A DNA stretch of 64,000 nucleotides from Bradyrhizobium sp. dw_411 (lineage in GTDB: Bacteria; Pseudomonadota; Alphaproteobacteria; Rhizobiales; Xanthobacteraceae), in the NCBI RefSeq assembly GCF_018449695.1, contig NZ_JAAVUY010000011.1:149001-213000 (forward strand), in the 5' to 3' direction. Every line of letters begins with the position of its first letter. The stretch's first letter is position 1. A program made the position numbers and the translations under genes. The notes beneath the pieces are model-generated. The model saw only the letters and a program-made list of their open reading frames with translations. It did no database searches and was not told the DNA's origin. Below are positions 1-64,000 of this stretch, piece by piece.

Positions 1-1
1 G

Positions 2-478
2 CCGGCTGCGGCCGCCGAGCCGGCCGACGAGCGGCCTCAGGAAGGCGACTTTCTGGTTGGCACCGATGGCCCTCCGACCCCCCTCGGACCAAATGATATC
101 TCGGCTCCGCAGGTGATCGCCTGGCCGATGGATCCAGTCACGAAAACAATCCGCGACGGATCGCGCCTCAACAAGGTGCTGCTGATCCGCCTCGATCCGG
201 CCACGCTCGAACAGCCGACGCAGGGGCGCGCCGCCGATGGCGTTGTCGGATATTCGGCGATCTGCCCGCATGCGGGCTGCGAAGTTACCGGCTGGCAGGC
301 GGATCAACTCATGCTCGAGTGTCCGTGTCACAATTCTCGCTACAATCCGCGCGAGGCGGCAGCGATCGTGGATGGACCGACCATGCGCGCACTGGCGTCG
401 CTTCCGCTCAAAATTGTCGATGGCAAGCTTGTCGTCGCCAAGCCATTCATCGGGAGGCTCGGTGTCGTATCGTCCTGA
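2..478 (+). CDS. Rieske [2Fe-2S] protein, 5'-truncated by window edge
   Basis: The reading frame is open from base 2, so the gene begins before the window; the internal GTG at 113 is not a real start. The Rieske cluster-binding motifs are present: Cys-Pro-His-Ala-Gly-Cys at about 263-280 and Cys-Pro-Cys-His at about 320-331, the usual C-x-H...C-x-x-H layout of a small Rieske domain. There is no catalytic oxygenase domain after it, so it is an electron-transfer subunit rather than a ring-hydroxylating dioxygenase. The N-terminal anchor or Tat signal would lie upstream. It ends 38 bases before a PQQ dehydrogenase and is followed by a tri-haem cytochrome c, so a role in the same periplasmic electron chain is inferred. 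It could also belong to an unseen upstream complex. Confidence 0.85.
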   Translation, partial: PAAAAEPADERPQEGDFLVGTDGPPTPLGPNDISAPQVIAWPMDPVTKTIRDGSRLNKVLLIRLDPATLEQPTQGRAADGVVGYSAICPHAGCEVTGWQADQLMLECPCHNSRYNPREAAAIVDGPTMRALASLPLKIVDGKLVVAKPFIGRLGVVSS

Positions 479-516
479 TCGATGAATCCCAAATAAAAAA
501 AAGCAGGGAGGAGTTC

Positions 517-2289
517 ATGTCTGGGTCGAAGAGGTGGCTGCACGGCATTTCAGCCGTTGCGGTGATAACGATTGCCGGTCTCGTGAGTGGATCGGCGCAG
601 GAAATGATGGCATCGCCGCCGGCGGGTCCGGTGCCATTGCCGCAGGTGCTGCAGAACTATTCGCCGGTTACCGCGGATCGGTTGCGCAAGCCTGAAGATT
701 CGAACTGGCTCTTGTTTCGGCGCACCTATGACGGATGGGGTTTTAGCCCGCTCGCCCAGATCACGCCGGAGAACGCCGGTCGTCTCCAGCTCGTGTGGAG
801 TTTTGCCACCGGCCAGGTCGAGGGACACCAGGCGCCGCCCATCGTCAATAACGGCGTGATGTTCGTCGCGACACCCGGCAACCAGGTGATCGCCATCGAG
901 GCAAAGACCGGAACGCTGCTGTGGCGCTACAAGCGCCCGCTGCCGGAAGATCTGGTGAACCTGCACCCGACCAGCCGTGGCGTCGGACTCTACGGCGACA
1001 AGGTCTACTTCGCATCGGCAGACACCACGCTGGTGGCGCTCGACGCCAAGACTGGCAAGGAAGCGTGGACCGCGAAGGTCGCTGACTACCGCAAGGGCTA
1101 CTACACCTCGATCATGCCGCTCGTCGCCGACGGCAAGGTCATCATGGGAACGTCGGGCGGTGAACTCGGTATCCGCGGCTTCGTGGCCGCGTACGATGCC
1201 GAGACCGGCAAGGAAGCCTGGCGCACCTTCGCTGTGCCGGAGCCCGGTCAGCCCGGTAGCGAGACGTGGCCGAACGGCGATCAGTGGAAGACCGGGGGCG
1301 CATCGATCTGGGTGCCGGCAACCTACGATCCGGAGACCAATCTCTCGTATTGGGGCACCGGAAACGGCGGGCCGTGGATGGGCGACCAGCGCCCGGGCGA
1401 CAATCTCTATACCTCGTCGGTGATCGCCCTCGACGGCAAGACAGGGTCGATCAAGGGACACTTCCAGTATCACCAGAATGATTCCTGGGACTGGGACGAG
1501 GTTTCGCCGCCGATCATCGTCGACTACAAGCACGGCGACAAGAGCGTGAAGGGCCTCGTCGACGTCGCCCGGGATGGTTACCTCTGGCAGCTCGAGCGCA
1601 CGGATGGAAAGATCAACTTCATCACGGCGCAGAATTTCGTCAGCCACAACGTCTTCAAGGGCGTCGATCCACAGACCGGGCGGCCCATCGTCGATCCCGA
1701 ACACAAGCCGACGACCGGCAAGACGACCTTGTTCTGCCCCGGCACGTGGGGCGGGAAGGATTGGCCGCCGGCAGCCTACAGCCCGAAGACGCGGCTGCTT
1801 TACATCCCGGCGAACGAAAACCTCTGCACCGAGTTGACGGCGGAAGTGCCGAAATACGTGGTCGGAGAACGCTACACCGGCGTCACCAACAACGTGCTGC
1901 GGATACGCGCCGGCGCGGACCACATCGGCGAAGTGCAGGCATGGGATCTCGACACCGGCAAGCGAGCCTGGACCACCAACCTGCCATCGGAGAACTGGGG
2001 GCCGATCCTCGCGACCGGTGGTGACGTGCTGTTCTCCGGCGGCACCACCGACCGCATGTTCCGCGCCTTCGACGCCAAGACCGGAAAGATCCTGTGGCAG
2101 TATCCCACGATCTCGGGGGTTAACGGCGTTCCCGTGTCGTTTGAGGTGGACGGCAAGCAGTACATTGCCGTGCAGACGGGTTGGGGCGTCGATGCCGCCC
2201 GCATGCAGGGCAGATTGAACCAGACCTTCCCGGGCAAGTATCCGGACGTGCCGCCCGGCGGCGCCGTCTATGTCTTCGCGGTGAACTGA
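517..2289 (+). CDS. PQQ-dependent alcohol dehydrogenase, predicted lanthanide type
   Basis: A 590-residue periplasmic quinoprotein of the methanol/ethanol dehydrogenase family. The start at 517 is preceded by a strong AGGGAGGAG ribosome site and opens a classical signal peptide (about residues 1-30). The eight-bladed propeller is marked by repeated AxDAxTGKxxW blade ends. Metal and cofactor residues visible are Glu216 (GELGIRG), Asn283 (GTGNGGPW) and catalytic Asp325. Asp325 lies in Trp-Asp-Trp-Asp, giving an extra Asp327 two residues on, the mark of XoxF/ExaF/PedH-type lanthanide enzymes; calcium enzymes have Ala or Ser there. No C-terminal haem domain is present, so electrons must leave through a separate cytochrome, probably the next gene. 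The vicinal Cys pair of methanol dehydrogenase is absent. The substrate is unknown. Confidence 0.92.
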   Translation: MSGSKRWLHGISAVAVITIAGLVSGSAQEMMASPPAGPVPLPQVLQNYSPVTADRLRKPEDSNWLLFRRTYDGWGFSPLAQITPENAGRLQLVWSFATGQVEGHQAPPIVNNGVMFVATPGNQVIAIEAKTGTLLWRYKRPLPEDLVNLHPTSRGVGLYGDKVYFASADTTLVALDAKTGKEAWTAKVADYRKGYYTSIMPLVADGKVIMGTSGGELGIRGFVAAYDAETGKEAWRTFAVPEPGQPGSETWPNGDQWKTGGASIWVPATYDPETNLSYWGTGNGGPWMGDQRPGDNLYTSSVIALDGKTGSIKGHFQYHQNDSWDWDEVSPPIIVDYKHGDKSVKGLVDVARDGYLWQLERTDGKINFITAQNFVSHNVFKGVDPQTGRPIVDPEHKPTTGKTTLFCPGTWGGKDWPPAAYSPKTRLLYIPANENLCTELTAEVPKYVVGERYTGVTNNVLRIRAGADHIGEVQAWDLDTGKRAWTTNLPSENWGPILATGGDVLFSGGTTDRMFRAFDAKTGKILWQYPTISGVNGVPVSFEVDGKQYIAVQTGWGVDAARMQGRLNQTFPGKYPDVPPGGAVYVFAVN

Positions 2290-2366
2290 CCTGTAATCAA
2301 CAACTGGCCGCGGGATGTGTCCCGCGGTCAGAATTTGACGATCTCCAGAATGATGATGGGACGCGT

Positions 2367-3707
2367 ATGGCGAAAAAGCTGATAATTGCCGTTTCAGTGG
2401 TAGCGGTCCTTGCCATCGGCTTCGTTTCTTTTGCCATTCTCTGGCCGGCGAAAAGCACGTTGAGCACAACGGACGCCACTCCTGCCGCTTCGTTGGAACT
2501 GGCAGAATACGCGACGCGACTTTCGGATTGCGTTGCCTGCCACAGCGTTCCGAATGGAAAACCGTTCGCCGGTGGCCTTGCGATGGGGTCGCCCCTCGGC
2601 ACGATCTATTCAACCAACATCACACCTGATCCAAAGACCGGCATCGGCACTTACGATTTGGTGGATTTTGACAATGCCGTTCGTCACGGCATCGCCAAGG
2701 ACGGACATCGTCTCTATCCGGCAATGCCATACCCTTCCTACGCAAAGCTCTCCGATGACGAGATAAAGCTGCTCTACACGTATTTCAGCAAACACGTGGT
2801 CCCCGTTGAACAAGCCAACACGCCGTCGGATATTTCGTGGCCTCTGAATATGCGTTGGCCGCTTGCAATGTGGAATGTGGTTTTCGCCGACCCGAAGACC
2901 TATGCGCCGAAAACCGATCGCGACCAAAAATGGAATCGGGGCGCCTACATCGTTCAAGGGCCCGGACACTGTGGATCTTGTCATACGCCACGCGGCCTCG
3001 CCTTTCAGGAGGTCGCCCTGAATGAAGACAGCCCTCGCTTTCTATCGGGCGCGCTTTTGGACGGCTGGAAGGCGTCGAGCTTGCGTGGCGAAATGGACGT
3101 CGGCCTCGGCCGCTGGTCGGAAGCCGATATCGTCGCCTTCCTGAAGGACGGACATAACGACTTCGCCAGCGTCTACGGATCGATGACGGATGCGTACAAC
3201 AACAGCACGCAATATTTCACCGACGACGATGTCGGCGCCGTCGCTCATTATCTGAAATCGCTTCCGCCAGCGAACGGCAATGCCGCCAATACCTACGTGT
3301 ATGATCCGAAGACGACTGATTATCTGCATAGCGCGGAAAGAAAGTCCCCCGGCGCCATACAATATCTAAAAAATTGCGTCTGGTGCCATGGCTATGACGG
3401 CAGGGGCCAGGGTGGCCAAATGGCTGCCCTCGCCGGCAACCCCAACGTGATCGACAAAGACCCGGAGTCGATCATCAATATCATCCTGAATGGAGCCGGC
3501 CGGGTGGTTAAAGACGAAGCGCCCGACCCCTACAGGATGTCTTCGTTCCGTGTGCTAATGTCCGATGCTGACGTTGCTGCGCTAGCTTCCTTCATCAGAT
3601 CGGCCTGGGGCAACAAAGGGCCGGCGGTGCTGGAGAAGGACGTATCCGAACTGCGGGACAAGACAAATATAACAAGCGATCGGGTCGTCATCTTGCGAAT
3701 GCGCTAG
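2367..3707 (+). CDS. membrane-anchored tri-haem cytochrome c (alcohol dehydrogenase-type)
   Basis: A 446-residue protein with one N-terminal membrane segment (about residues 5-26) and three haem c sites: CVACH at 55-59, CGSCH at 202-206 and CVWCH at 337-341. Spacing and size match the cytochrome subunits that accept electrons from periplasmic quinoprotein alcohol dehydrogenases and flavin gluconate dehydrogenases and pass them to ubiquinone. ATG 2367 is the only start that opens the hydrophobic segment; no strong ribosome site is seen. It lies 77 bases after the PQQ dehydrogenase on the same strand, so it is the likely electron acceptor of that enzyme. A long low-complexity tail follows the last haem domain. 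It converges tightly on the next gene. Confidence 0.9.
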   Translation: MAKKLIIAVSVVAVLAIGFVSFAILWPAKSTLSTTDATPAASLELAEYATRLSDCVACHSVPNGKPFAGGLAMGSPLGTIYSTNITPDPKTGIGTYDLVDFDNAVRHGIAKDGHRLYPAMPYPSYAKLSDDEIKLLYTYFSKHVVPVEQANTPSDISWPLNMRWPLAMWNVVFADPKTYAPKTDRDQKWNRGAYIVQGPGHCGSCHTPRGLAFQEVALNEDSPRFLSGALLDGWKASSLRGEMDVGLGRWSEADIVAFLKDGHNDFASVYGSMTDAYNNSTQYFTDDDVGAVAHYLKSLPPANGNAANTYVYDPKTTDYLHSAERKSPGAIQYLKNCVWCHGYDGRGQGGQMAALAGNPNVIDKDPESIINIILNGAGRVVKDEAPDPYRMSSFRVLMSDADVAALASFIRSAWGNKGPAVLEKDVSELRDKTNITSDRVVILRMR

Positions 3708-3710
3708 CCG

Positions 3711-4400
3711 TTAGCGCGAGGCCGGCAGGGGCTTGATTGCGAACCAGATGACGTGGTGGGCGCCGCTGCGCTTGGTCGTTGCACGCAAGCGAACTTCATT
3801 GACCTCGAAATCCGCTGCAGCAAGGCGTTTCGAAAACGCGGCATTTGGCCCGGACGACCAGACCGCGAGGACACCACCCGGCCGCAGCGCGCGGCGGATC
3901 GATTGCAATCCCTTGCGGTCGTAGAGGGCGTCATTGGCCTTGCGGATCAATGCTTCCGGGCCGTTATCGACATCGAGCAGAATGGCGTCGAACGCCGATG
4001 GCGACGCTTTGATGATTTCGACCACATCGGCTTCACGGATGTCGGCGCGTGGATCGCTCAGGCAGTCGCCGAAGATTTCGGCCATTGGCCCGCGCGCCCA
4101 CGCGATCACAGCGGGGACGAGTTCAGCGACAGTAATCCGTGCTTGCGCGTCCAGCACCGCGAGCGCGGCGCGCAAGGTAAAGCCCATGCCCAGTCCGCCG
4201 ATCAACAGATGCGGGCGCTCGACGCCGTCGATCCTTCGACAGGCGAGCGTCGCGAGCGCCTCCTCCGATCCGCTGAGACGGCTGTTCATCAACTCGTTCT
4301 GACCGAGTTTCATCGAGAACTCGGCGCCCCTTCGCATCAAACGAAGTTCGACGTCGGCACCGGGCACTCGGGTCGTATCGATCTGCAACCACGGAATCAT
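3711..4400 (-). CDS. spermidine-synthase-like SAM-fold protein
   Basis: A 229-residue protein with the Rossmann-type nucleotide motif GGLGMGFT near residues 68-75, an acidic strand end (AELVPAV), and an Asp-rich ILLDVDNGP segment in the position of the polyamine synthase active-site loop. This resembles the stand-alone spermidine-synthase-like proteins of many proteobacteria, many of which have no proven aminopropyltransferase activity. It could equally be a class I methyltransferase. It is convergent with the tri-haem cytochrome gene, the two stop codons being three bases apart, so it is a separate transcription unit. No polyamine gene is nearby, and the real substrate cannot be told. Confidence 0.7.
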   Translation of the reverse strand: MIPWLQIDTTRVPGADVELRLMRRGAEFSMKLGQNELMNSRLSGSEEALATLACRRIDGVERPHLLIGGLGMGFTLRAALAVLDAQARITVAELVPAVIAWARGPMAEIFGDCLSDPRADIREADVVEIIKASPSAFDAILLDVDNGPEALIRKANDALYDRKGLQSIRRALRPGGVLAVWSSGPNAAFSKRLAAADFEVNEVRLRATTKRSGAHHVIWFAIKPLPASR

Positions 4401-4434
4401 GCGATGCTTCTACGCTGTTTGAGACGGTCGCGCG

Positions 4435-4632
4435 CCCGGCAATCCGCCAAAAACAAGGCGTTTCTTGAAGCAGGACGACGAGTAAAGCGTTCCCGGGAGA
4501 CACGAGGTTTCCCGAGGGTATTTTCGGTTGCGGGACGCGTATAATGCGTACGCAACCGGGATAGACCCTTGCATGACTGCACTCTTTGCGAAGATTCGAT
4601 GGATGCCCGGATCAAATCCGGGCAGGACGGCT
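4435..4632. repeat. degenerate palindromic repeat fragments
   Basis: The gap between the spermidine-synthase-like gene and phnA holds two fragments that recur near 5228-5297. One is a GGCAATCC...AAAACAAGGCG block (4438-4470). The other is a short hairpin of the form ATGCCCGGATCAAATCCGGGCA (4602-4623). The two fragments are separated here but adjacent in the second copy, suggesting decay or rearrangement of one composite element. Nothing coding is seen in the gap. Confidence 0.5.
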
Positions 4633-4650
4633 TGTGGATTGATCGGATCC

Positions 4651-4869
4651 TCACGCCTTCTTCAAAAACTCCGTCCGCAGTACCAGGCCCTTGACCTTGT
4701 CGGTGCGGCCTTCGATCTCACCCTCATTGTCGGTGAGGTGAATATGCCTGATCACGGTGCCGCGCTTGAGCACCGTGGACGAGCCTTTCAGCTTCAGATC
4801 CTTGATCAGCGTCACGCTGTCGCCCTCGGCGAGAAGCGCGCCGTTCGAGTCTCTGACCTTGATATCCAT
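4651..4869 (-). CDS. phnA: PhnA-domain protein (YjdM family), short form
   Basis: A 72-residue protein that aligns along its whole length with the C-terminal PhnA/YjdM domain, including the DGDSVT-like and VKDLKxKGSS-like blocks and a terminal LKKA. The N-terminal zinc-ribbon half of the E. coli protein (about 111 residues) is missing, a common short form in Alphaproteobacteria. Despite the old name it is not needed for phosphonate breakdown in E. coli and its role is unclear. It lies 12 bases downstream of a small lipoprotein gene and probably shares its transcript. Confidence 0.8.
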   Translation of the reverse strand: MDIKVRDSNGALLAEGDSVTLIKDLKLKGSSTVLKRGTVIRHIHLTDNEGEIEGRTDKVKGLVLRTEFLKKA

Positions 4870-4881
4870 GCGGTGTAATCC

Positions 4882-5154
4882 CTACGGCCTGTTCGGATTG
4901 TTCAGCATATATTCGCCGAGGTCGCGCTGCCGCTTGTCGGCGCGGGCGGCGGCGTTGCCGCGCTGGGCGTCGCGGTCTTTGCGGCAGGCGACATATTGGG
5001 ACGATCCGACGGCGACGTTGTTGGCGCGGCAGAAGGCGTCGTCGTCTTCGCCGAGAGTACCCGACGTGGGGGACTCGCCGCGACGCGCGCAGGCGGACAG
5101 CGCGAGAGCGAGGACGATCAGGGCTGTGGCGAGTTTCGCGGGTTTGGGCTGCAT
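4882..5154 (-). CDS. small putative lipoprotein
   Basis: A 90-residue protein with a hydrophobic signal ending in a lipobox (Leu-Ala-Leu-Ser-Ala-Cys, Cys near residue 22), followed by a charged, Arg/Asp/Ala-rich mature part with two further cysteines. Lipid attachment and an envelope location are inferred from the lipobox. No enzymatic motif is visible. It is the first gene of a two-gene leftward unit with phnA. The function is not recognised; conserved small proteins of this kind are frequent in Bradyrhizobium genomes. Confidence 0.7.
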   Translation of the reverse strand: MQPKPAKLATALIVLALALSACARRGESPTSGTLGEDDDAFCRANNVAVGSSQYVACRKDRDAQRGNAAARADKRQRDLGEYMLNNPNRP

Positions 5155-5182
5155 TCAATGTCCCGTCGGTCGAGTTCTTGCT

Positions 5183-5449
5183 GTCATTGCCGGGCTAAAG
5201 CGCGAAGCGCGACTTCACGCTAAATGACCCGGCAATCCATCGAAAACAAGGCGTTTCTTGAAGAGGATGGATGCCCGGGTCAAGCCCGGGCATGACGAAT
5301 GGTTGAAACACTCCGTCAACGAGTTCGCTAACCTCTCCCGCTTGCGGGGGAGGTCGAAGCCGGAGGCTTCGGGTGGGGGAAATTCTATCAACCAGCACAC
5401 CTGCGATACCCCCACCCCGGCCCTCCCCCGCACGCGGGAGAGGGAGCGC
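5183..5449. repeat. composite palindromic repeats between lipoprotein gene and prpE
   Basis: This gene-free stretch of about 330 bases holds repeats only. At 5183-5300 is a GTCATTGCCGGG...CCCGGGCATGAC type element with the AAAACAAGGCG block. At 5331-5449 is a long inverted element with left arm CCTCTCCCGCTTGCGGGGGA, inner hairpin GAAGCCGGAGGCTTCGG and right arm CCGCACGCGGGAGAGGG. The second family recurs near 7471, 12400, 13525 and 31801. Lying beyond the 3' end of prpE, it may stabilise or terminate that transcript. Confidence 0.75.
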
Positions 5450-5484
5450 GCTCCCATCGTCGTTAGAAAGCTGCGTCGAGCATC

Positions 5485-7395
5485 TCACACCCGCCCTTTC
5501 AGCGCCTCGCCGATTTCGTCCAGCACTTTGGGGTCCTCGATGGTGGCGGGCATGGTCCAGGGGTCGCCGTCGGCGATCTTCTTGATGGTGCCGCGCAGGA
5601 TCTTGCCGGAACGGGTTTTGGGCAGCCGGCCGACGGTGATCGCGAGCTTGAAGGCGGCGACCGGGCCGAGCTTCTCGCGCACCAGCGCCACGATATCCTT
5701 TTCGATCTCGGCGGGGCTGCGCGACACGCCCGCCTTCAGCACCAGGAAGCCGCAGGGCACCTCGCCCTTGATCGCGTCCTTGACGCCGAGCACCGCGCAT
5801 TCGGCGACATCCGGATGCGACGCCAGAATCTCTTCCATGCCGCCGGTGGAGAGCCTGTGACCAGCGACATTGATGATGTCGTCGGTGCGGCCCATTACAT
5901 AGACATAGCCGTCGGCGTCCTTGTAGCCGGCGTCGGAGGTTTTGTAGTAGCCGGGGAATTCGTCGAAATAGGCTTCCCTGCAGCGCTCGTCCTGCTCCCA
6001 CAATGTCGGCAGACAGGCCGGCGGCATCGGCAGCTTGATGACGATCGAGCCCATCGTATCGGCGGGCAACGGTCTTGCCGCTTCATCGACGACATCGACC
6101 TGATAGCCCGGCATCGGCACCGTCGGCGAGCCGTGCTTGACCGGCAGCATGCCGAGCCCGACCGGATTGCCGGCGATGCACCAGCCGGTTTCGGTCTGCC
6201 ACCAGTGATCGATCACCGGGACTTTCAACTGCTGCTCGGCCCATTCCACCGTCGGCGGATCGGCGCGCTCGCCGGCCAGAAACAGCGTGCGGAATGTCGA
6301 CAGATCATATTGGCGGATGAATTTGCCGACCGGGTCCTCCTTGCGGATGGCGCGAAACGCCGTCGGCGCGGTGAAGTGCGCCACCGCCTTGTGTTGCGCG
6401 ATCACCCGCCAGAGCGCGCCGGCATCGGGCGTACCGACCGGCTTGCCCTCATACATGATCGAGGTCGCGCCGTGAAACAGCGGCGCATAGACGATATAGC
6501 TGTGGCCGACCACCCAGCCGATATCGGAGCCGCACCACCACACCTCGCCGGGCTTGATGCCATAGAGATTGAACATCGACCATTTCAGCGCGACCAGATG
6601 CCCGCCATTGTCGCGCACCACGCCCTTCGGCTTTCCGGTTGTCCCTGACGTATAGAGGATATAGAGCGGATCGGTGGCGCTGACCGGCACGCAAGCCGCG
6701 GTCTTGCCGGCGGCGAGCGCGGCGCTGCGCAAGGTGACCCAGTCGTGATCGCGTCCCTTGATCAGGTCGCAGGTTTGCTGCGGTCGCTGCAGGATGATGC
6801 AGGCCTGCGGCTTGACGCTGGAAAGCCTGATCGCCTCGTCGAGCAGCGGCTTGTAGGCAACGATGCGGCCAGGCTCCAATCCACAACTCGCCGAAAGAAT
6901 CAGTTTCGGCTTGGCGTCCTCGATCCGCGTCGCCAATTCCTTGGCCGCGAAGCCGCCGAACACCACCGAATGCACCGCGCCGATCCGCGCGCAGGCCAGC
7001 ATCGCGACCACGGCTTCCGGCACCATCGGCATATAGAGGATGACGCGGTCGCCCTTGGCGACGCCGAAATCGGCCATCACGGCCGCCAGCGTCTGCACTT
7101 CGCGCAGCATCTGCGCATAGGTGAATGTGGTGACGCTATTGGTCAGCGGCGAATCGTGAATCAGCGCCGGTTGATCGGCGCGTCCACCCGCGACATGACG
7201 GTCGAGCGCGTTGTAACAAGTGTTGACCACCGCGCCGGCGAACCAGCGGCCGTACAGGCCGAGGCTCGGATCGAAGATCTTTTTCGCCGGCTCGATCCAG
7301 TCGATCTCCGCCGCCGCCTCGCCCCAAAATCCCAAGGGATCCCGCAGCGAGCGGGCGTGAACCTCGTGGTACCGGCTGTTGTCCTGGATGCTCAT
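5485..7395 (-). CDS. prpE: propionate--CoA ligase (acyl-CoA synthetase)
   Basis: A 636-residue AMP-forming acyl-CoA synthetase that activates propionate (or acetate) through an acyl-adenylate to the CoA thioester in the cytoplasm. The phosphate-binding motif YTSGTTGKPKG is at residues 248-258, the WWQTETGW motif follows in the middle, and the C-terminal A10 motif PKTRSGKILR carries the catalytic Lys598. Length and the N-terminal ACAS domain fit PrpE; the sequence is closer in wording to propionyl- than acetyl-CoA synthetases, but this is a family-level judgement. It is alone on its strand between two repeat-filled gaps. Methylcitrate-cycle genes are not in the window. Confidence 0.88.
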   Translation of the reverse strand: MSIQDNSRYHEVHARSLRDPLGFWGEAAAEIDWIEPAKKIFDPSLGLYGRWFAGAVVNTCYNALDRHVAGGRADQPALIHDSPLTNSVTTFTYAQMLREVQTLAAVMADFGVAKGDRVILYMPMVPEAVVAMLACARIGAVHSVVFGGFAAKELATRIEDAKPKLILSASCGLEPGRIVAYKPLLDEAIRLSSVKPQACIILQRPQQTCDLIKGRDHDWVTLRSAALAAGKTAACVPVSATDPLYILYTSGTTGKPKGVVRDNGGHLVALKWSMFNLYGIKPGEVWWCGSDIGWVVGHSYIVYAPLFHGATSIMYEGKPVGTPDAGALWRVIAQHKAVAHFTAPTAFRAIRKEDPVGKFIRQYDLSTFRTLFLAGERADPPTVEWAEQQLKVPVIDHWWQTETGWCIAGNPVGLGMLPVKHGSPTVPMPGYQVDVVDEAARPLPADTMGSIVIKLPMPPACLPTLWEQDERCREAYFDEFPGYYKTSDAGYKDADGYVYVMGRTDDIINVAGHRLSTGGMEEILASHPDVAECAVLGVKDAIKGEVPCGFLVLKAGVSRSPAEIEKDIVALVREKLGPVAAFKLAITVGRLPKTRSGKILRGTIKKIADGDPWTMPATIEDPKVLDEIGEALKGRV

Positions 7396-7470
7396 TGGCG
7401 TTGCTCCCGGGTGCCATTGTCACGGGAAGCGGCGGCAGTTCAAGGTGAAAACGATGCGACAACTGCGCTT

Positions 7471-7782
7471 ACCTCTCCCGCGTGCGGGGGGAGGTCGCCA
7501 CGCGGAGCGTGGCGGGTGGGGAATTCTATCCTCCCCTCGACCAGCGGGTTTTGCGGAGCATATGAAGAAAGAGATTGGGCCTGCAGTCTTTGTGCGGCCA
7601 TCCTTCGAGACGGCCGCCTCCGGCGTCCCCTCAGGATGAGGACTTTCTGTGTGGCTAAATCTTGAACCCTCATGGTGAGGAGCCTCGTCTTCGAGGCGTC
7701 TCGAACCATGAGGCCCCAGGCGATTACCGCGGCGGAAAGTCATATGCGATAGCCCTCCCCGCAAGCGGGAGAGGGAGCGCAC
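7471..7782. repeat. nested palindromic repeats (one family inserted in another)
   Basis: The 398-base gap upstream of prpE contains no gene. A left arm of the CCTCTCCCGC...GGGGGGAGG family lies at 7471-7535 and its right arm (CCTCCCCGCAAGCGGGAGAGGG) at 7754-7776. Between them, at 7601-7642 and 7666-7715, sit two elements of another family, with hairpin ends CCTTCGAGACGGC/CCTCAGGATGAGG and CCTCATGGTGAGGAG/GTCTCGAACCATGAGG. Elsewhere in the window the two arms of the first family are about 90-110 bases apart. Confidence 0.75.
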
Positions 7783-7793
7783 CCGACAAACTT

Positions 7794-9152
7794 CTACTGC
7801 CTCGCAATCGTGTTCAGCCGGTCCAGCCGCGCTTCCATCGCCTCGCGCAGATCATAGCCGCGGCGGCCGAACGAGGTGTTGCGCTTTTCGATGAAGTCGC
7901 GCTGCTGCTGGGTCAGCGCCAGGGCCGCGCGATGGCTGTCGGATTCCGCGCTCGCAATGACCCTCAAAAATACATCGTTGATATTGCGATCAAGCTGGGC
8001 AAGTCCGGGATCGGCGCAGATCGCCTTTTCCACCTGCCGCTTCGCGGTGGCGCAATTGAAGCTCGGCAGGTTCTTCTGATAGGACAGCGATCCCAGCCGC
8101 TCGGCTTCGACCGCGAGTTCCTTGTAATTGGCAGCCGCGGTGGCGTCGGAGGGATTGAGCCGGACGGCTTCCGCGTAATCCTGCATCGCGCGGCTGCGAT
8201 CGCCCTTGCCGCGCCAGGCCGCACCGCGATTATTGTAGGCGCGCTGAAATTTCGAATCCAGTTTCAACGCCGCATCGTAATCCGCAATCGCGCGGTCGTA
8301 ATCCTTCATGGCCTGATACGCATCGCCGCGGTTGGTCAGGAATGCCGCATCGGGGCGAAGCTTGATTGCCTGGTCATAATCGGCGATCGCACCGGCGTAG
8401 TCGCCGTTGCCGGCCAGATGCAGCCCACGATTGTCGAAGAATTCCGGTCGTGACGGATCGATACGGATTGCCGCGGTATCGTCCTGCAGCGCGCGATCTG
8501 TACGGCCAAGCTTGCGATAAGCAGAGCCGCGGTTGGTATAGGTCTGCGCCCGGTTCGGATCGAGGCGAACAGCCTCGTCGTAATCGGCGATCGCCTTCTG
8601 ATATTCGCCCTTGAAATACCAGGCGGCGCCGCGATCCGAAAATGCCAGCGCGAAATCAGGCTTGAGGCGCAGCGCCTCGTTATAATCCTCGATGGCACGA
8701 TCGTATTTTTTGGTGTTGTTGAAGACGTTGCCGCGGCTTTCATAGCCTTCGGCGGCGTCCGGATCGAGCTTGATGGCCTGGTTTAACGCGTCAAAGGCGC
8801 TCTGGGTCTGGCCGTTCTGGCGAAGGATTTCGCCGCGAACACGAAACGCACGCGCCAGATTGGGATCCCTGGCAACGACCGCATCGATTTCGGCCAGCGC
8901 CTTAGTCGTCTCGCCGCTGTTTTGCAGCGCGAGGGCACGCGTGACCATGGCTGCGAGCCGATCGGTATCCGTTGTGCCCGGATTGTCGATCAGCGCGGTG
9001 CAGCTCTCAATCAATTTTGCGGGCACGGCAACGCTCAGCGGCGCGCAAACGACCGGCGGCTCGGCCGCCGGTTCGGCGCCGGCTGCGATAGAGGAAAAGG
9101 CAATGGCGGCAAACACCGCGGTTGCGACAAATGGCGAGGCTAGAGATCGCAT
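7794..9152 (-). CDS. secreted TPR protein with C-terminal LprI-like domain
   Basis: A 452-residue protein with a clear signal peptide; the start at 9152 was chosen over 9188 because MRSLASPF opens the signal directly and a GAGAG sequence lies just upstream. About nine tetratricopeptide repeats (residues ~70-345, repeated AIxDYDxAxxLxP) are followed by a C-terminal DUF1311/LprI-type segment with Cys pair FNCATAKRQVEKAICxDPxLAxLD and a QRDFIEKRN end. LprI of Mycobacterium inhibits lysozyme, so a periplasmic scaffold touching muramidases is possible but unproven. It is followed downstream only by repeats. A shorter paralogue is immediately upstream on the same strand. Confidence 0.8.
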   Translation of the reverse strand: MRSLASPFVATAVFAAIAFSSIAAGAEPAAEPPVVCAPLSVAVPAKLIESCTALIDNPGTTDTDRLAAMVTRALALQNSGETTKALAEIDAVVARDPNLARAFRVRGEILRQNGQTQSAFDALNQAIKLDPDAAEGYESRGNVFNNTKKYDRAIEDYNEALRLKPDFALAFSDRGAAWYFKGEYQKAIADYDEAVRLDPNRAQTYTNRGSAYRKLGRTDRALQDDTAAIRIDPSRPEFFDNRGLHLAGNGDYAGAIADYDQAIKLRPDAAFLTNRGDAYQAMKDYDRAIADYDAALKLDSKFQRAYNNRGAAWRGKGDRSRAMQDYAEAVRLNPSDATAAANYKELAVEAERLGSLSYQKNLPSFNCATAKRQVEKAICADPGLAQLDRNINDVFLRVIASAESDSHRAALALTQQQRDFIEKRNTSFGRRGYDLREAMEARLDRLNTIARQ

Positions 9153-9241
9153 GGTCGGCTCTCGAAACAAGGGTGTGCGGCGCGGCAATAACGCGTCAGA
9201 CGTTTGGTCGCCGCAGCCCTGCCCGAGGTTCGAAAGGAGAG

Positions 9242-9997
9242 TTAGTTCCGCTCGACCGCCAGCAGATGGTCGAGCCGCTCACGCATCGCCTTTTGCAGGT
9301 CGTAATCCGGCCGGCCGAACGCGGCGTTGCGGCGGGCGATGAAGTCATCCTGTTCGTGCTGCATGGCGCGGCCGGCGCGCGGGCTGGCGCTGGTGGCCTG
9401 GCGGACCACCTTGGTATTCACTGCGTTGATCTCGCGATCGACATTGGCCAGTTCGGGATTGCCGCAGATCGCCTTGTCGACCGGCTTCCTGGCATTGGCG
9501 CAATTGAAACTCGGCTTGTTGTTGACCGCGATCATCGCGCCGAGCCGTTCCACCTCCAGCGCCAGCGCTTTGTAATTGGCTTTGGCGGCGACCTGACTGG
9601 AATCGAGTTTGATGGCAGCCGAGAAATCGGCCAGCGCGCGGGGCCGGTCGCCCTTCTTGCGCCTGAGTTCTCCGCGCGCGTTGAGAATGTCGGCCATCGC
9701 CGGATCGAGCCGCAGCGCGGTATCGTAGTCGCCGATCGCGCGGTCGATCTGGTCTTTGCGATCGTAGACTCCGGCGCGCGCGATCAACGCCTTGATGCGA
9801 TCGGCCTTCACGGTCTTTTCGCTGTCGATCAGCGGGCTACAAATGGCGACGATCTGGTCGTCGTCATTGGCGGTCACAGCGGCGACGCAGGGCGCGGGAT
9901 CGACCTTCTGATCGGCGGTTTCGCTGGCCGCGGCGAAGGCGGCATGGGGCAGCACAACCACAAGAGAGACGCCAATTAGCAAATTTCGGATCAGCAT
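9242..9997 (-). CDS. secreted TPR/LprI-like protein, short paralogue
   Basis: A 251-residue protein from the start at 9997 (an ATG seven codons earlier at 10018 is also possible). A signal peptide runs to about residue 23. Two or three TPR units are followed by the same LprI-type C-terminus as the neighbouring gene, with FNCANARKPVDKAICGNPELANVD and a DDFIARRNAAFGR-type end that matches QRDFIEKRNTSFGR in the paralogue. The pair lies 89 bases apart on one strand and looks like a tandem duplication with gain or loss of TPR units. The role is unknown; a periplasmic location is inferred. Confidence 0.78.
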   Translation of the reverse strand: MLIRNLLIGVSLVVVLPHAAFAAASETADQKVDPAPCVAAVTANDDDQIVAICSPLIDSEKTVKADRIKALIARAGVYDRKDQIDRAIGDYDTALRLDPAMADILNARGELRRKKGDRPRALADFSAAIKLDSSQVAAKANYKALALEVERLGAMIAVNNKPSFNCANARKPVDKAICGNPELANVDREINAVNTKVVRQATSASPRAGRAMQHEQDDFIARRNAAFGRPDYDLQKAMRERLDHLLAVERN

Positions 9998-10046
9998 CGA
10001 ATTCCTAACAATCGTCACTTCACTTGTGCGACCTCATGCGGATGGA

Positions 10047-10147
10047 CCTCATCCTGAGGAGCGCGCCCTTCGCGCGCGTCTCGAAGGATGAGTAGCGTGG
10101 GACCTCATGGTTCGAGACGGCGCAAGGGCGCCTCCTCACCATGAGGA
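10047..10147. repeat. paired palindromic repeats (CCTCATCCTGAGG / CCTCATGGTTCGAGA)
   Basis: Two adjacent hairpin elements fill the gap between two leftward genes. The first runs CCTCATCCTGAGGAGC to GTCTCGAAGGATGAG (10048-10092) with an inner CGCGCCCTTCGCGCG hairpin. The second runs CCTCATGGTTCGAGACGG to CCTCCTCACCATGAGG (10103-10146). The same ordered pair occurs at 7601-7715 and 19494-19605, so the unit of spread seems to be the pair. Confidence 0.75.
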
Positions 10148-10151
10148 CATC

Positions 10152-10955
10152 TTAACTCACCTTCAGCGTGATCCCGCCATCGACCACCAATTCGATACCG
10201 GTGACGTATTTCGACTCGTCCGACGCCAGGAACAGCGCCGCGTTGGCGACGTCCCAGGCATCGCCCATATGCCCCATCGGCACCTGCGCATCGCGCGCGC
10301 GCCACATCGCCTCGACATCGCCATTGGCATAGCTCGCGACCAGCCCGGCGGAGTGTTCGACCATCGGCGTTTTCATCAGGCCGGGCAGAATCGCGTTCAC
10401 CCGGACTTTCTGCGCGGCGAATTCGACCGCTGTGGTGCGCGTCATCTGATTCATCGCGGCCTTGGTCGTTCCATACGTCACGTAGGAGATGCCAAGATGC
10501 CGGATCGAGGCGATCGACGAAATATTGATGATCGAGCCGCCGCCCTGCCGCACCATCACGGGGATGACATGCTTCATGGCGAGAAAGGCGCTTTTGAGAT
10601 TGACCGCGAAGACGCGGTCCCAATCCGCTTCCGGGACATCGACCACGCTGCCGGTCTCGGCAATGCCGACATTGTTGTCGAGCACGTCGATACGGCCATA
10701 GGCCTTGATACACGCCGCCACCATCGTTTCGACATCGCCAGCGCGGGAAACATCCGCCGTAAACGCGGTCGCCTTGCCGCCCTCGCCGGTAATGATGCCG
10801 GCGGTCTCGGAGGCTGCCGTGGCGTTGCGATCGACGCAAAACACCTGCGCCCCCTCGCGCGCAAAGGTCACGGCGGTTGCCTTGCCATTGCCCCAGCCCG
10901 GCCCGATCGAGCCCGCTCCCACCACCAACGCCGTCTTGCCCTTGAGCCGTTGCAT
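10152..10955 (-). CDS. SDR-family oxidoreductase
   Basis: A 267-residue short-chain dehydrogenase/reductase. The nucleotide-binding turn is the unusual VVGAGSIGPGWGNGKA (residues 11-26) in place of TGxxxGIG. The DNNVG motif (93-97), Ser147 and the Tyr161-x-x-x-Lys165 pair make up an intact catalytic set. The C-terminus VDGGITLKVS is typical. An acidic-to-basic VDRN after strand two suggests NADP or NAD ambiguity. It is divergent from the YncE-like propeller gene and flanked by repeats on its 3' side. The substrate cannot be assigned. Confidence 0.88.
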   Translation of the reverse strand: MQRLKGKTALVVGAGSIGPGWGNGKATAVTFAREGAQVFCVDRNATAASETAGIITGEGGKATAFTADVSRAGDVETMVAACIKAYGRIDVLDNNVGIAETGSVVDVPEADWDRVFAVNLKSAFLAMKHVIPVMVRQGGGSIINISSIASIRHLGISYVTYGTTKAAMNQMTRTTAVEFAAQKVRVNAILPGLMKTPMVEHSAGLVASYANGDVEAMWRARDAQVPMGHMGDAWDVANAALFLASDESKYVTGIELVVDGGITLKVS

Positions 10956-11163
10956 CGACCTCTCTCTGAGTTGGTGGAATTGGAGTTGGCGCGAAATTGG
11001 CCGGAGGAAGCCCCGCGGTCAACCCATTCGGGGTTGCGGCCAATCGACCGGATGTGACGGCCGGCGTCTGCAGCGCTTCGCTCTGGCAACCAGCAGATTC
11101 CCCGCGTATCCTGATACGGCAAACCGGCCCGACAGAGGCCGGTCTATCCGGGAGAACGCTGTA

Positions 11164-12351
11164 ATGACTGCCACACGTAATTTTGGAATATCCTTGAGGC
11201 TATCGCTGGGAGCGGCCATCCTGCTCGGCAGCACCGGTCTCGGTCTCGTCCATGCCGCGCCCTTCATGATCGTCGGCATCGACGAGAAGGTGACATGGGA
11301 CGACGAAGGCAAGACGATTCTCGCCGCACCCGGCAAGGATTCGGTTTTGATCGTCGATCTCGCCAATCCCGAAAACCCCAAGATCGTCGCGACGCTGCCA
11401 CTGGCCAATTCGGTCGTCGGCCCTCCGGTCAATGTCGATATCGACCCCACAGGTTCGGTCGCGCTGGTGGCGGATTCGGTCGACGTCGTCAAAGACGGTG
11501 ACGCGCTCAAGCAAGTGCCTGATAACAAGATCTTCGTGATCGATCTCAAGGCCAACCCGCCCAAGCTGGCCGCGACCGTCACTGGCGGCAAGCAGCCGTC
11601 AGGGCTGAACTTCAGTCCGTCCGGCAAGATGGCGCTGGTCGCCAACCGCGGCGACAACTCGGTCAGCGTGCTCTCGGTCAATGGCACCGACGTCAAGGTC
11701 ACCGACACCATCAGCTTTCCCGACAGCGTCGCGCATGTGATGTTCACGCCTGACGGCAAGCACGCGCTGGCCGTGCGATTTCCCGCGCATAAAGTATCGG
11801 TGCTCGATATCGACGGCGGCAAGGTGACCTACAACAAGGTCGATCTGGCGACGGGACAATGGCCCTACAATGTCGTGGTGACGCCGAACAGCAGAATCGC
11901 GCTGACCTCCGACAATGGCAACTCCGGCGCTTCCGACGGCAGCGTCGATACGACCAGCGTGATCGACCTCGAAGCCAATCCGCCCCGGATCATCGACCGG
12001 GTGGTGGTCGGCGACGGTCCCGAGGGGCTCGCGATGTCGCCAAAGGGCGATCTGGCGGTAGCTGCGATCCTGCGCGGCTCCAATGCCAGCAAGAAAGCAT
12101 ATTTCTACAACAAGAACGGCAGCCTCGCGATCCTGAAGATCGACGGCAAGAAAGTGACCAAGACCCAGGACATCGAAGTCGGCGGATTGCCGGAAGCGGT
12201 GTTGTTCACGCCCGACGGCAAATACATTCTGGCCGGCAATTACGTGGACCAGGATTTCTCGATCCTGAGAGTCAACGGCACCAAGGTCACCGACACCGGC
12301 AAGCGCTTCAAGGTGCCGGGACATCCGGCTTCCGCGCGCGTGAGTCATTAG
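11164..12351 (+). CDS. secreted YncE/beta-propeller-like protein
   Basis: A 395-residue exported protein. The start at 11164 follows a GGGAGAACGCTGTA ribosome site and begins a signal peptide ending near residue 32 (Val-His-Ala-Ala). The rest is built of repeated strands with recurring phrases such as TPDGKHALA, SPSGKMALVAN and TPDGKYILAGN, the signature of seven-bladed YVTN/lactonase-like propellers. Such proteins occur as periplasmic binding or scaffolding proteins; no catalytic lactonase residues can be assigned. It is a single-gene unit divergent from an SDR gene, with a repeat element just after its stop that may act as terminator. Confidence 0.8.
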   Translation: MTATRNFGISLRLSLGAAILLGSTGLGLVHAAPFMIVGIDEKVTWDDEGKTILAAPGKDSVLIVDLANPENPKIVATLPLANSVVGPPVNVDIDPTGSVALVADSVDVVKDGDALKQVPDNKIFVIDLKANPPKLAATVTGGKQPSGLNFSPSGKMALVANRGDNSVSVLSVNGTDVKVTDTISFPDSVAHVMFTPDGKHALAVRFPAHKVSVLDIDGGKVTYNKVDLATGQWPYNVVVTPNSRIALTSDNGNSGASDGSVDTTSVIDLEANPPRIIDRVVVGDGPEGLAMSPKGDLAVAAILRGSNASKKAYFYNKNGSLAILKIDGKKVTKTQDIEVGGLPEAVLFTPDGKYILAGNYVDQDFSILRVNGTKVTDTGKRFKVPGHPASARVSH

Positions 12352-12399
12352 ACTTGATGGAATGGAATTGAATTGATCTGCAGCGACACCGACGGTGAA

Positions 12400-12518
12400 C
12401 TCCCTCCCCCCTTGTGGGGGAGGGTTGGGGAGAGGGGTGCAGTCTATCGATAGACCTGAACCCCTCACCCGGATCACATCTGCGATGTGATCCGACCTCT
12501 CCCACAAGGGGAGAGGTG
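12400..12518. repeat. palindromic repeat, CCTCTCCC...GGGAGAGG family
   Basis: A long inverted element with left arm CTCCCTCCCCCCTTGTGGGG and right arm CCTCTCCCACAAGGGGAGAGG, and an internal GGATCACATCTGCGATGTGATCC hairpin (12471-12493). It lies between convergent genes (stops at 12351 and 12530), where it could end transcripts from both sides. Related copies lie near 5331, 7471, 13525 and 31801. Confidence 0.75.
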
Positions 12519-12529
12519 AAGAAAAGGAA

Positions 12530-13018
12530 TCATTGAAACGTCATGTCCAGGCATTTCGAAATGTCGGAGCCGAGACCTGAACTGATGGTGATGCAGCCGC
12601 GGACTTTTTGCGCTGAATTGTCGCTGGCCCAGATCGCGTAGCCGCCGGGGCCGAAAAACGAATTGGTGTTCGGCGGTTCGGTTTCGGTCGCGTCGAACGA
12701 ATAGTTGGAATCGGTCTCGAAGATGCGCGGCTTCTTGGTACAGCCGCCGTCGGTCTGGACGTTGATCACTTCCTTATTGTCCCGCGTCAACGCCAGGCTG
12801 ACCGAGCAGCGGAAATATTCCGACGTCTTGACGTTGAAGAGATAGGCATAGGATTTACAGGTCGCGGTGTTGAGCTTGCCGGCGGAAAGGCCGCGGCTGC
12901 AGGCAATTCTCTGGTTATTGCTGAGCTTGAAATCATCGGCCCTGGCCACCGGCGCCAGCGTCACAACCATCAGCGCACCGCCTAAACAAATTTTCATAAA
13001 CTGGTTCATTCGAATCAT
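12530..13018 (-). CDS. secreted hypothetical protein
   Basis: A 162-residue protein with an N-terminal signal peptide (MKICLGGALMVVTLAPVARA, or nine residues earlier from ATG 13018). The mature part contains six cysteines, suggesting disulfides in the periplasm. No known family is recognised. ATG 13009 is an equally possible start. It is a single gene between a repeat element at its 3' side and a divergent small secreted protein at its 5' side. Confidence 0.62.
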   Translation of the reverse strand: MIRMNQFMKICLGGALMVVTLAPVARADDFKLSNNQRIACSRGLSAGKLNTATCKSYAYLFNVKTSEYFRCSVSLALTRDNKEVINVQTDGGCTKKPRIFETDSNYSFDATETEPPNTNSFFGPGGYAIWASDNSAQKVRGCITISSGLGSDISKCLDMTFQ

Positions 13019-13209
13019 CCCCCCACTTCCGGCGAACCCGGTTCTGGCAGGGAAGATAGTCGCGAAGTCGAAAGCAGGAAATCACAAAGTCTCAAAAGGT
13101 GCGTCAAACACGCCACTCGCATCATATTGACGGAACGACGATGTTCGTGATTTGTTCAAAACGGGACAGGCCGAGATTTTTTCGAAGGCCGAATGCGGGA
13201 GGATGCGGG

Positions 13210-13512
13210 ATGACGCGATTTTCGAGAACAATTTTGATAGCCGCGGCGCTGACGACGCTGACAGGGCCGGCGTTCGCCCAGGCCCCAGCGCCCACGCCCT
13301 GGGAGCTGTCGCCGGACATGGGCTACGGCTACGACAAGGATGGCAAGACCTTCTCCTACAAGATGGGGACCAGCAACGCGGGTGCGCTGCTGAAGGGCGC
13401 GAAGAAGGTGCCCAAGGGTACGCTGTTTTTCATAGGGCATAATGGCCAGCTCTATATGCGGACCGGACCGTACCTTGAAGGCGACGGCAAGTTCATGTTC
13501 GGGACGAATTGA
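13210..13512 (+). CDS. small secreted hypothetical protein
   Basis: A 100-residue protein with a signal peptide (residues 1-23, ending Ala-Phe-Ala). ATG 13210 was chosen because a GGGAGGA ribosome site lies at 13198-13204 and the signal peptide begins at once; a longer frame to 13138 adds a basic non-signal extension. The mature 75 residues are glycine- and lysine-rich (YGYDKDGKTFSYKMG, KVPKGTLFFIGHNGQLYM). No family is recognised, though the pattern is known from conserved Bradyrhizobium hypotheticals. A repeat element follows the stop. Confidence 0.68.
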   Translation: MTRFSRTILIAAALTTLTGPAFAQAPAPTPWELSPDMGYGYDKDGKTFSYKMGTSNAGALLKGAKKVPKGTLFFIGHNGQLYMRTGPYLEGDGKFMFGTN

Positions 13513-13524
13513 GGAGATCTTCGT

Positions 13525-13657
13525 CCCTTCTCCCCTTGTGGGAGAAGGTGCCCTCGCGAAGCGAGGGCGGATGAGGGGTCTGCGTCCGCGGAAAGAACCC
13601 CTCACCCGTCCGCGCTGCTTCGCATCGCGTCCACCCTCTCCCACAAGGGGAGAGGGA
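13525..13657. repeat. palindromic repeat, CCTTCTCCCC...GGGGAGAGGG family
   Basis: An inverted element between convergent genes (stops at 13512 and 13693). It has left arm CCTTCTCCCCTTGTGGGAG, inner hairpin CCCTCGCGAAGCGAGGGCGG and right arm CCCTCTCCCACAAGGGGAG. Its position beyond two converging 3' ends suits a role as a bidirectional transcript end; this is inferred. Confidence 0.75.
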
Positions 13658-13692
13658 AAGAAAGCCACGACACTGCGTAACCGCGTAACTCC

Positions 13693-14892
13693 TCAAAACA
13701 CCGAAGCCATTTCCTTGGCGCCGGGCTGATTGCTGTTGCTGTCCATCCGGCTGTCGGTGATGGCGAGCAGTTTCGCCACCGTGTTGTGGCGGATCGCCAC
13801 TGGATTGCGCTCATAGCCGCCGCGCTGGAAGAAATTCGCGGTCGGGACCTGCTCGCGCATCGCCTGCGGCATCGTCACCATGTCCAGACCAGTGCCGTCG
13901 CCGGTGAGATTCATCATCTCCAGTTCGGCCGCGCTCAGCGGGCGGGTATAGCCCTTGGTGCGCGCGAAAATCACCGAGGTCAGGAGCTTGTGGGTCTGCA
14001 GCAGCGGGCCGACATCGATGTCGAGCACCATGGCGTGGATCGCCCAGCCCTGCGGGCTATCGCCAATTTTCTCGTGCTGTCCCCACTCGTCCGGCACCGA
14101 GCGCGCCACCGCCAGCATCCGCTTGAACACCGCGATCTTGGTATCCATCGCCTTGCGCGCCGGGCCCGACAATTGCGCGGCCTTGGCGGTCAGCGCGGCC
14201 AGGATTTCGTGGCCCTGCTCGGCAACCAGTTCGACGCTGTTGGTGGTGAGCAACTGGTTGTAACCCATCGCGGTGGAGATGGCGCGGGTGCCGCCATGCT
14301 CGATGCCCGCCTGCACATCGTAATTGCCGGTGCCGCCGGTTTCGAAGGAATAGACCCGCACCGCCTGCTCGCGGGTGAGGCCCGCCGCTGACGCGACGCG
14401 GGCATAGGCGCGCTTGAATTCGATCTCGCTGGCCGGCCGCTGCGGCACGAACTGGAAAACATCCGAAGCGGCCTTCAGGAGATCAGCCACCACAGGAATG
14501 GCCTTGCGCGGGCGCGGCGCCTTTTCATCCGGCTCCGGCGGCGACGGATCCACCGGCCGCTTCGGCCCGTTATAAAGCGGCGCCTGGGTCAGGACATAAT
14601 CATCGAGCGTGATCGGCTGATGGTCGCGCCGCTTGGCGTTGCGGCCGCGGCGTTTTTCGGAAATCGAACTCCAATAGGCGCCGGCTTCCTCGTCGAACGC
14701 CGCACGTGCTTCCTGATATTCGGCAAGCCGGCGGCGATATTCCGCGATCGCCTGGGGCGACGCGGCCTGCGCCATCGCCTCGGCGGTCGCCGCCGGAAGC
14801 GCGCCCGCATCCACCGCGGCCGCGGGCGGCGCGATTACGAGCAGCGCGAGCGAAAAATATAAGGGGCCGGAGCGAATCACCTGAGAGCGCAT
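13693..14892 (-). CDS. secreted protein with lytic-transglycosylase-like centre
   Basis: A 399-residue exported protein with a signal peptide (about residues 1-27), an Ala/Arg/Glu-rich helical stretch (about 40-85) and a proline-rich linker (about 110-135). The central part reads RVYSFETGGTGNYDVQAGIE...AISTAMGYNQLL, resembling the catalytic Glu and following NxxxxxxAxGxxQ order of goose-type lysozyme and SLT domains. A peptidoglycan-cleaving role is therefore possible but not sure. It lies 70 bases downstream of a Bug binding-protein gene on the same strand; a shared transcript is possible but the functions do not obviously match. Confidence 0.6.
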   Translation of the reverse strand: MRSQVIRSGPLYFSLALLVIAPPAAAVDAGALPAATAEAMAQAASPQAIAEYRRRLAEYQEARAAFDEEAGAYWSSISEKRRGRNAKRRDHQPITLDDYVLTQAPLYNGPKRPVDPSPPEPDEKAPRPRKAIPVVADLLKAASDVFQFVPQRPASEIEFKRAYARVASAAGLTREQAVRVYSFETGGTGNYDVQAGIEHGGTRAISTAMGYNQLLTTNSVELVAEQGHEILAALTAKAAQLSGPARKAMDTKIAVFKRMLAVARSVPDEWGQHEKIGDSPQGWAIHAMVLDIDVGPLLQTHKLLTSVIFARTKGYTRPLSAAELEMMNLTGDGTGLDMVTMPQAMREQVPTANFFQRGGYERNPVAIRHNTVAKLLAITDSRMDSNSNQPGAKEMASVF

Positions 14893-14962
14893 GGGATCGT
14901 TCTAACAAGGGCGGAGCGCACACGTCAGCCCTGAAACGGCGCTTATCGCCGCAGCAATGGCC

Positions 14963-15943
14963 CTACTCCTGCTCGACGCCGCTGGCTTTCACGAGTTCCG
15001 CCCATTTCCTTTCATCCTTGTCGATGAAATCGGCATATTCCTCCGGCGTTCCCGGCGTGATCTCGGTGCCGTCGAGCCCGAGTTGCTTCTTCACCTCGTC
15101 GGAGGCGAGCGCGGCCTGCAGCTCCTTGTTGAGCCTCTCGATCACCGGACGCGGCGTGCCGGCCGGCGCCACCAGTCCGTAATAGAGCGAGGCATCGAAC
15201 CCGGGTACGCCGGCTTCGGACATGGTCGGCACCTCCGGCAGCAGACTGCTGCGGGTCGAACTCGTCACCGCCAGCGCGCGCAACAATCCAGCCGAGACGT
15301 TGGCGTGGGCGGCGGGAATCGGCGCGAACGCCATCGGAATGTGTCCGCCCAACAAATCGGTCAGCGCCGGACCGGTGCCCTTATAGGGAATATGCTGCAA
15401 CTTGATGCCGGCGGCGCGAGCGAAATATTCGCCGGTGATATGGCTGACCGTACCGGCGCCGGCAGAGCCGAAATTGACCTTGCCGGGATGCTCCTTCGCA
15501 AACGCGACCAATTCGGCGATGGTGGCGACCGGAAACGACGGATGCACCACCAGCGAATTGGGCGCATTGCCGATCATGCCGATCGGCGCAAAATCCCTGC
15601 GCGGATCATAGCCGACATTCTTGTAGAGCGACGGTCCGATCGCCAGCGTGCCGGTATAGCCGAGCAGAATGGTGTAGCCGTCGGGATCGCTCTTGGCCAC
15701 GAGTTTGGTGCCGAAGGTGCCGCCGGCGCCGGCGCGGTTATCGACGATGATGCCTTGGCCGAGCAACCGGCTCATCTTGTCGGCGATCACGCGTCCGACA
15801 ATCGAGGTGCTGCCACCCGGCGCAAACGGAATCACCAGCGTGATGGGCCTGTCCGGATAGGATTGCGCCTGCGCGCTGGCGAGGCCACAGCAGGCACCGA
15901 GCGCCGGGATGAGCGTGCAGAGCAAGATTTTCCAGCGGCGCAT
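14963..15943 (-). CDS. Bug/TctC-type tripartite tricarboxylate transporter binding protein
   Basis: A 326-residue periplasmic solute-binding protein with signal peptide (about 1-27) and the family landmarks YPDRPITLVIPFAPGGSTSI, DNRAGAGGTFGT and the C-terminal GTPEEYADFI. These proteins bind carboxylates or amides between two lobes and hand them to TctAB membrane subunits. No TctA or TctB gene is in the window, so this is an orphan Bug protein of the kind abundant in Bradyrhizobium and Bordetella. A ribosome site (GGGAG) precedes ATG 15943. The ligand is unknown. Confidence 0.88.
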   Translation of the reverse strand: MRRWKILLCTLIPALGACCGLASAQAQSYPDRPITLVIPFAPGGSTSIVGRVIADKMSRLLGQGIIVDNRAGAGGTFGTKLVAKSDPDGYTILLGYTGTLAIGPSLYKNVGYDPRRDFAPIGMIGNAPNSLVVHPSFPVATIAELVAFAKEHPGKVNFGSAGAGTVSHITGEYFARAAGIKLQHIPYKGTGPALTDLLGGHIPMAFAPIPAAHANVSAGLLRALAVTSSTRSSLLPEVPTMSEAGVPGFDASLYYGLVAPAGTPRPVIERLNKELQAALASDEVKKQLGLDGTEITPGTPEEYADFIDKDERKWAELVKASGVEQE

Positions 15944-16061
15944 CGGAAAACTCCCATCCTGTTATTCTTGTTTTTATTGGGCCGCATCGTCGTCGAAAGC
16001 CAAGGGATCTGCAACCCGGCATCCGCAACCCGGCTTTTCCGGGAGCGGCGAGAGCAAGCGG

Positions 16062-16694
16062 TTATTTCCAGGCGAAAACCGGCTGTTCCAGATCGGCCAC
16101 GCGGGTATCGCGGCCCGCAAGGACTTCGCGGAACTGGTACACCATCGCCGCGGTCGGCGCGTGGATGAACTGACTTTCATAGCGAAAGCGGATCACGCGC
16201 CCCGCGCTTTCGGGAATCGCGACGAAATCGAAAACATCATCCTGCTCGATATCGCGCAGCGGAATTCGATGCACCGAGGCGACCTCGGCCGGGTTGGGCA
16301 ATATCGCGGTGCTCACATGCGCCCACAACACGACGGGGGTGATGAGATATCCCGACCGGGTCGGATAATCATCGAGCAATCCCAGCACATCGCCGGGGCC
16401 GAGCGCGAGGCCAAGCTCCTCGTGAAGCTCGCGCAGCGCGGCCTCTATCGGCGTCTCGCCTTCATCGCAGCGGCCACCCGGCAGCGCCCATTGCCCGCGA
16501 TGGGCGCGCAGACTTGAGGCGCGCAAGGTCAACAACAATGCCGTGCCGCTTTGCGCGCCATCGGCTTCAACCAGCACGATCGCGACGGCGGCGCGTTTCA
16601 GCGCAGGCGCCGGTTCGCTGGCGGGGAGCCGTGCAAATCCCGCACAGAGCCCTGCAATATTACGCCGGGTGGTATCGTCGAATGGCCGGTTCAT
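16062..16694 (-). CDS. NUDIX hydrolase (CoA pyrophosphatase-like)
   Basis: A 210-residue cytoplasmic NUDIX enzyme. The full NUDIX box Gx5Ex7REUxEExGU is present at residues 74-96 (from GRCDEGE to RELHEELGL). The sequence just before it (LRAHRGQWALPGG) recalls the coenzyme A/acyl-CoA diphosphatase group, but the fit is not exact, so a CoA substrate is only probable. It is divergent from a thioesterase gene whose start lies 78 bases away. The pair could jointly serve acyl-CoA turnover, which is inference. Confidence 0.82.
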   Translation of the reverse strand: MNRPFDDTTRRNIAGLCAGFARLPASEPAPALKRAAVAIVLVEADGAQSGTALLLTLRASSLRAHRGQWALPGGRCDEGETPIEAALRELHEELGLALGPGDVLGLLDDYPTRSGYLITPVVLWAHVSTAILPNPAEVASVHRIPLRDIEQDDVFDFVAIPESAGRVIRFRYESQFIHAPTAAMVYQFREVLAGRDTRVADLEQPVFAWK

Positions 16695-16772
16695 CCTGCT
16701 TGACTACAACACGTCAGCGATTGATGAAATAACCAGAGAGCTGAATTCATCGCTGCACTGGATTGACCTGAC

Positions 16773-17195
16773 ATGACCGACACAGCCGAGACACTCAAGG
16801 CCTCCGGCTGGAGCCTCGTTGAAACTTCAGGGTTCCTCTATCTGGTCGGGCCGCTGTGGGAGCGCCTCGTCAACGGCGAGCATGAATACGCGCTTATCAC
16901 AGAGGATAAGCATCATAACCGCCGCGGCCGGGTGCAGGGCGGCCTGTTGATGACGTTCGCGGACCGCTCCTGCGGCATGACCGCGCGCTATGTCTCGGGC
17001 CGGCCCACGATGGCAACGGTCCAGATGGACGTGCATTTTGTCGACAGCGGCAAAATCGGCGAGACCCTGATATCAAAGCCGCGCGTGGTGCGCGTGACCC
17101 GCACCCTGGTCTTCATCACGACGGAAATAACCGCCAATGAGCGCTGTATCGTGACGGCCAGCGGCGTGTTTAAGATATTGAAGGATGGAACGTAG
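16773..17195 (+). CDS. PaaI-like hotdog thioesterase
   Basis: A 140-residue single hotdog-fold domain of the PaaI/acyl-CoA thioesterase group. The central helix segment RVQGGLLMTFADRSCGMTA corresponds to the G-G-x-x-x-x-x-D catalytic/CoA-binding helix (Asp within TFADR), followed by the strands VQMDVHFVDSGKIG and TRTLVFITTEI. It probably hydrolyses an aryl- or acyl-CoA thioester in the cytoplasm. It is a short unit followed by a palindromic repeat and then an aldo/keto reductase on the same strand. Confidence 0.82.
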   Translation: MTDTAETLKASGWSLVETSGFLYLVGPLWERLVNGEHEYALITEDKHHNRRGRVQGGLLMTFADRSCGMTARYVSGRPTMATVQMDVHFVDSGKIGETLISKPRVVRVTRTLVFITTEITANERCIVTASGVFKILKDGT

Positions 17196-17235
17196 CATTG
17201 GTCGTCATGACGAAGAGCGAGCGATAAAAACATCC

Positions 17236-17313
17236 GTCATTCCGGGGCGCACGAAGTGCGAACCCGGAATCTCGAGATTCCGGGTCTGGTCCTTCGGACC
17301 ATCCCGGAATGAC
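17236..17313. repeat. palindromic repeat GTCATTCCGGGG...CCCGGAATGAC
   Basis: A 78-base nearly perfect palindrome. Its outer arms are GTCATTCCGGGG and ATCCCGGAATGAC, and its central hairpin is CCCGGAATCTCGAGATTCCGGG. A second copy with the same core lies at 26320-26400. It sits between two rightward genes. It is of the repeated extragenic palindrome type common in Bradyrhizobium and Rhodopseudomonas. Confidence 0.85.
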
Positions 17314-17340
17314 AGCAAGATAAAAAAGGAAACCGACCCG

Positions 17341-18354
17341 ATGGAATATCGTCAACTCGGCCGCAGCGGCCTGAAAATCTCGCCGATCTGTCTGGGCACC
17401 ATGATGTTCGGCGGCCCCGCCGACGAGGCCACGTCGGGGCGGATCATCGCCAAGGCGCGCGAGGCCGGCGTCAATTTCATCGATACCGCGGACGCCTATT
17501 CAACCGGCAATTCGGAGCAGGTGGTCGGCCGCGCGATTTCCAACAGCCGGCAAAACTGGGTGCTCGCGACCAAGCTCGCCAATCAGATGGGTGACGATCC
17601 CAACCGCGGCGGCTTGTCGCGCCGCTGGGTGTTGCAGGCCGCGGACGAGAGCCTCAAGCGGCTCGGCACCGATTACATCGACATCTATTACCTGCACAAG
17701 GAAGACCATTCGACGCCGCTCGACGAGACCGTGCGCGCGATGAGCGACCTGATCCGACAAGGCAAGGTGCGCTATTTCGGCCTTTCGAATTATCGCGCCT
17801 GGCGCGTCGCCGAGATCTGCAACATCTGCGACCGGCTCGGCATCGACCGGCCGATCGTCAGCCAGCCTTATTACAATGCGATGAACCGCATGCCCGAAGT
17901 GGAGCATTTTCCGGCCTGCGGCTATTACGGCCTCGGCGTCGTCGCCTACAGCCCGCTGGCGCGCGGCGTGCTGACCGGCAAATATCGCCCCGACGCCGTC
18001 CCCGACAAGGACACCCGCGCAGGACGCAACGATACGCGGATCATGCAGACCGAGTGGCGGCCGGAATCGCTGCAACTGGCGCAGGAGATCAAGCAGCACG
18101 CCGAGTCCAAAGGCATCACCGCCGGACAGTTCGCGGTGTCCTGGGTGCTGAACTCGTCGTTCGTCAGCGCGGTGATCGCAGGCCCGCGCACCGAAGAACA
18201 ATGGGACGATTACGTCCGCGCGCTCGACTATCGCTTCACCGCCGAAGATGAAGCCCTGATCGACCGCCTCGTCGTCTCGGGCCACCCCTCGACGCCGGGC
18301 TACAACGATCCGCAATATCCGATCGAAGGACGCCGGGCACGAACGGCGGGCTGA
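17341..18354 (+). CDS. aldo/keto reductase
   Basis: A 337-residue NADPH-dependent aldo/keto reductase with the TIM-barrel catalytic tetrad visible: Asp48 (FIDTAD), Tyr53 (AYSTG), Lys78 (ATKLA) and His119 (YYLHKED). The NADP-binding end contains IAGPRTEEQWDDYV, as in the YajO/YhdN-like AKR group. ATG 17341 is the start that fits the family N-terminus (MEYRQLGRSGLKIS); a longer frame runs back through the upstream repeat and is spurious. The substrate is not predictable. Confidence 0.9.
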   Translation: MEYRQLGRSGLKISPICLGTMMFGGPADEATSGRIIAKAREAGVNFIDTADAYSTGNSEQVVGRAISNSRQNWVLATKLANQMGDDPNRGGLSRRWVLQAADESLKRLGTDYIDIYYLHKEDHSTPLDETVRAMSDLIRQGKVRYFGLSNYRAWRVAEICNICDRLGIDRPIVSQPYYNAMNRMPEVEHFPACGYYGLGVVAYSPLARGVLTGKYRPDAVPDKDTRAGRNDTRIMQTEWRPESLQLAQEIKQHAESKGITAGQFAVSWVLNSSFVSAVIAGPRTEEQWDDYVRALDYRFTAEDEALIDRLVVSGHPSTPGYNDPQYPIEGRRARTAG

Positions 18355-18464
18355 TCCAAGCGGACTAATCAAAGATAACCATGGCTATTCGGCCATAAAA
18401 GGCGCACTGCGAGGAGCCGCCGCGTTTCGCAGGCCTGCGAACGGCTGCCCTCAAAGGAACCTCC

Positions 18465-18644
18465 ATGCAGAACCTCTCTCCGCGCCATGTCAAAACCGAG
18501 GAATCGCTGCGTCTCGGCGTGGAGTCCGGCTGGTACAGCACCAAAGTGAGCGGCACATTCGTCACCGGCCCTCACGCCACGCAGGAAGATTGCCTGTCGA
18601 AAATCGCCGAGCTCAATCCGCCGGTGGCCCGGAAGAAGTTCTAA
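18465..18644 (+). CDS. small hypothetical protein, 59 residues
   Basis: A short reading frame preceded by an AAGGA ribosome site (18454-18458) and an ATG at 18465. It encodes 59 residues starting MQNLSPRHVKTEESLRLGVE and ending PVARKKF. The composition is soluble and charged with a single Cys, and codon use looks like that of its neighbours. It is followed 40 bases later by another small gene, suggesting one transcript. No family is recognised. Confidence 0.6.
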   Translation: MQNLSPRHVKTEESLRLGVESGWYSTKVSGTFVTGPHATQEDCLSKIAELNPPVARKKF

Positions 18645-18684
18645 GAGCCGCACCAACAGCCTGCTCAATTCAGGGAGACCCGCC

Positions 18685-18972
18685 ATGGCGCTCACCCCAG
18701 GTGCTTTCGGAGACTACGACTACAACCGGATGGTCGTGCGCTTCACGATGAAGAATGACGGGGCTGACGTGACCTGCGCCATCTCCACCGACGCGATGGA
18801 CCAGCTTGAGGGCTCGTCGCGCACGCCGCCGGAACAGCGCGAGCAGCAATTCATGCGGCTGCGCGACCGCATCGAAGCCCGCGCCTCGTTGAAATTCAGC
18901 GATGTCGAGCTCGAGGGCAATCCCCCCGGCGTGATCCTGCGCGCGATCGACTTTCGTCCGCCGCGGAAATAA
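18685..18972 (+). CDS. DUF1488-like small protein
   Basis: A 95-residue soluble protein preceded by a GGGAGACCCGCC ribosome site. The pattern (a strand with VVRFTMKNDGADVTCAIS, then DAMDQLEG, then a basic Arg/Glu-rich helix) resembles the DUF1488 family of short rhizobial proteins, which have no known function. The assignment is by pattern only. It may be cotranscribed with the 59-residue gene upstream. Confidence 0.65.
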   Translation: MALTPGAFGDYDYNRMVVRFTMKNDGADVTCAISTDAMDQLEGSSRTPPEQREQQFMRLRDRIEARASLKFSDVELEGNPPGVILRAIDFRPPRK

Positions 18973-19149
18973 CCGGACATAAGCACCGCAGACATTTTGC
19001 CGCCTTGGGCGGGCAAGTCCTGCCGGGTCGGTATTGACAGCGCTTGAAGCTGATTGATTTCACACGGAAATTTTCTGGCCCGGGGTTTGCAATTTGCACG
19101 CGGGGGTTTGCTTTGTGTGCCGATTGCGTAGAAGCCACAGGAGTGAATC

Positions 19150-19437
19150 ATGTCACATCATCACATATTGCCGCCGATCACCTACACGCCGGAGCCGCGG
19201 CCGAAGAAGATCGAAACCCGAAAGCGCCGCATTGGTGTCGGTGGCGCCGAGATGTTCGACGAGATGGACGAGACCGGCGGGACGCAGGCGTTCGGACCTG
19301 CGCTGCCCACCGGCGGCAAGCCTCCGCTGCCGAACTTCATCCCGATCGAAAGCTCCGACCAAAAGCCGCAGCATCCGCGCGGACGGCTCAGCGAAAGCAC
19401 GCTGAAGCTGATGCTGCAGGCGCAGGAATTGGAGTGA
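19150..19437 (+). CDS. small hypothetical protein, Pro-rich
   Basis: A 95-residue protein preceded by a CAGGAGTGAATC ribosome site. It begins with a His-rich MSHHHILPPI, has a basic KKIETRKRRIGVGG stretch, a disordered Gly/Pro middle and a short C-terminal helix (LSESTLKLMLQAQELE). This looks like a mostly disordered cytoplasmic protein; no family is recognised. A longer overlapping frame in another phase is judged a shadow because it has no ribosome site and extends through the downstream repeat. Confidence 0.6.
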   Translation: MSHHHILPPITYTPEPRPKKIETRKRRIGVGGAEMFDEMDETGGTQAFGPALPTGGKPPLPNFIPIESSDQKPQHPRGRLSESTLKLMLQAQELE

Positions 19438-19493
19438 GAGCTAACGGATGGGGTCCGCAGGTCGGCGTCGTCCCACGCCTATGGCTGCCTCCA

Positions 19494-19605
19494 TCCTTCG
19501 AGACGCATCGCTTTGCGATGCTGCTCAGGATGAGGTCCGAGCCAGGATCAGGTTTCCAAACCCTCATGGTGAGGAGCCGCAAAGCGGCGTCTCGAACCAT
19601 GAAGG
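19494..19605. repeat. paired palindromic repeats (third copy of the pair)
   Basis: Two hairpin elements lie between convergent genes. The first runs CCTTCGAGACGC to GCTCAGGATGAGG (19495-19535) with an inner CATCGCTTTGCGATG hairpin. The second runs CCTCATGGTGAGGAGCCGC to GTCTCGAACCATGA (19562-19602). This is the same order and spacing type as at 7601-7715 and 10047-10147. Confidence 0.75.
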
Positions 19606-19641
19606 CCACGGTAGTAGCCGCGAGGATTAACGACGCGCGCC

Positions 19642-21306
19642 TTAGCAGGCGCCCACCCCCGCCAGCTTTCGCAGCATCGCGTCAAAGACCAGCTTGATCC
19701 GCTGGACGGCCGGGGTCTTGTAGGGAAAGTCCTCGTTCTTGGCGTGGACCAGCATCGAGGCATTGACCTCGAACACGACGAGTTTGCCCGAACGATCCAA
19801 CCCGCAATCGATGCCGAAATATTCCAGGCCGATGCGTTGCTGGATGGCCCGCAACGCCACGTAATTGGCGGGCGCGAACACCGAGGCAGGGTCGTTCAAA
19901 AATGCCTCTTCTTCCTGCTGCATCCAGGGCTGATTGGCCATGTCGGTGCTGACGTGATGCACTTTCCAGTCGTTTCCGATCGCAAGATGATACGGCAGAA
20001 CCTGACCGTCCACGAAAATGAAACGGTATTTTCGGAAATGGCCGTCGTCGGAGCGATAGTCGATATACTCGATCAGATAGTGATCGTGATCGGGGCGCTG
20101 TTTCAGAAAAGCCGAGAGCGCGGCGGGATCCTCGATCTTTTCAAAATCGTCGCCGCCATGCGTCCCGACCGGCCGCGCCAGCACGGATGATGAAAACGGA
20201 ATCGCGGCCTGCAGCGCGGCGACGGACGTATCCGCACCAGCCGGATGGCGCAGGGCTTTCGGGATGTTGCAACCGGGTATTCCCTGCAGCAGGACAGCAA
20301 CTTCGTCACGTGTCGTGCGCTGAATCCGGCGTGGATGATTGACGGTCGGCAGATCGAGCCGGTCGGCGAGACCGGCCGCCATCGGCAACAGGGTGTCGGC
20401 CTGGTCGGCGTCGGAGATCAGATTGACGACCACCTGCACGTTTTGCCGGAACAATTGCGCGTCATAGTCGCGCGACGCGAACAGCGCGAGCGTATCGGTG
20501 TCGTGGACGGCGTCCTTGAAGATATATTCGGTCGGCGTGTTGCCCCCGAACGGCGCGTACAGCGCCAGCACCCGAAACTCCGCCGGGGATTTCGCCGCCG
20601 GGCGTTTGATGAGGGGCTGGATCTCTGCCGCCGCTGCGTAGGCGGCATGCGCGCCTTCAGCGTCACCCATGCGCTGCCGGATGCCGCCCATCCAGTTGAT
20701 GCTGTCGGCGTCGCGCGGATCAAGCGCGACGGCCTCCTGAAAATGTTTGATCGCGGCCTCAAATTCGTTCAGCTCAAAGCAGACCTTGCCCAACTGCTGG
20801 CGAAGCTGGCCGTCTTGCGGGCGTTCGCCGATCAACTCCAGCAACAACGCCCTGGCGATGATGTATTGCTGGGTGGCCATCAACGCGTGAACCAGATTGG
20901 TGCGCGCCGGCCAATGGCCCGCATTCAGCTTGAGTGCCTGAAGATAGAGCGTGATCGCGTCCTGCGGCCGTCCGGTCTTGAGGTGCACATTGCCGAAATT
21001 GCACCAGCAATCGGTCAGATGCGGCGCCAGCCGCAACGCGGCCTTGTAATTTTCACCGGCCGATTCGAGATCGCCTCGGATCATCCAGGCATTGCCGAGT
21101 TTTGCATGAAGCTCTGAAACGATTTCGACGGCCACCGCATCCGGCGCTTCGTTGCCGACCGAAGCCAGACCAAGCTGAAATGCCGATATCGCTTCTCCGG
21201 TTTCGCCGGCGTTGTAATGGTCGACCCCGATACGCAGTTGGCGCTGGGCGAGCGGACCTTCGGCATTGACGTCCGGGAAATGCGTGGCGAACGCGGTCGA
21301 TGGCAT
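19642..21306 (-). CDS. TPR protein fused to an ATP-grasp-like domain
   Basis: About 554 residues from ATG 21306; earlier in-frame ATGs at 21357 and 21429 are possible, but the region before 21306 looks non-coding. The N-terminal half holds about five TPR units (residues ~20-235). The C-terminal half has ATP-grasp-type features: an HYLIEYIDYRSDDGHFRKYR strand-turn with FIFVDGQVLPYHLAI, and near the end FGIDCGLDRSGKLVVFEVNA, where Asp, Glu and Asn stand where Mg-ATP ligands lie in that fold. This points to a carboxylate-amine/thiol ligase acting on an unknown, perhaps peptide, substrate recruited by TPRs. No partner genes adjoin it. The domain call is by pattern and would need a profile search. 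Confidence 0.7.
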   Translation of the reverse strand: MPSTAFATHFPDVNAEGPLAQRQLRIGVDHYNAGETGEAISAFQLGLASVGNEAPDAVAVEIVSELHAKLGNAWMIRGDLESAGENYKAALRLAPHLTDCWCNFGNVHLKTGRPQDAITLYLQALKLNAGHWPARTNLVHALMATQQYIIARALLLELIGERPQDGQLRQQLGKVCFELNEFEAAIKHFQEAVALDPRDADSINWMGGIRQRMGDAEGAHAAYAAAAEIQPLIKRPAAKSPAEFRVLALYAPFGGNTPTEYIFKDAVHDTDTLALFASRDYDAQLFRQNVQVVVNLISDADQADTLLPMAAGLADRLDLPTVNHPRRIQRTTRDEVAVLLQGIPGCNIPKALRHPAGADTSVAALQAAIPFSSSVLARPVGTHGGDDFEKIEDPAALSAFLKQRPDHDHYLIEYIDYRSDDGHFRKYRFIFVDGQVLPYHLAIGNDWKVHHVSTDMANQPWMQQEEEAFLNDPASVFAPANYVALRAIQQRIGLEYFGIDCGLDRSGKLVVFEVNASMLVHAKNEDFPYKTPAVQRIKLVFDAMLRKLAGVGAC

Positions 21307-21619
21307 TATTTCTGCTCTTTTTTGAGGGAAAAGCAGCTTCGACCATGTCTTATTCATGGTAAACAAAACCTTACCAGGACCTGCGATCCGGGTACGGCGG
21401 GCTTGGGAATTTGTTTCCCGATCTTTCAACTGAATCGGCGCGCGCCGCGATGTGCAGAATCAAAGAAAATCGAACGCGTCTTCATCGGAGAACGCATCAA
21501 GGCCGGGAAACCGGTCAGAAATATTTTGACGGGCTGAGAGTTTTGAAACTTGCTGAACGCGCGGCTCAGCATTTACTTGCCAGGCCTGCTACTTGCTAAA
21601 CAAGCTACTTGCGAGCCTG
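21307..21619. other. gene-free stretch with CTACTTGC-type short repeats
   Basis: About 310 bases between the TPR/ATP-grasp gene and a small leftward gene. The left part is presumably the promoter and leader of the TPR gene. At 21572-21635 the sequence repeats GCCTGCTACTTGC-like words (ACTTGCC, CTACTTGC, CTACTTGC, CTATTTGC, each near GCCTGC) and runs into the 3' end of the small gene. No reading frame with a ribosome site was found. Confidence 0.5.
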
Positions 21620-21811
21620 CTATTTGCGAGGCCTGCCGCGCTTGGCAAACACCAGTCCCCGCTCGTCGGCGGTACATCGAAGTGAGCTTGCCAGTTTGAG
21701 AGCTTCGTTGCGTTCCGGACCGGGGGCCATCTGGCGCGCCTGTTCGAGAGCGTCCGCCGCAGCGACGTCCCAGTCGAATCGATCAGAAGAGCGTTGAGTT
21801 TCCTTGCTCAT
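21620..21811 (-). CDS. small hypothetical protein, 63 residues
   Basis: A 63-residue soluble protein with a helical middle (DVAAADALEQARQMAPGPER) and a basic tail ending KRGRPRK. A CAGGAG sequence lies about 14 bases before ATG 21811. A same-sized frame exists on the other strand, but this one has the better amphipathic pattern and ribosome site. Homologous small proteins with the phrase ARQMPPGxERxEALKxA are known from rhizobia with no function assigned; this recollection is not checked. Confidence 0.6.
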   Translation of the reverse strand: MSKETQRSSDRFDWDVAAADALEQARQMAPGPERNEALKLASSLRCTADERGLVFAKRGRPRK

Positions 21812-21995
21812 CGCACCGCGGAGCTCCTGCTGCCTACGCGTTGATCACAAGTTTGATTCTCATATTAAGAGTGGCGTGATTCGCTGTCAACGCCGCCCGG
21901 GAGCCGTATAAATACGATCGCCGCGGGACTCGGGCCTCAAAAGACCGGTGCACGCGGGGGTGAACCCGCCGCCGGCAGGCGTTGCGTGCAGCGCG

Positions 21996-22955
21996 TCATT
22001 TCGTGCCCAGCGCGGCCTCGCGTATTTCCGAGGGCGTCGCGCTATAGCGGCGGCGAAAGCTGCGGTTGAAATGGGAGACATCGCCAAACCCGACATCATA
22101 GGCAATCGTACTGACGTCCCGTTGCCCGAACAGCGGATTGGTCAGCATGCGATGCGCGCGCGCCAGTCGCTCGGCGAGCACGAAATCGGTGAACGTCGTG
22201 CCGGCTTCCGCGAACAACTGGCGCACGTAGCTTTCCGATATCTGCTGGCTTTGGGCGATCTCGGCGATGGTGAAGCGAAGCGGACCGATCCGCTCGAGGA
22301 TGCCGCGCCTGATCGCCGCCAGCCTTGCGGCGCGCTGGCCCTGCCGGTGCTGGCCGGGGTTGCGGCCGCCCAGCAGCAACGCAGCCAGATCATGCATATG
22401 ACCGGCGACCAGGCCGCGCAATTCCGTCATCGCCAGCTCGCCCTGCTGATTGAGCAAGGTGGCGTAACCCACCAGCAGCTCCAGCATACGGTCGTCCTTC
22501 GGAACAGGCCGCGCCACCAGATCGTCGAGATTGGCGACATGCGGTTCCAGAGAATCCCGGCTTAACCGCAGATTGATAACCCGGGTCGGGGTATGTCCGG
22601 AAAACGTCGCGACAGAGCCATTTGCCGTCAGCACCGCCTCGCCCGCATGAACCGTGGCGGTCCGACCGTGCTGACTGACCTCGCCGGTGCCGTCCTGCAT
22701 CACCACCAGCACCAGATCGTCATTGTCGATCAGGGCCGAGGTATGCCGGTTGCGCATCGGCGACAGCGATCCCGTCGCCATCGCAAAGCCCGGCAGCGCG
22801 CGCAGCGTCAAATCGATCTCGAGCTCGCGGCCGCCGAGCGGATCGATTTCGATGCCGAGAATCTTGCGTCCAAAAGTTTCGCGAAACGCTTCTTCGCCGG
22901 TGCTGCCCCGGAGCGACCCGTTTGTGACACGCAGTGTCTTTATTTCATCGTCCAC
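21996..22955 (-). CDS. AraC-family transcriptional regulator
   Basis: A 319-residue regulator. The N-terminal cupin-like sensing domain (about residues 40-190) is followed by two helix-turn-helix motifs in the last 100 residues: FTIAEIAQSQQISESYVRQL and VSTIAYDVGFGDVSHFNRSF, the second being the highly conserved AraC recognition motif, ending YSATPSEIR. It is leftward and single. The sensed ligand and target are unknown; the nearest candidate targets are the remnant at 23027 and the SDR/ABC block beyond it, but no operator was identified. Confidence 0.9.
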   Translation of the reverse strand: MDDEIKTLRVTNGSLRGSTGEEAFRETFGRKILGIEIDPLGGRELEIDLTLRALPGFAMATGSLSPMRNRHTSALIDNDDLVLVVMQDGTGEVSQHGRTATVHAGEAVLTANGSVATFSGHTPTRVINLRLSRDSLEPHVANLDDLVARPVPKDDRMLELLVGYATLLNQQGELAMTELRGLVAGHMHDLAALLLGGRNPGQHRQGQRAARLAAIRRGILERIGPLRFTIAEIAQSQQISESYVRQLFAEAGTTFTDFVLAERLARAHRMLTNPLFGQRDVSTIAYDVGFGDVSHFNRSFRRRYSATPSEIREAALGTK

Positions 22956-23026
22956 CCAAGCCTCCGCCCCGGCGCCGATGCCGGCATGGCCAGGTCAAGC
23001 AGCCTGACCGCGCGCGGGCCATTCGC

Positions 23027-23299
23027 TCACCAACTATGGCGAATCCGTCCGGTGCCGGCATCTGTCGTGGTGCGGCCGGAGAACCCGCGATCGAACTTAG
23101 CCATCAGCGAGAGGCCGCTGACAAGCCGCCATTCCGCACCGCTGCTCAGCGCTGCCAGATCGTGCGAGGGTGTCGCCCCGTTGACCACAGGGCTGGCGAC
23201 CGGGGTCGGCCCTATGAAGCCCGCCGGCTGTCTCGTTTCAATCGGATGTTCCGGCGCAAATACGGGGGCACCCGACCGATCTGCGCCACGCTGCCGGAG
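23027..23299 (-). pseudogene. remnant of an autotransporter beta-barrel C-terminus
   Basis: The roughly 390-base gap upstream of the AraC gene contains a leftward frame without a start. Its last 45 residues read like the end of a rhizobial autotransporter barrel: LSSGAEWRLVSGLSLMAKFD then RGFSGRTTTDAGTGRIRHSW followed directly by TGA at 23027. The alternating aromatic strands and C-terminal Trp are typical of outer-membrane barrels. Upstream residues are less convincing and a TAG at 23300-23302 closes the frame. The rest of the gene is absent, so this is read as a decayed fragment; it could instead be coincidence. Confidence 0.45.
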
Positions 23300-23349
23300 C
23301 TACAAGGCCGCCGTCTTGACGGTGACAACGCTATATCGCGACGTTGTTT

Positions 23350-24126
23350 CTACCCAAGCATCTGCGTATCGCCGCAGATCGAAATCGCCTGACCGGAAAT
23401 TGTCTTGCCGCGCGGGCTGCACATGAACAGGATCTGATCGGCGAGCTGGTCCGGCGTGACGTAATCCTTGATCGAGGTATAGGAGAATGCGGTGCGCTCC
23501 ATCTCGGCGAAGGAGATGCCGCGCTGCTGCGCCTTGGCTTCCAGCACCCGGCGCTGCCGGTCGCCCGCGACAAGGCCGGGCAGGATCGCATTGACCCGGA
23601 TATTGTCCGGCCCGAGTTCGATCGACAGCGATTTGGTGAAGCCGATGACGCCCCATTTCGCAGCCGCATAGGGCGTGCGCATCGCAAAGCCGAGCCGGCC
23701 GGCCGCCGAAGAGAGATTGACGATCGAGGCATTCTTGCTGTTGCGCAAATGCGGCACCGCCAGCCGTGTGCAGTTGAATTGCCCGGTCAGGCAGATCTCC
23801 AGGCAGCGGTCCCAGTCTTCGGGATTCATCTCCTCGACTTTGGACGTCGGCCCGGCAATGCCGGCATTGTTGACGAGCACGTCCAAGCCACCGAGTTTTT
23901 TCGTCGCATCGTCGAACATCTTCTGCACGGCGGCGCGATCCGAAACGTCGCATTTCGATTGCGTAATGGCGGGATCGCTTGAAGCCAGCGCAGACAGCGC
24001 CGTTTCATCGACATCGCAGGTGTGAACCTTGGCGCCTTCACGCGCAAACGCCCGCGCGATGGCGAGCCCGATGCCGTTGGCGCCGGCCGTCACCAGCACG
24101 CGCAAGCCCTTGAGTTCGAGATCCAT
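23350..24126 (-). CDS. SDR-family oxidoreductase of the ABC/BKACE locus
   Basis: A 258-residue classical SDR with intact motifs: TAGANGIG at 13-20, NNAG at 86-89, a Ser at 139-140 (NLSSAAG) and Tyr153-x-x-x-Lys157. Asp38 after strand two (TCDVDE) favours NAD(H). The protein probably oxidises or reduces a hydroxyl/keto group of the substrate handled by the neighbouring genes. It lies downstream of and on the same strand as the GntR regulator (47 bases), so the two are likely cotranscribed and read divergently from the transporter operon. Confidence 0.9.
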   Translation of the reverse strand: MDLELKGLRVLVTAGANGIGLAIARAFAREGAKVHTCDVDETALSALASSDPAITQSKCDVSDRAAVQKMFDDATKKLGGLDVLVNNAGIAGPTSKVEEMNPEDWDRCLEICLTGQFNCTRLAVPHLRNSKNASIVNLSSAAGRLGFAMRTPYAAAKWGVIGFTKSLSIELGPDNIRVNAILPGLVAGDRQRRVLEAKAQQRGISFAEMERTAFSYTSIKDYVTPDQLADQILFMCSPRGKTISGQAISICGDTQMLG

Positions 24127-24173
24127 GATCGCTCCAAGTGTTTGAAGAGTGTTTGTTGAAGAGTGTTTGTTGT

Positions 24174-24872
24174 TCAGCCGGCCAGACCGCCGCGCGAAAG
24201 AATGACCTGCGCCGCGCCGCTGATGTCGGCGGCGACACCAGCCCGCGCCGCGGCGGCGTCACCGGCGGCGATGGCCCTGCGAACATCGGCATGAAACCGG
24301 ATCGCGTCGCCTTTCCCGAGCCGTTCAGGATTGGCCAGCAGATCGAGATTGATCACCGGCCCGGCCTTGAGCCACAGCGCGCGGATAATCTCGACCAGAA
24401 TGGTTGAATGCGCGGCGTCATATACCGCGAAATGAAATGTCTTGTTGAGTTCGACGGCGCGCGGCAGGTCCGGGACCGGCTGCAGGCTCTCCGCCCGCAT
24501 CGCGTCTTCGGCCTGCGCAATCGAACCGAGATCGCCGGCCTCACGATTCAGCGCGGCCTCCGCGGCCGCGTGGCCCTCGATCGCAATCCGCACTTTTGTC
24601 AGGTCGCGGAATTGCGCCGCCGACATCAGCGGCACGCGCACGGCGCGGTTCGGCGTCACTTCCAGTGCTCTGTCTGCGACCAGCCGCGACACGGCCTCGC
24701 GCACCGGCATAATGGAGACGCCAAGCACGTCCGCCGCCGACCGCAGCGACAACTTCTCACCCGGCGCGAGCCGGCCTGAGATCAACAGGTCCGCCAGTTG
24801 GGCGTAGGCGCGCTCCCCCAGCGTCTGGCGGTCGAGCGGCTCCACGAGATTGAGGGCGGCAGGCAGATTCAA
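24174..24872 (-). CDS. GntR-family (FCD/FadR-type) transcriptional regulator
   Basis: About 232 residues from a TTG start at 24872, which has a GGAGAAGG ribosome site 5-12 bases before it; the frame can also be read from TTG 24920 (248 residues), and no ATG is available. The N-terminal winged HTH contains PGEKLSLRSAADVLGVSIMP and VREAVSRL; the C-terminal half is an all-helical FCD ligand domain with His-containing FHFAVYDAAHS and HADVRRAI segments that bind a metal-carboxylate in relatives. It is divergent from the ABC operon and is its obvious local regulator; a palindromic site lies between them. Confidence 0.88.
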   Translation of the reverse strand: MNLPAALNLVEPLDRQTLGERAYAQLADLLISGRLAPGEKLSLRSAADVLGVSIMPVREAVSRLVADRALEVTPNRAVRVPLMSAAQFRDLTKVRIAIEGHAAAEAALNREAGDLGSIAQAEDAMRAESLQPVPDLPRAVELNKTFHFAVYDAAHSTILVEIIRALWLKAGPVINLDLLANPERLGKGDAIRFHADVRRAIAAGDAAAARAGVAADISGAAQVILSRGGLAG

Positions 24873-24945
24873 CGGGCCTTCTCCCAAGGCTGGAGACAGA
24901 TGCGAGACAAGACTCGACAATCCCCCGGTCTTTTGCCACTCTAAC

Positions 24946-24961
24946 TGTGATCACAGATCAC
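24946..24961. promoter_or_regulatory. candidate GntR operator TGTGATCACAGATCAC
   Basis: In the gap between the divergent regulator and binding-protein genes, TGTGATCACA (24946-24955) is a perfect 10-base palindrome. It overlaps a second one, GTGATC-ACA-GATCAC (24947-24961). FCD-type GntR proteins usually bind short palindromes of this kind. Its place near the regulator's own 5' end would allow autoregulation as well as control of the ABC operon. Confidence 0.5.
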
Positions 24962-25059
24962 GGCAAGATGCGAAGCGCTCCCCTTAGAAAGAACGCAGCG
25001 CTTGCCAAAGCGAGGAAAAACAGCCGCTTCACGCGGCCGTATCAGGGAGACCAAGGCTG

Positions 25060-26316
25060 ATGTCTGACAACAACCACTTCACGCGCCGCGGCCTGTTGAA
25101 GACCGCCGCCGGCGCCGCGCTGGTATCGGGAGTTTCCGCACCGGCAATCCTGCGCGCGCAAACCGCCGACGTGATCCGCATCGGCCATCTGACACCCCGC
25201 ACCGGCTTTCTCGGCCCGCTCGGCGAATACGCCGTGATGGCGATCGATCTGGCGGTGGAAGAAATCAACGCATCCGGCGGCATGATGGGCCGCAAGGTCG
25301 AGGTGCTGAAAGAGGATTCGGTCAATCCGCAGACCGCATCCAGCAAGGCCGAGCGCATGATCGAGCGCGACAAGGTCGCCTGCATCATCGGCGAGATCTC
25401 CTCCGCCTCGTGTCTCACGATCGCGCAAGTCGCCTCGCGCAACAAGACGCTGTTCATCAACACCGGCGCCAATTCGGATGCGCTGCGCGGCAAGGATTGC
25501 CAGCGCTACATGTTCCATGTCGAGTCGCAGAACTCGATGTATGTCAAAACCGTCGGCCGCTCATTCCTGCGCGACGGCCTGGTCAAGGGCAAGAAATGGT
25601 ACTCGCTGACGGCGGACTACGCCTTCGGCCACGACCTGTTGAAGGTTTCAAAGCGTTTCATGGAAACCAACGGCGGCAATTTCGTCGGCGACGATCTGGT
25701 GCCGACCGACGCGACGGATTTTTCCGCTTATCTATTGAAAATCCGCGAGGCCAAGCCCGATCTGGTCGTGATCAATCTCTCCGGCAACCAGATCACCAAC
25801 TTCCTCAAGCAATATGCCGAGTTCGGCCTCACCTTCCCGGTCGGCGGATTCGGCTTCGACACCGCGTTGGCCTGGGCTGCCGGCAAGGGCAATTTCGTCG
25901 GCACCTGGCCGGTCGTCTGGCATCATCTCTTGGAAACGCCCGGCTCCAAGGCGTTTGTCGCAGCCTTCACCAAGAAATATTCCAAGCCGCCGGAAAACCA
26001 GGCCTGGGGCGAATACGTCGCGGCCAAAATCGTGGCGCAGACCGTCAACGAGATCAAATCGGCGGAATCCCCGAAGATCATCGAGCAGTTCGAAAAGGGG
26101 GCGAAATACGATGTGCTCAAGACGCGGCCCGGCTATTTCCGCGCCTCGGATCATCAATTGATGCACGAGATGTATGCGGTCACCGCGCTGCCGGCCGACA
26201 AGGTCAAAAACCAGTGGGACATCTTCACCTCCAGCCCGCCGGTGCCCGGCCCCGACGAGGATCTGGAAGTGATCGCGGCGACGAAAGAGGAGAATAGCTG
26301 CACGTTCCCGAGCTAG
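25060..26316 (+). CDS. branched-chain amino-acid-type ABC transporter binding protein, Tat-exported
   Basis: A 418-residue type I periplasmic binding protein. The N-terminus HFTRRGLLKTAAGAALVSGV is a twin-arginine signal, so it is probably exported folded. The two-lobed LivK/AmiC fold follows (GHLTPRTGFLGPLG, SSASCLTIAQVASRNK, YAFGHD). A ribosome site (GGGAG) lies before ATG 25060. It heads an operon with LivH, the LivM-G-F fusion, a 3-hydroxyacid dehydrogenase and a BKACE enzyme, so the ligand is probably the substrate of those enzymes rather than an amino acid. Confidence 0.92.
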   Translation: MSDNNHFTRRGLLKTAAGAALVSGVSAPAILRAQTADVIRIGHLTPRTGFLGPLGEYAVMAIDLAVEEINASGGMMGRKVEVLKEDSVNPQTASSKAERMIERDKVACIIGEISSASCLTIAQVASRNKTLFINTGANSDALRGKDCQRYMFHVESQNSMYVKTVGRSFLRDGLVKGKKWYSLTADYAFGHDLLKVSKRFMETNGGNFVGDDLVPTDATDFSAYLLKIREAKPDLVVINLSGNQITNFLKQYAEFGLTFPVGGFGFDTALAWAAGKGNFVGTWPVVWHHLLETPGSKAFVAAFTKKYSKPPENQAWGEYVAAKIVAQTVNEIKSAESPKIIEQFEKGAKYDVLKTRPGYFRASDHQLMHEMYAVTALPADKVKNQWDIFTSSPPVPGPDEDLEVIAATKEENSCTFPS

Positions 26317-26319
26317 GCT

Positions 26320-26400
26320 GTCATTCCGGGATGGTGCGCTGGCACCAGACCCGGAATCTCGAGATTCCGGGTTCGATGCTTCGCATCGCCCCGGAATGAC
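26320..26400. repeat. palindromic repeat GTCATTCCGGGA...CCCCGGAATGAC
   Basis: An 81-base palindrome with the same outer arms and the same CCCGGAATCTCGAGATTCCGGG core as the copy at 17236. Here it lies inside the operon, between the binding-protein gene and livH. A stable hairpin there could protect the upstream message and give more binding protein than permease; this is inferred from position. Confidence 0.85.
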
Positions 26401-26432
26401 GAAGGTATCTTCCCTGTCGAAAGCCCCCTTCC

Positions 26433-27311
26433 ATGTCCGCCATGTTGCTGGCACAGCAAATCCTCAACGGGCTGCTTGACGGCGTTTATTATCTTTTGAT
26501 CGCGCTCGGCCTGTCGCTGATCTTTTCGCTCGGCGGCATCGTCAACCTGGCGCATGGCGCGTTCTATGCGATCGGCGCCTATCTCACGCTGGTGCTGTCG
26601 CCCTATCTCGGCTTCGGCGGCGCGTTCGTGGCGGCGCCGATCGCGGTCGCGCTGTTGGGAATGGCGATCGAGCGTACATTGTTCCGGCGCTTTTATCGTT
26701 CCGATCCGATCCTCTCGCTGCTGATGACGTTCGGCCTTGCCATGGTCGCCGAGCAGGCGTTGCGGATGATCTTCGGCGCGCCGCCATTATCCTTTTCGAT
26801 ACCGCCGTGGTTGCGCGGACAGGTCGCGATCGGCAGCTTCATCTATTCGTTCTATCGCGTGGTATTACTTGGCATCGCGGCGACCTGCGTCGCCGGCCTG
26901 TGGCTGCTGCTGCAAAAGACATCCTTCGGCCGCGTGGTGCGCGCCGGCGTACAGAATCCGGACATGGTCGGCGCGCTCGGCATTTCGCTGCAGCCCTATA
27001 TGTCCGCCGTCGCTGCGCTTGGGATCGGGTTGGCGGGCCTCGCCGGCGTGTTGCTGGCGCCGATTTATTCGATCCATCCGGCGATGGGCCAGGAGATCAT
27101 CACACCGGCTTTCGTCGTTGTGGTGATCGGCGGTCTTGGATCGTTCTGGGGCGTGGTGGCCGCCGCACTGCTGGTCGGCCTCGTCAAAGGCCTCATGGTC
27201 GGCATCGGCTATTCCGCGGCGTCCACCGCGGCGATCTATCTGTTGATGCTGCTTGTCTTGCTGTTCCGGCCGCGCGGCCTGTTCGGCGAGCGCATCACCC
27301 GGTTCGAGTGA
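26433..27311 (+). CDS. branched-chain-type ABC permease, LivH family
   Basis: A 292-residue inner-membrane permease with about eight hydrophobic segments and the LivH landmarks LIFSLGGIVNLAHGAFYAIGAY near the N-terminus and VVVIGGLGSFWG in the last third. It forms the channel with the LivM domain encoded by the next gene, whose start lies eight bases after this stop. No unusual features were seen. Confidence 0.9.
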   Translation: MSAMLLAQQILNGLLDGVYYLLIALGLSLIFSLGGIVNLAHGAFYAIGAYLTLVLSPYLGFGGAFVAAPIAVALLGMAIERTLFRRFYRSDPILSLLMTFGLAMVAEQALRMIFGAPPLSFSIPPWLRGQVAIGSFIYSFYRVVLLGIAATCVAGLWLLLQKTSFGRVVRAGVQNPDMVGALGISLQPYMSAVAALGIGLAGLAGVLLAPIYSIHPAMGQEIITPAFVVVVIGGLGSFWGVVAAALLVGLVKGLMVGIGYSAASTAAIYLLMLLVLLFRPRGLFGERITRFE

Positions 27312-27319
27312 GGCGCGGA

Positions 27320-29839
27320 ATGTCGAAGCGCCTGCCTGTTCCGCTGCTGATTGCCGCCTTTGGGCTATTGGTGTTGCCGCCGATATTGCTGGCGCTCGGG
27401 CTGACCATGACGTCCGCCACGGAAGTGGTGATCTTCGCCACCGCCTGCATGGCGCTCAATATCCTGGTCGGCCATACCGGTTTGGTATCCTTTGGTCACG
27501 GCGCCTGGTTCGGCTTGGCCGCCTATGCTGCAGCGCTCCTGCAGCGCAACTGGATGCAAGATTCGTTTTTCGGACCGCTGATTGCCGGAGTCTTGATTGT
27601 CGTGGCCGTAGCCGCGGCGTTCGGCTTCCTGATCCTGCGACGACGCGGCGTCTATTTCTCTTTGCTGACGCTGGCGCTGTCGGCGATGCTTTACGCGGTG
27701 TCGTTTCGCTGGACCGACGTGACCGGCGGCGAGAATGGCCTCGGCGGCATCACCCGGCCGACGCTGTTCGGGCTCAATATGGAATCTTCGACCGCCTATT
27801 ACTGGCTGGCCGCAACTGTCGCATTCCTGGTGCTGATATTGCTATGGCGCTTTCATCATTCGACCATGGGCACCGTGCTGGTTGCGATCCGCGAGAACGA
27901 GCAGCGGGCGCGCTTCCTCGGCTATCCGACCAACCGCTACAAACTCGCGGCCTTCGTGCTGTCGGCCGGCATCACCGGACTTGCCGGCATCCTTCTGCTG
28001 TTTCAGAACCGCATGACCTCGGCCGATCCGATCTCAGTCGCCTTCTCCGGCGATCTGCTGGCGATGGTCGTGATCGGCGGCATGCGCAGTTTCCTGGGGC
28101 CGGCGCTGGGCGCGCTGTTCTTCATCCTGTTCCGTGAATTCCTCGGTATCTATACCGAGAACTGGCTGTTCTGGTTTGGCCTGGTGTTCGTGGCCTTTAT
28201 CGTGTTTTCGCCGACCGGCTTGATCGGCATCGGCGAGCGGCTGATCGCGCCGTTCCGCAAGAAGACGACTGAAGACGCCGCGATGTCGGCGCGCCGCATC
28301 GAGGTCCTCCCGCTGCCTGAATTCCTGCGGCCGAAATCTCACATCGTAGGTCCCGTGCTTTCCGCCCGCCACATGGTCAAGAGCTTTGGCGGCATCAAGG
28401 CGGTTCAGGGCGTCGACATTTCCATTGCCGACCGGACGCTTCACGCGCTGATCGGGCCCAACGGCGCCGGCAAGACCACCGCATTCAATCTGCTGTCGGG
28501 CCTCTACCCGCCAGATCAGGGCACGGTATCGCTGATGGGACAGCCGATATCGGGACATACGCCGGAGGAGATCGCGCGCGCCGGCATCGGCCGCTCGTTC
28601 CAGATCACCAATCTGTTTCCGGCGCTCAGCGTCGGCGAAAATATCCGCCTCGCGGTGCAGGCGCGCAACCCGCGCCGCTTCGATCCTCTCACGCCGGCGC
28701 TGTCGATCGACGCGATCAATGCCGAAACCGACGCCACCATTCGCTATCTCGGCCTCGCCGGGATCGAACAGGCCGAAGCCGGCATGCTCTCCTATGGCGG
28801 CCAGCGGCTGCTCGATATGGGCGTGGCACTGGCGACGGCGCCGCGCGTGCTGCTGCTGGACGAGCCGCTCGCGGGCCTCGCCGCAGCGGAACGCGAGCGG
28901 ATCGGCGCCATCATCAAACGCATCTCGTCCGACCTGCCGGTGCTGCTCGTTGAGCACGATATCGACCGGGTGTTTCAACTCGCCGATCACGTCACCGTCA
29001 TGAATGAAGGCCGGGTGCTGCTCGACGGCAGCGTCGAAGATGCCCGCGCCAGCCCCAAGGTGCAGGAAATCTATATCGGCTCCGGCGCGGCCGCCGTCGC
29101 CGCGCGTCCGCGCGAAACCGCCGCCGGCGGCAACGCATTGCTGGTCGCCGAACACGTCGATACGTTCTATGGCAAGAGCCACATCCTCAACGATGTCGGC
29201 TTCACGCTGCATGGCAATGAGATCATCGCGCTGCTTGGCCGCAACGGCGCCGGCAAATCGACCCTGTTGAAGACATTGATTGGCATCGCGCCGGCCGCCA
29301 ACGGCTCGATCAAACTCGCCGACAACGAATTGATCGGGCTGTCGTCGGCGCAAACCGCCCGCCTCGGCATCGGCTATATGCCGCAGGGCCGCGGGCTGTT
29401 TGCCGGCATGAGCGTCGAGCAGAATCTCGAATTGGGCGGCCTGAAGCGCCAGACCGGCAACGGCGTGCACTGGACACGCGAGCGTATCTACGAATATTTC
29501 CCGCGCATCCGCGAACGGCTCGACAGCCCGGCGGATTATCTGTCCGGCGGCGAGCAGCAGATGGTCGCGGTGGCGCGGGCGCTGTCCGGCGACGTGCGGG
29601 TACTCTTGCTCGATGAACCCTTTGAAGGCCTTGCCCCGGCGGTGGTCGAGCAATTATTCGAGACTTTCGATCGCCTACGCAAGGAAATCGCCATCATCAT
29701 CGTCGACCATCATCTCGATCTGGCCCTGGCGCTGTCCGACACTACCGTGGCGCTGGAGCGCGGGCGTATAATCCATCAGGGACCATCCAAGGCGCTGCGC
29801 GACGATCTCGATCTGCGCCGCAAGGTGCTCTGGCTGTGA
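27320..29839 (+). CDS. LivM-LivG-LivF triple fusion (ABC permease plus two ATPases)
   Basis: One uninterrupted 839-residue frame carrying three transporter subunits. Residues ~1-315 are a LivM permease (GHTGLVSFGHGAWFGLAAY; VVIGGMRSFLGP). Residues ~348-595 are a LivG ATPase with Walker A GPNGAGKTT at ~379 and a signature weakened to SYGGQ. Residues ~608-839 are a LivF ATPase with Walker A GRNGAGKST at ~640 and signature LSGGEQQ. ATG 27320 is in frame and fits the LivM N-terminus; the frame can be read further upstream but only through livH in another phase. The fusion fixes permease and both ATPases in 1:1:1 ratio. It lies between LivH and a CryL-like dehydrogenase on one transcript. Confidence 0.93.
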   Translation: MSKRLPVPLLIAAFGLLVLPPILLALGLTMTSATEVVIFATACMALNILVGHTGLVSFGHGAWFGLAAYAAALLQRNWMQDSFFGPLIAGVLIVVAVAAAFGFLILRRRGVYFSLLTLALSAMLYAVSFRWTDVTGGENGLGGITRPTLFGLNMESSTAYYWLAATVAFLVLILLWRFHHSTMGTVLVAIRENEQRARFLGYPTNRYKLAAFVLSAGITGLAGILLLFQNRMTSADPISVAFSGDLLAMVVIGGMRSFLGPALGALFFILFREFLGIYTENWLFWFGLVFVAFIVFSPTGLIGIGERLIAPFRKKTTEDAAMSARRIEVLPLPEFLRPKSHIVGPVLSARHMVKSFGGIKAVQGVDISIADRTLHALIGPNGAGKTTAFNLLSGLYPPDQGTVSLMGQPISGHTPEEIARAGIGRSFQITNLFPALSVGENIRLAVQARNPRRFDPLTPALSIDAINAETDATIRYLGLAGIEQAEAGMLSYGGQRLLDMGVALATAPRVLLLDEPLAGLAAAERERIGAIIKRISSDLPVLLVEHDIDRVFQLADHVTVMNEGRVLLDGSVEDARASPKVQEIYIGSGAAAVAARPRETAAGGNALLVAEHVDTFYGKSHILNDVGFTLHGNEIIALLGRNGAGKSTLLKTLIGIAPAANGSIKLADNELIGLSSAQTARLGIGYMPQGRGLFAGMSVEQNLELGGLKRQTGNGVHWTRERIYEYFPRIRERLDSPADYLSGGEQQMVAVARALSGDVRVLLLDEPFEGLAPAVVEQLFETFDRLRKEIAIIIVDHHLDLALALSDTTVALERGRIIHQGPSKALRDDLDLRRKVLWL

Positions 29840-29875
29840 GGACGATATAAGTGAATAATAGTGTGAGTGAAGAAA

Positions 29876-30823
29876 ATGCCGAATACTGAACGCCACGTCG
29901 CCATTGTCGGCGCCGGCTTGATCGGACGCGCCTGGGCCGCGATCTTCGCGCGCGCCGGATGGCATGTGCGGCTGACCGATCCGCATGCGCCGACGCTGGA
30001 AGCCGCACCGCGCCTGATCCTCGATGAATTGCGCGCGCTGGCCCGTCATGGATTGGCCGACGATCCCGCCGGCGCGGTCGCGCGCGTGTCGGTCGCGGCA
30101 AATCTCGAAGCGGCCGTGGCGGGCGTCGAATTCGTCCAGGAAAACGGGCCTGAGAAAGTCGAAGAGAAGCGACTGATTTTTGCCGAGCTCGACCGGATGG
30201 CGCCGAAAGATGCGCTGCTGGTGTCCTCGACTTCGGCCATTACGGCGTCGCGCTTCACCGAAACGCTGCCCGGCCGGGCGCGCTGCCTGGTCGGTCATCC
30301 CGTCAATCCGCCGCATCTGGTGCCGCTGGTCGAACTGTGCGGCGCGCCATGGACATCGCCCGAAGCGATCGACCGAGCCCGGACAATCTATCGCGAGATC
30401 GGACAGGTGCCGGTCACCATCAATCGCGAGATCAACGGCTTTGTGCTGAACCGGCTGCAGGGCGCGCTGCTCGCCGAGGCATTTCGGCTGGTCGGCGAAG
30501 GCTATATCTCGGCGGAAGACCTCGATCACACCGTCAAGGACGGACTCGGGTTGCGATGGTCATTTCTCGGCCCGTTCGAGACCATCGAACTCAACGCGCC
30601 CGGCGGCATCCCGGATTACTGTGCGCGCTATACCGGTTTCTACAAGGAGCTTGCATCCACCGCCGCCGGGCCTGAAGTGTATCAGAGCCCCAACGTCGAC
30701 CGGGTAATCGCGGCGTGGCCGCATCAACCCACGCCGGAGCGCGTCGCCGCCCTGACGCAACGCCGCAACGAACGCCTCGCCGCGCTGGCCGCGCACAAGG
30801 CGAAACAAAACGATAAACCCTGA
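29876..30823 (+). CDS. 3-hydroxyacid/3-hydroxyacyl dehydrogenase, CryL (L-gulonate/carnitine dehydrogenase) type
   Basis: A 315-residue NAD-dependent dehydrogenase. The N-terminal Rossmann motif is GAGLIGRAW; Ser-Ser-Thr-Ser and HPVNPPHLVPLVEL carry the catalytic Ser/His region, and GFVLNRLQ begins the helical C-terminal domain. The whole length follows lambda-crystallin/L-gulonate 3-dehydrogenase, the same group as bacterial L-carnitine dehydrogenase, rather than fatty-acid FadB. The product would be a free beta-keto acid, exactly what the next gene's family cleaves. GAAGAAA before ATG 29876 serves as ribosome site; an ATG three codons earlier is possible. Confidence 0.87.
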   Translation: MPNTERHVAIVGAGLIGRAWAAIFARAGWHVRLTDPHAPTLEAAPRLILDELRALARHGLADDPAGAVARVSVAANLEAAVAGVEFVQENGPEKVEEKRLIFAELDRMAPKDALLVSSTSAITASRFTETLPGRARCLVGHPVNPPHLVPLVELCGAPWTSPEAIDRARTIYREIGQVPVTINREINGFVLNRLQGALLAEAFRLVGEGYISAEDLDHTVKDGLGLRWSFLGPFETIELNAPGGIPDYCARYTGFYKELASTAAGPEVYQSPNVDRVIAAWPHQPTPERVAALTQRRNERLAALAAHKAKQNDKP

Positions 30824-30852
30824 ATTCAACTCGCAACCAAGAAGGAAAAAAC

Positions 30853-31776
30853 ATGAGCCGCAAAGTTATCATTACCTGTGCCGTCACCGGCGCGATCCAC
30901 ACCCCGTCAATGTCGAAGGCGTTGCCGATCACGCCGCAGGAAATCGCCGACGCCGCGGTCGATGCGGCTGAAGCGGGCGCCGCGATCGTGCATCTGCACG
31001 CCCGCAACCCCAAGACCGGCCAGCCCGACCAGACCCCGGAAGCCTTTGCGCCGTTCCTCAAGATCATCAAGCAGCGCTCGAACGCCGTGATCAACCTTAC
31101 CACCGGCGGCGCGCCGACCATGACGGTCGACGAGCGCGTACGTCCTGCCGCCGTCTACAAGCCGGAAGTCGCTTCGCTCAACATGGGCTCGATGAATTTC
31201 GCGTTTTTCGGCATGCTCAACCGCTTCAAGAAATTCGAGCATGACTGGGAGCTCAAGCACCTGCAGAACAAGGATATCGTGTTCCGCAACACCTTCCAGG
31301 ACATCGAATATGTTCTCAATACCCTGTCGGAAACCAATACCCGCTTTGAGTTTGAATGCTACGACACCGCGCATCTCTACAATCTGAATTACTTCCTCGA
31401 ACGCGGGCTGGTGAAGCCGCCGCTGTTCGTCCAAACCGTGTTCGGCCTGCAGGGCGGCACCGGCGCACATCCGGAAGACGTGCTGCACATGAAGCGCACC
31501 GCCGACCGGCTGTTCGGCGACAAGATGGTGTGGTCGGTGCTCGGCGCCGGGCGCAATCAACTGCCGATCGCGGCAATGGCCGCCGCGATGGGCGGCAATG
31601 TCCGCGTCGGACTGGAAGACTCGCTGTGGGCCGCGCCGGGCCGGATGGCGGCCTCCAACGCGGAGCAGGTGACGCTGGCGCGAAAGATCATCGAAGGCCT
31701 CGGCCTGGAGATCGCGACCGCCGACGAGGCGCGCGAGATTCTGCAATTGAAGGGCGGGGATAAGCTCGAGGTTTGA
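30853..31776 (+). CDS. BKACE beta-keto acid cleavage enzyme (DUF849)
   Basis: A 307-residue member of the BKACE family (3-keto-5-aminohexanoate cleavage enzyme, Kce). These zinc enzymes condense a beta-keto acid with acetyl-CoA and release acetoacetate plus a new acyl-CoA. Zinc ligands His47 and His49 (VHLHAR) and Glu255 (VGLEDSLW) are visible, as is the TTGG segment near residue 85. ATG 30853 follows AAGAAGGA. As last gene of the operon it would process the keto acid made by the CryL-like enzyme. Known subgroups act on dehydrocarnitine, beta-ketoadipate and others; the subgroup here cannot be fixed by eye. Confidence 0.92.
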   Translation: MSRKVIITCAVTGAIHTPSMSKALPITPQEIADAAVDAAEAGAAIVHLHARNPKTGQPDQTPEAFAPFLKIIKQRSNAVINLTTGGAPTMTVDERVRPAAVYKPEVASLNMGSMNFAFFGMLNRFKKFEHDWELKHLQNKDIVFRNTFQDIEYVLNTLSETNTRFEFECYDTAHLYNLNYFLERGLVKPPLFVQTVFGLQGGTGAHPEDVLHMKRTADRLFGDKMVWSVLGAGRNQLPIAAMAAAMGGNVRVGLEDSLWAAPGRMAASNAEQVTLARKIIEGLGLEIATADEAREILQLKGGDKLEV

Positions 31777-31800
31777 GGTTTGGCGGGCGCTTCCTTGTTA

Positions 31801-31945
31801 CCTCTCCCGCTTGCGGGGGAGGTCGACGCGCTCGACGCGCAATTGCGCGCCTGAGCGCGTCGGGTGGGGGAAGTCTATCCTCCACACCCGCGTTTGCGGA
31901 GGCACCCCAATCCCGACCCTCCCCGCAAGCGCAGGAGAGGGGGCG
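31801..31945. repeat. palindromic repeat, CCTCTCCCGC...GGAGAGGG family
   Basis: A long inverted element between convergent genes (stops at 31776 and 31984). It has left arm CCTCTCCCGCTTGCGGGGG, inner hairpin around GCGCAATTGCGCGC, and right arm CCCTCCCCGCAAGCGCAGGA. It probably ends both converging transcripts; the function is inferred from place only. Confidence 0.75.
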
Positions 31946-31983
31946 CACCTCCGCTATCGCTGCAGATTAAACTGCCTCTGTCG

Positions 31984-32991
31984 TCACCCCAACTGTCCCG
32001 TCGCCTTTTCCAGCAGGCTCCAGGCTTCCTCGCCATACTTTGCTTTCCATTCCGCATAGAAGCCGGCCTTCTTCAAAACCTCGCGGAACGGCGCGGGGTC
32101 CGTGTCGTTGAAGGTGATGCCTTTTTGCTTCAAAAGGCCCGCAAGGTCATCGTTGAGTTTGGTCACCGCATCGCGCTGCTTGATGGCGCTCGTGTTAAAT
32201 CCGGCGGCGACCTTCGTCTTGAGTTCGTCGGGCACGCCGTTCCAGGTCCGGTTGCTGGTGACGACCCAGGAGCCATCCCAGACGTGGTTGGTCCGTGAAC
32301 AGAACTTCTGAACCTCGTAAAACTTCGACGTCTCGGCAACGACCAGCGGGTTCTCCTGTCCGTCGACGACACCCGTTTGCAACGCGCTATAGACGTCGGA
32401 AAGATTGATGCTGGTCGGCGAGGCGCCGAGCGCCTTGAACAGCGAAACATAGACCTGACTGACCGGAACGCGGATCTTGAAATTCGCCAGATCCGTGGGG
32501 TCCTTGATCGGCTTCTTGCTGGTGGTGATCTGCCGAAAGCCGTTGTTCCAGATTTTCTCGAACGCATAGAGCCCCGCTTTGTCGAAGCCCGCGCGAATCA
32601 GCGCACCAAGTTCGCCATCCATCGCGGGCCACACGGCATCGGCATTCTTGAAAGCAAAGCCCGTTCCATTGATGGCGGCGATCGGTACCAGATTGGCGAA
32701 GATCAGCCCGCCAGTGCTGAAGAAGTCGATGGCGCCGGAGCGTACCTGCGACAAGAGATCGCTGTCGCCGCCGAGCTGGCTGTTCGGGAAAACGCCGATA
32801 TCAACTTTGCCGCCGGTGTCCTGCCTGATCTGGGCGGCGGCCTCGACCGCGAATATATTCACCGGATGGGTGGCGGAAAAGCCGTGGCCGAATTTCCAGG
32901 TGTAGTCGGCAGCCACCGCGCGTCCGATGTAAGGCATCGCCAGACCAGCGCCGCCAAGGCCTGCCAGGACCTTTCTGCGAGATACAATCAT
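31984..32991 (-). CDS. TRAP transporter binding protein (DctP family), orphan
   Basis: A 335-residue extracytoplasmic binding protein with a twin-arginine-like N-terminus (SRRKVLAGLGGAGLAMPYIG) and the DctP fold: KFGHGFSATHPVN, FPNSQLGGDSDLL, the carboxylate-binding Arg within FKIRVPVS, and GVVDGQENP. TRAP carriers take up C4-dicarboxylates, sugar acids, ectoine and other organic acids. Neither the DctQ nor DctM membrane subunit is in the window, so it must work with a distant partner. Its leader resembles that of the ABC binding-protein gene at 40064. Confidence 0.9.
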   Translation of the reverse strand: MIVSRRKVLAGLGGAGLAMPYIGRAVAADYTWKFGHGFSATHPVNIFAVEAAAQIRQDTGGKVDIGVFPNSQLGGDSDLLSQVRSGAIDFFSTGGLIFANLVPIAAINGTGFAFKNADAVWPAMDGELGALIRAGFDKAGLYAFEKIWNNGFRQITTSKKPIKDPTDLANFKIRVPVSQVYVSLFKALGASPTSINLSDVYSALQTGVVDGQENPLVVAETSKFYEVQKFCSRTNHVWDGSWVVTSNRTWNGVPDELKTKVAAGFNTSAIKQRDAVTKLNDDLAGLLKQKGITFNDTDPAPFREVLKKAGFYAEWKAKYGEEAWSLLEKATGQLG

Positions 32992-33159
32992 GATTTCCCC
33001 CGTACTTTTTTATTTTGGTGCTCAAGTCCTCGGTCGGGCCGGTGGACGGCCCGTTCCGATCACCATCGTACTTGCTCTGGTCGGCGTCTGCTATCGCGTA
33101 GTTGGCGGCGGCTATCGGCCGCACCCGGCCTGGGATCATGCCAAGGCAGGTTGCGCTTT

Positions 33160-34143
33160 TTAGAAGTTGATGTTCGCGGCCTTGATGATCGGGCCCCACT
33201 TTTCGATCTCGGCCTGCGTAAAGGCCTTCAGATCGGCCGGACTTCCGCCTGCCGGCTCGGCACCGAAATTGGAAAGGAATTCCTGCGTCTTCGGCTCCTG
33301 CAGCCACGCATTGGCGGTCGCGTTCAGCTTGGCCACGATTTCGCTGGGAACCTTCGCGGGCAGCAGCAGCGCATACCAGACGCTCGCCTCGAAGCCGGGG
33401 AGCCCTGATTCTGCGACCGTCGGCACATCAGGGAGTTTCGACCAGCGTTGCGAAGACGCGATTGCGAGCGCCTTGATCTTGTTGTCCAGGATGGAGGGAA
33501 CATAGGCCGCCAGCGAATCCATGCCGATGTCGATATGGCTGCCGATCAGATCGCTCAGGATCGGGGCACTGCCGCGATACTGGGCCTTGCCGAACTCGAT
33601 CCCGACCGTGCGGCCCAACAGCTCGCCGGTGATGTGACCCAAGGTGCCGTTGCCCGGAAACCCTGCCGTGGTCTTGTTCGGGTTGGCTTTTGCGTAAGTG
33701 ATAAAATCCTTGAGCGACCCATAGGGCGCGTCCGGCCGAGCGGTGACGATCACAGGCGCCTTGGCGACGAGCACGACCGGCGCAAAGTCGCGCTGCGGGT
33801 CGAACTCCATGTCCTTGTACATCAGCTTGTTGGTCGCGGCTTGCGCGGTGGTCGCAAACAGAACCGTGTAACCGTCGGCCGCGGCGCGCGCGACAGCACC
33901 CGCGCCGATATTGCCGCCGGCGCCGGTTTTGTTCTCCACGATAAAGGGCTGACTGAATTTCTCGCTCAGTTCACGGGCAAGACCGCGGGCGATCACATCA
34001 GAGCTGGTGCCGGCCGCAAATGGAACGATCATCGTCACCGGACGCGACGGCCAGGTTTCCGCATGACCCGACGCGGCTTGCGCGAAGCACAGAACCGTTC
34101 CCAGCAACACAGACGCAGCGGCCCGCCGATTGATCGGTCGCAT
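33160..34143 (-). CDS. Bug/TctC-type binding protein
   Basis: A 327-residue periplasmic solute-binding protein; ATG 34143 was chosen because of the GGGAGAAATA ribosome site and the signal peptide that follows (about residues 1-28). A longer frame to 34497 runs antiphase through the next gene. Family blocks are WPSRPVTMIVPFAAGTSSDV, NKTGAGGNIGAG and a C-terminal ADLKAFTQAEIEKW. Only two bases separate it from the stop of the dihydroorotate-dehydrogenase-like gene, so the two are translationally coupled. No TctAB is present. Confidence 0.9.
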   Translation of the reverse strand: MRPINRRAAASVLLGTVLCFAQAASGHAETWPSRPVTMIVPFAAGTSSDVIARGLARELSEKFSQPFIVENKTGAGGNIGAGAVARAAADGYTVLFATTAQAATNKLMYKDMEFDPQRDFAPVVLVAKAPVIVTARPDAPYGSLKDFITYAKANPNKTTAGFPGNGTLGHITGELLGRTVGIEFGKAQYRGSAPILSDLIGSHIDIGMDSLAAYVPSILDNKIKALAIASSQRWSKLPDVPTVAESGLPGFEASVWYALLLPAKVPSEIVAKLNATANAWLQEPKTQEFLSNFGAEPAGGSPADLKAFTQAEIEKWGPIIKAANINF

Positions 34144-34145
34144 GA

Positions 34146-35210
34146 TTATTTCTCCCTGCTGCCTTGTTCGATGTCGGCAACATATTTTTTCCAGTTGTCC
34201 GTACGCAAAGGCATGTCGGCGAACGTCTTGCGCTGGTCTGCCGCCACACCGACGAGTTCGGCCGCGGTTATGCCCTTGCGTTGGAGATACGCCTCGAATC
34301 CTTCGAGCGCCGATGACAGCACCGACGTCCCGCGCAGCATCACCGCGGACGACATCTCCACCGCGCTGGCGCCAGCGAGCATCATCCGCACCGCATCGAG
34401 ACCATTCTGCACGCCGTTGGTCGCGATCAACGGCTTGTCCGGACCGAGCTGCTGCCGAGACGCGGCCAGCCAATGACAGGTGAGTGGCAGGTTCCAATAG
34501 CCGCCAACGCCGAGCGAGGTCCCGAGAAACGGCGCCATGGTCTCGACATCAGGGATGAATCCGAGCGAGCGCCCGGCCATCACAACCGCTTCACCGCCCG
34601 CGCGAAAGGCCGCCGCGGCCAAATCCGGAACCCGTTCGCTCTGGCCTGATATCTTGACCCACAGGGGAATGCCGATGGCCTGCCGCACCGCGGAGACAAT
34701 CATGGTCACCCGCTCAGGATCGAGTTCGGTCGAGACCACCCCCTTCGCCTGGCTGGCATAGGGCGTGCCGATGTTCAGCTCGAGTATCCGCAAGCCGGCC
34801 TGCTCGACCTGTTTGGCCATCGCGACCGTCTGCGCGAGATCCGCCACGATGAGACTGGCGATCGCGTAGGCGTCCAATGCTTTTGCCTCGACATCCAATT
34901 GTGCGGTCTGTTCGAGCCACGCCTCGAAGCTTTGCGGAGTGAGACCGGAGCGGCACGCCATGAACGCCGTTGCCGGCGCATCCGGTGTCCACGGAATTTC
35001 GCGCCAGGCTTCATCGAGCAGCATGTATTCCGCACGTTGCAACTGGTCCCGGCCGCGTTCGGATTCGTTGGTGGACTTTACGACCACCGCCCCTACCCCC
35101 GCACGCAACGCGCGTCGAACGCCGTCCGCCTCGATCAGATGCTCGGCCGATCCCGCGATCAGCGGGTTCTTCAGCACGGTCCTGCCGACGCTGATCTCTG
35201 ACTTGCTCAT
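34146..35210 (-). CDS. dihydroorotate-dehydrogenase-like flavoprotein, atypical active site
   Basis: A 354-residue TIM-barrel FMN enzyme of the class 1 DHODH/PreA group: GSAEHLIEADGVRRALRAG at the N-terminus, ELNIGTPYASQAKG in the middle, LWVKISGQ and an IATNGVQNGLDAVRMMLAGA phosphate-binding end. In DHODH the middle motif is NxSCPN, with Cys (class 1) or Ser (class 2) as base; here it is N-I-G-T-P-Y, so Thr stands in its place. It is therefore unlikely to be pyrimidine-synthesis PyrD. Its neighbours are a cupin, Liv ABC genes and, divergently, hydantoinase genes, suggesting reduction or oxidation of a cyclic amide. Sure of fold, unsure of reaction. Confidence 0.85.
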   Translation of the reverse strand: MSKSEISVGRTVLKNPLIAGSAEHLIEADGVRRALRAGVGAVVVKSTNESERGRDQLQRAEYMLLDEAWREIPWTPDAPATAFMACRSGLTPQSFEAWLEQTAQLDVEAKALDAYAIASLIVADLAQTVAMAKQVEQAGLRILELNIGTPYASQAKGVVSTELDPERVTMIVSAVRQAIGIPLWVKISGQSERVPDLAAAAFRAGGEAVVMAGRSLGFIPDVETMAPFLGTSLGVGGYWNLPLTCHWLAASRQQLGPDKPLIATNGVQNGLDAVRMMLAGASAVEMSSAVMLRGTSVLSSALEGFEAYLQRKGITAAELVGVAADQRKTFADMPLRTDNWKKYVADIEQGSREK

Positions 35211-35250
35211 CCCTCGGTCCTTTGCTCAGCGTCGTCAGGTAATTTGCGCT

Positions 35251-35586
35251 TCAGGCGGCGTATTCCGGCCGCTTCGGCGTAAAGACATCAAGGTTCATCA
35301 CCGGCTCATCGCCGAGCACTTCGCCCCAATGCGTGACATTCGGCGGAATCAAAACCAGCCCGCCGGGGCCGACGTCCCGCACCTCGTCGCCGATATGGAA
35401 GCGCAGCGTTCCCGACATGATGTAAGCGATCTGCTCGTGCGGGTGGCTGTGCGGCTTCGGCTCATGGCCGGGCATCAGCCGATGAAGTGCTACCGTCGCG
35501 CCATCGCCGGAAAACGCTTTCTGCTCGACGCCCTGGCGGATCAGCTTCCACTCAATTTTGCTCCAGTCGATCTCATGGATATTCAT
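35251..35586 (-). CDS. small cupin protein
   Basis: A 111-residue single cupin domain. Metal ligands are visible in HSHPHEQIAYIMSG (two His and a Glu/Gln region) and the later His of PPNVTHWGE. The start at 35586 gives a compact protein; the longer frame to 36054 lies antiphase in livH. It is placed 29 bases after livH and 40 before the DHOD-like gene on the same strand, so it belongs to the same operon. It may be an isomerase, an oxygenase or a ligand sensor; the sequence does not decide. Confidence 0.85.
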   Translation of the reverse strand: MNIHEIDWSKIEWKLIRQGVEQKAFSGDGATVALHRLMPGHEPKPHSHPHEQIAYIMSGTLRFHIGDEVRDVGPGGLVLIPPNVTHWGEVLGDEPVMNLDVFTPKRPEYAA

Positions 35587-35615
35587 GGCATTCCTCACTT
35601 GGTTAGTTGATCTGG

Positions 35616-36480
35616 CTATTTGGCGGGACCGAGAAGTCCCGTCGGGCGGACGAACAGAAACAGCAACAAGATAGACAGCGCGGCGACGTTTTTGAACGCC
35701 GCACCCAGCAACACGATGGCGAGCGCCTGGGCGACACCGAGCAGGATGCCGCCGGCGAAAGCGCCGAGCGGACGGCCGAAGCCGCCGACGATCGCGGCGA
35801 TGAAGCCGGAGATCGCAAAGGGTACGCCGACATTGAAGGCGGTATATTGCGTCGGCGTGATCAGAATGCCGGCAAAGGCGCCGAGTGCGGCGCTGAGCGC
35901 GAAGGCGAGCGCCAGCATGCGCGATACCCGTATGCCCTGCAACGCAGCGGCATCGCGGTTGATGGAGCAGGCCCGCATCGCCTTGCCGGTTTTGGTCGAC
36001 GAAAAGAACAACCCCAGCAAAATAATGACCAATGCCGAGCAGCCGAGGATCCACAGGAACTGGAAATTGATCGCGAAACCGAACAGCCGCAGCGGTGGCA
36101 AGTCAGTAAAGACCGGCAGCGTGCGCGGCTGATCGCCGGCCATGATTTGCGTGATGCGTTCCACCACGATCTGCGCAGCCAGGGTCGCGAGAATCATCAC
36201 GAACATAGTCGATCCGCGATTCCAGAGCGGACGCACCACGATGCGTTCCAGCACCACGCCCAACATCGCGACAATCGCGATGGCTCCGATCGCGGCGAGC
36301 GGCAACGGCAGACCAAGCTTGATCATCCCGACATTGGTGAGCATGCCGCCGAGCATCACGAAGGCGCCCTGCGCGAAATTCACGATGCCGCTGGCGTTAT
36401 AGATGACGCAAAAGCCGATCCCGATCAGACCATAGACCGCACCGATACCGATGCCACTGAGAACCGATTGCGCGACGAGG

Positions 36481-36488
<8 letters not shown>
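35616..36488 (-). CDS. branched-chain-type ABC permease, LivH family (second system)
   Basis: A 290-residue permease with about eight membrane segments. Landmarks are YNASGIVNFAQGAFVMLGGM near the N-terminus and IVGGFGRPLGAFAGGILLG. ATG 36488 overlaps the end of the livG gene by eight bases (ATGTTTAA); the alternative start seven codons upstream is less likely. It pairs with the LivM of the same operon (37251-38225). Confidence 0.9.
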
Positions 36489-37250
<762 letters not shown>

Positions 37251-37254
<4 letters not shown>

Positions 37255-38225
37255 GCGCTCCTCCGCCGCCATCTGGCCCACAGTTCGGGCAAGGAAGCGA
37301 GCCCGCGCGGCGCATAGATCAGGATCACGATCAGCGCGGCGCCGTAAGCGAGGTCCTGATAATCCTTGAAAGTGCGAAAGCTTTCCGGGAGGACCGAGAT
37401 GATGATGGCGCCGAGTGCGGGCCCCGCGATGGTGCCGATGCCGCCGACGTAGAGCATCGTAAAGGACATCACGACCATCGGCAGGCCGAACACTTCCGGG
37501 CTCACGAAGCCTACCGCATGCGCGAACAGCGAGCCGGCGATGGCCGCGTAGGCCGCCGAGATCATGAAGGCGATCAGCTTGTAGCGCGCGACGTCGATGC
37601 CGAGCGCACGCGCGGCGTCTTCGCTGCCCGCCGCGGCCACGAACGCCCGACCGAGCCGGGAGCGGCGGATGCCGGCCGCCGACAGCAACGCCAGCGCGGC
37701 GGCGATCATGAGAAACACCAGCAGACCGCGGTCGGATGTAATCGTAAAGCGGCCGATACCGATCGGCGCGATGCCGGAAATGCCCATATAGCCCTGCGTC
37801 ACCGACTGCCATTGCACGGCCACTTCATAAACAATCAGTCCGATCGCCAGCGTCGCCATTGCCAGATAATGGCCGCGCAACCGCAGCACGGGATAACCGA
37901 TGACGAGCGCGCAGAGGAGTGCGCCGGCCAGCCCGACCAGGCCGGCTGGCAGCGGCTCCCAGCCATAAGTCGCGGTCAGCACGGCCGAACTGTAACCGCC
38001 GATCGCGGCAAACGCATTATGACCGAACGACACCTGTCCGGTGAATCCCATGAAGATGTTCAGGCCGGTGACCAGGACCGTGTAGATCAATGCGAACTGT
38101 AACACGGCGATGAGATAGCCGCCGCTCGCAAATGTATAGACGACGAACACCGCCGCGAGGCCCCACAGGAGCCACGTCGCCAGATTGCCACGGCCGTTAG
38201 CCCAGATAGTATTGAACGAGTTCAT
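37251..38225 (-). CDS. branched-chain-type ABC permease, LivM family (second system)
   Basis: A 324-residue permease with about nine membrane segments and the LivM landmarks NIFMGFTGQVSFGHNAFAAI, then LRLRGHYLAMATLA, and the late YVGGIGTIAGPALGA. ATG 38225 lies inside the end of livF (29-base overlap) and its stop overlaps livG by four bases. Such tight packing suggests a single, fixed-ratio transcript. Confidence 0.92.
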
Positions 38226-38922
38226 CGTGTGACTTGATTGTGCGCGGATCTATTTCCGCGGCGATGGAGCCGACCGAGAGCAGATAGGCGCGGTTGGCGA
38301 GCTTGAGCACCAGCGGCGCCTTCTGCTCGACGAGAATGATGGACAGGCCCTGGCGGTTGAGCTCGCCGAGCTTCTGGAGAATTTCGTCGATGATTCGCGG
38401 CGCGAGACCGAGCGAGGGCTCGTCAAGCAGGAGAATTTTCGGCTCCGACATCAGCGCGCGGCCGACCGCAAGCATCTGCTGCTCGCCGCCGGACAAGGAG
38501 CCCGCGGTTTGCGCGAGACGCTCCTTCAGGCGCGGAAACATTGCCAGCACGCGCGCGGTGCGGCGCGCATATTCGTGCTTGTCGTTGAGCAGGTAGGCGC
38601 CGAGCTCGAGATTTTCGGCGACTGTCATCGGCGCGAATATGCCGCGGCCCTCGGGCACCAGCACGATGCCGAGTCCCGCGGCCGCAGCGGGGGCACGGCG
38701 CGGCACTGCGCGCCCGCGGAACTTCACCTGGCCCTGCGTCGGCACCAGACCCATGATGGCATTCATCAGCGTAGATTTACCGGCCCCGTTGGGGCCGAGT
38801 ACTGCGACCAGCTCGCCTTCGTCGACGTGCAGATCGACCGGCCGAAGCGCCTCGACGTGCCCGTAGCGCGCCGAAAGCCCTTCGATCTCGAGGATCCGCG
38901 TAGGGGTCGCGATGCTCTTCAC
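38197..38922 (-). CDS. branched-chain-type ABC ATPase, LivF family (second system), GTG start
   Basis: A 241-residue ATPase. No ATG lies at the right place; the GTG at 38922 overlaps the binding-protein stop codon in a GTGA four-base overlap and gives the normal LivF length, so it is the chosen start. Walker A is GPNGAGKST, signature LSGGEQQMLAVGRAL and Walker B ILLLDEPSLGL, with VEQKAPLVLKLA after it as in LivF. It is the second gene of the operon. Confidence 0.9.
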   Translation of the reverse strand: MKSIATPTRILEIEGLSARYGHVEALRPVDLHVDEGELVAVLGPNGAGKSTLMNAIMGLVPTQGQVKFRGRAVPRRAPAAAAGLGIVLVPEGRGIFAPMTVAENLELGAYLLNDKHEYARRTARVLAMFPRLKERLAQTAGSLSGGEQQMLAVGRALMSEPKILLLDEPSLGLAPRIIDEILQKLGELNRQGLSIILVEQKAPLVLKLANRAYLLSVGSIAAEIDPRTIKSHDELVQYYLG

Positions 38923-40064
38923 TTCACCACTTTGACCTGGCCGCCGGTGATGGTCGCCAACAGCAGGGGATTTTCGGTGATGCCCTGATGATTGGTCGCC
39001 GACATATGATAGATCCCGGTGGTGCCCTGGAAATTGTCCATCGATTCCAGCGCATCGCGCACCTTCGGGCCCTCGACGGATTTGGCTTTTCCTGCCGCGG
39101 CCGCGATCAGCATCACCGCGTCCCAGCCACGCCCGGCCCAGTTCGGATCGCGGTCCTTGTACTTGGCCCGCCACGGCGTCAGGAATTTGCCGATCTCGGT
39201 CTTGAGCGGGCTGCTTTCGATTTCGTCATAAACCTGCGAAGGGGACGCGACGAAGAAGAACTTGTCGCCGAGCACTTCCGCCACCGGGCGAAACACCGCG
39301 ATGTCCTCGAGGCTGGTCAACATGATCATGTCGAGGTCGAGCTGCTTGATGTTCTTCGCGGCCGTGAGCGTGGTGCCGCCAAGGCCGATCTTGATCAGTG
39401 CACGGGCGCCGGCGGCGTACATCTTCTGGATCTGCACGCTCAGATCGGCGTCGTCGGTCTTGTATTGCTCGACCCCGACGATCTCCAAGCCGTAATCCTT
39501 GGCCTCTTTCTCGGCCGCGGCCTTCTGCGCATTGGCGTAGGGCGAGGGATCGTGCAGCACGCCGATTTTTTTGATCTGGGTTTTTTTCTGGATATATTCG
39601 AGGCGCGTCTCGACCTCGAAGCGCGGCTGCGGAATCGTGGTGAAGGCCCATTTCACGTGATCCGGCTGCTGCGGCAGAATCGAGCACAGCACCATCGGGG
39701 TTTCCGCGCGCACCACCAGGGGTGCGGCGGCAAAATTGCCGGCCGACACACAGCCGCTGGCGAACACCTGGACTTTGTCGGAAGAGAGCATCTTGCGATA
39801 GGCGGTCACCGCCTCCTGCGGCTCCGAACGATTGTCCTCGACGACCAGTTCGAGCTTGCGGCCATCGACGCCGCCAGCGGCGTTCACGGCCGCGATCGCG
39901 ACTTCGACGCCGTCGCGCCAGGCGCGATCCACAGTCGCGGCGTAGCCGGTCAATCCGGCCGACATTCCGATCTTGTAGGCGTCCTGCGCCCGCGCGCCTG
40001 ACGTGCCGGACAGTGCGACCGCGCCTGCCAGCAGGAGCCCGGACGTAAACCGGAACTGAGCCAT
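38919..40064 (-). CDS. branched-chain-type ABC binding protein (second system)
   Basis: A 381-residue periplasmic type I binding protein with signal peptide (about 1-26, ending Ala-Arg-Ala-Gln). Mature-part landmarks are KIGMSAGLTGYAATVDRAW, VVEDNRSEPQEAVTAYRKM and ASGCVSAGNFAAAPLV. It is first of the five transporter genes and follows the IclR gene by 65 bases. The ligand is unknown; context (DHOD-like protein, hydantoinases) suggests a cyclic amide or its breakdown product, a weak inference. Confidence 0.92.
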   Translation of the reverse strand: MAQFRFTSGLLLAGAVALSGTSGARAQDAYKIGMSAGLTGYAATVDRAWRDGVEVAIAAVNAAGGVDGRKLELVVEDNRSEPQEAVTAYRKMLSSDKVQVFASGCVSAGNFAAAPLVVRAETPMVLCSILPQQPDHVKWAFTTIPQPRFEVETRLEYIQKKTQIKKIGVLHDPSPYANAQKAAAEKEAKDYGLEIVGVEQYKTDDADLSVQIQKMYAAGARALIKIGLGGTTLTAAKNIKQLDLDMIMLTSLEDIAVFRPVAEVLGDKFFFVASPSQVYDEIESSPLKTEIGKFLTPWRAKYKDRDPNWAGRGWDAVMLIAAAAGKAKSVEGPKVRDALESMDNFQGTTGIYHMSATNHQGITENPLLLATITGGQVKVVK

Positions 40065-40129
40065 GTATTTCCCCCGTATTTTTTGATCGTTTTGGTTGCG
40101 AACTTGCAGAGACGAGACTTGTAGATAGA

Positions 40130-40981
40130 TCAGTCGAAAATAAACTCCCGCAGGTTTGGAATGCCGAGCCCTTCATAGGCGGTCGAGTTCAGCCGCAGCG
40201 AGATCGCCTTGGTGCAGGAGCGGAGCAGCTTGAGTTGTTCGGGATCGACCGGCTCATGAACATCCTGCGTGGTCCCGACGATCGCGACCGCGCCAACAAG
40301 TTCGTTGTCGAAATTCAGGATCGGCGCAGCCACGGCGGAAATACCGAGCAGCGTCTCATCCATGGAGACGTCAAATAATTGTTGGCGGATTTGCGCCAAA
40401 CGCTCGCGCATCATCACTGGGTCGACCAATGTGCGCGGCGTGAAGGCCTGGAGCTTGCGCGCCAGAATGCGCTGCTGCACCGCTGCCGGCGCGAAAGCCA
40501 GGTTCAGGCGCCCTTGTGCCGATGCATGCGCCGGCAGGCGATAGCCGAGTCGCACTGAAATGGTCACCAGATTGGGGCTTTCGACCACCGCGTTGATGAT
40601 GGCATCGCCGTTTGCCGGCGTGCTCAGCACGATGGTCTGCCGCGTCAGATCGCGCAGCCGCGACATGTACGGTTCGGCCAGCCGCCGCAGATCGAACTGG
40701 TCGATCGCGGACTGGCCGATATACACGAGCTTGAGGCCGAGCCGGTAGGTTTCAGTCTTGGCGTCCTGATCGACGAAGCCGAGATGCTTCAGTGTCGACA
40801 GATGGCGATGCATCTTCGCCTTGGGTTCGCCGAGCTGGCTGGCGAGCGCGGTGAGCCGCATCGGCTGTCCGGCCGCGGCCAGCGCCTCGATGATCTGCCC
40901 GGTGATCACAACAGACTGGATGAACTCGGAATTGCCCGAGCGCTCCTCGTCCTCGGCACGATCAAGCGTTTCGGCTTTCAT
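40130..40981 (-). CDS. IclR-family transcriptional regulator
   Basis: A 283-residue regulator with an N-terminal winged HTH (MRLTALASQLGEPKAKMHRH then LSTLKHLGFVDQD) and a C-terminal IclR effector domain (SVRLGYRLPAHASAQGRLNL, GISAVAAPILNFDNELVGAV). It stands between the leftward ABC/DHOD operon and the rightward hydantoinase genes and is the natural regulator of both. Candidate operators lie in the gap at 41147-41254. The effector is unknown. Confidence 0.9.
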   Translation of the reverse strand: MKAETLDRAEDEERSGNSEFIQSVVITGQIIEALAAAGQPMRLTALASQLGEPKAKMHRHLSTLKHLGFVDQDAKTETYRLGLKLVYIGQSAIDQFDLRRLAEPYMSRLRDLTRQTIVLSTPANGDAIINAVVESPNLVTISVRLGYRLPAHASAQGRLNLAFAPAAVQQRILARKLQAFTPRTLVDPVMMRERLAQIRQQLFDVSMDETLLGISAVAAPILNFDNELVGAVAIVGTTQDVHEPVDPEQLKLLRSCTKAISLRLNSTAYEGLGIPNLREFIFD

Positions 40982-41146
40982 GGAAGCGCCTTTGCCGTGG
41001 AAGCGCTTCTAAGCCACGCAAGCGAATCCAGCCCGCCAAGACGGTTGCTTTCGACGATCCTGTGCGCGGCGTACCCGATCACTGCCTCCCAGTCCTCTAT
41101 CTCGTTATAAGAGACAGGGTTATGAATTTTGGAACAGCCTACCTAT

Positions 41147-41170
41147 CCACGTCGACGAATGTCAACGTGG
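41147..41170. promoter_or_regulatory. inverted repeat CCACGTCGAC-gaat-GTCAACGTGG
   Basis: Two ten-base arms, matching at nine of ten positions and separated by four bases, end ten bases upstream of the -35 box of the hyuA promoter. The size and place suit an operator for an activator such as the adjacent IclR-type protein. It is in the gap between the divergent genes. Confidence 0.55.
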
Positions 41171-41179
41171 CATTACAGT

Positions 41180-41207
41180 TTGACACCTAAAACCGGCACC
41201 CTATAAT
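41180..41207 (+). promoter_or_regulatory. sigma-70 promoter of hyuA (TTGACA-16-TATAAT)
   Basis: A perfect -35 TTGACA (41180-41185) and perfect -10 TATAAT (41202-41207) with a 16-base spacer stand 73 bases upstream of the hyuA start. Fully consensus boxes are rare by chance in such GC-rich DNA and point rightward to hyuA. Downstream lies the inverted repeat at 41215-41254. Confidence 0.75.
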
Positions 41208-41214
41208 CAAATTA

Positions 41215-41254
41215 ACGGAACACAGTATCGTATAAAGAAACCAAGATGTTCCGT
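41215..41254. promoter_or_regulatory. inverted repeat ACGGAACA ... TGTTCCGT over the hyuA leader
   Basis: Two perfect eight-base arms (41215-41222 and 41247-41254) are separated by 24 bases and begin just after the -10 box, covering the expected transcription start. A further GGAACA lies at 41131. The centre-to-centre spacing of the arms is 32 bases, three helical turns. A repressor site for the IclR regulator is a reasonable guess. Confidence 0.5.
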
Positions 41255-41280
41255 CTGAGGAAACCTGAGGGCGTCTTTTC

Positions 41281-43371
41281 ATGCCGAACCATGCCTCGAA
41301 CTATGCTTTGGCCGTCGATATTGGCGGGACTTTCACCGATGTGGTTCTGAGAAGCGGCTCCGGCCAGACTTCAGGCCAGACCTGGGTCGACAAGACACTC
41401 ACCACCCCCGAAAGCCTCGACATCGGGTTCTTCCGCGCCGTCGATTCCGCGCTGGCCAAAGCCGGAATCGAGGCCGCCGCCGTGACCGACGTGGTCGTCC
41501 ACGCCACCACCGTGGTCACCAACGCAGTGATCGAGCGCAAGGGACCGTTGACGGCGCTGCTGGTCACCGACGGCTTCCGCGACATCCTCACCATCAAGGA
41601 CGAACATCGCTACGAGATGTTCGATCCGCAGATCGAATTCCCCGAACAACTTGTCACCCGCGAGATGACTTTCGGGGTGCCGGAGCGCGTGCTGGCGAGC
41701 GGAGACGTGCTCACGCCCCTCGATACCGTCAGGGCAGCCGCGATCGTCGATGATCTCAGGGCGAAGGGCGTAGTGTCCGTCGCGATCTCCTTCCTCAACT
41801 CCTATCTCAACCCGGCGAACGAACGCGCGATGCGTAAGGTGTTGCAGGCGCGCGCACCGGGCATGTATGTCTCGATCTCGTCGGATGTCGCGCCGCAGAT
41901 CCGTGAATATCCGCGCACCTCCACGGTGGTGATGAACGCCTACACCACGCCGATCACGGGTCCTTATCTCGACGCGCTACGCGACGGCCTGCGCAAGCGC
42001 GGCTTCGTCCACGATCCCTTGATCATGCTGAGCAATGGCGGCGTCATCGGCATCGACATCGCCAAGAAGTTTCCAGTGCGCATGGTGGAATCCGGCCCGG
42101 CCGCCGGCGCGCTGGCAGCGGCCTATTATGCCGAGGTGCTCGGCCTCGACCGCCTGCTGTCGTTCGACATGGGCGGCACGACGGCGAAGGCTTGTATCAT
42201 CGAGGATCGTCATCCGCTGATCAGCGGCAATTTCGAAGTCGACCGCATCTATCGCTTCAAGACCGGCAGCGGCCTACCGATTTTGATTCCCTCGGTCGAC
42301 ATGATCGAAATCGGCGCGGGCGGCGGCAGCATCGCCTCGGTCAGCAATCTCGGCCTGTTGAAGGTAGGGCCGCGCAGCGCCGGCTCGACACCGGGCCCGG
42401 TCGCCTATAGCCGCGGCGGCCAGGACGCCACAGTGACCGACGCCGACCTCGTGCTCGGCTATCTCAGCGCGGACAATTTCCTCGGCGGCGACATGAAGCT
42501 CGATCTGGCCGGCGCCGAGAAACAATTGGCGAAACTGGGCGAGAGCCTTGGCACATCGGTGCGCGACGTCGCCGCCGGTATTTATCGAGTGGTCGGCGAA
42601 TCCATGACCGCTGCTGCGCGCGCGCATGCCGTCGATCGCGGCATCGACTATCGCGGCGTGCCGTTGTTTGCCTTCGGTGGCGCCGGTCCGGTCCATGCCT
42701 GTTACGTCGCTGAATTGCTCGACAGTCCGATGGTGATCTATCCGCCGCTGGCGAGCGTGCTGTCCGCCTTCGGCACATTGGTGACGCCGCCGCGTCTCGA
42801 TCTCAGCCAGGGCGCGCTATCGCGCCTGTCAGCGCTGAAATGGGACGATGTCGATCGTATCGTCGCCAAGCTCGTTGCAGACGCCAGCAGCGGATTGGCC
42901 AGTGCCGGCTGCAAGCCGTCCGACATTCAGTTCCAGTTCGGGGCTGATCTGCGCTATTTCGGCCAGCAGAACGAAGTGACCGCCTGGTTCGATGCCGATC
43001 CGCGCCAACAACACGACGCGGCGCGGGTGCGCGCCATCTTCGAGGACGCCTATGAAAAGCTCTATAGCTTGCGGCTGCCCGAGGTGGATGTGGAGATCGT
43101 CAGTTGGCGCCTTGTTGCCACCGGCCCGGTCGCATCGCGCGACAGCAAGGTCGCGCTTCAGTCGGCTGCCGCGAAACCGCAGGGCAAGCGCAGCGCGCGT
43201 TTCGGCGCCAACGACATCGAAACGCCGGTCTATGCCCGCAAGGACCTGGCGGAAGGGCAAACCCTCGAAGGGCCCGCCATCATCGAAGAACGCGAAACCA
43301 CGATCATCATCCTGCCGGGCTGGCGCGCCAAAGTGGACGCGACCGGCTGTATCATGGCGTCGAAGGAGTAG
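41281..43371 (+). CDS. hyuA: hydantoinase/5-oxoprolinase A subunit (HyuA family)
   Basis: A 696-residue ATP-binding subunit with the actin-like phosphate loops AVDIGGTFTDVVL at residues ~11-23 and FDMGGTTAKACII at ~297-309, and the C-terminal ACX-type core (DLRYFGQQNEV). With HyuB it forms an enzyme that uses ATP to hydrolyse hydantoins or 5-oxoproline, or to carboxylate ketones; the family alone does not tell these apart. ATG 41281 is preceded by CCTGAGGG. The gene leads a two-gene operon with hyuB behind a consensus promoter and opposite an IclR regulator. Confidence 0.9.
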   Translation: MPNHASNYALAVDIGGTFTDVVLRSGSGQTSGQTWVDKTLTTPESLDIGFFRAVDSALAKAGIEAAAVTDVVVHATTVVTNAVIERKGPLTALLVTDGFRDILTIKDEHRYEMFDPQIEFPEQLVTREMTFGVPERVLASGDVLTPLDTVRAAAIVDDLRAKGVVSVAISFLNSYLNPANERAMRKVLQARAPGMYVSISSDVAPQIREYPRTSTVVMNAYTTPITGPYLDALRDGLRKRGFVHDPLIMLSNGGVIGIDIAKKFPVRMVESGPAAGALAAAYYAEVLGLDRLLSFDMGGTTAKACIIEDRHPLISGNFEVDRIYRFKTGSGLPILIPSVDMIEIGAGGGSIASVSNLGLLKVGPRSAGSTPGPVAYSRGGQDATVTDADLVLGYLSADNFLGGDMKLDLAGAEKQLAKLGESLGTSVRDVAAGIYRVVGESMTAAARAHAVDRGIDYRGVPLFAFGGAGPVHACYVAELLDSPMVIYPPLASVLSAFGTLVTPPRLDLSQGALSRLSALKWDDVDRIVAKLVADASSGLASAGCKPSDIQFQFGADLRYFGQQNEVTAWFDADPRQQHDAARVRAIFEDAYEKLYSLRLPEVDVEIVSWRLVATGPVASRDSKVALQSAAAKPQGKRSARFGANDIETPVYARKDLAEGQTLEGPAIIEERETTIIILPGWRAKVDATGCIMASKE

Positions 43372-43376
43372 CTGAC

Positions 43377-44930
43377 ATGGACGGCATCGAGCTTGAGATC
43401 GTCTGGAGCAATCTCATCAGTATCGTCAGCGAACAGGCCAAGGCGCTGCAACGCATCGCCTTCAGCCCGATCGTTCGCGAGGCCGGCGACCTCGCCAACG
43501 CCCTGTTCGACCGGCAGGGCCGCATGGTGGCGCAGGCGGTGACCGGCACACCGGGCCACATCAATTCGCTGGCCGCGGCCGGCCGGCATTTCGTCGACGC
43601 CTTCCCGACCCAAACGCTGGCGCCCGGCGACGTCCTGATCACCAACGATCCCTGGCTGTCGGCCGGACATTTTTTCGACATCACCGTGATGTTGCCCGCG
43701 TTCCACAAAGACAAGCTGATCGGCTTTTTCGGCTCGACCATCCACCACACCGATATCGGCGGGTATGGCGTCGGCGCGGGCGCCCGGGACGTGCATGAGG
43801 AGGGTCTGTGGATCCCCATGCTCAAGCTTTACGAAGCCGGCGAACCGAACCAGGTGCTGCACAAGATGATCCGCGCCAATGTGCGCACGCCGGATCATGT
43901 GTTCGGCGATCTCGCCGCGCAAGTTTCGAGCGGACGCCTCGCCTGCAAGCGGTTGTCCGCCCTGCTCGACCGCCAAGGCTATGAAGATATCGACGAACTA
44001 TCCGAGGAGATCATCTCGCGCTCGGAAAAGGCCACCCGCGATTCGATCCGCAAGCTGAAAGCCGGCACCTTCCACGGCGAAAGCTCGTTCGACGTGCCCG
44101 GCGGCGACGTGATTACCCTCAAGACCGCCGTCACCGTCGACACCGACGAAGGCACGATCACGATCGATTTCGACGGCAGTTCCGGCCCGAGCCCTTACGG
44201 CATCAACGTGGTGATGAATTACACCCACGCCTATTCCACCTTCGCGATACGCTCGTGCCTCGACCCCGAACTGCCGAACAATTTCGGCAGCCTCGCGCCG
44301 ATCAAGGTGAAGGCGCCGGAGGGCTGTATCGTCAATTGCAAATATCCCGCGCCGGTCAACGCGCGCCATGTCGTCGGCATGTACGTCCCGATGCCGATCC
44401 TCAAGGCGCTGTATCACATCATGCCCGACCGCGTTCTGGCGGAAGGCTCCGGCGCGGTCTGGACCATCCAGATCCAGGGCAAGAACGCTGCCGGCGATCC
44501 CTTCACGAGTTCGATGTTCAACTATTCAGGCGGCATGGGCGCGCGCATGACCAAGAGCGGCCCCGCAGCGACCTGCTACCCGACCGGTGTCGCGGCCGTG
44601 CCGATCGAAGTGCTGGAAGCATCGATGCCGATTCTTTTCACCAAGAAAGAGCTGCGCGAAGGCTCCGGCGGCGCCGGCGCGTCGGTCGGCGGCGACGGAC
44701 AGGTGATCCAGTGGCGTATGCGGACGGACAGCGATTGGCTGCTCAACGCCGTTGCGAGCCGCATCAGCCTCGCTCCGGAAGGGCTCGGCGGAGGCAAGCC
44801 CGGGGCGGCCGGGCGATTTCTTGTCAACGGCAAGAACGCCAGCGAAGCGCGCAAGATGGTGATGAAGCCGGGTGACGAGGTCACGCTGGAAACCCCGGGC
44901 GGCGGCGGCTACGGCGCGCCCAGAGCCTGA
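43377..44930 (+). CDS. hyuB: hydantoinase/5-oxoprolinase B subunit (HyuB family)
   Basis: A 517-residue partner of HyuA. Family landmarks are IVREAGDLANALFDRQGRMV, a GHINSL segment, DVLITNDPWLSAGHFFDI, HHTDIGGYGVGAG and the Gly-rich C-terminus LETPGGGGYGAP. The start at 43377 lies five bases past the hyuA stop with a GGAGTAGCTGAC sequence before it, so the pair is translationally coupled. The protein converges on livF of the third ABC operon with a 13-base gap. The substrate is not determined. Confidence 0.9.
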   Translation: MDGIELEIVWSNLISIVSEQAKALQRIAFSPIVREAGDLANALFDRQGRMVAQAVTGTPGHINSLAAAGRHFVDAFPTQTLAPGDVLITNDPWLSAGHFFDITVMLPAFHKDKLIGFFGSTIHHTDIGGYGVGAGARDVHEEGLWIPMLKLYEAGEPNQVLHKMIRANVRTPDHVFGDLAAQVSSGRLACKRLSALLDRQGYEDIDELSEEIISRSEKATRDSIRKLKAGTFHGESSFDVPGGDVITLKTAVTVDTDEGTITIDFDGSSGPSPYGINVVMNYTHAYSTFAIRSCLDPELPNNFGSLAPIKVKAPEGCIVNCKYPAPVNARHVVGMYVPMPILKALYHIMPDRVLAEGSGAVWTIQIQGKNAAGDPFTSSMFNYSGGMGARMTKSGPAATCYPTGVAAVPIEVLEASMPILFTKKELREGSGGAGASVGGDGQVIQWRMRTDSDWLLNAVASRISLAPEGLGGGKPGAAGRFLVNGKNASEARKMVMKPGDEVTLETPGGGGYGAPRA

Positions 44931-44943
44931 TTGGCTCAACGCG

Positions 44944-45585
44944 TCAAGCCGGACTTACAGATCCGCGCTCGATCCGGAAGGCGCGCGACAACAGATCAGC
45001 GACGTGCACCTCGTTGGATTCCGCGATCAGAACGGAAATTTTCTCGGTCTTCAGGTTCGCCAGCACTTCGCCGAGCCGCCGCGCCAGCGCGGGAGCGAGC
45101 CCCTCGAAGGGTTCGTCGAGCAGCAGCATGCGCGTTCCCGCCATCAGCGCGCGCGCCAATGCGACCAGTTTCTGCTGCCCGCCGGACAATTCGAGCGACG
45201 GCCGGGCACGGAACGCGGCGACTTCTGGCATCAGCCCGAAAATCCAGGCAAGACGTTGATCGGCGTCGGTCGCCTTGAGCGCTAGGGCCGGCAGGCGGAC
45301 ATTTTCCTCGACCGTGAATTCCGGCACCAGCCGGCGATCTTCCGGCATGTAGCCGACGCCGTGCGCTGCGCGCAGATGCGGCGGCAGGGTCAACAAGTCG
45401 ATCGAACCGAGTTCAGCGACGCCGCTGGCCGGAAGGGCGCCCATGATGGCGCGGAACAGCGTGGTTTTGCCCGCACCGTTGCGGCCGATCAGCCCGCATA
45501 TTTCGCCTTCTTCGAGCGCGAAGGATGCGCCGCGGATAATCGGGACCGGCCCGATCGAGACGTTGAGGTTGGATACTTTAAACAT
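44944..45585 (-). CDS. branched-chain-type ABC ATPase, LivF family (third system)
   Basis: A 213-residue ATPase, about 20 residues shorter than usual LivF proteins. Walker A is GRNGAGKTT, signature LSGGQQKLVALARAL and Walker B MLLLDEPFEGL; the H-loop His of the usual VEQ/VEH position is replaced in IAESNEVH, which is common for LivF. ATG 45585 overlaps the livG end by eight bases (ATGTTTAA). It is the last gene of the operon and converges on hyuB. Confidence 0.9.
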   Translation of the reverse strand: MFKVSNLNVSIGPVPIIRGASFALEEGEICGLIGRNGAGKTTLFRAIMGALPASGVAELGSIDLLTLPPHLRAAHGVGYMPEDRRLVPEFTVEENVRLPALALKATDADQRLAWIFGLMPEVAAFRARPSLELSGGQQKLVALARALMAGTRMLLLDEPFEGLAPALARRLGEVLANLKTEKISVLIAESNEVHVADLLSRAFRIERGSVSPA

Positions 45586-46369
45586 GGCGGGCCGCGCCGG
45601 CGGCGCCCTTCAATCTGGGGCCGCTGATCAACGTCTGAATGCGCTCATCGCCCAGCGTTTCGCTCGGCGTCCCGTCGGCAATTACAGTACCGTCGTAAAA
45701 TGCCAGCACACGCTCGGCGAAGCGCTCGACGATCTCCATGTCGTGCTCGACGAACAGCACCGTGATCTTGCGATTGCGCAACGCCGACATCACCACCTGC
45801 ATCAGGCCGAATTTCTCCTCGATCGAGATGCCGCTGGTCGGCTCGTCGAGCAGCAGCAGGCGCGGCGAGCCCGCGACCGCCATGCCGATGTCGAGCAGCT
45901 TGCGTATCCCCTGCGGCAGGTTGGCCGCGAGCGTATCGCGGTAACGCGCGATCTCGAACAGTTCCAGCAAGGTCTCGGCCTCGGCGACGGATTCCTTTGA
46001 GCGCAGCGGCGTGTAGAGATGGCCCAGGAGATTTTTCGGCGCACGGCAGACCGCGGCCGCAGCGCACATGTTCTCGAATACCGTCAGCGAGGGGAATATC
46101 TGAGCCACCTGAAACGAGCGCGAAATGCCCATGCCGGTGATCCTGCGCGACGGCAGGCCGGTAATGTCGCGCTGCTCGAAGTGAATCGTTCCATTGGTCG
46201 GCCGCAGATGACCTGTAATCATGTTGATGAAAGTGGTTTTCCCGGCGCCGTTGGAGCCGATCACGCCGACCGTCTGCTGCGCCGGCACGCTGAGCGTGAT
46301 GTCGCGCGCGGCGGTCATCGCGCCGAAGCGCTTGCCGAGGTCGCGGACGCTGAGGATCGGCGCGTTCAT
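45578..46369 (-). CDS. branched-chain-type ABC ATPase, LivG family (third system)
   Basis: A 263-residue ATPase from ATG 46369, which overlaps the livM stop by ATGA. Walker A is GSNGAGKTT, the LivG motif ITGMGISRSFQVAQIFPSLT is present, the signature region is LPQGIRKLLDI (a divergent form) and Walker B is LLLLDEPTSGI with VEHDMEIVERFA after. The frame can be read to 46606, but that extension lies antiphase in livM. Confidence 0.92.
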   Translation of the reverse strand: MNAPILSVRDLGKRFGAMTAARDITLSVPAQQTVGVIGSNGAGKTTFINMITGHLRPTNGTIHFEQRDITGLPSRRITGMGISRSFQVAQIFPSLTVFENMCAAAAVCRAPKNLLGHLYTPLRSKESVAEAETLLELFEIARYRDTLAANLPQGIRKLLDIGMAVAGSPRLLLLDEPTSGISIEEKFGLMQVVMSALRNRKITVLFVEHDMEIVERFAERVLAFYDGTVIADGTPSETLGDERIQTLISGPRLKGAAGAARHV

Positions 46370-47316
46370 GGCGCGGCCGCCTTGCGGCGCCAGCGCAGCC
46401 GCGTGACCAATGAGCCCAGCCCCTGGGGCAGGAACAGAATGGTCAGCAGCAGCACCGAGCCGAGCAGCATCTGCCAAAGCTGCGGCAGCATGGCGAAGGC
46501 AAACGAGCGCAAGGACTCGAACGCCAGCGATCCGACGAATGCCGAGACCACCGATCCGGCGCCGGAAAGGATGGTGATAAAAACGAATTCGCCCGATGTG
46601 GTCCAATAGGACATGTTCGGATCGACATGGCCGATCGCGAACGCGGCTAGCGCGCCGCCCATGCCGGCCAGCAGACCGCTGATCACCAGCTTGGTATGGA
46701 TCAGCCGCGACACCGACATGCCGAGAAATTCGACCCGAATTTCATTGTCGCGCACCGGCATCGCCAGCGCGCCGGACACCGAGCGAAAATAGGCATCGAT
46801 CAGGAACGCCGCGATCGCGCAGACCGCGAGCACCAGCCAGTAGAGCGCCATCAGCAGCTTTTCCTGATGCGGCGCATAGCCAAAGAAGGTTGGCGAGGCG
46901 ACGCTGAAGCCGTCGGTCGAGCCGAGCGACTCGGCTTTGACCAGCACACCGTAAAGGATCATGGACAGCGCCAGACTAAGCATCGCGAAAAAGATTTCAC
47001 GGTAGCGCGCCAGCAGGAAACCCACCACGAAAGCGACCAGCCCGGCTGCGGCGCCACCGATCAACATCAACAGGAAGGCATCGGTCACGCCGGTCGCCCG
47101 GCCGACCAGCGCCACGGCATAAGCGCCGATGCAATAATACAGCGCCTGTCCGAACGAGACGAGGCCGGCGCGCCACAACACGATCAGGCCCAGCACGACC
47201 AGGCCGTTGGCAAAGGCGATGGTGGCGAGCGAGATAATCCAGTCCGGCAGCACGAAGGCTGCGGCGGCGGCCAGCAGCAAGGCCGCACCAGCCGCTATCC
47301 GGCCGTGCCGTGCCAT
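46366..47316 (-). CDS. branched-chain-type ABC permease, LivM family (third system)
   Basis: A 316-residue permease with about nine membrane segments. Landmarks are WRAGLVSFGQALYYCIGAYA, VGFLLARYREIFFAMLSLAL and ITILSGAGSVVSAFVG. It starts one base after the livH stop, so translation is coupled. Sequence is clearly different from the LivM of the second system, arguing for a different ligand rather than a recent duplication. Confidence 0.92.
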   Translation of the reverse strand: MARHGRIAAGAALLLAAAAAFVLPDWIISLATIAFANGLVVLGLIVLWRAGLVSFGQALYYCIGAYAVALVGRATGVTDAFLLMLIGGAAAGLVAFVVGFLLARYREIFFAMLSLALSMILYGVLVKAESLGSTDGFSVASPTFFGYAPHQEKLLMALYWLVLAVCAIAAFLIDAYFRSVSGALAMPVRDNEIRVEFLGMSVSRLIHTKLVISGLLAGMGGALAAFAIGHVDPNMSYWTTSGEFVFITILSGAGSVVSAFVGSLAFESLRSFAFAMLPQLWQMLLGSVLLLTILFLPQGLGSLVTRLRWRRKAAAP

Positions 47317-47317
47317 C

Positions 47318-48220
47318 TCAGATTCTTCTCGGTTGGGCGCGCACGAACAGACCGTAAGGCCGGATCATCAGCACCAGCGCCATGACGCCATAGATAACGA
47401 ACAGTTCAACCTGCGGCACCAGATGCACCGCGGCCGCGCGGCATATCCCGACGATCAATGCCCCGATCAGCGCGCCTTCGATCGATCCCATGCCGCCAAT
47501 CGCCACCACGGCGAAGGCGAGCACGATCACTTCGACGCCGATGCCGAGCGTCACCGCGATCTTCGGCGCCATGATCGCCCCGCCGAGCGCACCGAGCATC
47601 GCGCCAATGACAAACGTGATGGTGTAAACCGCCGTGACATTGATCCCGAAGGCTGCAGCGGTTTCGCGATCGAAAATCACGGCGGTCAACAATCGTCCGT
47701 AGCGGGTGAATTTCAGCGCCCACCAGGATATCACGGCGATCAATGCCGCCGTCGCAATCAGGCCGAGATCGTAGTTCGACAAGATCAATGCACCGACGGC
47801 CGTATTTCCGGCGGCGAGCAGCGGCTGATAGGTCGGGTAGGACTGCGCGCCCCAGACCAGGATGACAACGTCTTCGAGGATCAGGAAAGCCGCGTAAGTC
47901 ACCAGCACCATCACCACTTCGTCACGGCCATAGACCAGTCGCATGACGCTGCGTTCTAGAATAAGCCCGAGCACGAGCCCGAGCGCCATCGCGAGCAACG
48001 CCATCAGCAGGAACCCGCCGGCATCCGGCCAGCCGCGATCGAAATAGATGCCGATCGCGGTCGCCGCCCCATAGGCGCCGAACGTGTAGAACGAGCCGTG
48101 CGCGACGTTCAGGATCTTCATCACGCCGAAAATAAGCGTCAAACCGACGGCGACGATGAACAGGTAGGCCGCATAGACCAATCCGTCGATCAAAATGGCA
48201 AAGGCGGTCAGCACCGACAT
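47318..48220 (-). CDS. branched-chain-type ABC permease, LivH family (third system)
   Basis: A 300-residue permease with about eight membrane segments and LivH landmarks LIFGVMKILNVAHGSFYTFG and VVAIGGMGSIEGALIGAL. It is separated from the binding-protein gene by 70 bases that hold a strong hairpin. It is followed directly by livM. Confidence 0.92.
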   Translation of the reverse strand: MSVLTAFAILIDGLVYAAYLFIVAVGLTLIFGVMKILNVAHGSFYTFGAYGAATAIGIYFDRGWPDAGGFLLMALLAMALGLVLGLILERSVMRLVYGRDEVVMVLVTYAAFLILEDVVILVWGAQSYPTYQPLLAAGNTAVGALILSNYDLGLIATAALIAVISWWALKFTRYGRLLTAVIFDRETAAAFGINVTAVYTITFVIGAMLGALGGAIMAPKIAVTLGIGVEVIVLAFAVVAIGGMGSIEGALIGALIVGICRAAAVHLVPQVELFVIYGVMALVLMIRPYGLFVRAQPRRI

Positions 48221-48240
48221 TTCCTGACAAAAACATCAGC

Positions 48241-48270
48241 CGTCGCGGGGACGTCGTTCGCCCCGCGACG
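48241..48270. terminator. intra-operon hairpin CGTCGCGGGG / CCCCGCGACG
   Basis: A perfect ten-base stem with a ten-base loop lies between the binding-protein stop and livH, with no U run after it. In binding-protein operons such hairpins commonly act as partial terminators or 3' stabilisers that raise binding-protein level over permease. This role is inferred from position. Confidence 0.6.
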
Positions 48271-48290
48271 ACGGGCTGGCGCGGTGTCGC

Positions 48291-49601
48291 TCAGCACTTC
48301 GCGCCTTTCATGCCGTCCTTGATCCAGTCATCGGCCGTGACGCCTGCCGGCGGGTTCACACATTCGGCGGGAAAGCGCATGATGTCGACGATTTCGGGCT
48401 CGTTCTTCGCCTTGTTGAAGCGGTAGATGCCGTAAGCCGTCCCCATGATGCCCTGATGCCCATCCCCGATCGCCAGCTTGACCACGCCTGCGGGGCCTTC
48501 GAACTCGATGCCTTTGAAGGACGCGGCTATTTCGTCCGAAGTCGGCTTCGTGTCGCCTTTCCTGGCCTTTTCATAAGCCAGTTTCAGCCCGAGCAGCGAC
48601 ATCACCATTTGATAGGCGGGATAGGTCGGCGGCGTGCCGTAGCGGTCGGTATAGATCTTCTGGAACCAGCGGTTAAATTCGCTGTCGGGCGCAAGCGGAC
48701 CGAACGGACCGCGGGCGCCGATGATGGTGCCGTCGGGCATCTTGTCGCGCAGGCGCCAGATCGCGGCTTCGCCGGTTGTCGCGATGATCGTCATGCGCTT
48801 GTCCAGCGCGCGGGCCTGTTCCTGATAAAGAAACGCTTCGAGATCGCCGTCATAGAAGCTTGTATGCAGCACCGGCGAGCTTGAGGTCAGCAGCGTCGAA
48901 ATCTCCGCGCCATATTCGCCCGCGAACAGTTTCGGGAAAAGCGACTTGTCGATGGTCACCTTCGGCGCAAGCACCTGCATCGCACCGGTGAAGTCCCGCC
49001 AGGAATCCTGACCCCAGGCGTAATTCTGGTTGATGCCGGAATAGCTGGTGACGTCAGGTTTTTTGGCTAGCAGGTAACGCGCGGCGCCGACATTATCGAT
49101 GGTCGACAGCGGGCTGACGCGGAATACATAGGCGCGCGGTTTTTCCTCGAAGATGCGCGGCGTTCCGCAATCATAGAACACCGTGATCGCCTTCAGTTCC
49201 TCGGCGACCGGCGTAACCGCCAGGCAGTTGCCCGAAGAGATATAACCGACCACGGCCTCGACCTGATCGCGCTGCACGAGGTTGCGGAACTCAGTGACGA
49301 CGTTGGCGGCAGAGCCCGTCTCATCGATATATTTCGCTTCGACAGTCGTGCCGCCGAAACCAATCTTGTTGAAGGGCGCCGGCACTTTTCCCGCGTTCAT
49401 GGCGTCGATCAGGACCTCGGCGCCATTGCGTCCGGGGATGCCGAACGGCGCCGCGGCGGGCCCGGTCAGGAAGCTGACGATGCCGAGCTTGATGGTTGAA
49501 GCGTTCTGCGCCTGCGCGGGAAAAATCGCCGCGCCCAGCAATGCCGCCAATAACCACGACGACTTGAGCGCGCCTGCAAGCGAACTTTCTCGATTAAACA
49601 T
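48291..49601 (-). CDS. branched-chain-type ABC binding protein (third system)
   Basis: A 436-residue periplasmic type I binding protein with a signal peptide (about residues 1-32, ending Ala-Gln-Ala-Gln). Mature landmarks are KLGIVSFLTGPAAAPFGIPG, the VGYISSGNCLAVTPVAEEL ligand segment and TSYSGINQNYAWGQDSW. It is larger than usual LivK by about 50 residues, with four cysteines. It follows the DHDPS-family gene by 66 bases on the same strand, so ligand and enzyme substrate may be linked. Confidence 0.92.
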   Translation of the reverse strand: MFNRESSLAGALKSSWLLAALLGAAIFPAQAQNASTIKLGIVSFLTGPAAAPFGIPGRNGAEVLIDAMNAGKVPAPFNKIGFGGTTVEAKYIDETGSAANVVTEFRNLVQRDQVEAVVGYISSGNCLAVTPVAEELKAITVFYDCGTPRIFEEKPRAYVFRVSPLSTIDNVGAARYLLAKKPDVTSYSGINQNYAWGQDSWRDFTGAMQVLAPKVTIDKSLFPKLFAGEYGAEISTLLTSSSPVLHTSFYDGDLEAFLYQEQARALDKRMTIIATTGEAAIWRLRDKMPDGTIIGARGPFGPLAPDSEFNRWFQKIYTDRYGTPPTYPAYQMVMSLLGLKLAYEKARKGDTKPTSDEIAASFKGIEFEGPAGVVKLAIGDGHQGIMGTAYGIYRFNKAKNEPEIVDIMRFPAECVNPPAGVTADDWIKDGMKGAKC

Positions 49602-49667
49602 TCCTACCCTCCCCGTACGATTCCATTTTGGGCGTTTTGCCCGTTTTATCGTTTTATAATGACACCC

Positions 49668-50639
49668 CTAAGCGGCCGTGCTGTTGGCCATCCTGTCATC
49701 GAGCAGGCCGGACTCCACCAGCGCCTGCCGTATCCGCCCGATTTCGGCGCTGCCGAGCTTGACCAGCGGCGGCCGCACCACGGCGCGCGGCAACTTGCCG
49801 AGCAGCACCAGCGCTTCCTTCATCCGGTTATGCATATCCGCCCACGGCTCGGCGTAGAAACAGCGCGCCAGCGGTTCGATGCGATCGTTCAGGCGCTTCG
49901 CCTCCGCCAGATTATTGCTCTGGACCGCCTGGAATAATTGCGCGTGCAGATCGGGGATAACGCTGCCGCTGCCGGACAGCAATCCGTTGCAGCCGAGTAC
50001 CAGCGAAGAAAACAGCCAGGCGCTGTGCGTGGTCAATACGTTCACGGGCCGCGAGAGATTTTGCAGCGTGCGGATATGCCATTCATGGTGCGGTACATTG
50101 CCGATCCAGTCCTTGATGGCGCGGATCGACGGCACCTCGCGACACAGGCGCAGCAGTGTCTCCTTTGGATAGCCTTGGCCGGTGGCCAGCGGATATTGAA
50201 ACGCGATCAGCGGCAGGTCGGTGGCGTCGGCAATGCGCTTGAAATGCGCCAGCGCCATCTCGGGAGACTGGCCGAGCGTGAACGGCGCGGGAGGAAACAC
50301 CAGCAGCGCCGATGCGCCGCCCTGGGCGGCCATGCGCGCAAGGCGCGCCGCTTCCAGACTGCCATCAGCCCAGATGCCGTTGACGATCGGCAAGCGCGCG
50401 CCAATTTCGTCCCGTGTAATGTCGAGTACGCGGCGTTGTTCGTCGAAGGTGCAGGAAGCGACCTCGGTCGAATGCGCATTGATGGTGATGGCGGAAAGGC
50501 CCGGGGTTGCGGCGACGTCGCGCAGGTGCTTGCGGAAATTTGCTTCGTCAATGGCAAGGTCGTTGTCGAACGGCAGCAGGACCGCCGGAATAACCCCGTG
50601 GGGGACATAGACCGAGCTTTGGGCCGAGGTTTGGGACAT
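49668..50639 (-). CDS. DHDPS/N-acetylneuraminate-lyase family protein
   Basis: A 323-residue class I aldolase-type TIM barrel. ATG 50639 has an AAGGGAGGGCTT ribosome site; the frame upstream to 50696 lacks one. Schiff-base Lys176 (AIKDW) and Tyr149 (FQYP) are in the family positions. The usual GTTGE loop near residue 55 is changed to NAHSTEV, so the substrate is not the lysine-pathway one. Members act as sugar-acid aldolases or dehydratases. It heads the third ABC operon and is divergent from two enolase-superfamily genes, which fits a hydroxy-acid dehydratase/aldolase route. Confidence 0.88.
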   Translation of the reverse strand: MSQTSAQSSVYVPHGVIPAVLLPFDNDLAIDEANFRKHLRDVAATPGLSAITINAHSTEVASCTFDEQRRVLDITRDEIGARLPIVNGIWADGSLEAARLARMAAQGGASALLVFPPAPFTLGQSPEMALAHFKRIADATDLPLIAFQYPLATGQGYPKETLLRLCREVPSIRAIKDWIGNVPHHEWHIRTLQNLSRPVNVLTTHSAWLFSSLVLGCNGLLSGSGSVIPDLHAQLFQAVQSNNLAEAKRLNDRIEPLARCFYAEPWADMHNRMKEALVLLGKLPRAVVRPPLVKLGSAEIGRIRQALVESGLLDDRMANSTAA

Positions 50640-50945
50640 AAGCCCTCCCTTGAACATTATGGGCGTTGTTGCCTCAAGGTAATCCGATCTCGACACTCAT
50701 TGTCAATTGACGGTACGTCGCGGAAGCCTGTTAGCTCCGCCGCCGGGACCGAAATGGTAAACCGGTCCGCCGGCGCAACCTCAGATCAATCTCACGGCAT
50801 GTGACGCCGCGCCCTGCCGATCGCCCGGCCGTCTCGGCCAGCGCTATGCGGGCGACCTGCCCCATGATAAACAGGGTCAAGCGCACCAACAATAACAAGC
50901 GCGAAGGGAGTCCTGCACCCTGCCTGGGGTCGGGTTCGAGCTACA
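50640..50945. other. divergent promoter region with palindrome GTCAATTGAC
   Basis: About 300 bases between the leftward lyase/ABC operon and the rightward enolase-superfamily genes. It holds a perfect ten-base palindrome, GTCAATTGAC, at 50702-50711 (context CATTGTCAATTGACGG), of the sort bound by GntR/FCD regulators. No regulator gene adjoins this gap, so the site may be read by a protein coded elsewhere. No reading frame of note was found. Confidence 0.5.
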
Positions 50946-52043
50946 ATGAAAATCACGCAGGTATCGGGCGTCGTTTACCGCCAGCAATTCAAACCTGGCG
51001 GGCCCACGCCAAAATTCGCCGGCGAAGGCCGAAATACGTTCGAGACATTGCTGGTCAAGGTCGAAACCGATGAGGGGATCGTCGGCTGGGGCGAGGCCTT
51101 TCCGCACCGGGTGTGGCCGGCCGTCAAGTCGCTGCTGGAGAGCCTGATCGCGCCTGTTTGCATCGGTGCGGACGCGTCAGATATTCCCGCGCTGATGAAA
51201 AGACTGATCTACCACGTGCATGGCGTCGGGCGCGCCGGCCCTGTGATGTATGCGCTATCAGGGCTGGATATCGCGCTCTGGGACATTCTCGGAAAGTCAA
51301 AAAGTCTGCCGATCTACCAACTGCTAGGCGGCAAGCCATGCGCGAAACTTCCGGCCTATGCCAGTCTTCTGAAATATAACGATACCGATATTGTCGTGCG
51401 CACCTGTAAAGAGGCGCTGGATCGCGGTTACAGCGAACTCAAGATCCACGAGACCGGCCGCGCCGAAATCACCGCGGCTGCGCAAGTGCTGCGACGGCAC
51501 AATGGCGGTTCGCTGATGGTGGACGTCAATGCACCGTGGACGCCAAGCGAAGCCTTGTCCGCCGTCGCGCCCTTGCGCGAACTCGGTCTGAAATGGATCG
51601 AGGAGCCGGTTTGGCCGCCGGAAGATTTCGAAGCTGCACGTCAAATCAGCTTAGCTGGCGTGCCGGTCGCGATCGGCGAAAATGTCCTGACACCCTCGGA
51701 TTTTGCGCGGCTGATCGACAGCCGGTCGGTCGATTATGTCCAGCCGAGCGTCACCAAGATCGGCGGCATATCGATCGCGCGAGACATTATCGCCGCCGCC
51801 AACGCAGCGAACGTGGCAGTCGCACCGCATTCCGCCTATTTCGGTCCGGGTCTGATCGCGACCGCGCATCTGGCTGCGGCGTTCGGGCGCGCGCCGATGG
51901 TCGAGCGGCTTTATTGCGACCTCACGGAAAGCCCGTTCGGTGACTGGTACGAACCGGTCGATGGCCATCTTGCGGTCCCGCAAGGGCCGGGGCTCGGCAT
52001 CGATCCCGATCCAGCGATTCTGGAAAAACTTCGCGTCGCGTAA
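50946..52043 (+). CDS. enolase-superfamily enzyme (mandelate racemase/muconate lactonizing type) 1
   Basis: A 365-residue enzyme with N-terminal capping domain and TIM barrel. The catalytic Lys166-Ile-His168 replaces the more usual K-x-K; metal ligands Asp193 (MVDVNAPW), Glu219 (WIEEP) and Glu245 (AIGEN) are present, and His295 (APHSAY) may be the second base. It probably abstracts the proton alpha to a carboxylate and dehydrates or epimerises a sugar acid. It lies 13 bases before a second, clearly different superfamily member, so the two are cotranscribed. Confidence 0.88.
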   Translation: MKITQVSGVVYRQQFKPGGPTPKFAGEGRNTFETLLVKVETDEGIVGWGEAFPHRVWPAVKSLLESLIAPVCIGADASDIPALMKRLIYHVHGVGRAGPVMYALSGLDIALWDILGKSKSLPIYQLLGGKPCAKLPAYASLLKYNDTDIVVRTCKEALDRGYSELKIHETGRAEITAAAQVLRRHNGGSLMVDVNAPWTPSEALSAVAPLRELGLKWIEEPVWPPEDFEAARQISLAGVPVAIGENVLTPSDFARLIDSRSVDYVQPSVTKIGGISIARDIIAAANAANVAVAPHSAYFGPGLIATAHLAAAFGRAPMVERLYCDLTESPFGDWYEPVDGHLAVPQGPGLGIDPDPAILEKLRVA

Positions 52044-52056
52044 GCCGGAGGACAAG

Positions 52057-53145
52057 ATGAAAATTCAGGGTATCAAGGTCAATTTCGTCCGCCTGCCGCT
52101 GGAGGAGCCGCTGGTCGGCGCACCCTATATGCCCGGGATGCTGCGCGAATTCTTCACCGTGCAGGTGCAGACTGACCAGGGCATCGAGGGAATCGGCATC
52201 ACCGGCTTTGGCGGCAATCTGGTTCGTTCGCTGCGCGCCGCACTCGAGGATTTCGGCGAGCTGATCAAGGGCGACGACCCGCTGCGCACCGAACAGGTCA
52301 ACGCCAAACTGCGCGCGGCGTCGGCCTCCTGCGGCTCCGGCATTGCCCTGCTGGCGATTTCGGCGATCGATACGGCGCTGTGGGATATCCGCGGCAAGGC
52401 CTTCGGCATACCCCTGGCGCAGTTGTTGGGCGGCGCGCGCGACAAGGTGCCGGCCTATGCCAGCGGCGCGCTGACGCGCACCACGCCCAACGACAAGATC
52501 GAACGCGCCGCCTCCGCGCTGGTCGAGAAGGGCTATCGGCAGGTCAAGACCCAGATGGCGGTGGAAGGGTTTACGCCCAAACAGGAGATCGAGCGCATTC
52601 GGATGATCCGCGACGCGGTCGGGCCTGACGTCAATCTGATGGTGGACATCAACCAGCGCTGGAGCGTCGCCGAGGTGATTTCGATCGGCCACCGCATCGA
52701 AGACCTCGGCCTCGGATGGCTGGAGGACCCGACCACCTGCGACGACTATCAGGGCCACGCGAAGATCGCCGATGCGCTGGCGACGCCGGTCTGCGCCGGC
52801 GAATATCTCTGGGGCATCGAGCCGCACCGGCAGGCGATAGCCCACCATTCGGTCGACATCACCATGATCGATCTGCTGCGCGTCGGCGGCATCACGCCAT
52901 GGATGAAGGTCGCCGGCATGGCGGAAGCCCACAACAAGCCCGTGGCCAGCCATCTGCTGCCTGAAATCCATGTGCATTTGATCGCCGCCATACCGAACGG
53001 GCTGGTGGTCGAATACATGCCGTGGACCTGGCGCCTGTTCGACAATCCGCCGATGCCGGTCAACGGCGAAATCGCCGTGCCGACCGGACCCGGCCTCGGG
53101 CTGAAATTCGCGCCGGATTTGTTCGAAAAATATGGCGTTGGCTAG
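52057..53145 (+). CDS. enolase-superfamily enzyme 2
   Basis: A 362-residue paralogue of the preceding fold but distant in sequence. The catalytic position reads Lys164-Thr-Gln166; metal ligands are Asp197 (MVDINQRW), Glu223 (WLEDP) and Glu249 (CAGEYLW); His299 lies in ASHLLPEIH. Ribosome site CCGGAGGACAAG precedes ATG 52057. The different K-x-H and K-x-Q motifs of the two enzymes suggest two steps or two stereoisomers of a substrate. Together with the DHDPS-family lyase and GMC oxidoreductase this indicates breakdown of an acid sugar or hydroxy acid. Confidence 0.88.
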   Translation: MKIQGIKVNFVRLPLEEPLVGAPYMPGMLREFFTVQVQTDQGIEGIGITGFGGNLVRSLRAALEDFGELIKGDDPLRTEQVNAKLRAASASCGSGIALLAISAIDTALWDIRGKAFGIPLAQLLGGARDKVPAYASGALTRTTPNDKIERAASALVEKGYRQVKTQMAVEGFTPKQEIERIRMIRDAVGPDVNLMVDINQRWSVAEVISIGHRIEDLGLGWLEDPTTCDDYQGHAKIADALATPVCAGEYLWGIEPHRQAIAHHSVDITMIDLLRVGGITPWMKVAGMAEAHNKPVASHLLPEIHVHLIAAIPNGLVVEYMPWTWRLFDNPPMPVNGEIAVPTGPGLGLKFAPDLFEKYGVG

Positions 53146-53261
53146 CGCGGCGGGAGCGCAGACCAGATGAATTTATCTAATCTGCGCCCTTACAAATTTC
53201 ACGGGCGGCGCGTGGCTCGGCCGCGATAGGGTCGCTGAGAAGCAACATCGCGGCGTTGGGA

Positions 53262-54899
53262 ATGAGTGAAAATAGAACAGAACTTGGCAGGTTCGATTAC
53301 GTGATCGTCGGCGCGGGCTCCGCCGGATGTGTATTGGCCAATCGGCTGTCCGCCGACCCGTCGATCCGGGTCTGCCTGCTGGAGGCCGGTGGCAAGGACA
53401 GCCATCCCTGGGTGCACATTCCCGTCGGATATTTCTTCAACTTCGATCATCCGCGGGCGGATTGGCGCTATCGCACCGAACCCGAACCGGGCCTCAATGG
53501 CCGGGTGCTGAAATATCCCCGCGGCCGCGTGCTGGGCGGAACGTCATCGATCAACGGCATGGTCTACATTCGCGGGCACGCGCTGGATTACGACGGATGG
53601 CGGCAGCTCGGCAACGTCGGCTGGAGTTGGAGCGACGTACTGCCCTATTTCAAGCGCTCGGAAAACCAGGTGCGCGGCCCCAGCGAAACCCACGGCGTGG
53701 GCGGGGAATTGGCGGTCGACGATTTGCGCGCCTCCTGGGAAATTCTCGACGCCTTCCGCAAGGCCGCGATCGAAAGCGGCATTCCCGCGACCGACGATTT
53801 CAACGGCGGTGAAAGCGAGGGGATCGGCTATTTCCAGGTGACGCAGAAAAATGGCCGCCGCATGAGTACGTCGCGCGCGTTTCTGAAACCGGCGGCGGCG
53901 CGCAAGAACCTGACTATCCTGACCGGCTGCCTGGTGCAGCGGATTCGCTTCGGCGGCAAGCGAGCCGTGGGCGTCGAATTCCTCAAGGACGGCGCACCGG
54001 CTTACGTCGCGGCGGAGAACGAAGTCATCCTGTCGGCCGGCGCGGTGGGATCGCCGCAAATCTTGCAGCTTTCCGGCATCGGCGCGCCCGCGTTGCTGGG
54101 AGATCAGGGTATCGCGGTCAGGCATGCGGCGCCGCGGGTCGGTGAAGGACTGCAGGATCATCCTGCGGTGCGCATGATGTTCAAGGTCGAGAACACAACG
54201 ACGCTGAACGATCAACTGTCGAGCTGGGTCAGCAAGGCCGCGATGCTCTTTGAGTACGCGCTGCTGCGCAGGGGGCCGTTGACGATCCCGCCCGCGCTGG
54301 TCAACGCGTTCGTGAAAAGCGATCCGGCCCGCGCCGCGCCGGATCTGCAATATGTGGTCTATCCATTGACCTACGACATGATCGGCGAGCCGGCGCATAC
54401 ATTCTCGGCCTTTACCGGCTCGATCTGCCTGGTGCGGCCGGAAAGCCGCGGCTCGATTCGCATCACATCGCCTGACGCCCGCGTCTCTCCGCAGATACGG
54501 CTTAATTTCCTGGACAACCCCACCGACATTCAGGCGGCGGCCGCCGGCATTCGCGGCATGCGGCGGGTGTGCGCGGCCGATGCCTTGAAGCCGTTCAATG
54601 TGCGCGAATTCAGGCCCGGGCCGGAGTTGGTCACCGACGAGCAGATCGCAGCGGCTGCACGCGATATCACCGCGACGATCTTTCATCCGACCAGCACTTG
54701 CGGGATGGGACCGGATGACACCGCTGTGGTCGATGACCGCTTGCGCGTGCGCGGCGTCGAGCGCCTGCGTGTCGTCGATGCGTCCGTGATGCCGATGGTC
54801 GTCTCGGGAAATACCAACGCCGCCACCATCATGATCGCGGAGAAGGCATCGGACATGATCCGCGAGGATCGCCGTCAAAGCGCCGCCGCCGTTGCCTGA
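53262..54899 (+). CDS. GMC-family FAD oxidoreductase (choline/alcohol dehydrogenase-like)
   Basis: A 545-residue flavoprotein. FAD-binding GAGSAG is at residues 18-23, followed by ADWRYRTEPEPG and the GMC signature GRVLGGTSSINGMVYIRG; the C-terminal active site has HPTSTCGMG (His) and GNTNAA (Asn). Members oxidise primary alcohols or choline to aldehydes. ATG 53262 was preferred to a TTG two codons earlier; no strong ribosome site is seen for either. It follows the two enolase-type genes by 116 bases and is likely part of the same rightward pathway. A perfect hairpin spans its stop codon. Confidence 0.9.
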   Translation: MSENRTELGRFDYVIVGAGSAGCVLANRLSADPSIRVCLLEAGGKDSHPWVHIPVGYFFNFDHPRADWRYRTEPEPGLNGRVLKYPRGRVLGGTSSINGMVYIRGHALDYDGWRQLGNVGWSWSDVLPYFKRSENQVRGPSETHGVGGELAVDDLRASWEILDAFRKAAIESGIPATDDFNGGESEGIGYFQVTQKNGRRMSTSRAFLKPAAARKNLTILTGCLVQRIRFGGKRAVGVEFLKDGAPAYVAAENEVILSAGAVGSPQILQLSGIGAPALLGDQGIAVRHAAPRVGEGLQDHPAVRMMFKVENTTTLNDQLSSWVSKAAMLFEYALLRRGPLTIPPALVNAFVKSDPARAAPDLQYVVYPLTYDMIGEPAHTFSAFTGSICLVRPESRGSIRITSPDARVSPQIRLNFLDNPTDIQAAAAGIRGMRRVCAADALKPFNVREFRPGPELVTDEQIAAAARDITATIFHPTSTCGMGPDDTAVVDDRLRVRGVERLRVVDASVMPMVVSGNTNAATIMIAEKASDMIREDRRQSAAAVA

Positions 54900-54912
54900 C
54901 AACGGCGGCGGC
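54882..54912. terminator. bidirectional terminator hairpin between convergent genes
   Basis: A perfect 13-base stem (GCCGCCGCCGTTG / CAACGGCGGCGGC) with loop CCTGA overlaps the stop codon of the GMC gene and ends five bases before the stop of the leftward binding-protein gene. On the + strand a T-rich AGGCTTTATTTC follows. Being symmetrical, it can serve both converging transcripts. Confidence 0.75.
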
Positions 54913-54917
54913 AGGCT

Positions 54918-56129
54918 TTATTTCTTGACCATCGGGCATTTGCTTTCGCTTAACGGGCGAAACGCCTTCTCGCCGGGAACGGTATCGAGAATCTTGTAGT
55001 AATCCCACGGGCGCTTGCTTTCCTCGGGCGTTTTGACCTGGGCCAGCAGCATGTCGTGGATCATGAGATTGTCTTCGCGCAGCACCGCGTGGCGCGCATA
55101 CATGTCATCGAGCGGCATCTTGTGCATCATCGCCAGAACATCTTCCGCTTTGTCGCTCTTGGCGGCTTCCATCGCCTTGAGATATTGCAGGGCCGCCGAA
55201 TAATCCGCGGCATGGCTCAAATTCGGCATCGATCCCATCTTCTTGTAGTAGCGCTCGGACCACGCCCGCGTTTGGTCATCCATATCCCAATAGAAGTCGG
55301 ACGAGAGCACAAGTCCCTTGGTGGTCTTGAGACCGAGGGCATGAATGTCGGTGATGAACACCAGCCCGCTGACGAATTTCGCGGTCTTCAGAAGACCGAA
55401 TTCCTCGGCCGTCTTCAACGCATTCACCATGTCGTCGCCGGCGTCGGCGAGCGCAATAACCTGGGCGCCGGAATTCTGGGCGGAGAGGATGTAAGACGCG
55501 AAATCGGAGGCCGCGAGCGGATGGAAAACGCTGCCCAGCATCTTGCCGCCGGACGCATTGACGATCTGCGTCATTTCCTGTTCGAGCGCGTGACCGAGAT
55601 TGTAATCGGCGCCGATCACATACCAGGTCTTGGCGCCTGTCTTCATCATGGCTTCCGTGATCGCCTTCGAAGCGGCAAACGTATCGCTGCGCCACTGCAC
55701 CGTATATGGATTGCACTGGCCCATGTTGAGCGCGGAGGTAGCACCGTTGCTCGCCAGGAACACCTTTTTTCGATCATTCGCGGCCGCGGCCACCGCCAGC
55801 GACACGCCCGAGCCGACGACATCGACAATGGCGCTGACGTCTTCCTGATCGTACCAGCGTCGTGCGATGGCGCTGCCGACGTCCGTCTTGTTCTGATGAT
55901 CGGCGCTTACGACTTCGATCGGCCTCCCCAGCACCTTGCCGCCCATATCTTCAACCGCGAGCTGCACGGCCGCCACGGCGCCTTTGCCCGAAAGGGCCTG
56001 ATAGATGCCCGACATATCGCCGAGAACACCGATCTTGATTGGAGCGGTCGATTTGTCTTGTGCAAAGGCTGCGGAAGCCCATCCGCAAAGCAACGCGACA
56101 CAGGCAACAGAGAACGGAGTTTTGGACAT
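54918..56129 (-). CDS. branched-chain-type ABC binding protein, orphan
   Basis: A 403-residue periplasmic type I binding protein; ATG 56129 opens the signal peptide (about residues 1-23, ending Ala-Phe-Ala-Gln), while the frame to 56219 has no ribosome site. Landmarks are KIGVLGDMSGIYQALSGKGA, VVSADHQNKTDVGSAIARRW and WYVIGADYNLGHALEQEM, the urea/amide-binding LivK subgroup by pattern. No permease or ATPase gene adjoins it, so it probably supplies one of the Liv systems nearby or elsewhere. Confidence 0.9.
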   Translation of the reverse strand: MSKTPFSVACVALLCGWASAAFAQDKSTAPIKIGVLGDMSGIYQALSGKGAVAAVQLAVEDMGGKVLGRPIEVVSADHQNKTDVGSAIARRWYDQEDVSAIVDVVGSGVSLAVAAAANDRKKVFLASNGATSALNMGQCNPYTVQWRSDTFAASKAITEAMMKTGAKTWYVIGADYNLGHALEQEMTQIVNASGGKMLGSVFHPLAASDFASYILSAQNSGAQVIALADAGDDMVNALKTAEEFGLLKTAKFVSGLVFITDIHALGLKTTKGLVLSSDFYWDMDDQTRAWSERYYKKMGSMPNLSHAADYSAALQYLKAMEAAKSDKAEDVLAMMHKMPLDDMYARHAVLREDNLMIHDMLLAQVKTPEESKRPWDYYKILDTVPGEKAFRPLSESKCPMVKK

Positions 56130-56550
56130 CGGCGTTTTTCCAAATGGAGAGCAAAATTGAAACAGACCGGCAGCAATCGGCGCGCCTGCGCAAGGCGTCA
56201 CTGCCTTCGAGCAGCGCATCCGGCGCTAAAGTCTTTCGCGGCACAAATGATGAAAATTCAATAACCCATTAGAGTTCTGAATTGCCGCGCTGCAGCAATG
56301 CAGACGATCTGAAAATGTGTGAAGAAATATCGGAATTGCCCCGTCGGAAGATCCTCGTTTTACGGGTGTGCGAAGAGGTGGGCGACATAAAGTCGCGTCA
56401 ACTCTCGACCCTTCGGGTCCACCAAGCGGCGCGAACCAGTCAAGGCTCTCGGCGCCACGATCGCGTGGTCAATCGGCGAAATCTTCGTTCTTGCGAACGA
56501 ATTGCTTCGGATGAATGTCGACATCCTGGTCTCTTGAAACGCGCCCATCT
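56130..56550. other. gene-free stretch upstream of orphan binding protein
   Basis: About 420 bases between two leftward genes. A 64-codon leftward frame (56360-56554) and a rightward frame (56282-56665) exist, but neither has a convincing ribosome site or recognisable sequence, and the second overlaps the next gene antiphase. AT content is higher than in neighbouring genes, suiting promoter DNA for the orphan binding protein. Confidence 0.4.
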
Positions 56551-56985
56551 TCATTCCGGGAATACCACCGGATTGCCCGGCACCGGTGGCGGATCGATCC
56601 AGTTAATTTGCGCACCTCCGTCGAGGACGGCGACGAGGAGCGAGCCGGCCTTCACCCAGGCCTGATGCACGTGATGCGGCGGCAGATAGAAATAGCCCTG
56701 CTCGTCGATCCTGAAGATGGCTCCGGCATCGCAGTCCTCGAAATAGTGCGTGCCGGCGACAAGGAACGTCTCCTCGGCCTTGAGGTGCGTATGCCTGGGG
56801 AAGTGGAAGTCGGCTTGAAATTTCAACATGATTCTCGCCGCACCGGTCTCGGGGTCGGCACGCAGGATGGAGAGCAGTGGCGACTGGTCGCCGAAGTCGG
56901 GGAACAAAGGCTCCCAGGAGCGCTCGGCCGCGCTCTGGCTGAACGCCTTGAGGATGGTGTTTTCGGACGACGGAGACGCCTGCAT
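56551..56985 (-). CDS. cupin-domain protein (possible ring-cleavage-type dioxygenase)
   Basis: A 144-residue single cupin with metal ligands in FPRHTHLKAEETFLVAG (two His and Glu) and the later PPHHVHQAW. The layout recalls the DAD/acetylacetone-cleaving cupin dioxygenases, but also many non-enzymatic cupins, so activity is not certain. It follows the FAD monooxygenase gene by 33 bases on the same strand and is likely cotranscribed with it, which favours a part in aromatic or ketone breakdown. Confidence 0.8.
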   Translation of the reverse strand: MQASPSSENTILKAFSQSAAERSWEPLFPDFGDQSPLLSILRADPETGAARIMLKFQADFHFPRHTHLKAEETFLVAGTHYFEDCDAGAIFRIDEQGYFYLPPHHVHQAWVKAGSLLVAVLDGGAQINWIDPPPVPGNPVVFPE

Positions 56986-57018
56986 GGTTTTCCCTTTCGG
57001 AGTGATGGGTGGGGACGA

Positions 57019-58617
57019 TCAGGCGGATACTGAAGCGAGCAGATCGAGCGCGGCCTTCAGACCGGCAGCATCAGGGGTGGGACTGAACCAGCCGATATGA
57101 CCGTCCGGCCGGATCAGGAGAGTCGTGCCCGGAGCGGCGCCGTACGCAATCGAGAATTCGCCGCCGGCGTCGCGCAGCACCGGAATGTCCTCGCGGTCGC
57201 CCAGTTCGGAATCACCGGGCACTATGGCAAAGCAGCTTGCCGTTGCGCCAAGCGCGGTCCGCGCGGCGCCTCCCAATTCGGCCAGTGTCGCTAGCCCCGC
57301 CATGTCGTTGGCATAGCCGATCAGCACATGGCGCCCGCGTCCCAGCCGCTCGTGCAGCCGGAAGGACTGTTCAACATAGGCGCGGCGCAGCCCACCGGAA
57401 TCGGGCGCGCGGTCCCCCGCGGCGAGGGTGGCATCGGAGAGCTTTGCTCGCTCGTCGCGAACGATCGAGCTGCCGCGATAGGTGATAGTCAGTTGTGTCT
57501 CGCGCAGGCCGGGCATCGGCGAGCGCTGCGCAAGCGTCGCTTGCAGTGCGCGACTGGTATTCTCGACGAGGTCCAGCCCGACCACGCGGCGCTCAGCCGA
57601 ATAACTGTCGAGCAGGCCGGGCGCGCCGCGGCCTCGTAGCGCCAGTGCCAACTTCCACGCCAGATTGTAGGCATCCTGGACGCCGGTGTTGAGGCCCTGG
57701 CCGCCGACCGGAGGATGCAGATGCGCGGCATCGCCGGCAAGAAAGGCGCAACCCTTCGAATAGCTCGACACCAGGCGGTGGCTGACCCGGTAGACCGAGG
57801 ACCAATGCATCTCATTCATCGTGGTGCCCGCCGGCAGCAGCGGAGTCATGAAGGTACGGATCTCGTCCAGCGTCGGCGGGGTCGGGCGTTCGCCTTCCGG
57901 CGTCTTCAGCACGCCGTCCGGCACCGTGGTGGAGAGCCGGTAACGATTCACCGAGCCCGCCACAGGTACGGCCACCAGCGTGGCGGCGGCGTGCTCGGTC
58001 GTGGCGCTGAGGTTGAAGCGGTAGAAACGCCCGCGCGCCAGGCTCCAGTCGAGCTCGATATCCGCGAGCACGAAAGTCTGCGGGAACTGGCCGCCAACGA
58101 AGTCGAGCCCGAGCGTGGTGCGCACCGTACTGCGCCCGCCATCGCAGCCGACGACGAAGCGACTCGTCACGGTTTGCGTTGCGCCATTCGGCCCGGTCAT
58201 CTCGGCGCGCACGCCGTCCGCCTCTTCCGTGAAACCGGCGAGCGTCCAGCCGTAATGAACCTTGCCGCCGTGGCGGGCGAGGCATGCCTCCAGAATACGC
58301 TCCACCTCGTACTGCGCCAGCGACAAAGCACCGAAGGGCAGGCCTTCCGGTATGTCCATGACAGGACCGGGAGCACCGTCGTTGAAGGTCGACACGCCGT
58401 GCAGCCACGTCCCCGCATCGACGGCGTCCTGCATGATGCCGAAATCCTCGAAAAGCTCCAGCGTGCGGGCGGTGATGCCCAGCGCCTTGCAGAAGAAGGA
58501 GCGCTGGGTCATGCGGTCGACAAGCAGCACCTCACGCCCCTCACGCGAGAGCGCTGCCGCCAGGAACAGGCCCACCGGCCCAGCTCCGACGATCAGAACG
58601 TCAACATTCGTTTTCAT
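57019..58617 (-). CDS. FAD-dependent aromatic hydroxylase (PheA/TfdB/MhpA-like)
   Basis: A 532-residue flavoprotein monooxygenase. FAD-binding GAGPVG is at residues 11-16; the second FAD motif is FLAGDAAHLHPPVGGQGLNT and the middle DG motif is VVGCDGGRSTVR. The last ~150 residues form a thioredoxin-like extension (HVLIGYAND ... TTLLIRPDGHIGWF) seen in phenol- and polyketide-type hydroxylases. It uses NAD(P)H and O2 to hydroxylate a phenolic ring; the substrate is unknown. ATG 58617 opens the Rossmann fold; the frame upstream is not part of the protein. It precedes a cupin gene in the same unit. Confidence 0.9.
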   Translation of the reverse strand: MKTNVDVLIVGAGPVGLFLAAALSREGREVLLVDRMTQRSFFCKALGITARTLELFEDFGIMQDAVDAGTWLHGVSTFNDGAPGPVMDIPEGLPFGALSLAQYEVERILEACLARHGGKVHYGWTLAGFTEEADGVRAEMTGPNGATQTVTSRFVVGCDGGRSTVRTTLGLDFVGGQFPQTFVLADIELDWSLARGRFYRFNLSATTEHAAATLVAVPVAGSVNRYRLSTTVPDGVLKTPEGERPTPPTLDEIRTFMTPLLPAGTTMNEMHWSSVYRVSHRLVSSYSKGCAFLAGDAAHLHPPVGGQGLNTGVQDAYNLAWKLALALRGRGAPGLLDSYSAERRVVGLDLVENTSRALQATLAQRSPMPGLRETQLTITYRGSSIVRDERAKLSDATLAAGDRAPDSGGLRRAYVEQSFRLHERLGRGRHVLIGYANDMAGLATLAELGGAARTALGATASCFAIVPGDSELGDREDIPVLRDAGGEFSIAYGAAPGTTLLIRPDGHIGWFSPTPDAAGLKAALDLLASVSA

Positions 58618-58776
58618 GATAACCGCCGTTAATTTTGCTTGCCCGATATGTTTCCCGGCGACTGTTCGTTTGTCGCCATCTTCGCACACCGACCCGCAGG
58701 GATCATCGCGGACGCTTCCCTGATCGCCCGGGAGCGGGCTGGCGCCGCCGCGCCGGCGGCGCTGGTATAATGCCGC

Positions 58777-59046
58777 TTAATCGTGCTCGTCGGCGAATTC
58801 GATGCCCGCCTGGGTCTCCGAGATAGCCTGCGCAACGAGATTCATCGCCCTGACGCGATGGCCACCCTTGTTCGCGGTCGCTTCCCGCAAGGCACCGAGC
58901 GCCTGGTAGAGCGAGGACATCGCACGCTCCATGTTGCCTTGATACGCATCGGCCGATTTCGCGGAAGCGCCGAGTAGTCCGACGGCTGCTGCACCTGTTG
59001 CTGCCGCTACCGCAAGATTGCGGCGGGTGATTTTCGACTCAAGCAT
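58777..59046 (-). CDS. small Tat-signal hypothetical protein
   Basis: An 89-residue protein preceded by an AAGGAGAG ribosome site. A twin-arginine signal (ITRRNLAVAAATGAAAVGLL) covers residues ~6-30; the mature 55-60 residues form two predicted helices (MERAMSSLYQALGALREAT and HRVRAMNLVAQAISETQAGI). The family is not recognised, but the shape, a tiny exported helical hairpin, recurs in Bradyrhizobium. It lies 159 bases upstream of the FAD hydroxylase on the same strand. Confidence 0.7.
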   Translation of the reverse strand: MLESKITRRNLAVAAATGAAAVGLLGASAKSADAYQGNMERAMSSLYQALGALREATANKGGHRVRAMNLVAQAISETQAGIEFADEHD

Positions 59047-59577
59047 TTGGTCTCTCCTTTTCTGCTCAGATAAATTCAAAAAAATTCGCGTGCCCGTCGC
59101 GTTTCGAACGGCGCGGCCCATTGCCGCGCGTTGCATCCCTCGCCGAAAGCCACGCCTGAAGCAAATACCGACTGAATATGTAGCCATAGCCAATGGCGAT
59201 GGGCCGCTATCCGCCCGAACCGCCAGGCCCGGACCCGGCCTGCTGATTGAATTCAGCAAAGGACATCTTGAATTCAGCAAAGAAAATCTGCCCAGGCGCG
59301 TCCTGCCCGGACCCGACGGCTCAAATCGACGCTGCCATAGTCACCGACGATAGCCGCATATCGAAGCCGTATTTGTTTTCCACCGCCCTCTGCTTCATTT
59401 GTCTGCCGCGGGCACACCATTCGGATCGCCCTCTTCGCTCAGCAGCAGGCCGCGATTGAGCGCATGGCCACTCCGATCCACGCGGCCGCACTCACAAAGG
59501 CCTCCTTATTCCTAGGCCCGCACCACCAGCGTCCATGATTGCGACTTAACCGGATTCATTCACTTGAGAGTACATCG
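59047..59577. other. gene-free stretch with a 21-base tandem spacing of TTGAATTCAGCAAA
   Basis: About 530 bases between divergent genes. The only clear structure is TTGAATTCAGCAAA repeated at 59247-59260 and 59268-59281, exactly 21 bases (two helical turns) apart, which could be paired regulator sites. Reading frames here lack ribosome sites and family patterns. Confidence 0.5.
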
Positions 59578-60483
59578 ATGCATGAAATTGCCCTGATATT
59601 TACCTGCCTTGCCATCGGCATCATCTTGCGCTGGTCGGGACGATTGCCGGATACCGCGACCAAGACTCTGGGCGGCTGGGTCATCAACGTCGCGCTACCG
59701 GCCGCCGCGCTGCGCAGCGTACACGACCTCAAACTGCAACCCGACTGGTGGTTTGCAGCGGCAACGCCGTGGATTGGCGTCGTGCTGGCGATCATCGTGA
59801 TCGTTCCGATCTGTCGCGCGTTCGGATGGTCGACGCAGCGTACCGGCGCACTGCTTCTCGTCGGTGGATGGGGAAACACTTCCTTTGTGGGCCTGCCGAT
59901 GATCGCGGCCTTTGCCGGCAGTCAATGGCTCGGGCTCGGCATCGTCATCGACCTGTTCGGGTCCTATCTCGCGCTGTCGACGCTTGGCCTGGCCATTGCC
60001 AGCATTGCGAGCGCGGGGAAGCTCGACTGGCGCTTGGTGGCAAAGCGTATCATCACCTTTCCACCCTTCATCGCGATCCTGGTCGCTTTTGCAACCAACC
60101 ATCTGGAACGGCCGGAATGGTTGACACAGATGGTCACGGCCCTTGCCGAGACACTGACGCCGCTTGCGCTGGCGGCGGTCGGCTATGCGCTTCGGCTCGA
60201 CCGGCTCTCGGGTCGCCTCGGGGCGCTTGGCGTCGGGCTCGGCTATCGCCTGTTGGCAGCCCCGCTCGCGATCATGCTGATGTACCTTGCCCTGCGCCAA
60301 GGCGGTGACCCCGTCGCCAAGGTCGCCATGCTGGAAATGGCGATGCCGCCCATGCTCGGCGCGAGCATCATCGCCATGGACCACGACCTCGAGCCCGACC
60401 TCGTCGCGCTGCTGATCGGTGTCGGCGTCCCCTTGTCGATGCTGACGGCGTGGGGATGGTGGTCGATCATCTCATTGCTCTGA
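59578..60483 (+). CDS. AEC-family (auxin efflux carrier) transporter
   Basis: A 301-residue membrane protein with about ten hydrophobic segments in two halves, as in AEC/BASS-like carriers; GGWGNTSFVGLPMIAAFAG and MLEMAMPPMLGASIIAMDHD are the two broken-helix regions of the family. AEC proteins export auxin in plants and carry malate, malonate or other acids in bacteria. ATG 59578 with GAGAG upstream is preferred to a TTG 13 codons earlier. It lies 59 bases before a UbiD-type decarboxylase on the same strand, so its cargo may be that enzyme's acid substrate. Confidence 0.87.
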   Translation: MHEIALIFTCLAIGIILRWSGRLPDTATKTLGGWVINVALPAAALRSVHDLKLQPDWWFAAATPWIGVVLAIIVIVPICRAFGWSTQRTGALLLVGGWGNTSFVGLPMIAAFAGSQWLGLGIVIDLFGSYLALSTLGLAIASIASAGKLDWRLVAKRIITFPPFIAILVAFATNHLERPEWLTQMVTALAETLTPLALAAVGYALRLDRLSGRLGALGVGLGYRLLAAPLAIMLMYLALRQGGDPVAKVAMLEMAMPPMLGASIIAMDHDLEPDLVALLIGVGVPLSMLTAWGWWSIISLL

Positions 60484-60542
60484 GAGGTTTTTTTCCAATG
60501 GCTCATTCACCGTCGATATCCGCTGGAACGGGAGACCTCGCC

Positions 60543-62039
60543 ATGCAGTTGACCGATTTGCGCCAATACATCGAAGCCTTGCGCCGCCTCGGCGAAATTC
60601 AGGAGATCGACGCGCCTGTCTCACTCGACCTCGAACTCGGCGCGATCATTCGGCGCTGTTACGAAACCGGAGCGCCGGCACCGTTGTTCAAGGCTTTCTC
60701 CGATCACCCGCCCGGTTTCCGAATCCTCGGCGCGCCGGCCGGCGCCAGCCGGCAGCCGGGCCGACAGCTGGTGCGCGTCGCGACCTCGCTTGGATTGCCG
60801 CCAGCTATCAGCGGGACGGAAATCGTCGAGACCATCGCTGCAAGCCTCAATCTGCCGCCGATCGATCCGGTCGTCGTCGAGGATGCACCGTGCTTCGAAA
60901 ACGTGACGACCGGTGACGATGTCGATCTCAATCGCCTGCCGGTGCCGTTGCTGCACCATGGCGATGGCGGACGCTATCTCAACACCTGGGGCTGCATCGT
61001 CGCCCGGACGCCGGACGGATCCTGGACCAACTGGTCGATCGCCCGGATGATGCTGGTCGACGGCCGGCGCCTCTCTGGAATCGTGGCGCCGCAACAGCAT
61101 GTCGGCATGGTGGCGAAGGTCTGGGCCGAAATCGGCAAGCCGATGCCGTTCGCCCTCGCGCTCGGCGTCGAACCGGCGATCCCCTTCGTCTGCGGCATGC
61201 CGCTGCCCGACTACGTCAATGAGAGCGGCCGTCTCGGCGCCCTGCTTGGCCGGCCGGTCAAGACCGTGCGCTGTCGCACCGTCGATCTCGAAGCGCCGGC
61301 AAGCGCCGAGATTCTGATCGAAGGTCATCTGCATCTCGATGAACTGGTGCAGGAAGGGCCGATGGGCGAGTTCGCGGGTTACGTGCCGCTGGAGCCGACC
61401 ATGCGCCGGCCGGTCTACCGCGTTTCGGCGATCAGCCATCGCAACGAGGCCATTCTTCCCGTCGTCGCGGCCGGCGAACCGGTGGAGGAGAACCATACCG
61501 CTTGGGGCATTCCGAGCGCCGCGCAGATCCTGCACGACCTGCGCGCCACCGGCCTCGCCGTCACCACGGCCTGGATGCCGCTCCAGGCGGCGCTGCATTG
61601 GCTGGTGGTGACCATGCCGCGCGATTGGCGCCGTCGCAGCGGCATCGCGGCAAGCAAGGAACTGTGCGAGCGAATCGGCAAGACCGTGTTTGCCAGCAAG
61701 GCAGGCTCCGTGGTGCCCAAGATTATCGTGCTCAACGACGATGTGGATCCGACCAACACCGACGAACTGGTCTGGGCCTTCGCTACGCGCTGCCATCCGT
61801 TTACGGGGCACGCCATGTTCGATCACATCGAGGCGGCGCCGTTGCTCGCCTACCTGCGCAAGAGCGAAAAGATGTCGGGTTCGACCGGCAAGGTCGTCTA
61901 CAACTGCCTGCCACCCGACGAATGGGGCGAGGCTTTGCCGATCCGCGCGTCGTTCCGCCACGGCTATCCGGCCGATATCGTCGAACGGGTCAAGGCGCGT
62001 TGGGGCGAATACGGCTTCGCGGCAGCCGTTGACGGTTAA
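60543..62039 (+). CDS. UbiD-family prenyl-FMN decarboxylase
   Basis: A 498-residue enzyme from ATG 60543, which has GGGAGA seven bases ahead and matches the family N-terminus (MQLTDLRQYIEALRRLGEIQ); ATG 60498 would add 15 residues. The catalytic region is intact: the Arg of NWSIARMML and the Glu residues of VQEGPMGEFAGY, the E-R-E set used with prenylated FMN. UbiD proteins decarboxylate (or carboxylate) aromatic or alpha,beta-unsaturated acids and need UbiX, which is not in the window. It probably shares a transcript with the AEC carrier. Confidence 0.9.
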   Translation: MQLTDLRQYIEALRRLGEIQEIDAPVSLDLELGAIIRRCYETGAPAPLFKAFSDHPPGFRILGAPAGASRQPGRQLVRVATSLGLPPAISGTEIVETIAASLNLPPIDPVVVEDAPCFENVTTGDDVDLNRLPVPLLHHGDGGRYLNTWGCIVARTPDGSWTNWSIARMMLVDGRRLSGIVAPQQHVGMVAKVWAEIGKPMPFALALGVEPAIPFVCGMPLPDYVNESGRLGALLGRPVKTVRCRTVDLEAPASAEILIEGHLHLDELVQEGPMGEFAGYVPLEPTMRRPVYRVSAISHRNEAILPVVAAGEPVEENHTAWGIPSAAQILHDLRATGLAVTTAWMPLQAALHWLVVTMPRDWRRRSGIAASKELCERIGKTVFASKAGSVVPKIIVLNDDVDPTNTDELVWAFATRCHPFTGHAMFDHIEAAPLLAYLRKSEKMSGSTGKVVYNCLPPDEWGEALPIRASFRHGYPADIVERVKARWGEYGFAAAVDG

Positions 62040-62150
62040 AGACCGAATATCCGGACTTTGGAGCAGCAGACCGACAGCCGGCAGTTCTCCTCAGCGCCCA
62101 CGAGCTTGCGCGACTGACCTGCCAAGACCTGACCTGCAAAGGCGGTACGT

Positions 62151-63707
62151 CTACTGGAGCATCATCGACTTCGATGCCGGACGCTGTCGGGCACCTGCGC
62201 GGGGCCGGCCCAAGGCCACGTTCGCGATCAGTGCAAGAAGTGTCGCGAGCACCAGCAGCCCCATCGCGGCACGATATCCGCTCATGAAGTAGCCATCGAT
62301 AAGCGCCGCCGGATTCACCACACCATCGGCAAGACTGGTGAGGCGTTCCATCGCCGTCGCCGGCTCGGAGACCAGCCGGCCGACAAGGGCAGGATCTGCG
62401 TCGGCCGTGAAATGCGCCGTGCGGTACAGCGCGTTTCCCGCGAACAGCCGATAGATCAGCGTCGAAAGTACGAGGCCGATTGCACCCCCCACATTGTGGA
62501 TGGTCCATGAGGCGCCCATCGCCACGCCGCCGAGCCGTTCCGGCACCGATGCGAGCGCGGCGACCGTCGACGGCCCGAGGATGCAGCCCCAGCCGAGCCC
62601 CATCACCATGAAGGCGACGATGACGAGCGCAATATTGCTTCCACCCGAAAACATCATCTGCAGTCCCGCTGACACCGCAAGCAAGCTGAGGCCTGCGACG
62701 AGCAACCGCGCCGGCCCGTATTTGTCCGCCAACCGGCCTACCAGGGGAGATGTAAGTGCCACCAGCGCCGAGGTCGGCAGCAGCATGAAGCCGGTGAGCA
62801 TGCTGTCGTAGCCGCGCACCACGCTGAGATAGAGCGGCATCAGGAAAAAGGCGGAGCAATAGAAGAAGGCGAGAGCGAAGGTGGCAACGCCGGCAGCGGC
62901 GAAGCGCCGGTTGGCGAACAGACCGAACTGCACGAGCGGCGCGGCAACGCGCGACTCCACCAGGACAAATAGTGCCAACAGGCAAAGCCCGCCACCGATT
63001 GCCGCCAGCGTCGGCAGTGAGGTCCAGCCCCAGTCCATGCCTTGCGTAATACCCAGCAGCAAGCAGAACAGACCCGCTGTCAGCAGGCCGACGCCGTACC
63101 AGTCGATGGCGTTGGTATCCGTCTCGTCGCGCGATTCGCGAACACTGGCGAGGCACAACGCCGCACTGAGCACCAGGAACGGAACATTGACGAAGAACAC
63201 CCAGCGCCAGCCGAGAAAGCCCACCAACAAGCCGCCAGCCACCGGCCCAATCGCCAGACCGATGCCGTTCGCAGCAAACAGCAGGCCAATGGCGCGACCG
63301 CGCTCCTGTTCGGTGAATGCATTGGATACAATCGCCGCCGACGCGGTGTAGAGCGCCGCCACGCCCGCTCCCTGCGCGAAACGGAAGGCGATGAGCACCT
63401 CGATGGAGGGCGCCGCGCCCGCACCGATGGAGGCGATCCCGAACACCGCCATGCCCGCGTAAAGCGCCTTGCGGCGCCCGTAGAGGTCGGCAAGCCGTCC
63501 CGTCACCACCATGAAGGCCGACAGCGCCATGACGAACAAGGTGACGACCCATTGTGCCTCGCTGACGCTCGCGCCGAGGCCGGCCTGTATCTCGGGGATG
63601 GCGGTGTTCACGATGGTGAAGTCGATACAGCCGACGAAGCTGGCGAGGCTGACTCCGAGCAGCGTGGTCCAGTTTGTCCGGGGCAAATGATTGACAGGCT
63701 TATGCAT
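62151..63707 (-). CDS. MFS drug-efflux-type transporter, 14 TM (DHA2/EmrB family)
   Basis: A 518-residue membrane protein with about 14 hydrophobic segments. The MFS loop motif GRLADLYGRRKAL follows segment two, motif C (GPVAGGLLVGFLGWRWVFFV) lies in segment five, and DFTIVNTAIPEIQ in segment one marks the DHA2 group. It exports drugs, dyes or toxic organic acids by proton antiport. ATG 63707 begins a short basic tail before segment one. It converges on the UbiD gene with 111 bases between stops. Confidence 0.9.
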   Translation of the reverse strand: MHKPVNHLPRTNWTTLLGVSLASFVGCIDFTIVNTAIPEIQAGLGASVSEAQWVVTLFVMALSAFMVVTGRLADLYGRRKALYAGMAVFGIASIGAGAAPSIEVLIAFRFAQGAGVAALYTASAAIVSNAFTEQERGRAIGLLFAANGIGLAIGPVAGGLLVGFLGWRWVFFVNVPFLVLSAALCLASVRESRDETDTNAIDWYGVGLLTAGLFCLLLGITQGMDWGWTSLPTLAAIGGGLCLLALFVLVESRVAAPLVQFGLFANRRFAAAGVATFALAFFYCSAFFLMPLYLSVVRGYDSMLTGFMLLPTSALVALTSPLVGRLADKYGPARLLVAGLSLLAVSAGLQMMFSGGSNIALVIVAFMVMGLGWGCILGPSTVAALASVPERLGGVAMGASWTIHNVGGAIGLVLSTLIYRLFAGNALYRTAHFTADADPALVGRLVSEPATAMERLTSLADGVVNPAALIDGYFMSGYRAAMGLLVLATLLALIANVALGRPRAGARQRPASKSMMLQ

Positions 63708-63871
63708 GATTCACCTATGTCCTGGGCACGGTCGTTGCGAAACGCTCCGAACCGAAGCCCGCAATGTCGCGGACTCGCACCCAGCGGGTATCACCGGGCA
63801 GGCACCAATACCGACCTTCACTGGCAGTGACCATCTCATGGGGCCTTCCAGAACAGCCGATGGGCAACTGG

Positions 63872-64000
63872 CTAATCGGCACAGTCGTTCGGAGGGGCCT
63901 CGCCCGCGAACCGATCCGTTATCCAGTTCACCGCCGCGATCGTGCTTGCCTGTGCGGCGCGGCCGTGACCGACATTCGGCAACATCATCAGTTTGACCTT
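63872..64000 (-). CDS. 3' end of a probable secreted lipase (LIP/alpha-beta hydrolase), truncated by window edge
   Basis: The last 42 codons of a leftward gene that begins beyond the window. The end reads LMMLPNVGHGRAAQASTIAA, then NWITDRFAGE and a near-terminal Cys, like the C-terminus of secretory lipase-family hydrolases, where the His of VGHG would be the catalytic His and the terminal A-W-x-x-x-RF-x-G segment the last helix. Too little is present to fix the family. It lies 164 bases upstream of the MFS gene on the same strand. Confidence 0.5.
   Translation of the reverse strand, partial: KVKLMMLPNVGHGRAAQASTIAAVNWITDRFAGEAPPNDCAD

Follow-up and report, generated by a model that had tools for sequence, protein, structure and literature searches.

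A lyase-importer block and an enolase-superfamily pair, apparently inherited separately, adjoin in Bradyrhizobium sp. dw_411

The region lies on contig NZ_JAAVUY010000011.1 of Bradyrhizobium sp. dw_411, in a stretch of 64,000 nucleotides (the window). Its genes form divergent units (Table 1). The genes listed in the original prediction were all found where it had placed them, in the arrangement it described. hyuA and hyuB face livF and lay outside the interval that it covered. All seven proteins scanned with Pfam (LivG, LivH, SBP1, the lyase, both enolases, and the GMC oxidoreductase) passed the cut-offs. LivF and LivM were scanned against NCBIfam only, and their Urt/Liv matches were under the curated cut-offs. 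The coding signal of the region's genes is normal, with GC3 values of 0.70 to 0.84. Ka/Ks against orthologues was 0.105 to 0.168 in six pairs from five genes (enolase 1, enolase 2 twice, the lyase, SBP1, and LivH), and the value for LivH against genome G052 was 0.105. Judged from these sequences, the five genes are under purifying selection.

Table 1. Features of the region and its convergent neighbours (window positions)
Feature	Coordinates	Strand	Evidence
HyuA-type subunit, convergent neighbour, outside block A	41281..43371	+	PF01968, 276.1 bits
HyuB-type subunit, convergent neighbour, outside block A	43377..44930	+	PF02538, 480.4 bits
LivF-type ATPase, block A	44944..45585	-	NCBIfam UrtE/LivF-like matches under cut-off
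LivG-type ATPase, block A	45578..46369	-	PF00005, 99.5 bits
LivM-type permease, block A	46366..47316	-	NCBIfam UrtC/LivM-like matches under cut-off
LivH-type permease, block A	47318..48220	-	PF02653, 111.9 bits
SBP1, HAAT-type solute-binding protein, block A	48291..49601	-	PF13458, 123 bits
DHDPS-superfamily lyase, block A	49668 to ~50639	-	PF00701, 114.4 bits
Stretch with the block A/block B junction	50713..50860	.	Ends of colinearity with G052 and G172
Enolase 1, mandelate-racemase-like, block B	50946..52043	+	PF13378 and PF02746
Enolase 2, mandelate-racemase-like, block B	52057..53145	+	PF13378 and PF02746
GMC oxidoreductase, outside both conserved blocks	53256..54899	+	PF00732 and PF05199
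Terminator-like stem, end of GMC gene	54882..54912	+	Consensus scan; 13 pairs, 11 G-C

Two blocks were delimited by DNA comparison. Block A (lyase and transporter, 44948-50712) is colinear with genome G052, with 85.7% identity over 5,795 aligned positions. Block B (both enolases, 50861-53145) is colinear with genome G172, with 83.3% identity over 2,285 aligned positions. The ends of colinearity place the junction in the short stretch between them. LivF, LivG, and LivM are conserved in G052 and G082. Among 265 genomes of the genus, the dw_411 genome (G000) was the only one to carry both blocks at the thresholds used. The enolase 1 orthologue was found in two of the 265 (G000 and G172; E<=1e-110), with 86% identity in G172. 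Enolase 2 was found in four (G000, G172, G282, and G283; E<=1e-70), and its orthologues in the last three are 86 to 87% identical. Six genomes carry the lyase at 81% identity or more (G000, G052, G082, G036, G213, and G295). At E<=1e-100, 40 genomes of the genus have a lyase match, and G172, G282, and G283 are not among them.

Neighbours within 8 kb were counted at 80 named lyase loci (tblastn, E<=1e-10). No enolase was found at any of the 80. LivG was found at 24, HyuA at 7, GMC at 5, and a TctC-type protein at 17. A HAAT binding protein was found at no fewer than 23, a lower bound because at some loci with LivF, LivG, and LivH the binding protein has diverged beyond the reach of the tblastn threshold; the one at L206, for example, was found by blastp. 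The misses come in part from contig ends, since 37 of the 80 loci have less than 8 kb of sequence on at least one side, and the counts also depend on the chosen reference list. The two samples overlap and cannot be treated as independent, since no fewer than 12 of the 80 loci are on contigs of genomes that the 265-genome scan covered as well. On this distribution, blocks A and B are inherited separately and are not one conserved pathway. Related genomes carry them apart, and they thus appear to be two nutrient-breakdown gene sets that became neighbours.

The oddest part of the region is the active site of the lyase. Its start is probably downstream of the GTG at 50696, since orthologues begin near an internal Met in the alignment. 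The predicted structure (mean pLDDT, 86.9) is a DHDPS TIM barrel, with a best Z of 38.4 (DALI scale) and an rmsd of 1.9 over 297 aligned residues. The lyase is 20 to 29% identical to the 50 DHDPS-fold structures listed. It shares the barrel and the Schiff-base lysine with DapA, the YagE KDG-type aldolase, and human HOGA. The lysine, K195 (K161 of DapA), is present in 11/11 sequences of alignment A1 and at 80/80 lyase loci. The lyase differs from DHDPS and NAL structures at two other sites. Phe166 occupies the position of DapA Tyr133 (HOGA Tyr168) at all 80 loci, and the catalytic tyrosine is absent. The G-X-X-G-E carboxylate loop is missing, and HSTEV or a close variant stands at the aligned position. 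PMC3188589 describes the catalytic role of this tyrosine in the superfamily. Phe also occupies the position in a more distant group at 34 to 36% identity (6/6 loci checked). Five aligned paralogues of the same genome have Tyr (two) or His or Gln (three).

Seven NCBIfam models matched the lyase, none of them at its curated cut-off; for KdgD (TIGR03249) the score was 71 against 373.95 bits. A search of open-licence papers returned nothing on the lyase clade or the gene cluster. The lyase may represent a widespread DHDPS-superfamily clade in which the lysine is retained and conserved Asn-x-His-x-x-Glu, Phe-x-Tyr, and His-Glu stand in for the relay tyrosine and GXXGE. We propose tentatively, and with rather more doubt than confidence, that this clade acts on a HAAT- or TctC-imported carboxylate, the altered residue set giving a reaction new to the superfamily. 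A conserved clade with such an active site, often near carboxylate-type importers, is a tractable target for new chemistry.

The HAAT/Liv set is complete in one run (44944-49601) and comprises a binding protein, two permeases, and two ATPases. The aromatic-acid HAAT (Liv) importers of Rhodopseudomonas palustris likewise have five components. The SBP1 model has a mean pLDDT of 86.6. Its nearest fold among the matches listed is 3i45 of Rhodospirillum rubrum (Z, 44.5), at only 24% identity. Binding-protein structures determined with 4-hydroxybenzoate and vanillate are also among the nearest folds, SBP1 being 17 to 19% identical to them. For SBP1 and the lyase alike, the listed fold matches point to the family and not to the substrate. 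D144-C145-G146 is invariant in the 13-member family alignment. We take S79, A100, T102, and E226 to be the alpha-amino-acid contacts of LivJ, with the ammonium group presumably bound by Thr102 and Glu226. SBP1 keeps the Ser and Tyr202 and has Asp for A100, Gly for T102, and Ala for E226, in an alignment whose register is uncertain at 16% identity. These residues suggest that the ligand of SBP1, presumably a carboxylate, is probably not an alpha-amino acid.

The original prediction held that a Liv-type importer serves a hydroxy or sugar acid here and that this is an unusual match. Its departure from branched-chain amino acids is borne out. The LivJ contacts without a match, Thr102 and Glu226 among them, and the aromatic-acid-type nearest folds suggest that the importer is probably not one for ordinary branched-chain amino acids. 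The unusualness did not stand. PMC3223731 describes 22 COG0683 binding proteins of R. palustris that departed from their annotation. Leu, Ile, Val, or short amides drew a response from very few of these; their ligands were aromatic acids, fatty acids, dicarboxylates, and/or other amino acids. Import of another carboxylate by a Liv-type system is therefore not out of the ordinary. In the genus, the gene adjoining the lyase encodes a HAAT binding protein for all six orthologues at 81% identity or more. A fixed pairing of lyase and Liv system was considered and rejected, given the HAAT count of at least 23/80. At L119 and L120, relatives of SBP1 (64 to 65% identity) have their Liv genes, and none of the called neighbouring genes was recognised as a lyase.

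Enolases 1 and 2 carry the Lys-x-His and Lys-x-Gln motifs that had been predicted, at K166-x-H168 and K164-x-Q166, respectively. Three acidic residues in each, which we take to be metal ligands, are invariant: D193, E219, and E245 in enolase 1 (alignment A2), and D197, E223, and E249 in enolase 2 (alignment A3). The His-Asp dyad of mandelate racemase is presumably H297-D270. Enolase 2 has H299 and D272 at these positions, and enolase 1 has H295 and Ser268. Ser is found at this last position in 10 of the 13 sequences of A2 and Asp in 3. Both enolases share two domains, the metal ligands, the first Lys of KxK, and the His297 equivalent with L-talarate/galactarate dehydratase and mandelate racemase. 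They differ from those enzymes in having His or Gln at the second KxK position, and enolase 1 also in having Ser for the dyad Asp. The best-scoring curated model for both was L-talarate/galactarate dehydratase (NF047820), with scores of about half of the 500-bit cut-off or less (245.6 for enolase 2 and 151.7 for enolase 1). The search of open-licence papers returned nothing on the Lys-x-His motif or the mandelate racemase residues. In all three other genomes with enolase 2 (G172, G282, and G283), the genes for a CN-hydrolase, of the amide-hydrolase type, and a hotdog thioesterase are no more than ~4 kb away from it, and the thioesterase directly adjoins it in two of them. At 4/18 other enolase loci (L040, L042, L050, and L129), Liv genes lie directly beside distant enolase-superfamily genes, at least two in number.

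The best match of the GMC oxidoreductase in five other genomes searched was 52%. It scored below the cut-offs of BetA (TIGR01810; 483.2 against 732.1) and of the PRK02106 subfamily model (578.4 against 605). On contig C53 of the same genome, a lyase paralogue also has an enolase (37% identical to enolase 1) and a Liv system within 8 kb. A FAAH-HyuA-HyuB-IclR-lyase-Liv-HIBADH operon was found, with variations, on C53, at L186, L194, L201, and L233, and at other loci. Its lyase is of the same subfamily (71 to 81%) and adjoins Liv genes, as in the window. The gene order differs. A conserved unit of HyuAB and the window lyase was considered, since HyuA lies within 8 kb of both lyase copies of the genome. 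It was rejected, the window HyuA being 36 to 39% identical to the operon's HyuA clade, hardly above its 34 to 36% to four other HyuA proteins of the genome. The genome encodes seven HyuA genes. Under random placement, finding neighbours within 8 kb of both own-genome lyases had p values of ~2e-4 for HyuA, ~0.001 for an enolase, and ~0.02 for a HAAT protein; these are post hoc estimates that hold for such placement and carry little weight either way.

The region is likely to consist of two ordinary catabolic modules of different ancestry, side by side. Module A (44944 to ~50712) would be the HAAT/Liv ABC importer and the lyase. SBP1 would capture a carboxylate, probably not an alpha-amino acid, and LivHMGF would import it, as their homology suggests. 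Lys195 of the lyase may then form a Schiff base with a 2-oxo acid, followed by cleavage or dehydration without Tyr133. Module B (50861-53145) would be a tandem mandelate-racemase-like pair that removes the alpha-proton of a Mg-bound carboxylate. For enolase 2 the likely base is His299-Asp272, and for enolase 1 it is His168 and/or His295. Neither the GMC oxidoreductase nor HyuAB falls within a conserved block. By conserved linkage, the two modules need not share a substrate. The following speaks against the two-module view: divergent neighbours in one strain can share a substrate despite unconserved linkage, Liv genes adjoin enolase-superfamily genes at the four loci above, and the C53 lyase paralogue also has Liv genes and an enolase within 8 kb.

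The same genes could instead form the single sugar-acid route of the original prediction. An acid sugar or hydroxy acid would enter through Liv, enolase 1 or 2 would convert it to a 2-keto-3-deoxy acid, the lyase would cleave or dehydrate this, and the GMC enzyme would oxidise an alcohol. The divergent units bring all of these enzyme classes together within 10 kb, the talarate/galactarate dehydratase is the best curated model for both enolases, and the lyase weakly matches KdgD. The four enolase loci with Liv genes and the C53 enolase also fit. We nevertheless regard this route as improbable. Both enolases and the lyase missed the acid-sugar cut-offs, the blocks were inherited apart with no enolase found within 8 kb at any of the 80 lyase loci, and the tyrosine and GXXGE loop reported in HOGA and DapA are both missing from the lyase. 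A different proposal places the enolases in a route for amides, lactams, or hydantoins, where they might, for instance, racemise or dehydrate an N-acyl or N-carbamoyl acid, and hyuAB would open the ring or amide in this strain. The enolase pair of G172 (86% each) shares its stretch with a D-hydantoinase-like protein, an Asp/Glu/hydantoin racemase, an EutA/AMDase-like protein, and the CN-hydrolase. Enolase 2 keeps the CN-hydrolase and thioesterase as neighbours in G282 and G283, and HyuAB lies ~6 to 10 kb from enolase 1 in the window. This too is unlikely. Only G172 showed the hydantoinase and racemase; the G283 contig ends soon after; HyuAB is convergent with livF, outside both blocks, and one of seven HyuA copies in the genome; and enolase 2 is without the second Lys of KxK racemases, which we take to be catalytic.

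Two adjoining modules thus remain the preferred reading. The gene sets look like those of the ordinary nutrient-breakdown kind and not like a newly discovered sugar-acid pathway. A cluster that reads as one pathway and is a mosaic of two modules calls for caution in pathway prediction from single genomes.

No sigma-70-like promoter was found by a scan of 49500-55200 (0 sites against 1.5 expected), and no regulator gene is present between the divergent units. Eight terminator-like sites were found against 5.3 (SD, 2.5) in shuffled sequences, which is statistically weak. The repeats in the intergenic stretch between the divergent units are short. An imperfect 14-nt palindrome lies at 50810-50831, inside the junction stretch.

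On the best reading, two ordinary modules are joined in this region. Module A contains the lyase and the Liv-type importer, and module B contains two enolase-superfamily genes. In a DNA comparison, positions 44948-50712 were colinear in one piece with genome G052 at 85.7%, and positions 50861-53145 were colinear in one piece with genome G172 at 83.3%. The junction between the G052-like and G172-like DNA lies inside 50713-50860. This says that the two divergent sides have separate histories.

Features of the region, in window positions
Feature	Position	Strand	Content
LivM-LivG-LivF-like reading frame	26807-29839		matches to one LivM-type permease and two ABC ATPase domains
hyuA	41281-43371	+	
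hyuB	43377-44930	+	
Module A	44944 to ~50712	-	LivF, LivG, LivM, LivH, SBP1, lyase
SBP1	48291-49601	-	HAAT-type solute-binding protein
Lyase	49668 to ~50639	-	DHDPS fold
Enolase 1	50946-52043	+	module B
Enolase 2	52057-53145	+	module B
GMC oxidoreductase	53256-54899	+	outside both modules
Lone binding protein	54918-56219		HAAT type

The genus scan covered 265 Bradyrhizobium genomes. It found an enolase 1 orthologue in 2 genomes including the strain's own (E ≤ 1e-110), an enolase 2 orthologue in 4 (E ≤ 1e-70), and the lyase at ≥81% identity in 6. The strain's own genome was the sole overlap between the genomes with enolase orthologues and those with a close lyase. In all six of the latter, the gene adjoining the lyase encodes a HAAT binding protein. 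Those of the own genome, G052, G082, and G213 are SBP1 orthologues, and those of G036 and G295 are different proteins (28-29%). The claim that lyase, enolases, and importer form a single route fails on conserved linkage and on family cut-offs.

The genome contained 7.3 Mb in 54 contigs. All genes named in the original prediction were found where it had placed them, with matches to their Pfam families; LivF and LivM matched related NCBIfam models instead. It had left out hyuA and hyuB, which are oriented towards livF. The G+C content by codon position was normal for coding sequence. Ka/Ks against orthologues lay between 0.105 (LivH) and 0.168 (lyase), with 0.125 for enolase 1, 0.128 for SBP1, and 0.150 and 0.130 for enolase 2 against two orthologues. 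These low values make gene decay unlikely for all five. The GMC protein had no match above 52% in five other genomes searched.

The gene company of the lyase was counted by tblastn in 80 named loci, the best 80 out of 562 relatives. The overlap with the genus scan amounts to at least 12 of these loci, which are contigs of genomes from that scan. Within 8 kb of the lyase, with the full 8 kb on both sides available in 43 of the 80 loci, a HAAT binding protein was retrieved from 23, LivG from 24, a TctC-type protein from 17, HyuA with HyuB from 7, and a GMC protein from 5. An enolase was found within 8 kb in none of the 80.

The enolases were compared with mandelate racemase for residue positions and roles. 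Enolase 1 contains K166-x-H168, the metal ligands D193, E219, and E245, and H295. It has Ser268 at the position of mandelate racemase Asp270. Of 13 aligned rows, 12 have H168, and the Ser268 position is Ser in 10 and Asp in 3. Enolase 2 contains K164-x-Q166, D197, E223, E249, D272, H299, and E319. Gln166 occurs in 4 of 8 rows (the window and three close orthologues); the others have Arg (3) or Lys (1). Both enzymes look catalytic, with altered base sets. Neither reached the curated cut-off of any of the 15 NCBIfam models matched.

The G172 stretch with the enolase pair (loci L140 and L141) encodes D-hydantoinase-like, Asp/Glu/hydantoin racemase, EutA/arylmalonate-decarboxylase-like, CN-hydrolase, hotdog thioesterase, and PrpD-like proteins. 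It also encodes an MFS-like transporter, named from the start of its sequence. In G282 and G283, for which the genus scan gave no enolase 1 orthologue, the CN-hydrolase and thioesterase also accompany enolase 2. The thioesterase directly adjoins enolase 2 in these two genomes, and both genes lie within ~4 kb in G172. The neighbours of enolase 2 are suggestive of an amide or ureide context, though the remaining hydantoin set was seen only in G172.

Modules A and B may still share a substrate in this strain, and some observations speak for the original prediction. Gene order and a tblastn check were used for 18 loci of distant enolase relatives (L040-L052 and L129-L133). Liv genes lie directly beside at least two enolase-superfamily genes in four of them (L040, L042, L050, and L129), of which L040 and L042 resemble a single arrangement. 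Within 8 kb of the lyase paralogue on the strain's own contig C53 lie both a Liv system and an enolase. Liv importers are thus repeatedly found together with mandelate-racemase-like enzymes. L129 (G092) contains, at 6.8-14.4 kb, three consecutive enolase-superfamily genes directly beside a same-strand Liv-type operon.

The C53 lyase copy belongs to a conserved operon that encodes, with variations, FAAH, HyuA, HyuB, IclR, lyase, binding protein, LivHMGF, and a 3-hydroxyisobutyrate-dehydrogenase-like protein. It is distributed in Hyphomicrobiales and Burkholderiales. Examples are C53 166000-184000 (L039), L172, L174, L186, L194, L201, L233, and L234. Across eight loci of this operon, two of them from Burkholderiales, HyuA identity is 60-92%. 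The window HyuA is similarly distant from this clade (36-39%) and from four other HyuA of its own genome (34-36%), so it was rejected as this operon's enzyme. Two Rhodopseudomonas palustris records (L206 and L216) contain an operon of the C53 kind with a GMC oxidoreductase, 51% identical to the window's, in the place of HyuAB.

The lyase clade is the part of the region that most deserves a bench test. The predicted model has the DHDPS fold (mean pLDDT 86.9; best Z 38.4, rmsd 1.9, 297 aligned), and the Schiff-base lysine is K195. The DapA Tyr133 position is Phe166, and the DapA-type GXXGE loop is HSTEV. K195, F166, Y168, H75, and E78 were each present in 80 of 80 named loci, the best 80 of 562 relatives. 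Because the loci were located with peptide patterns that include H75, E78, and H289, the conservation of these three is partly selected; F166, Y168, K195, and H204 lie outside the patterns. In the more distant rows of the alignment, F166 is invariant and Y168 is variable. The discussion of mutants in PMC3188589 reads inactive HOGA Y168F and DapA Y133F as evidence for Tyr as the proton-shuttle acid/base. A DHDPS Tyr133Phe mutant structure exists in the PDB (1s5w, row 50 of the lyase fold-search list). As a control, 12 loci of distant homologues were used, of which 11 aligned. Phe (FQYP) was present in all six homologues from other genomes (34-36% identity), and the five own-genome paralogues had Tyr (2) or His or Gln (3). 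The control indicates that Phe marks a wider group rather than this gene alone, and that family members do not always have the Tyr. A record from Streptomyces sp. DSM 15324 (L220) contains a 71% identical lyase adjoining FMO-type monooxygenase and aldehyde dehydrogenase genes. This actinobacterial copy possibly reflects transfer across phyla, or else contamination.

When aligned with LivJ, SBP1 shows 16% identity. Of the LivJ ligand contacts, it keeps Ser79 and Tyr202, and it has Ala100 changed to Asp, Thr102 to Gly, and Glu226 to Ala. D144-C145-G146 is invariant across a 13-row SBP1 alignment. The closest solved structure among the matches listed was 3i45 (Z 44.5, 24% identity). The binding proteins in rows 2, 4, 5, 6, and 7 have 17-19% identity; at least four of these five titles carry 4-hydroxybenzoate, p-hydroxybenzoate, or vanillate, and four name R. 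palustris. Binders of amino acids, urea, and L-pyroglutamate come between these or after them at Z 42-39, so the fold does not decide the ligand. In the R. palustris survey (PMC3223731), 22 proteins carried an annotation for branched-chain amino acids or amides that their ligands did not match. Very few of the 22 gave a response to Leu, Ile, Val, or short amides; what they bound was aromatic acids, fatty acids, or dicarboxylates and/or amino acids of other kinds. On that account, it is not exceptional in this bacterial family for a Liv-type importer to serve another carboxylate, although the original prediction had called it an unusual match. The original interpretation holds in part: its non-amino-acid substrate is likely, but the unusual match and the single route were not borne out.

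The window contains further Liv-type genes. One single long reading frame resembles a LivM-LivG-LivF fusion. A lone HAAT-type binding protein is convergent with the GMC gene, with no permease or ATPase genes directly adjoining. It is one of 70 HAAT-type matches genome-wide, 69 of them above the family cut-off.
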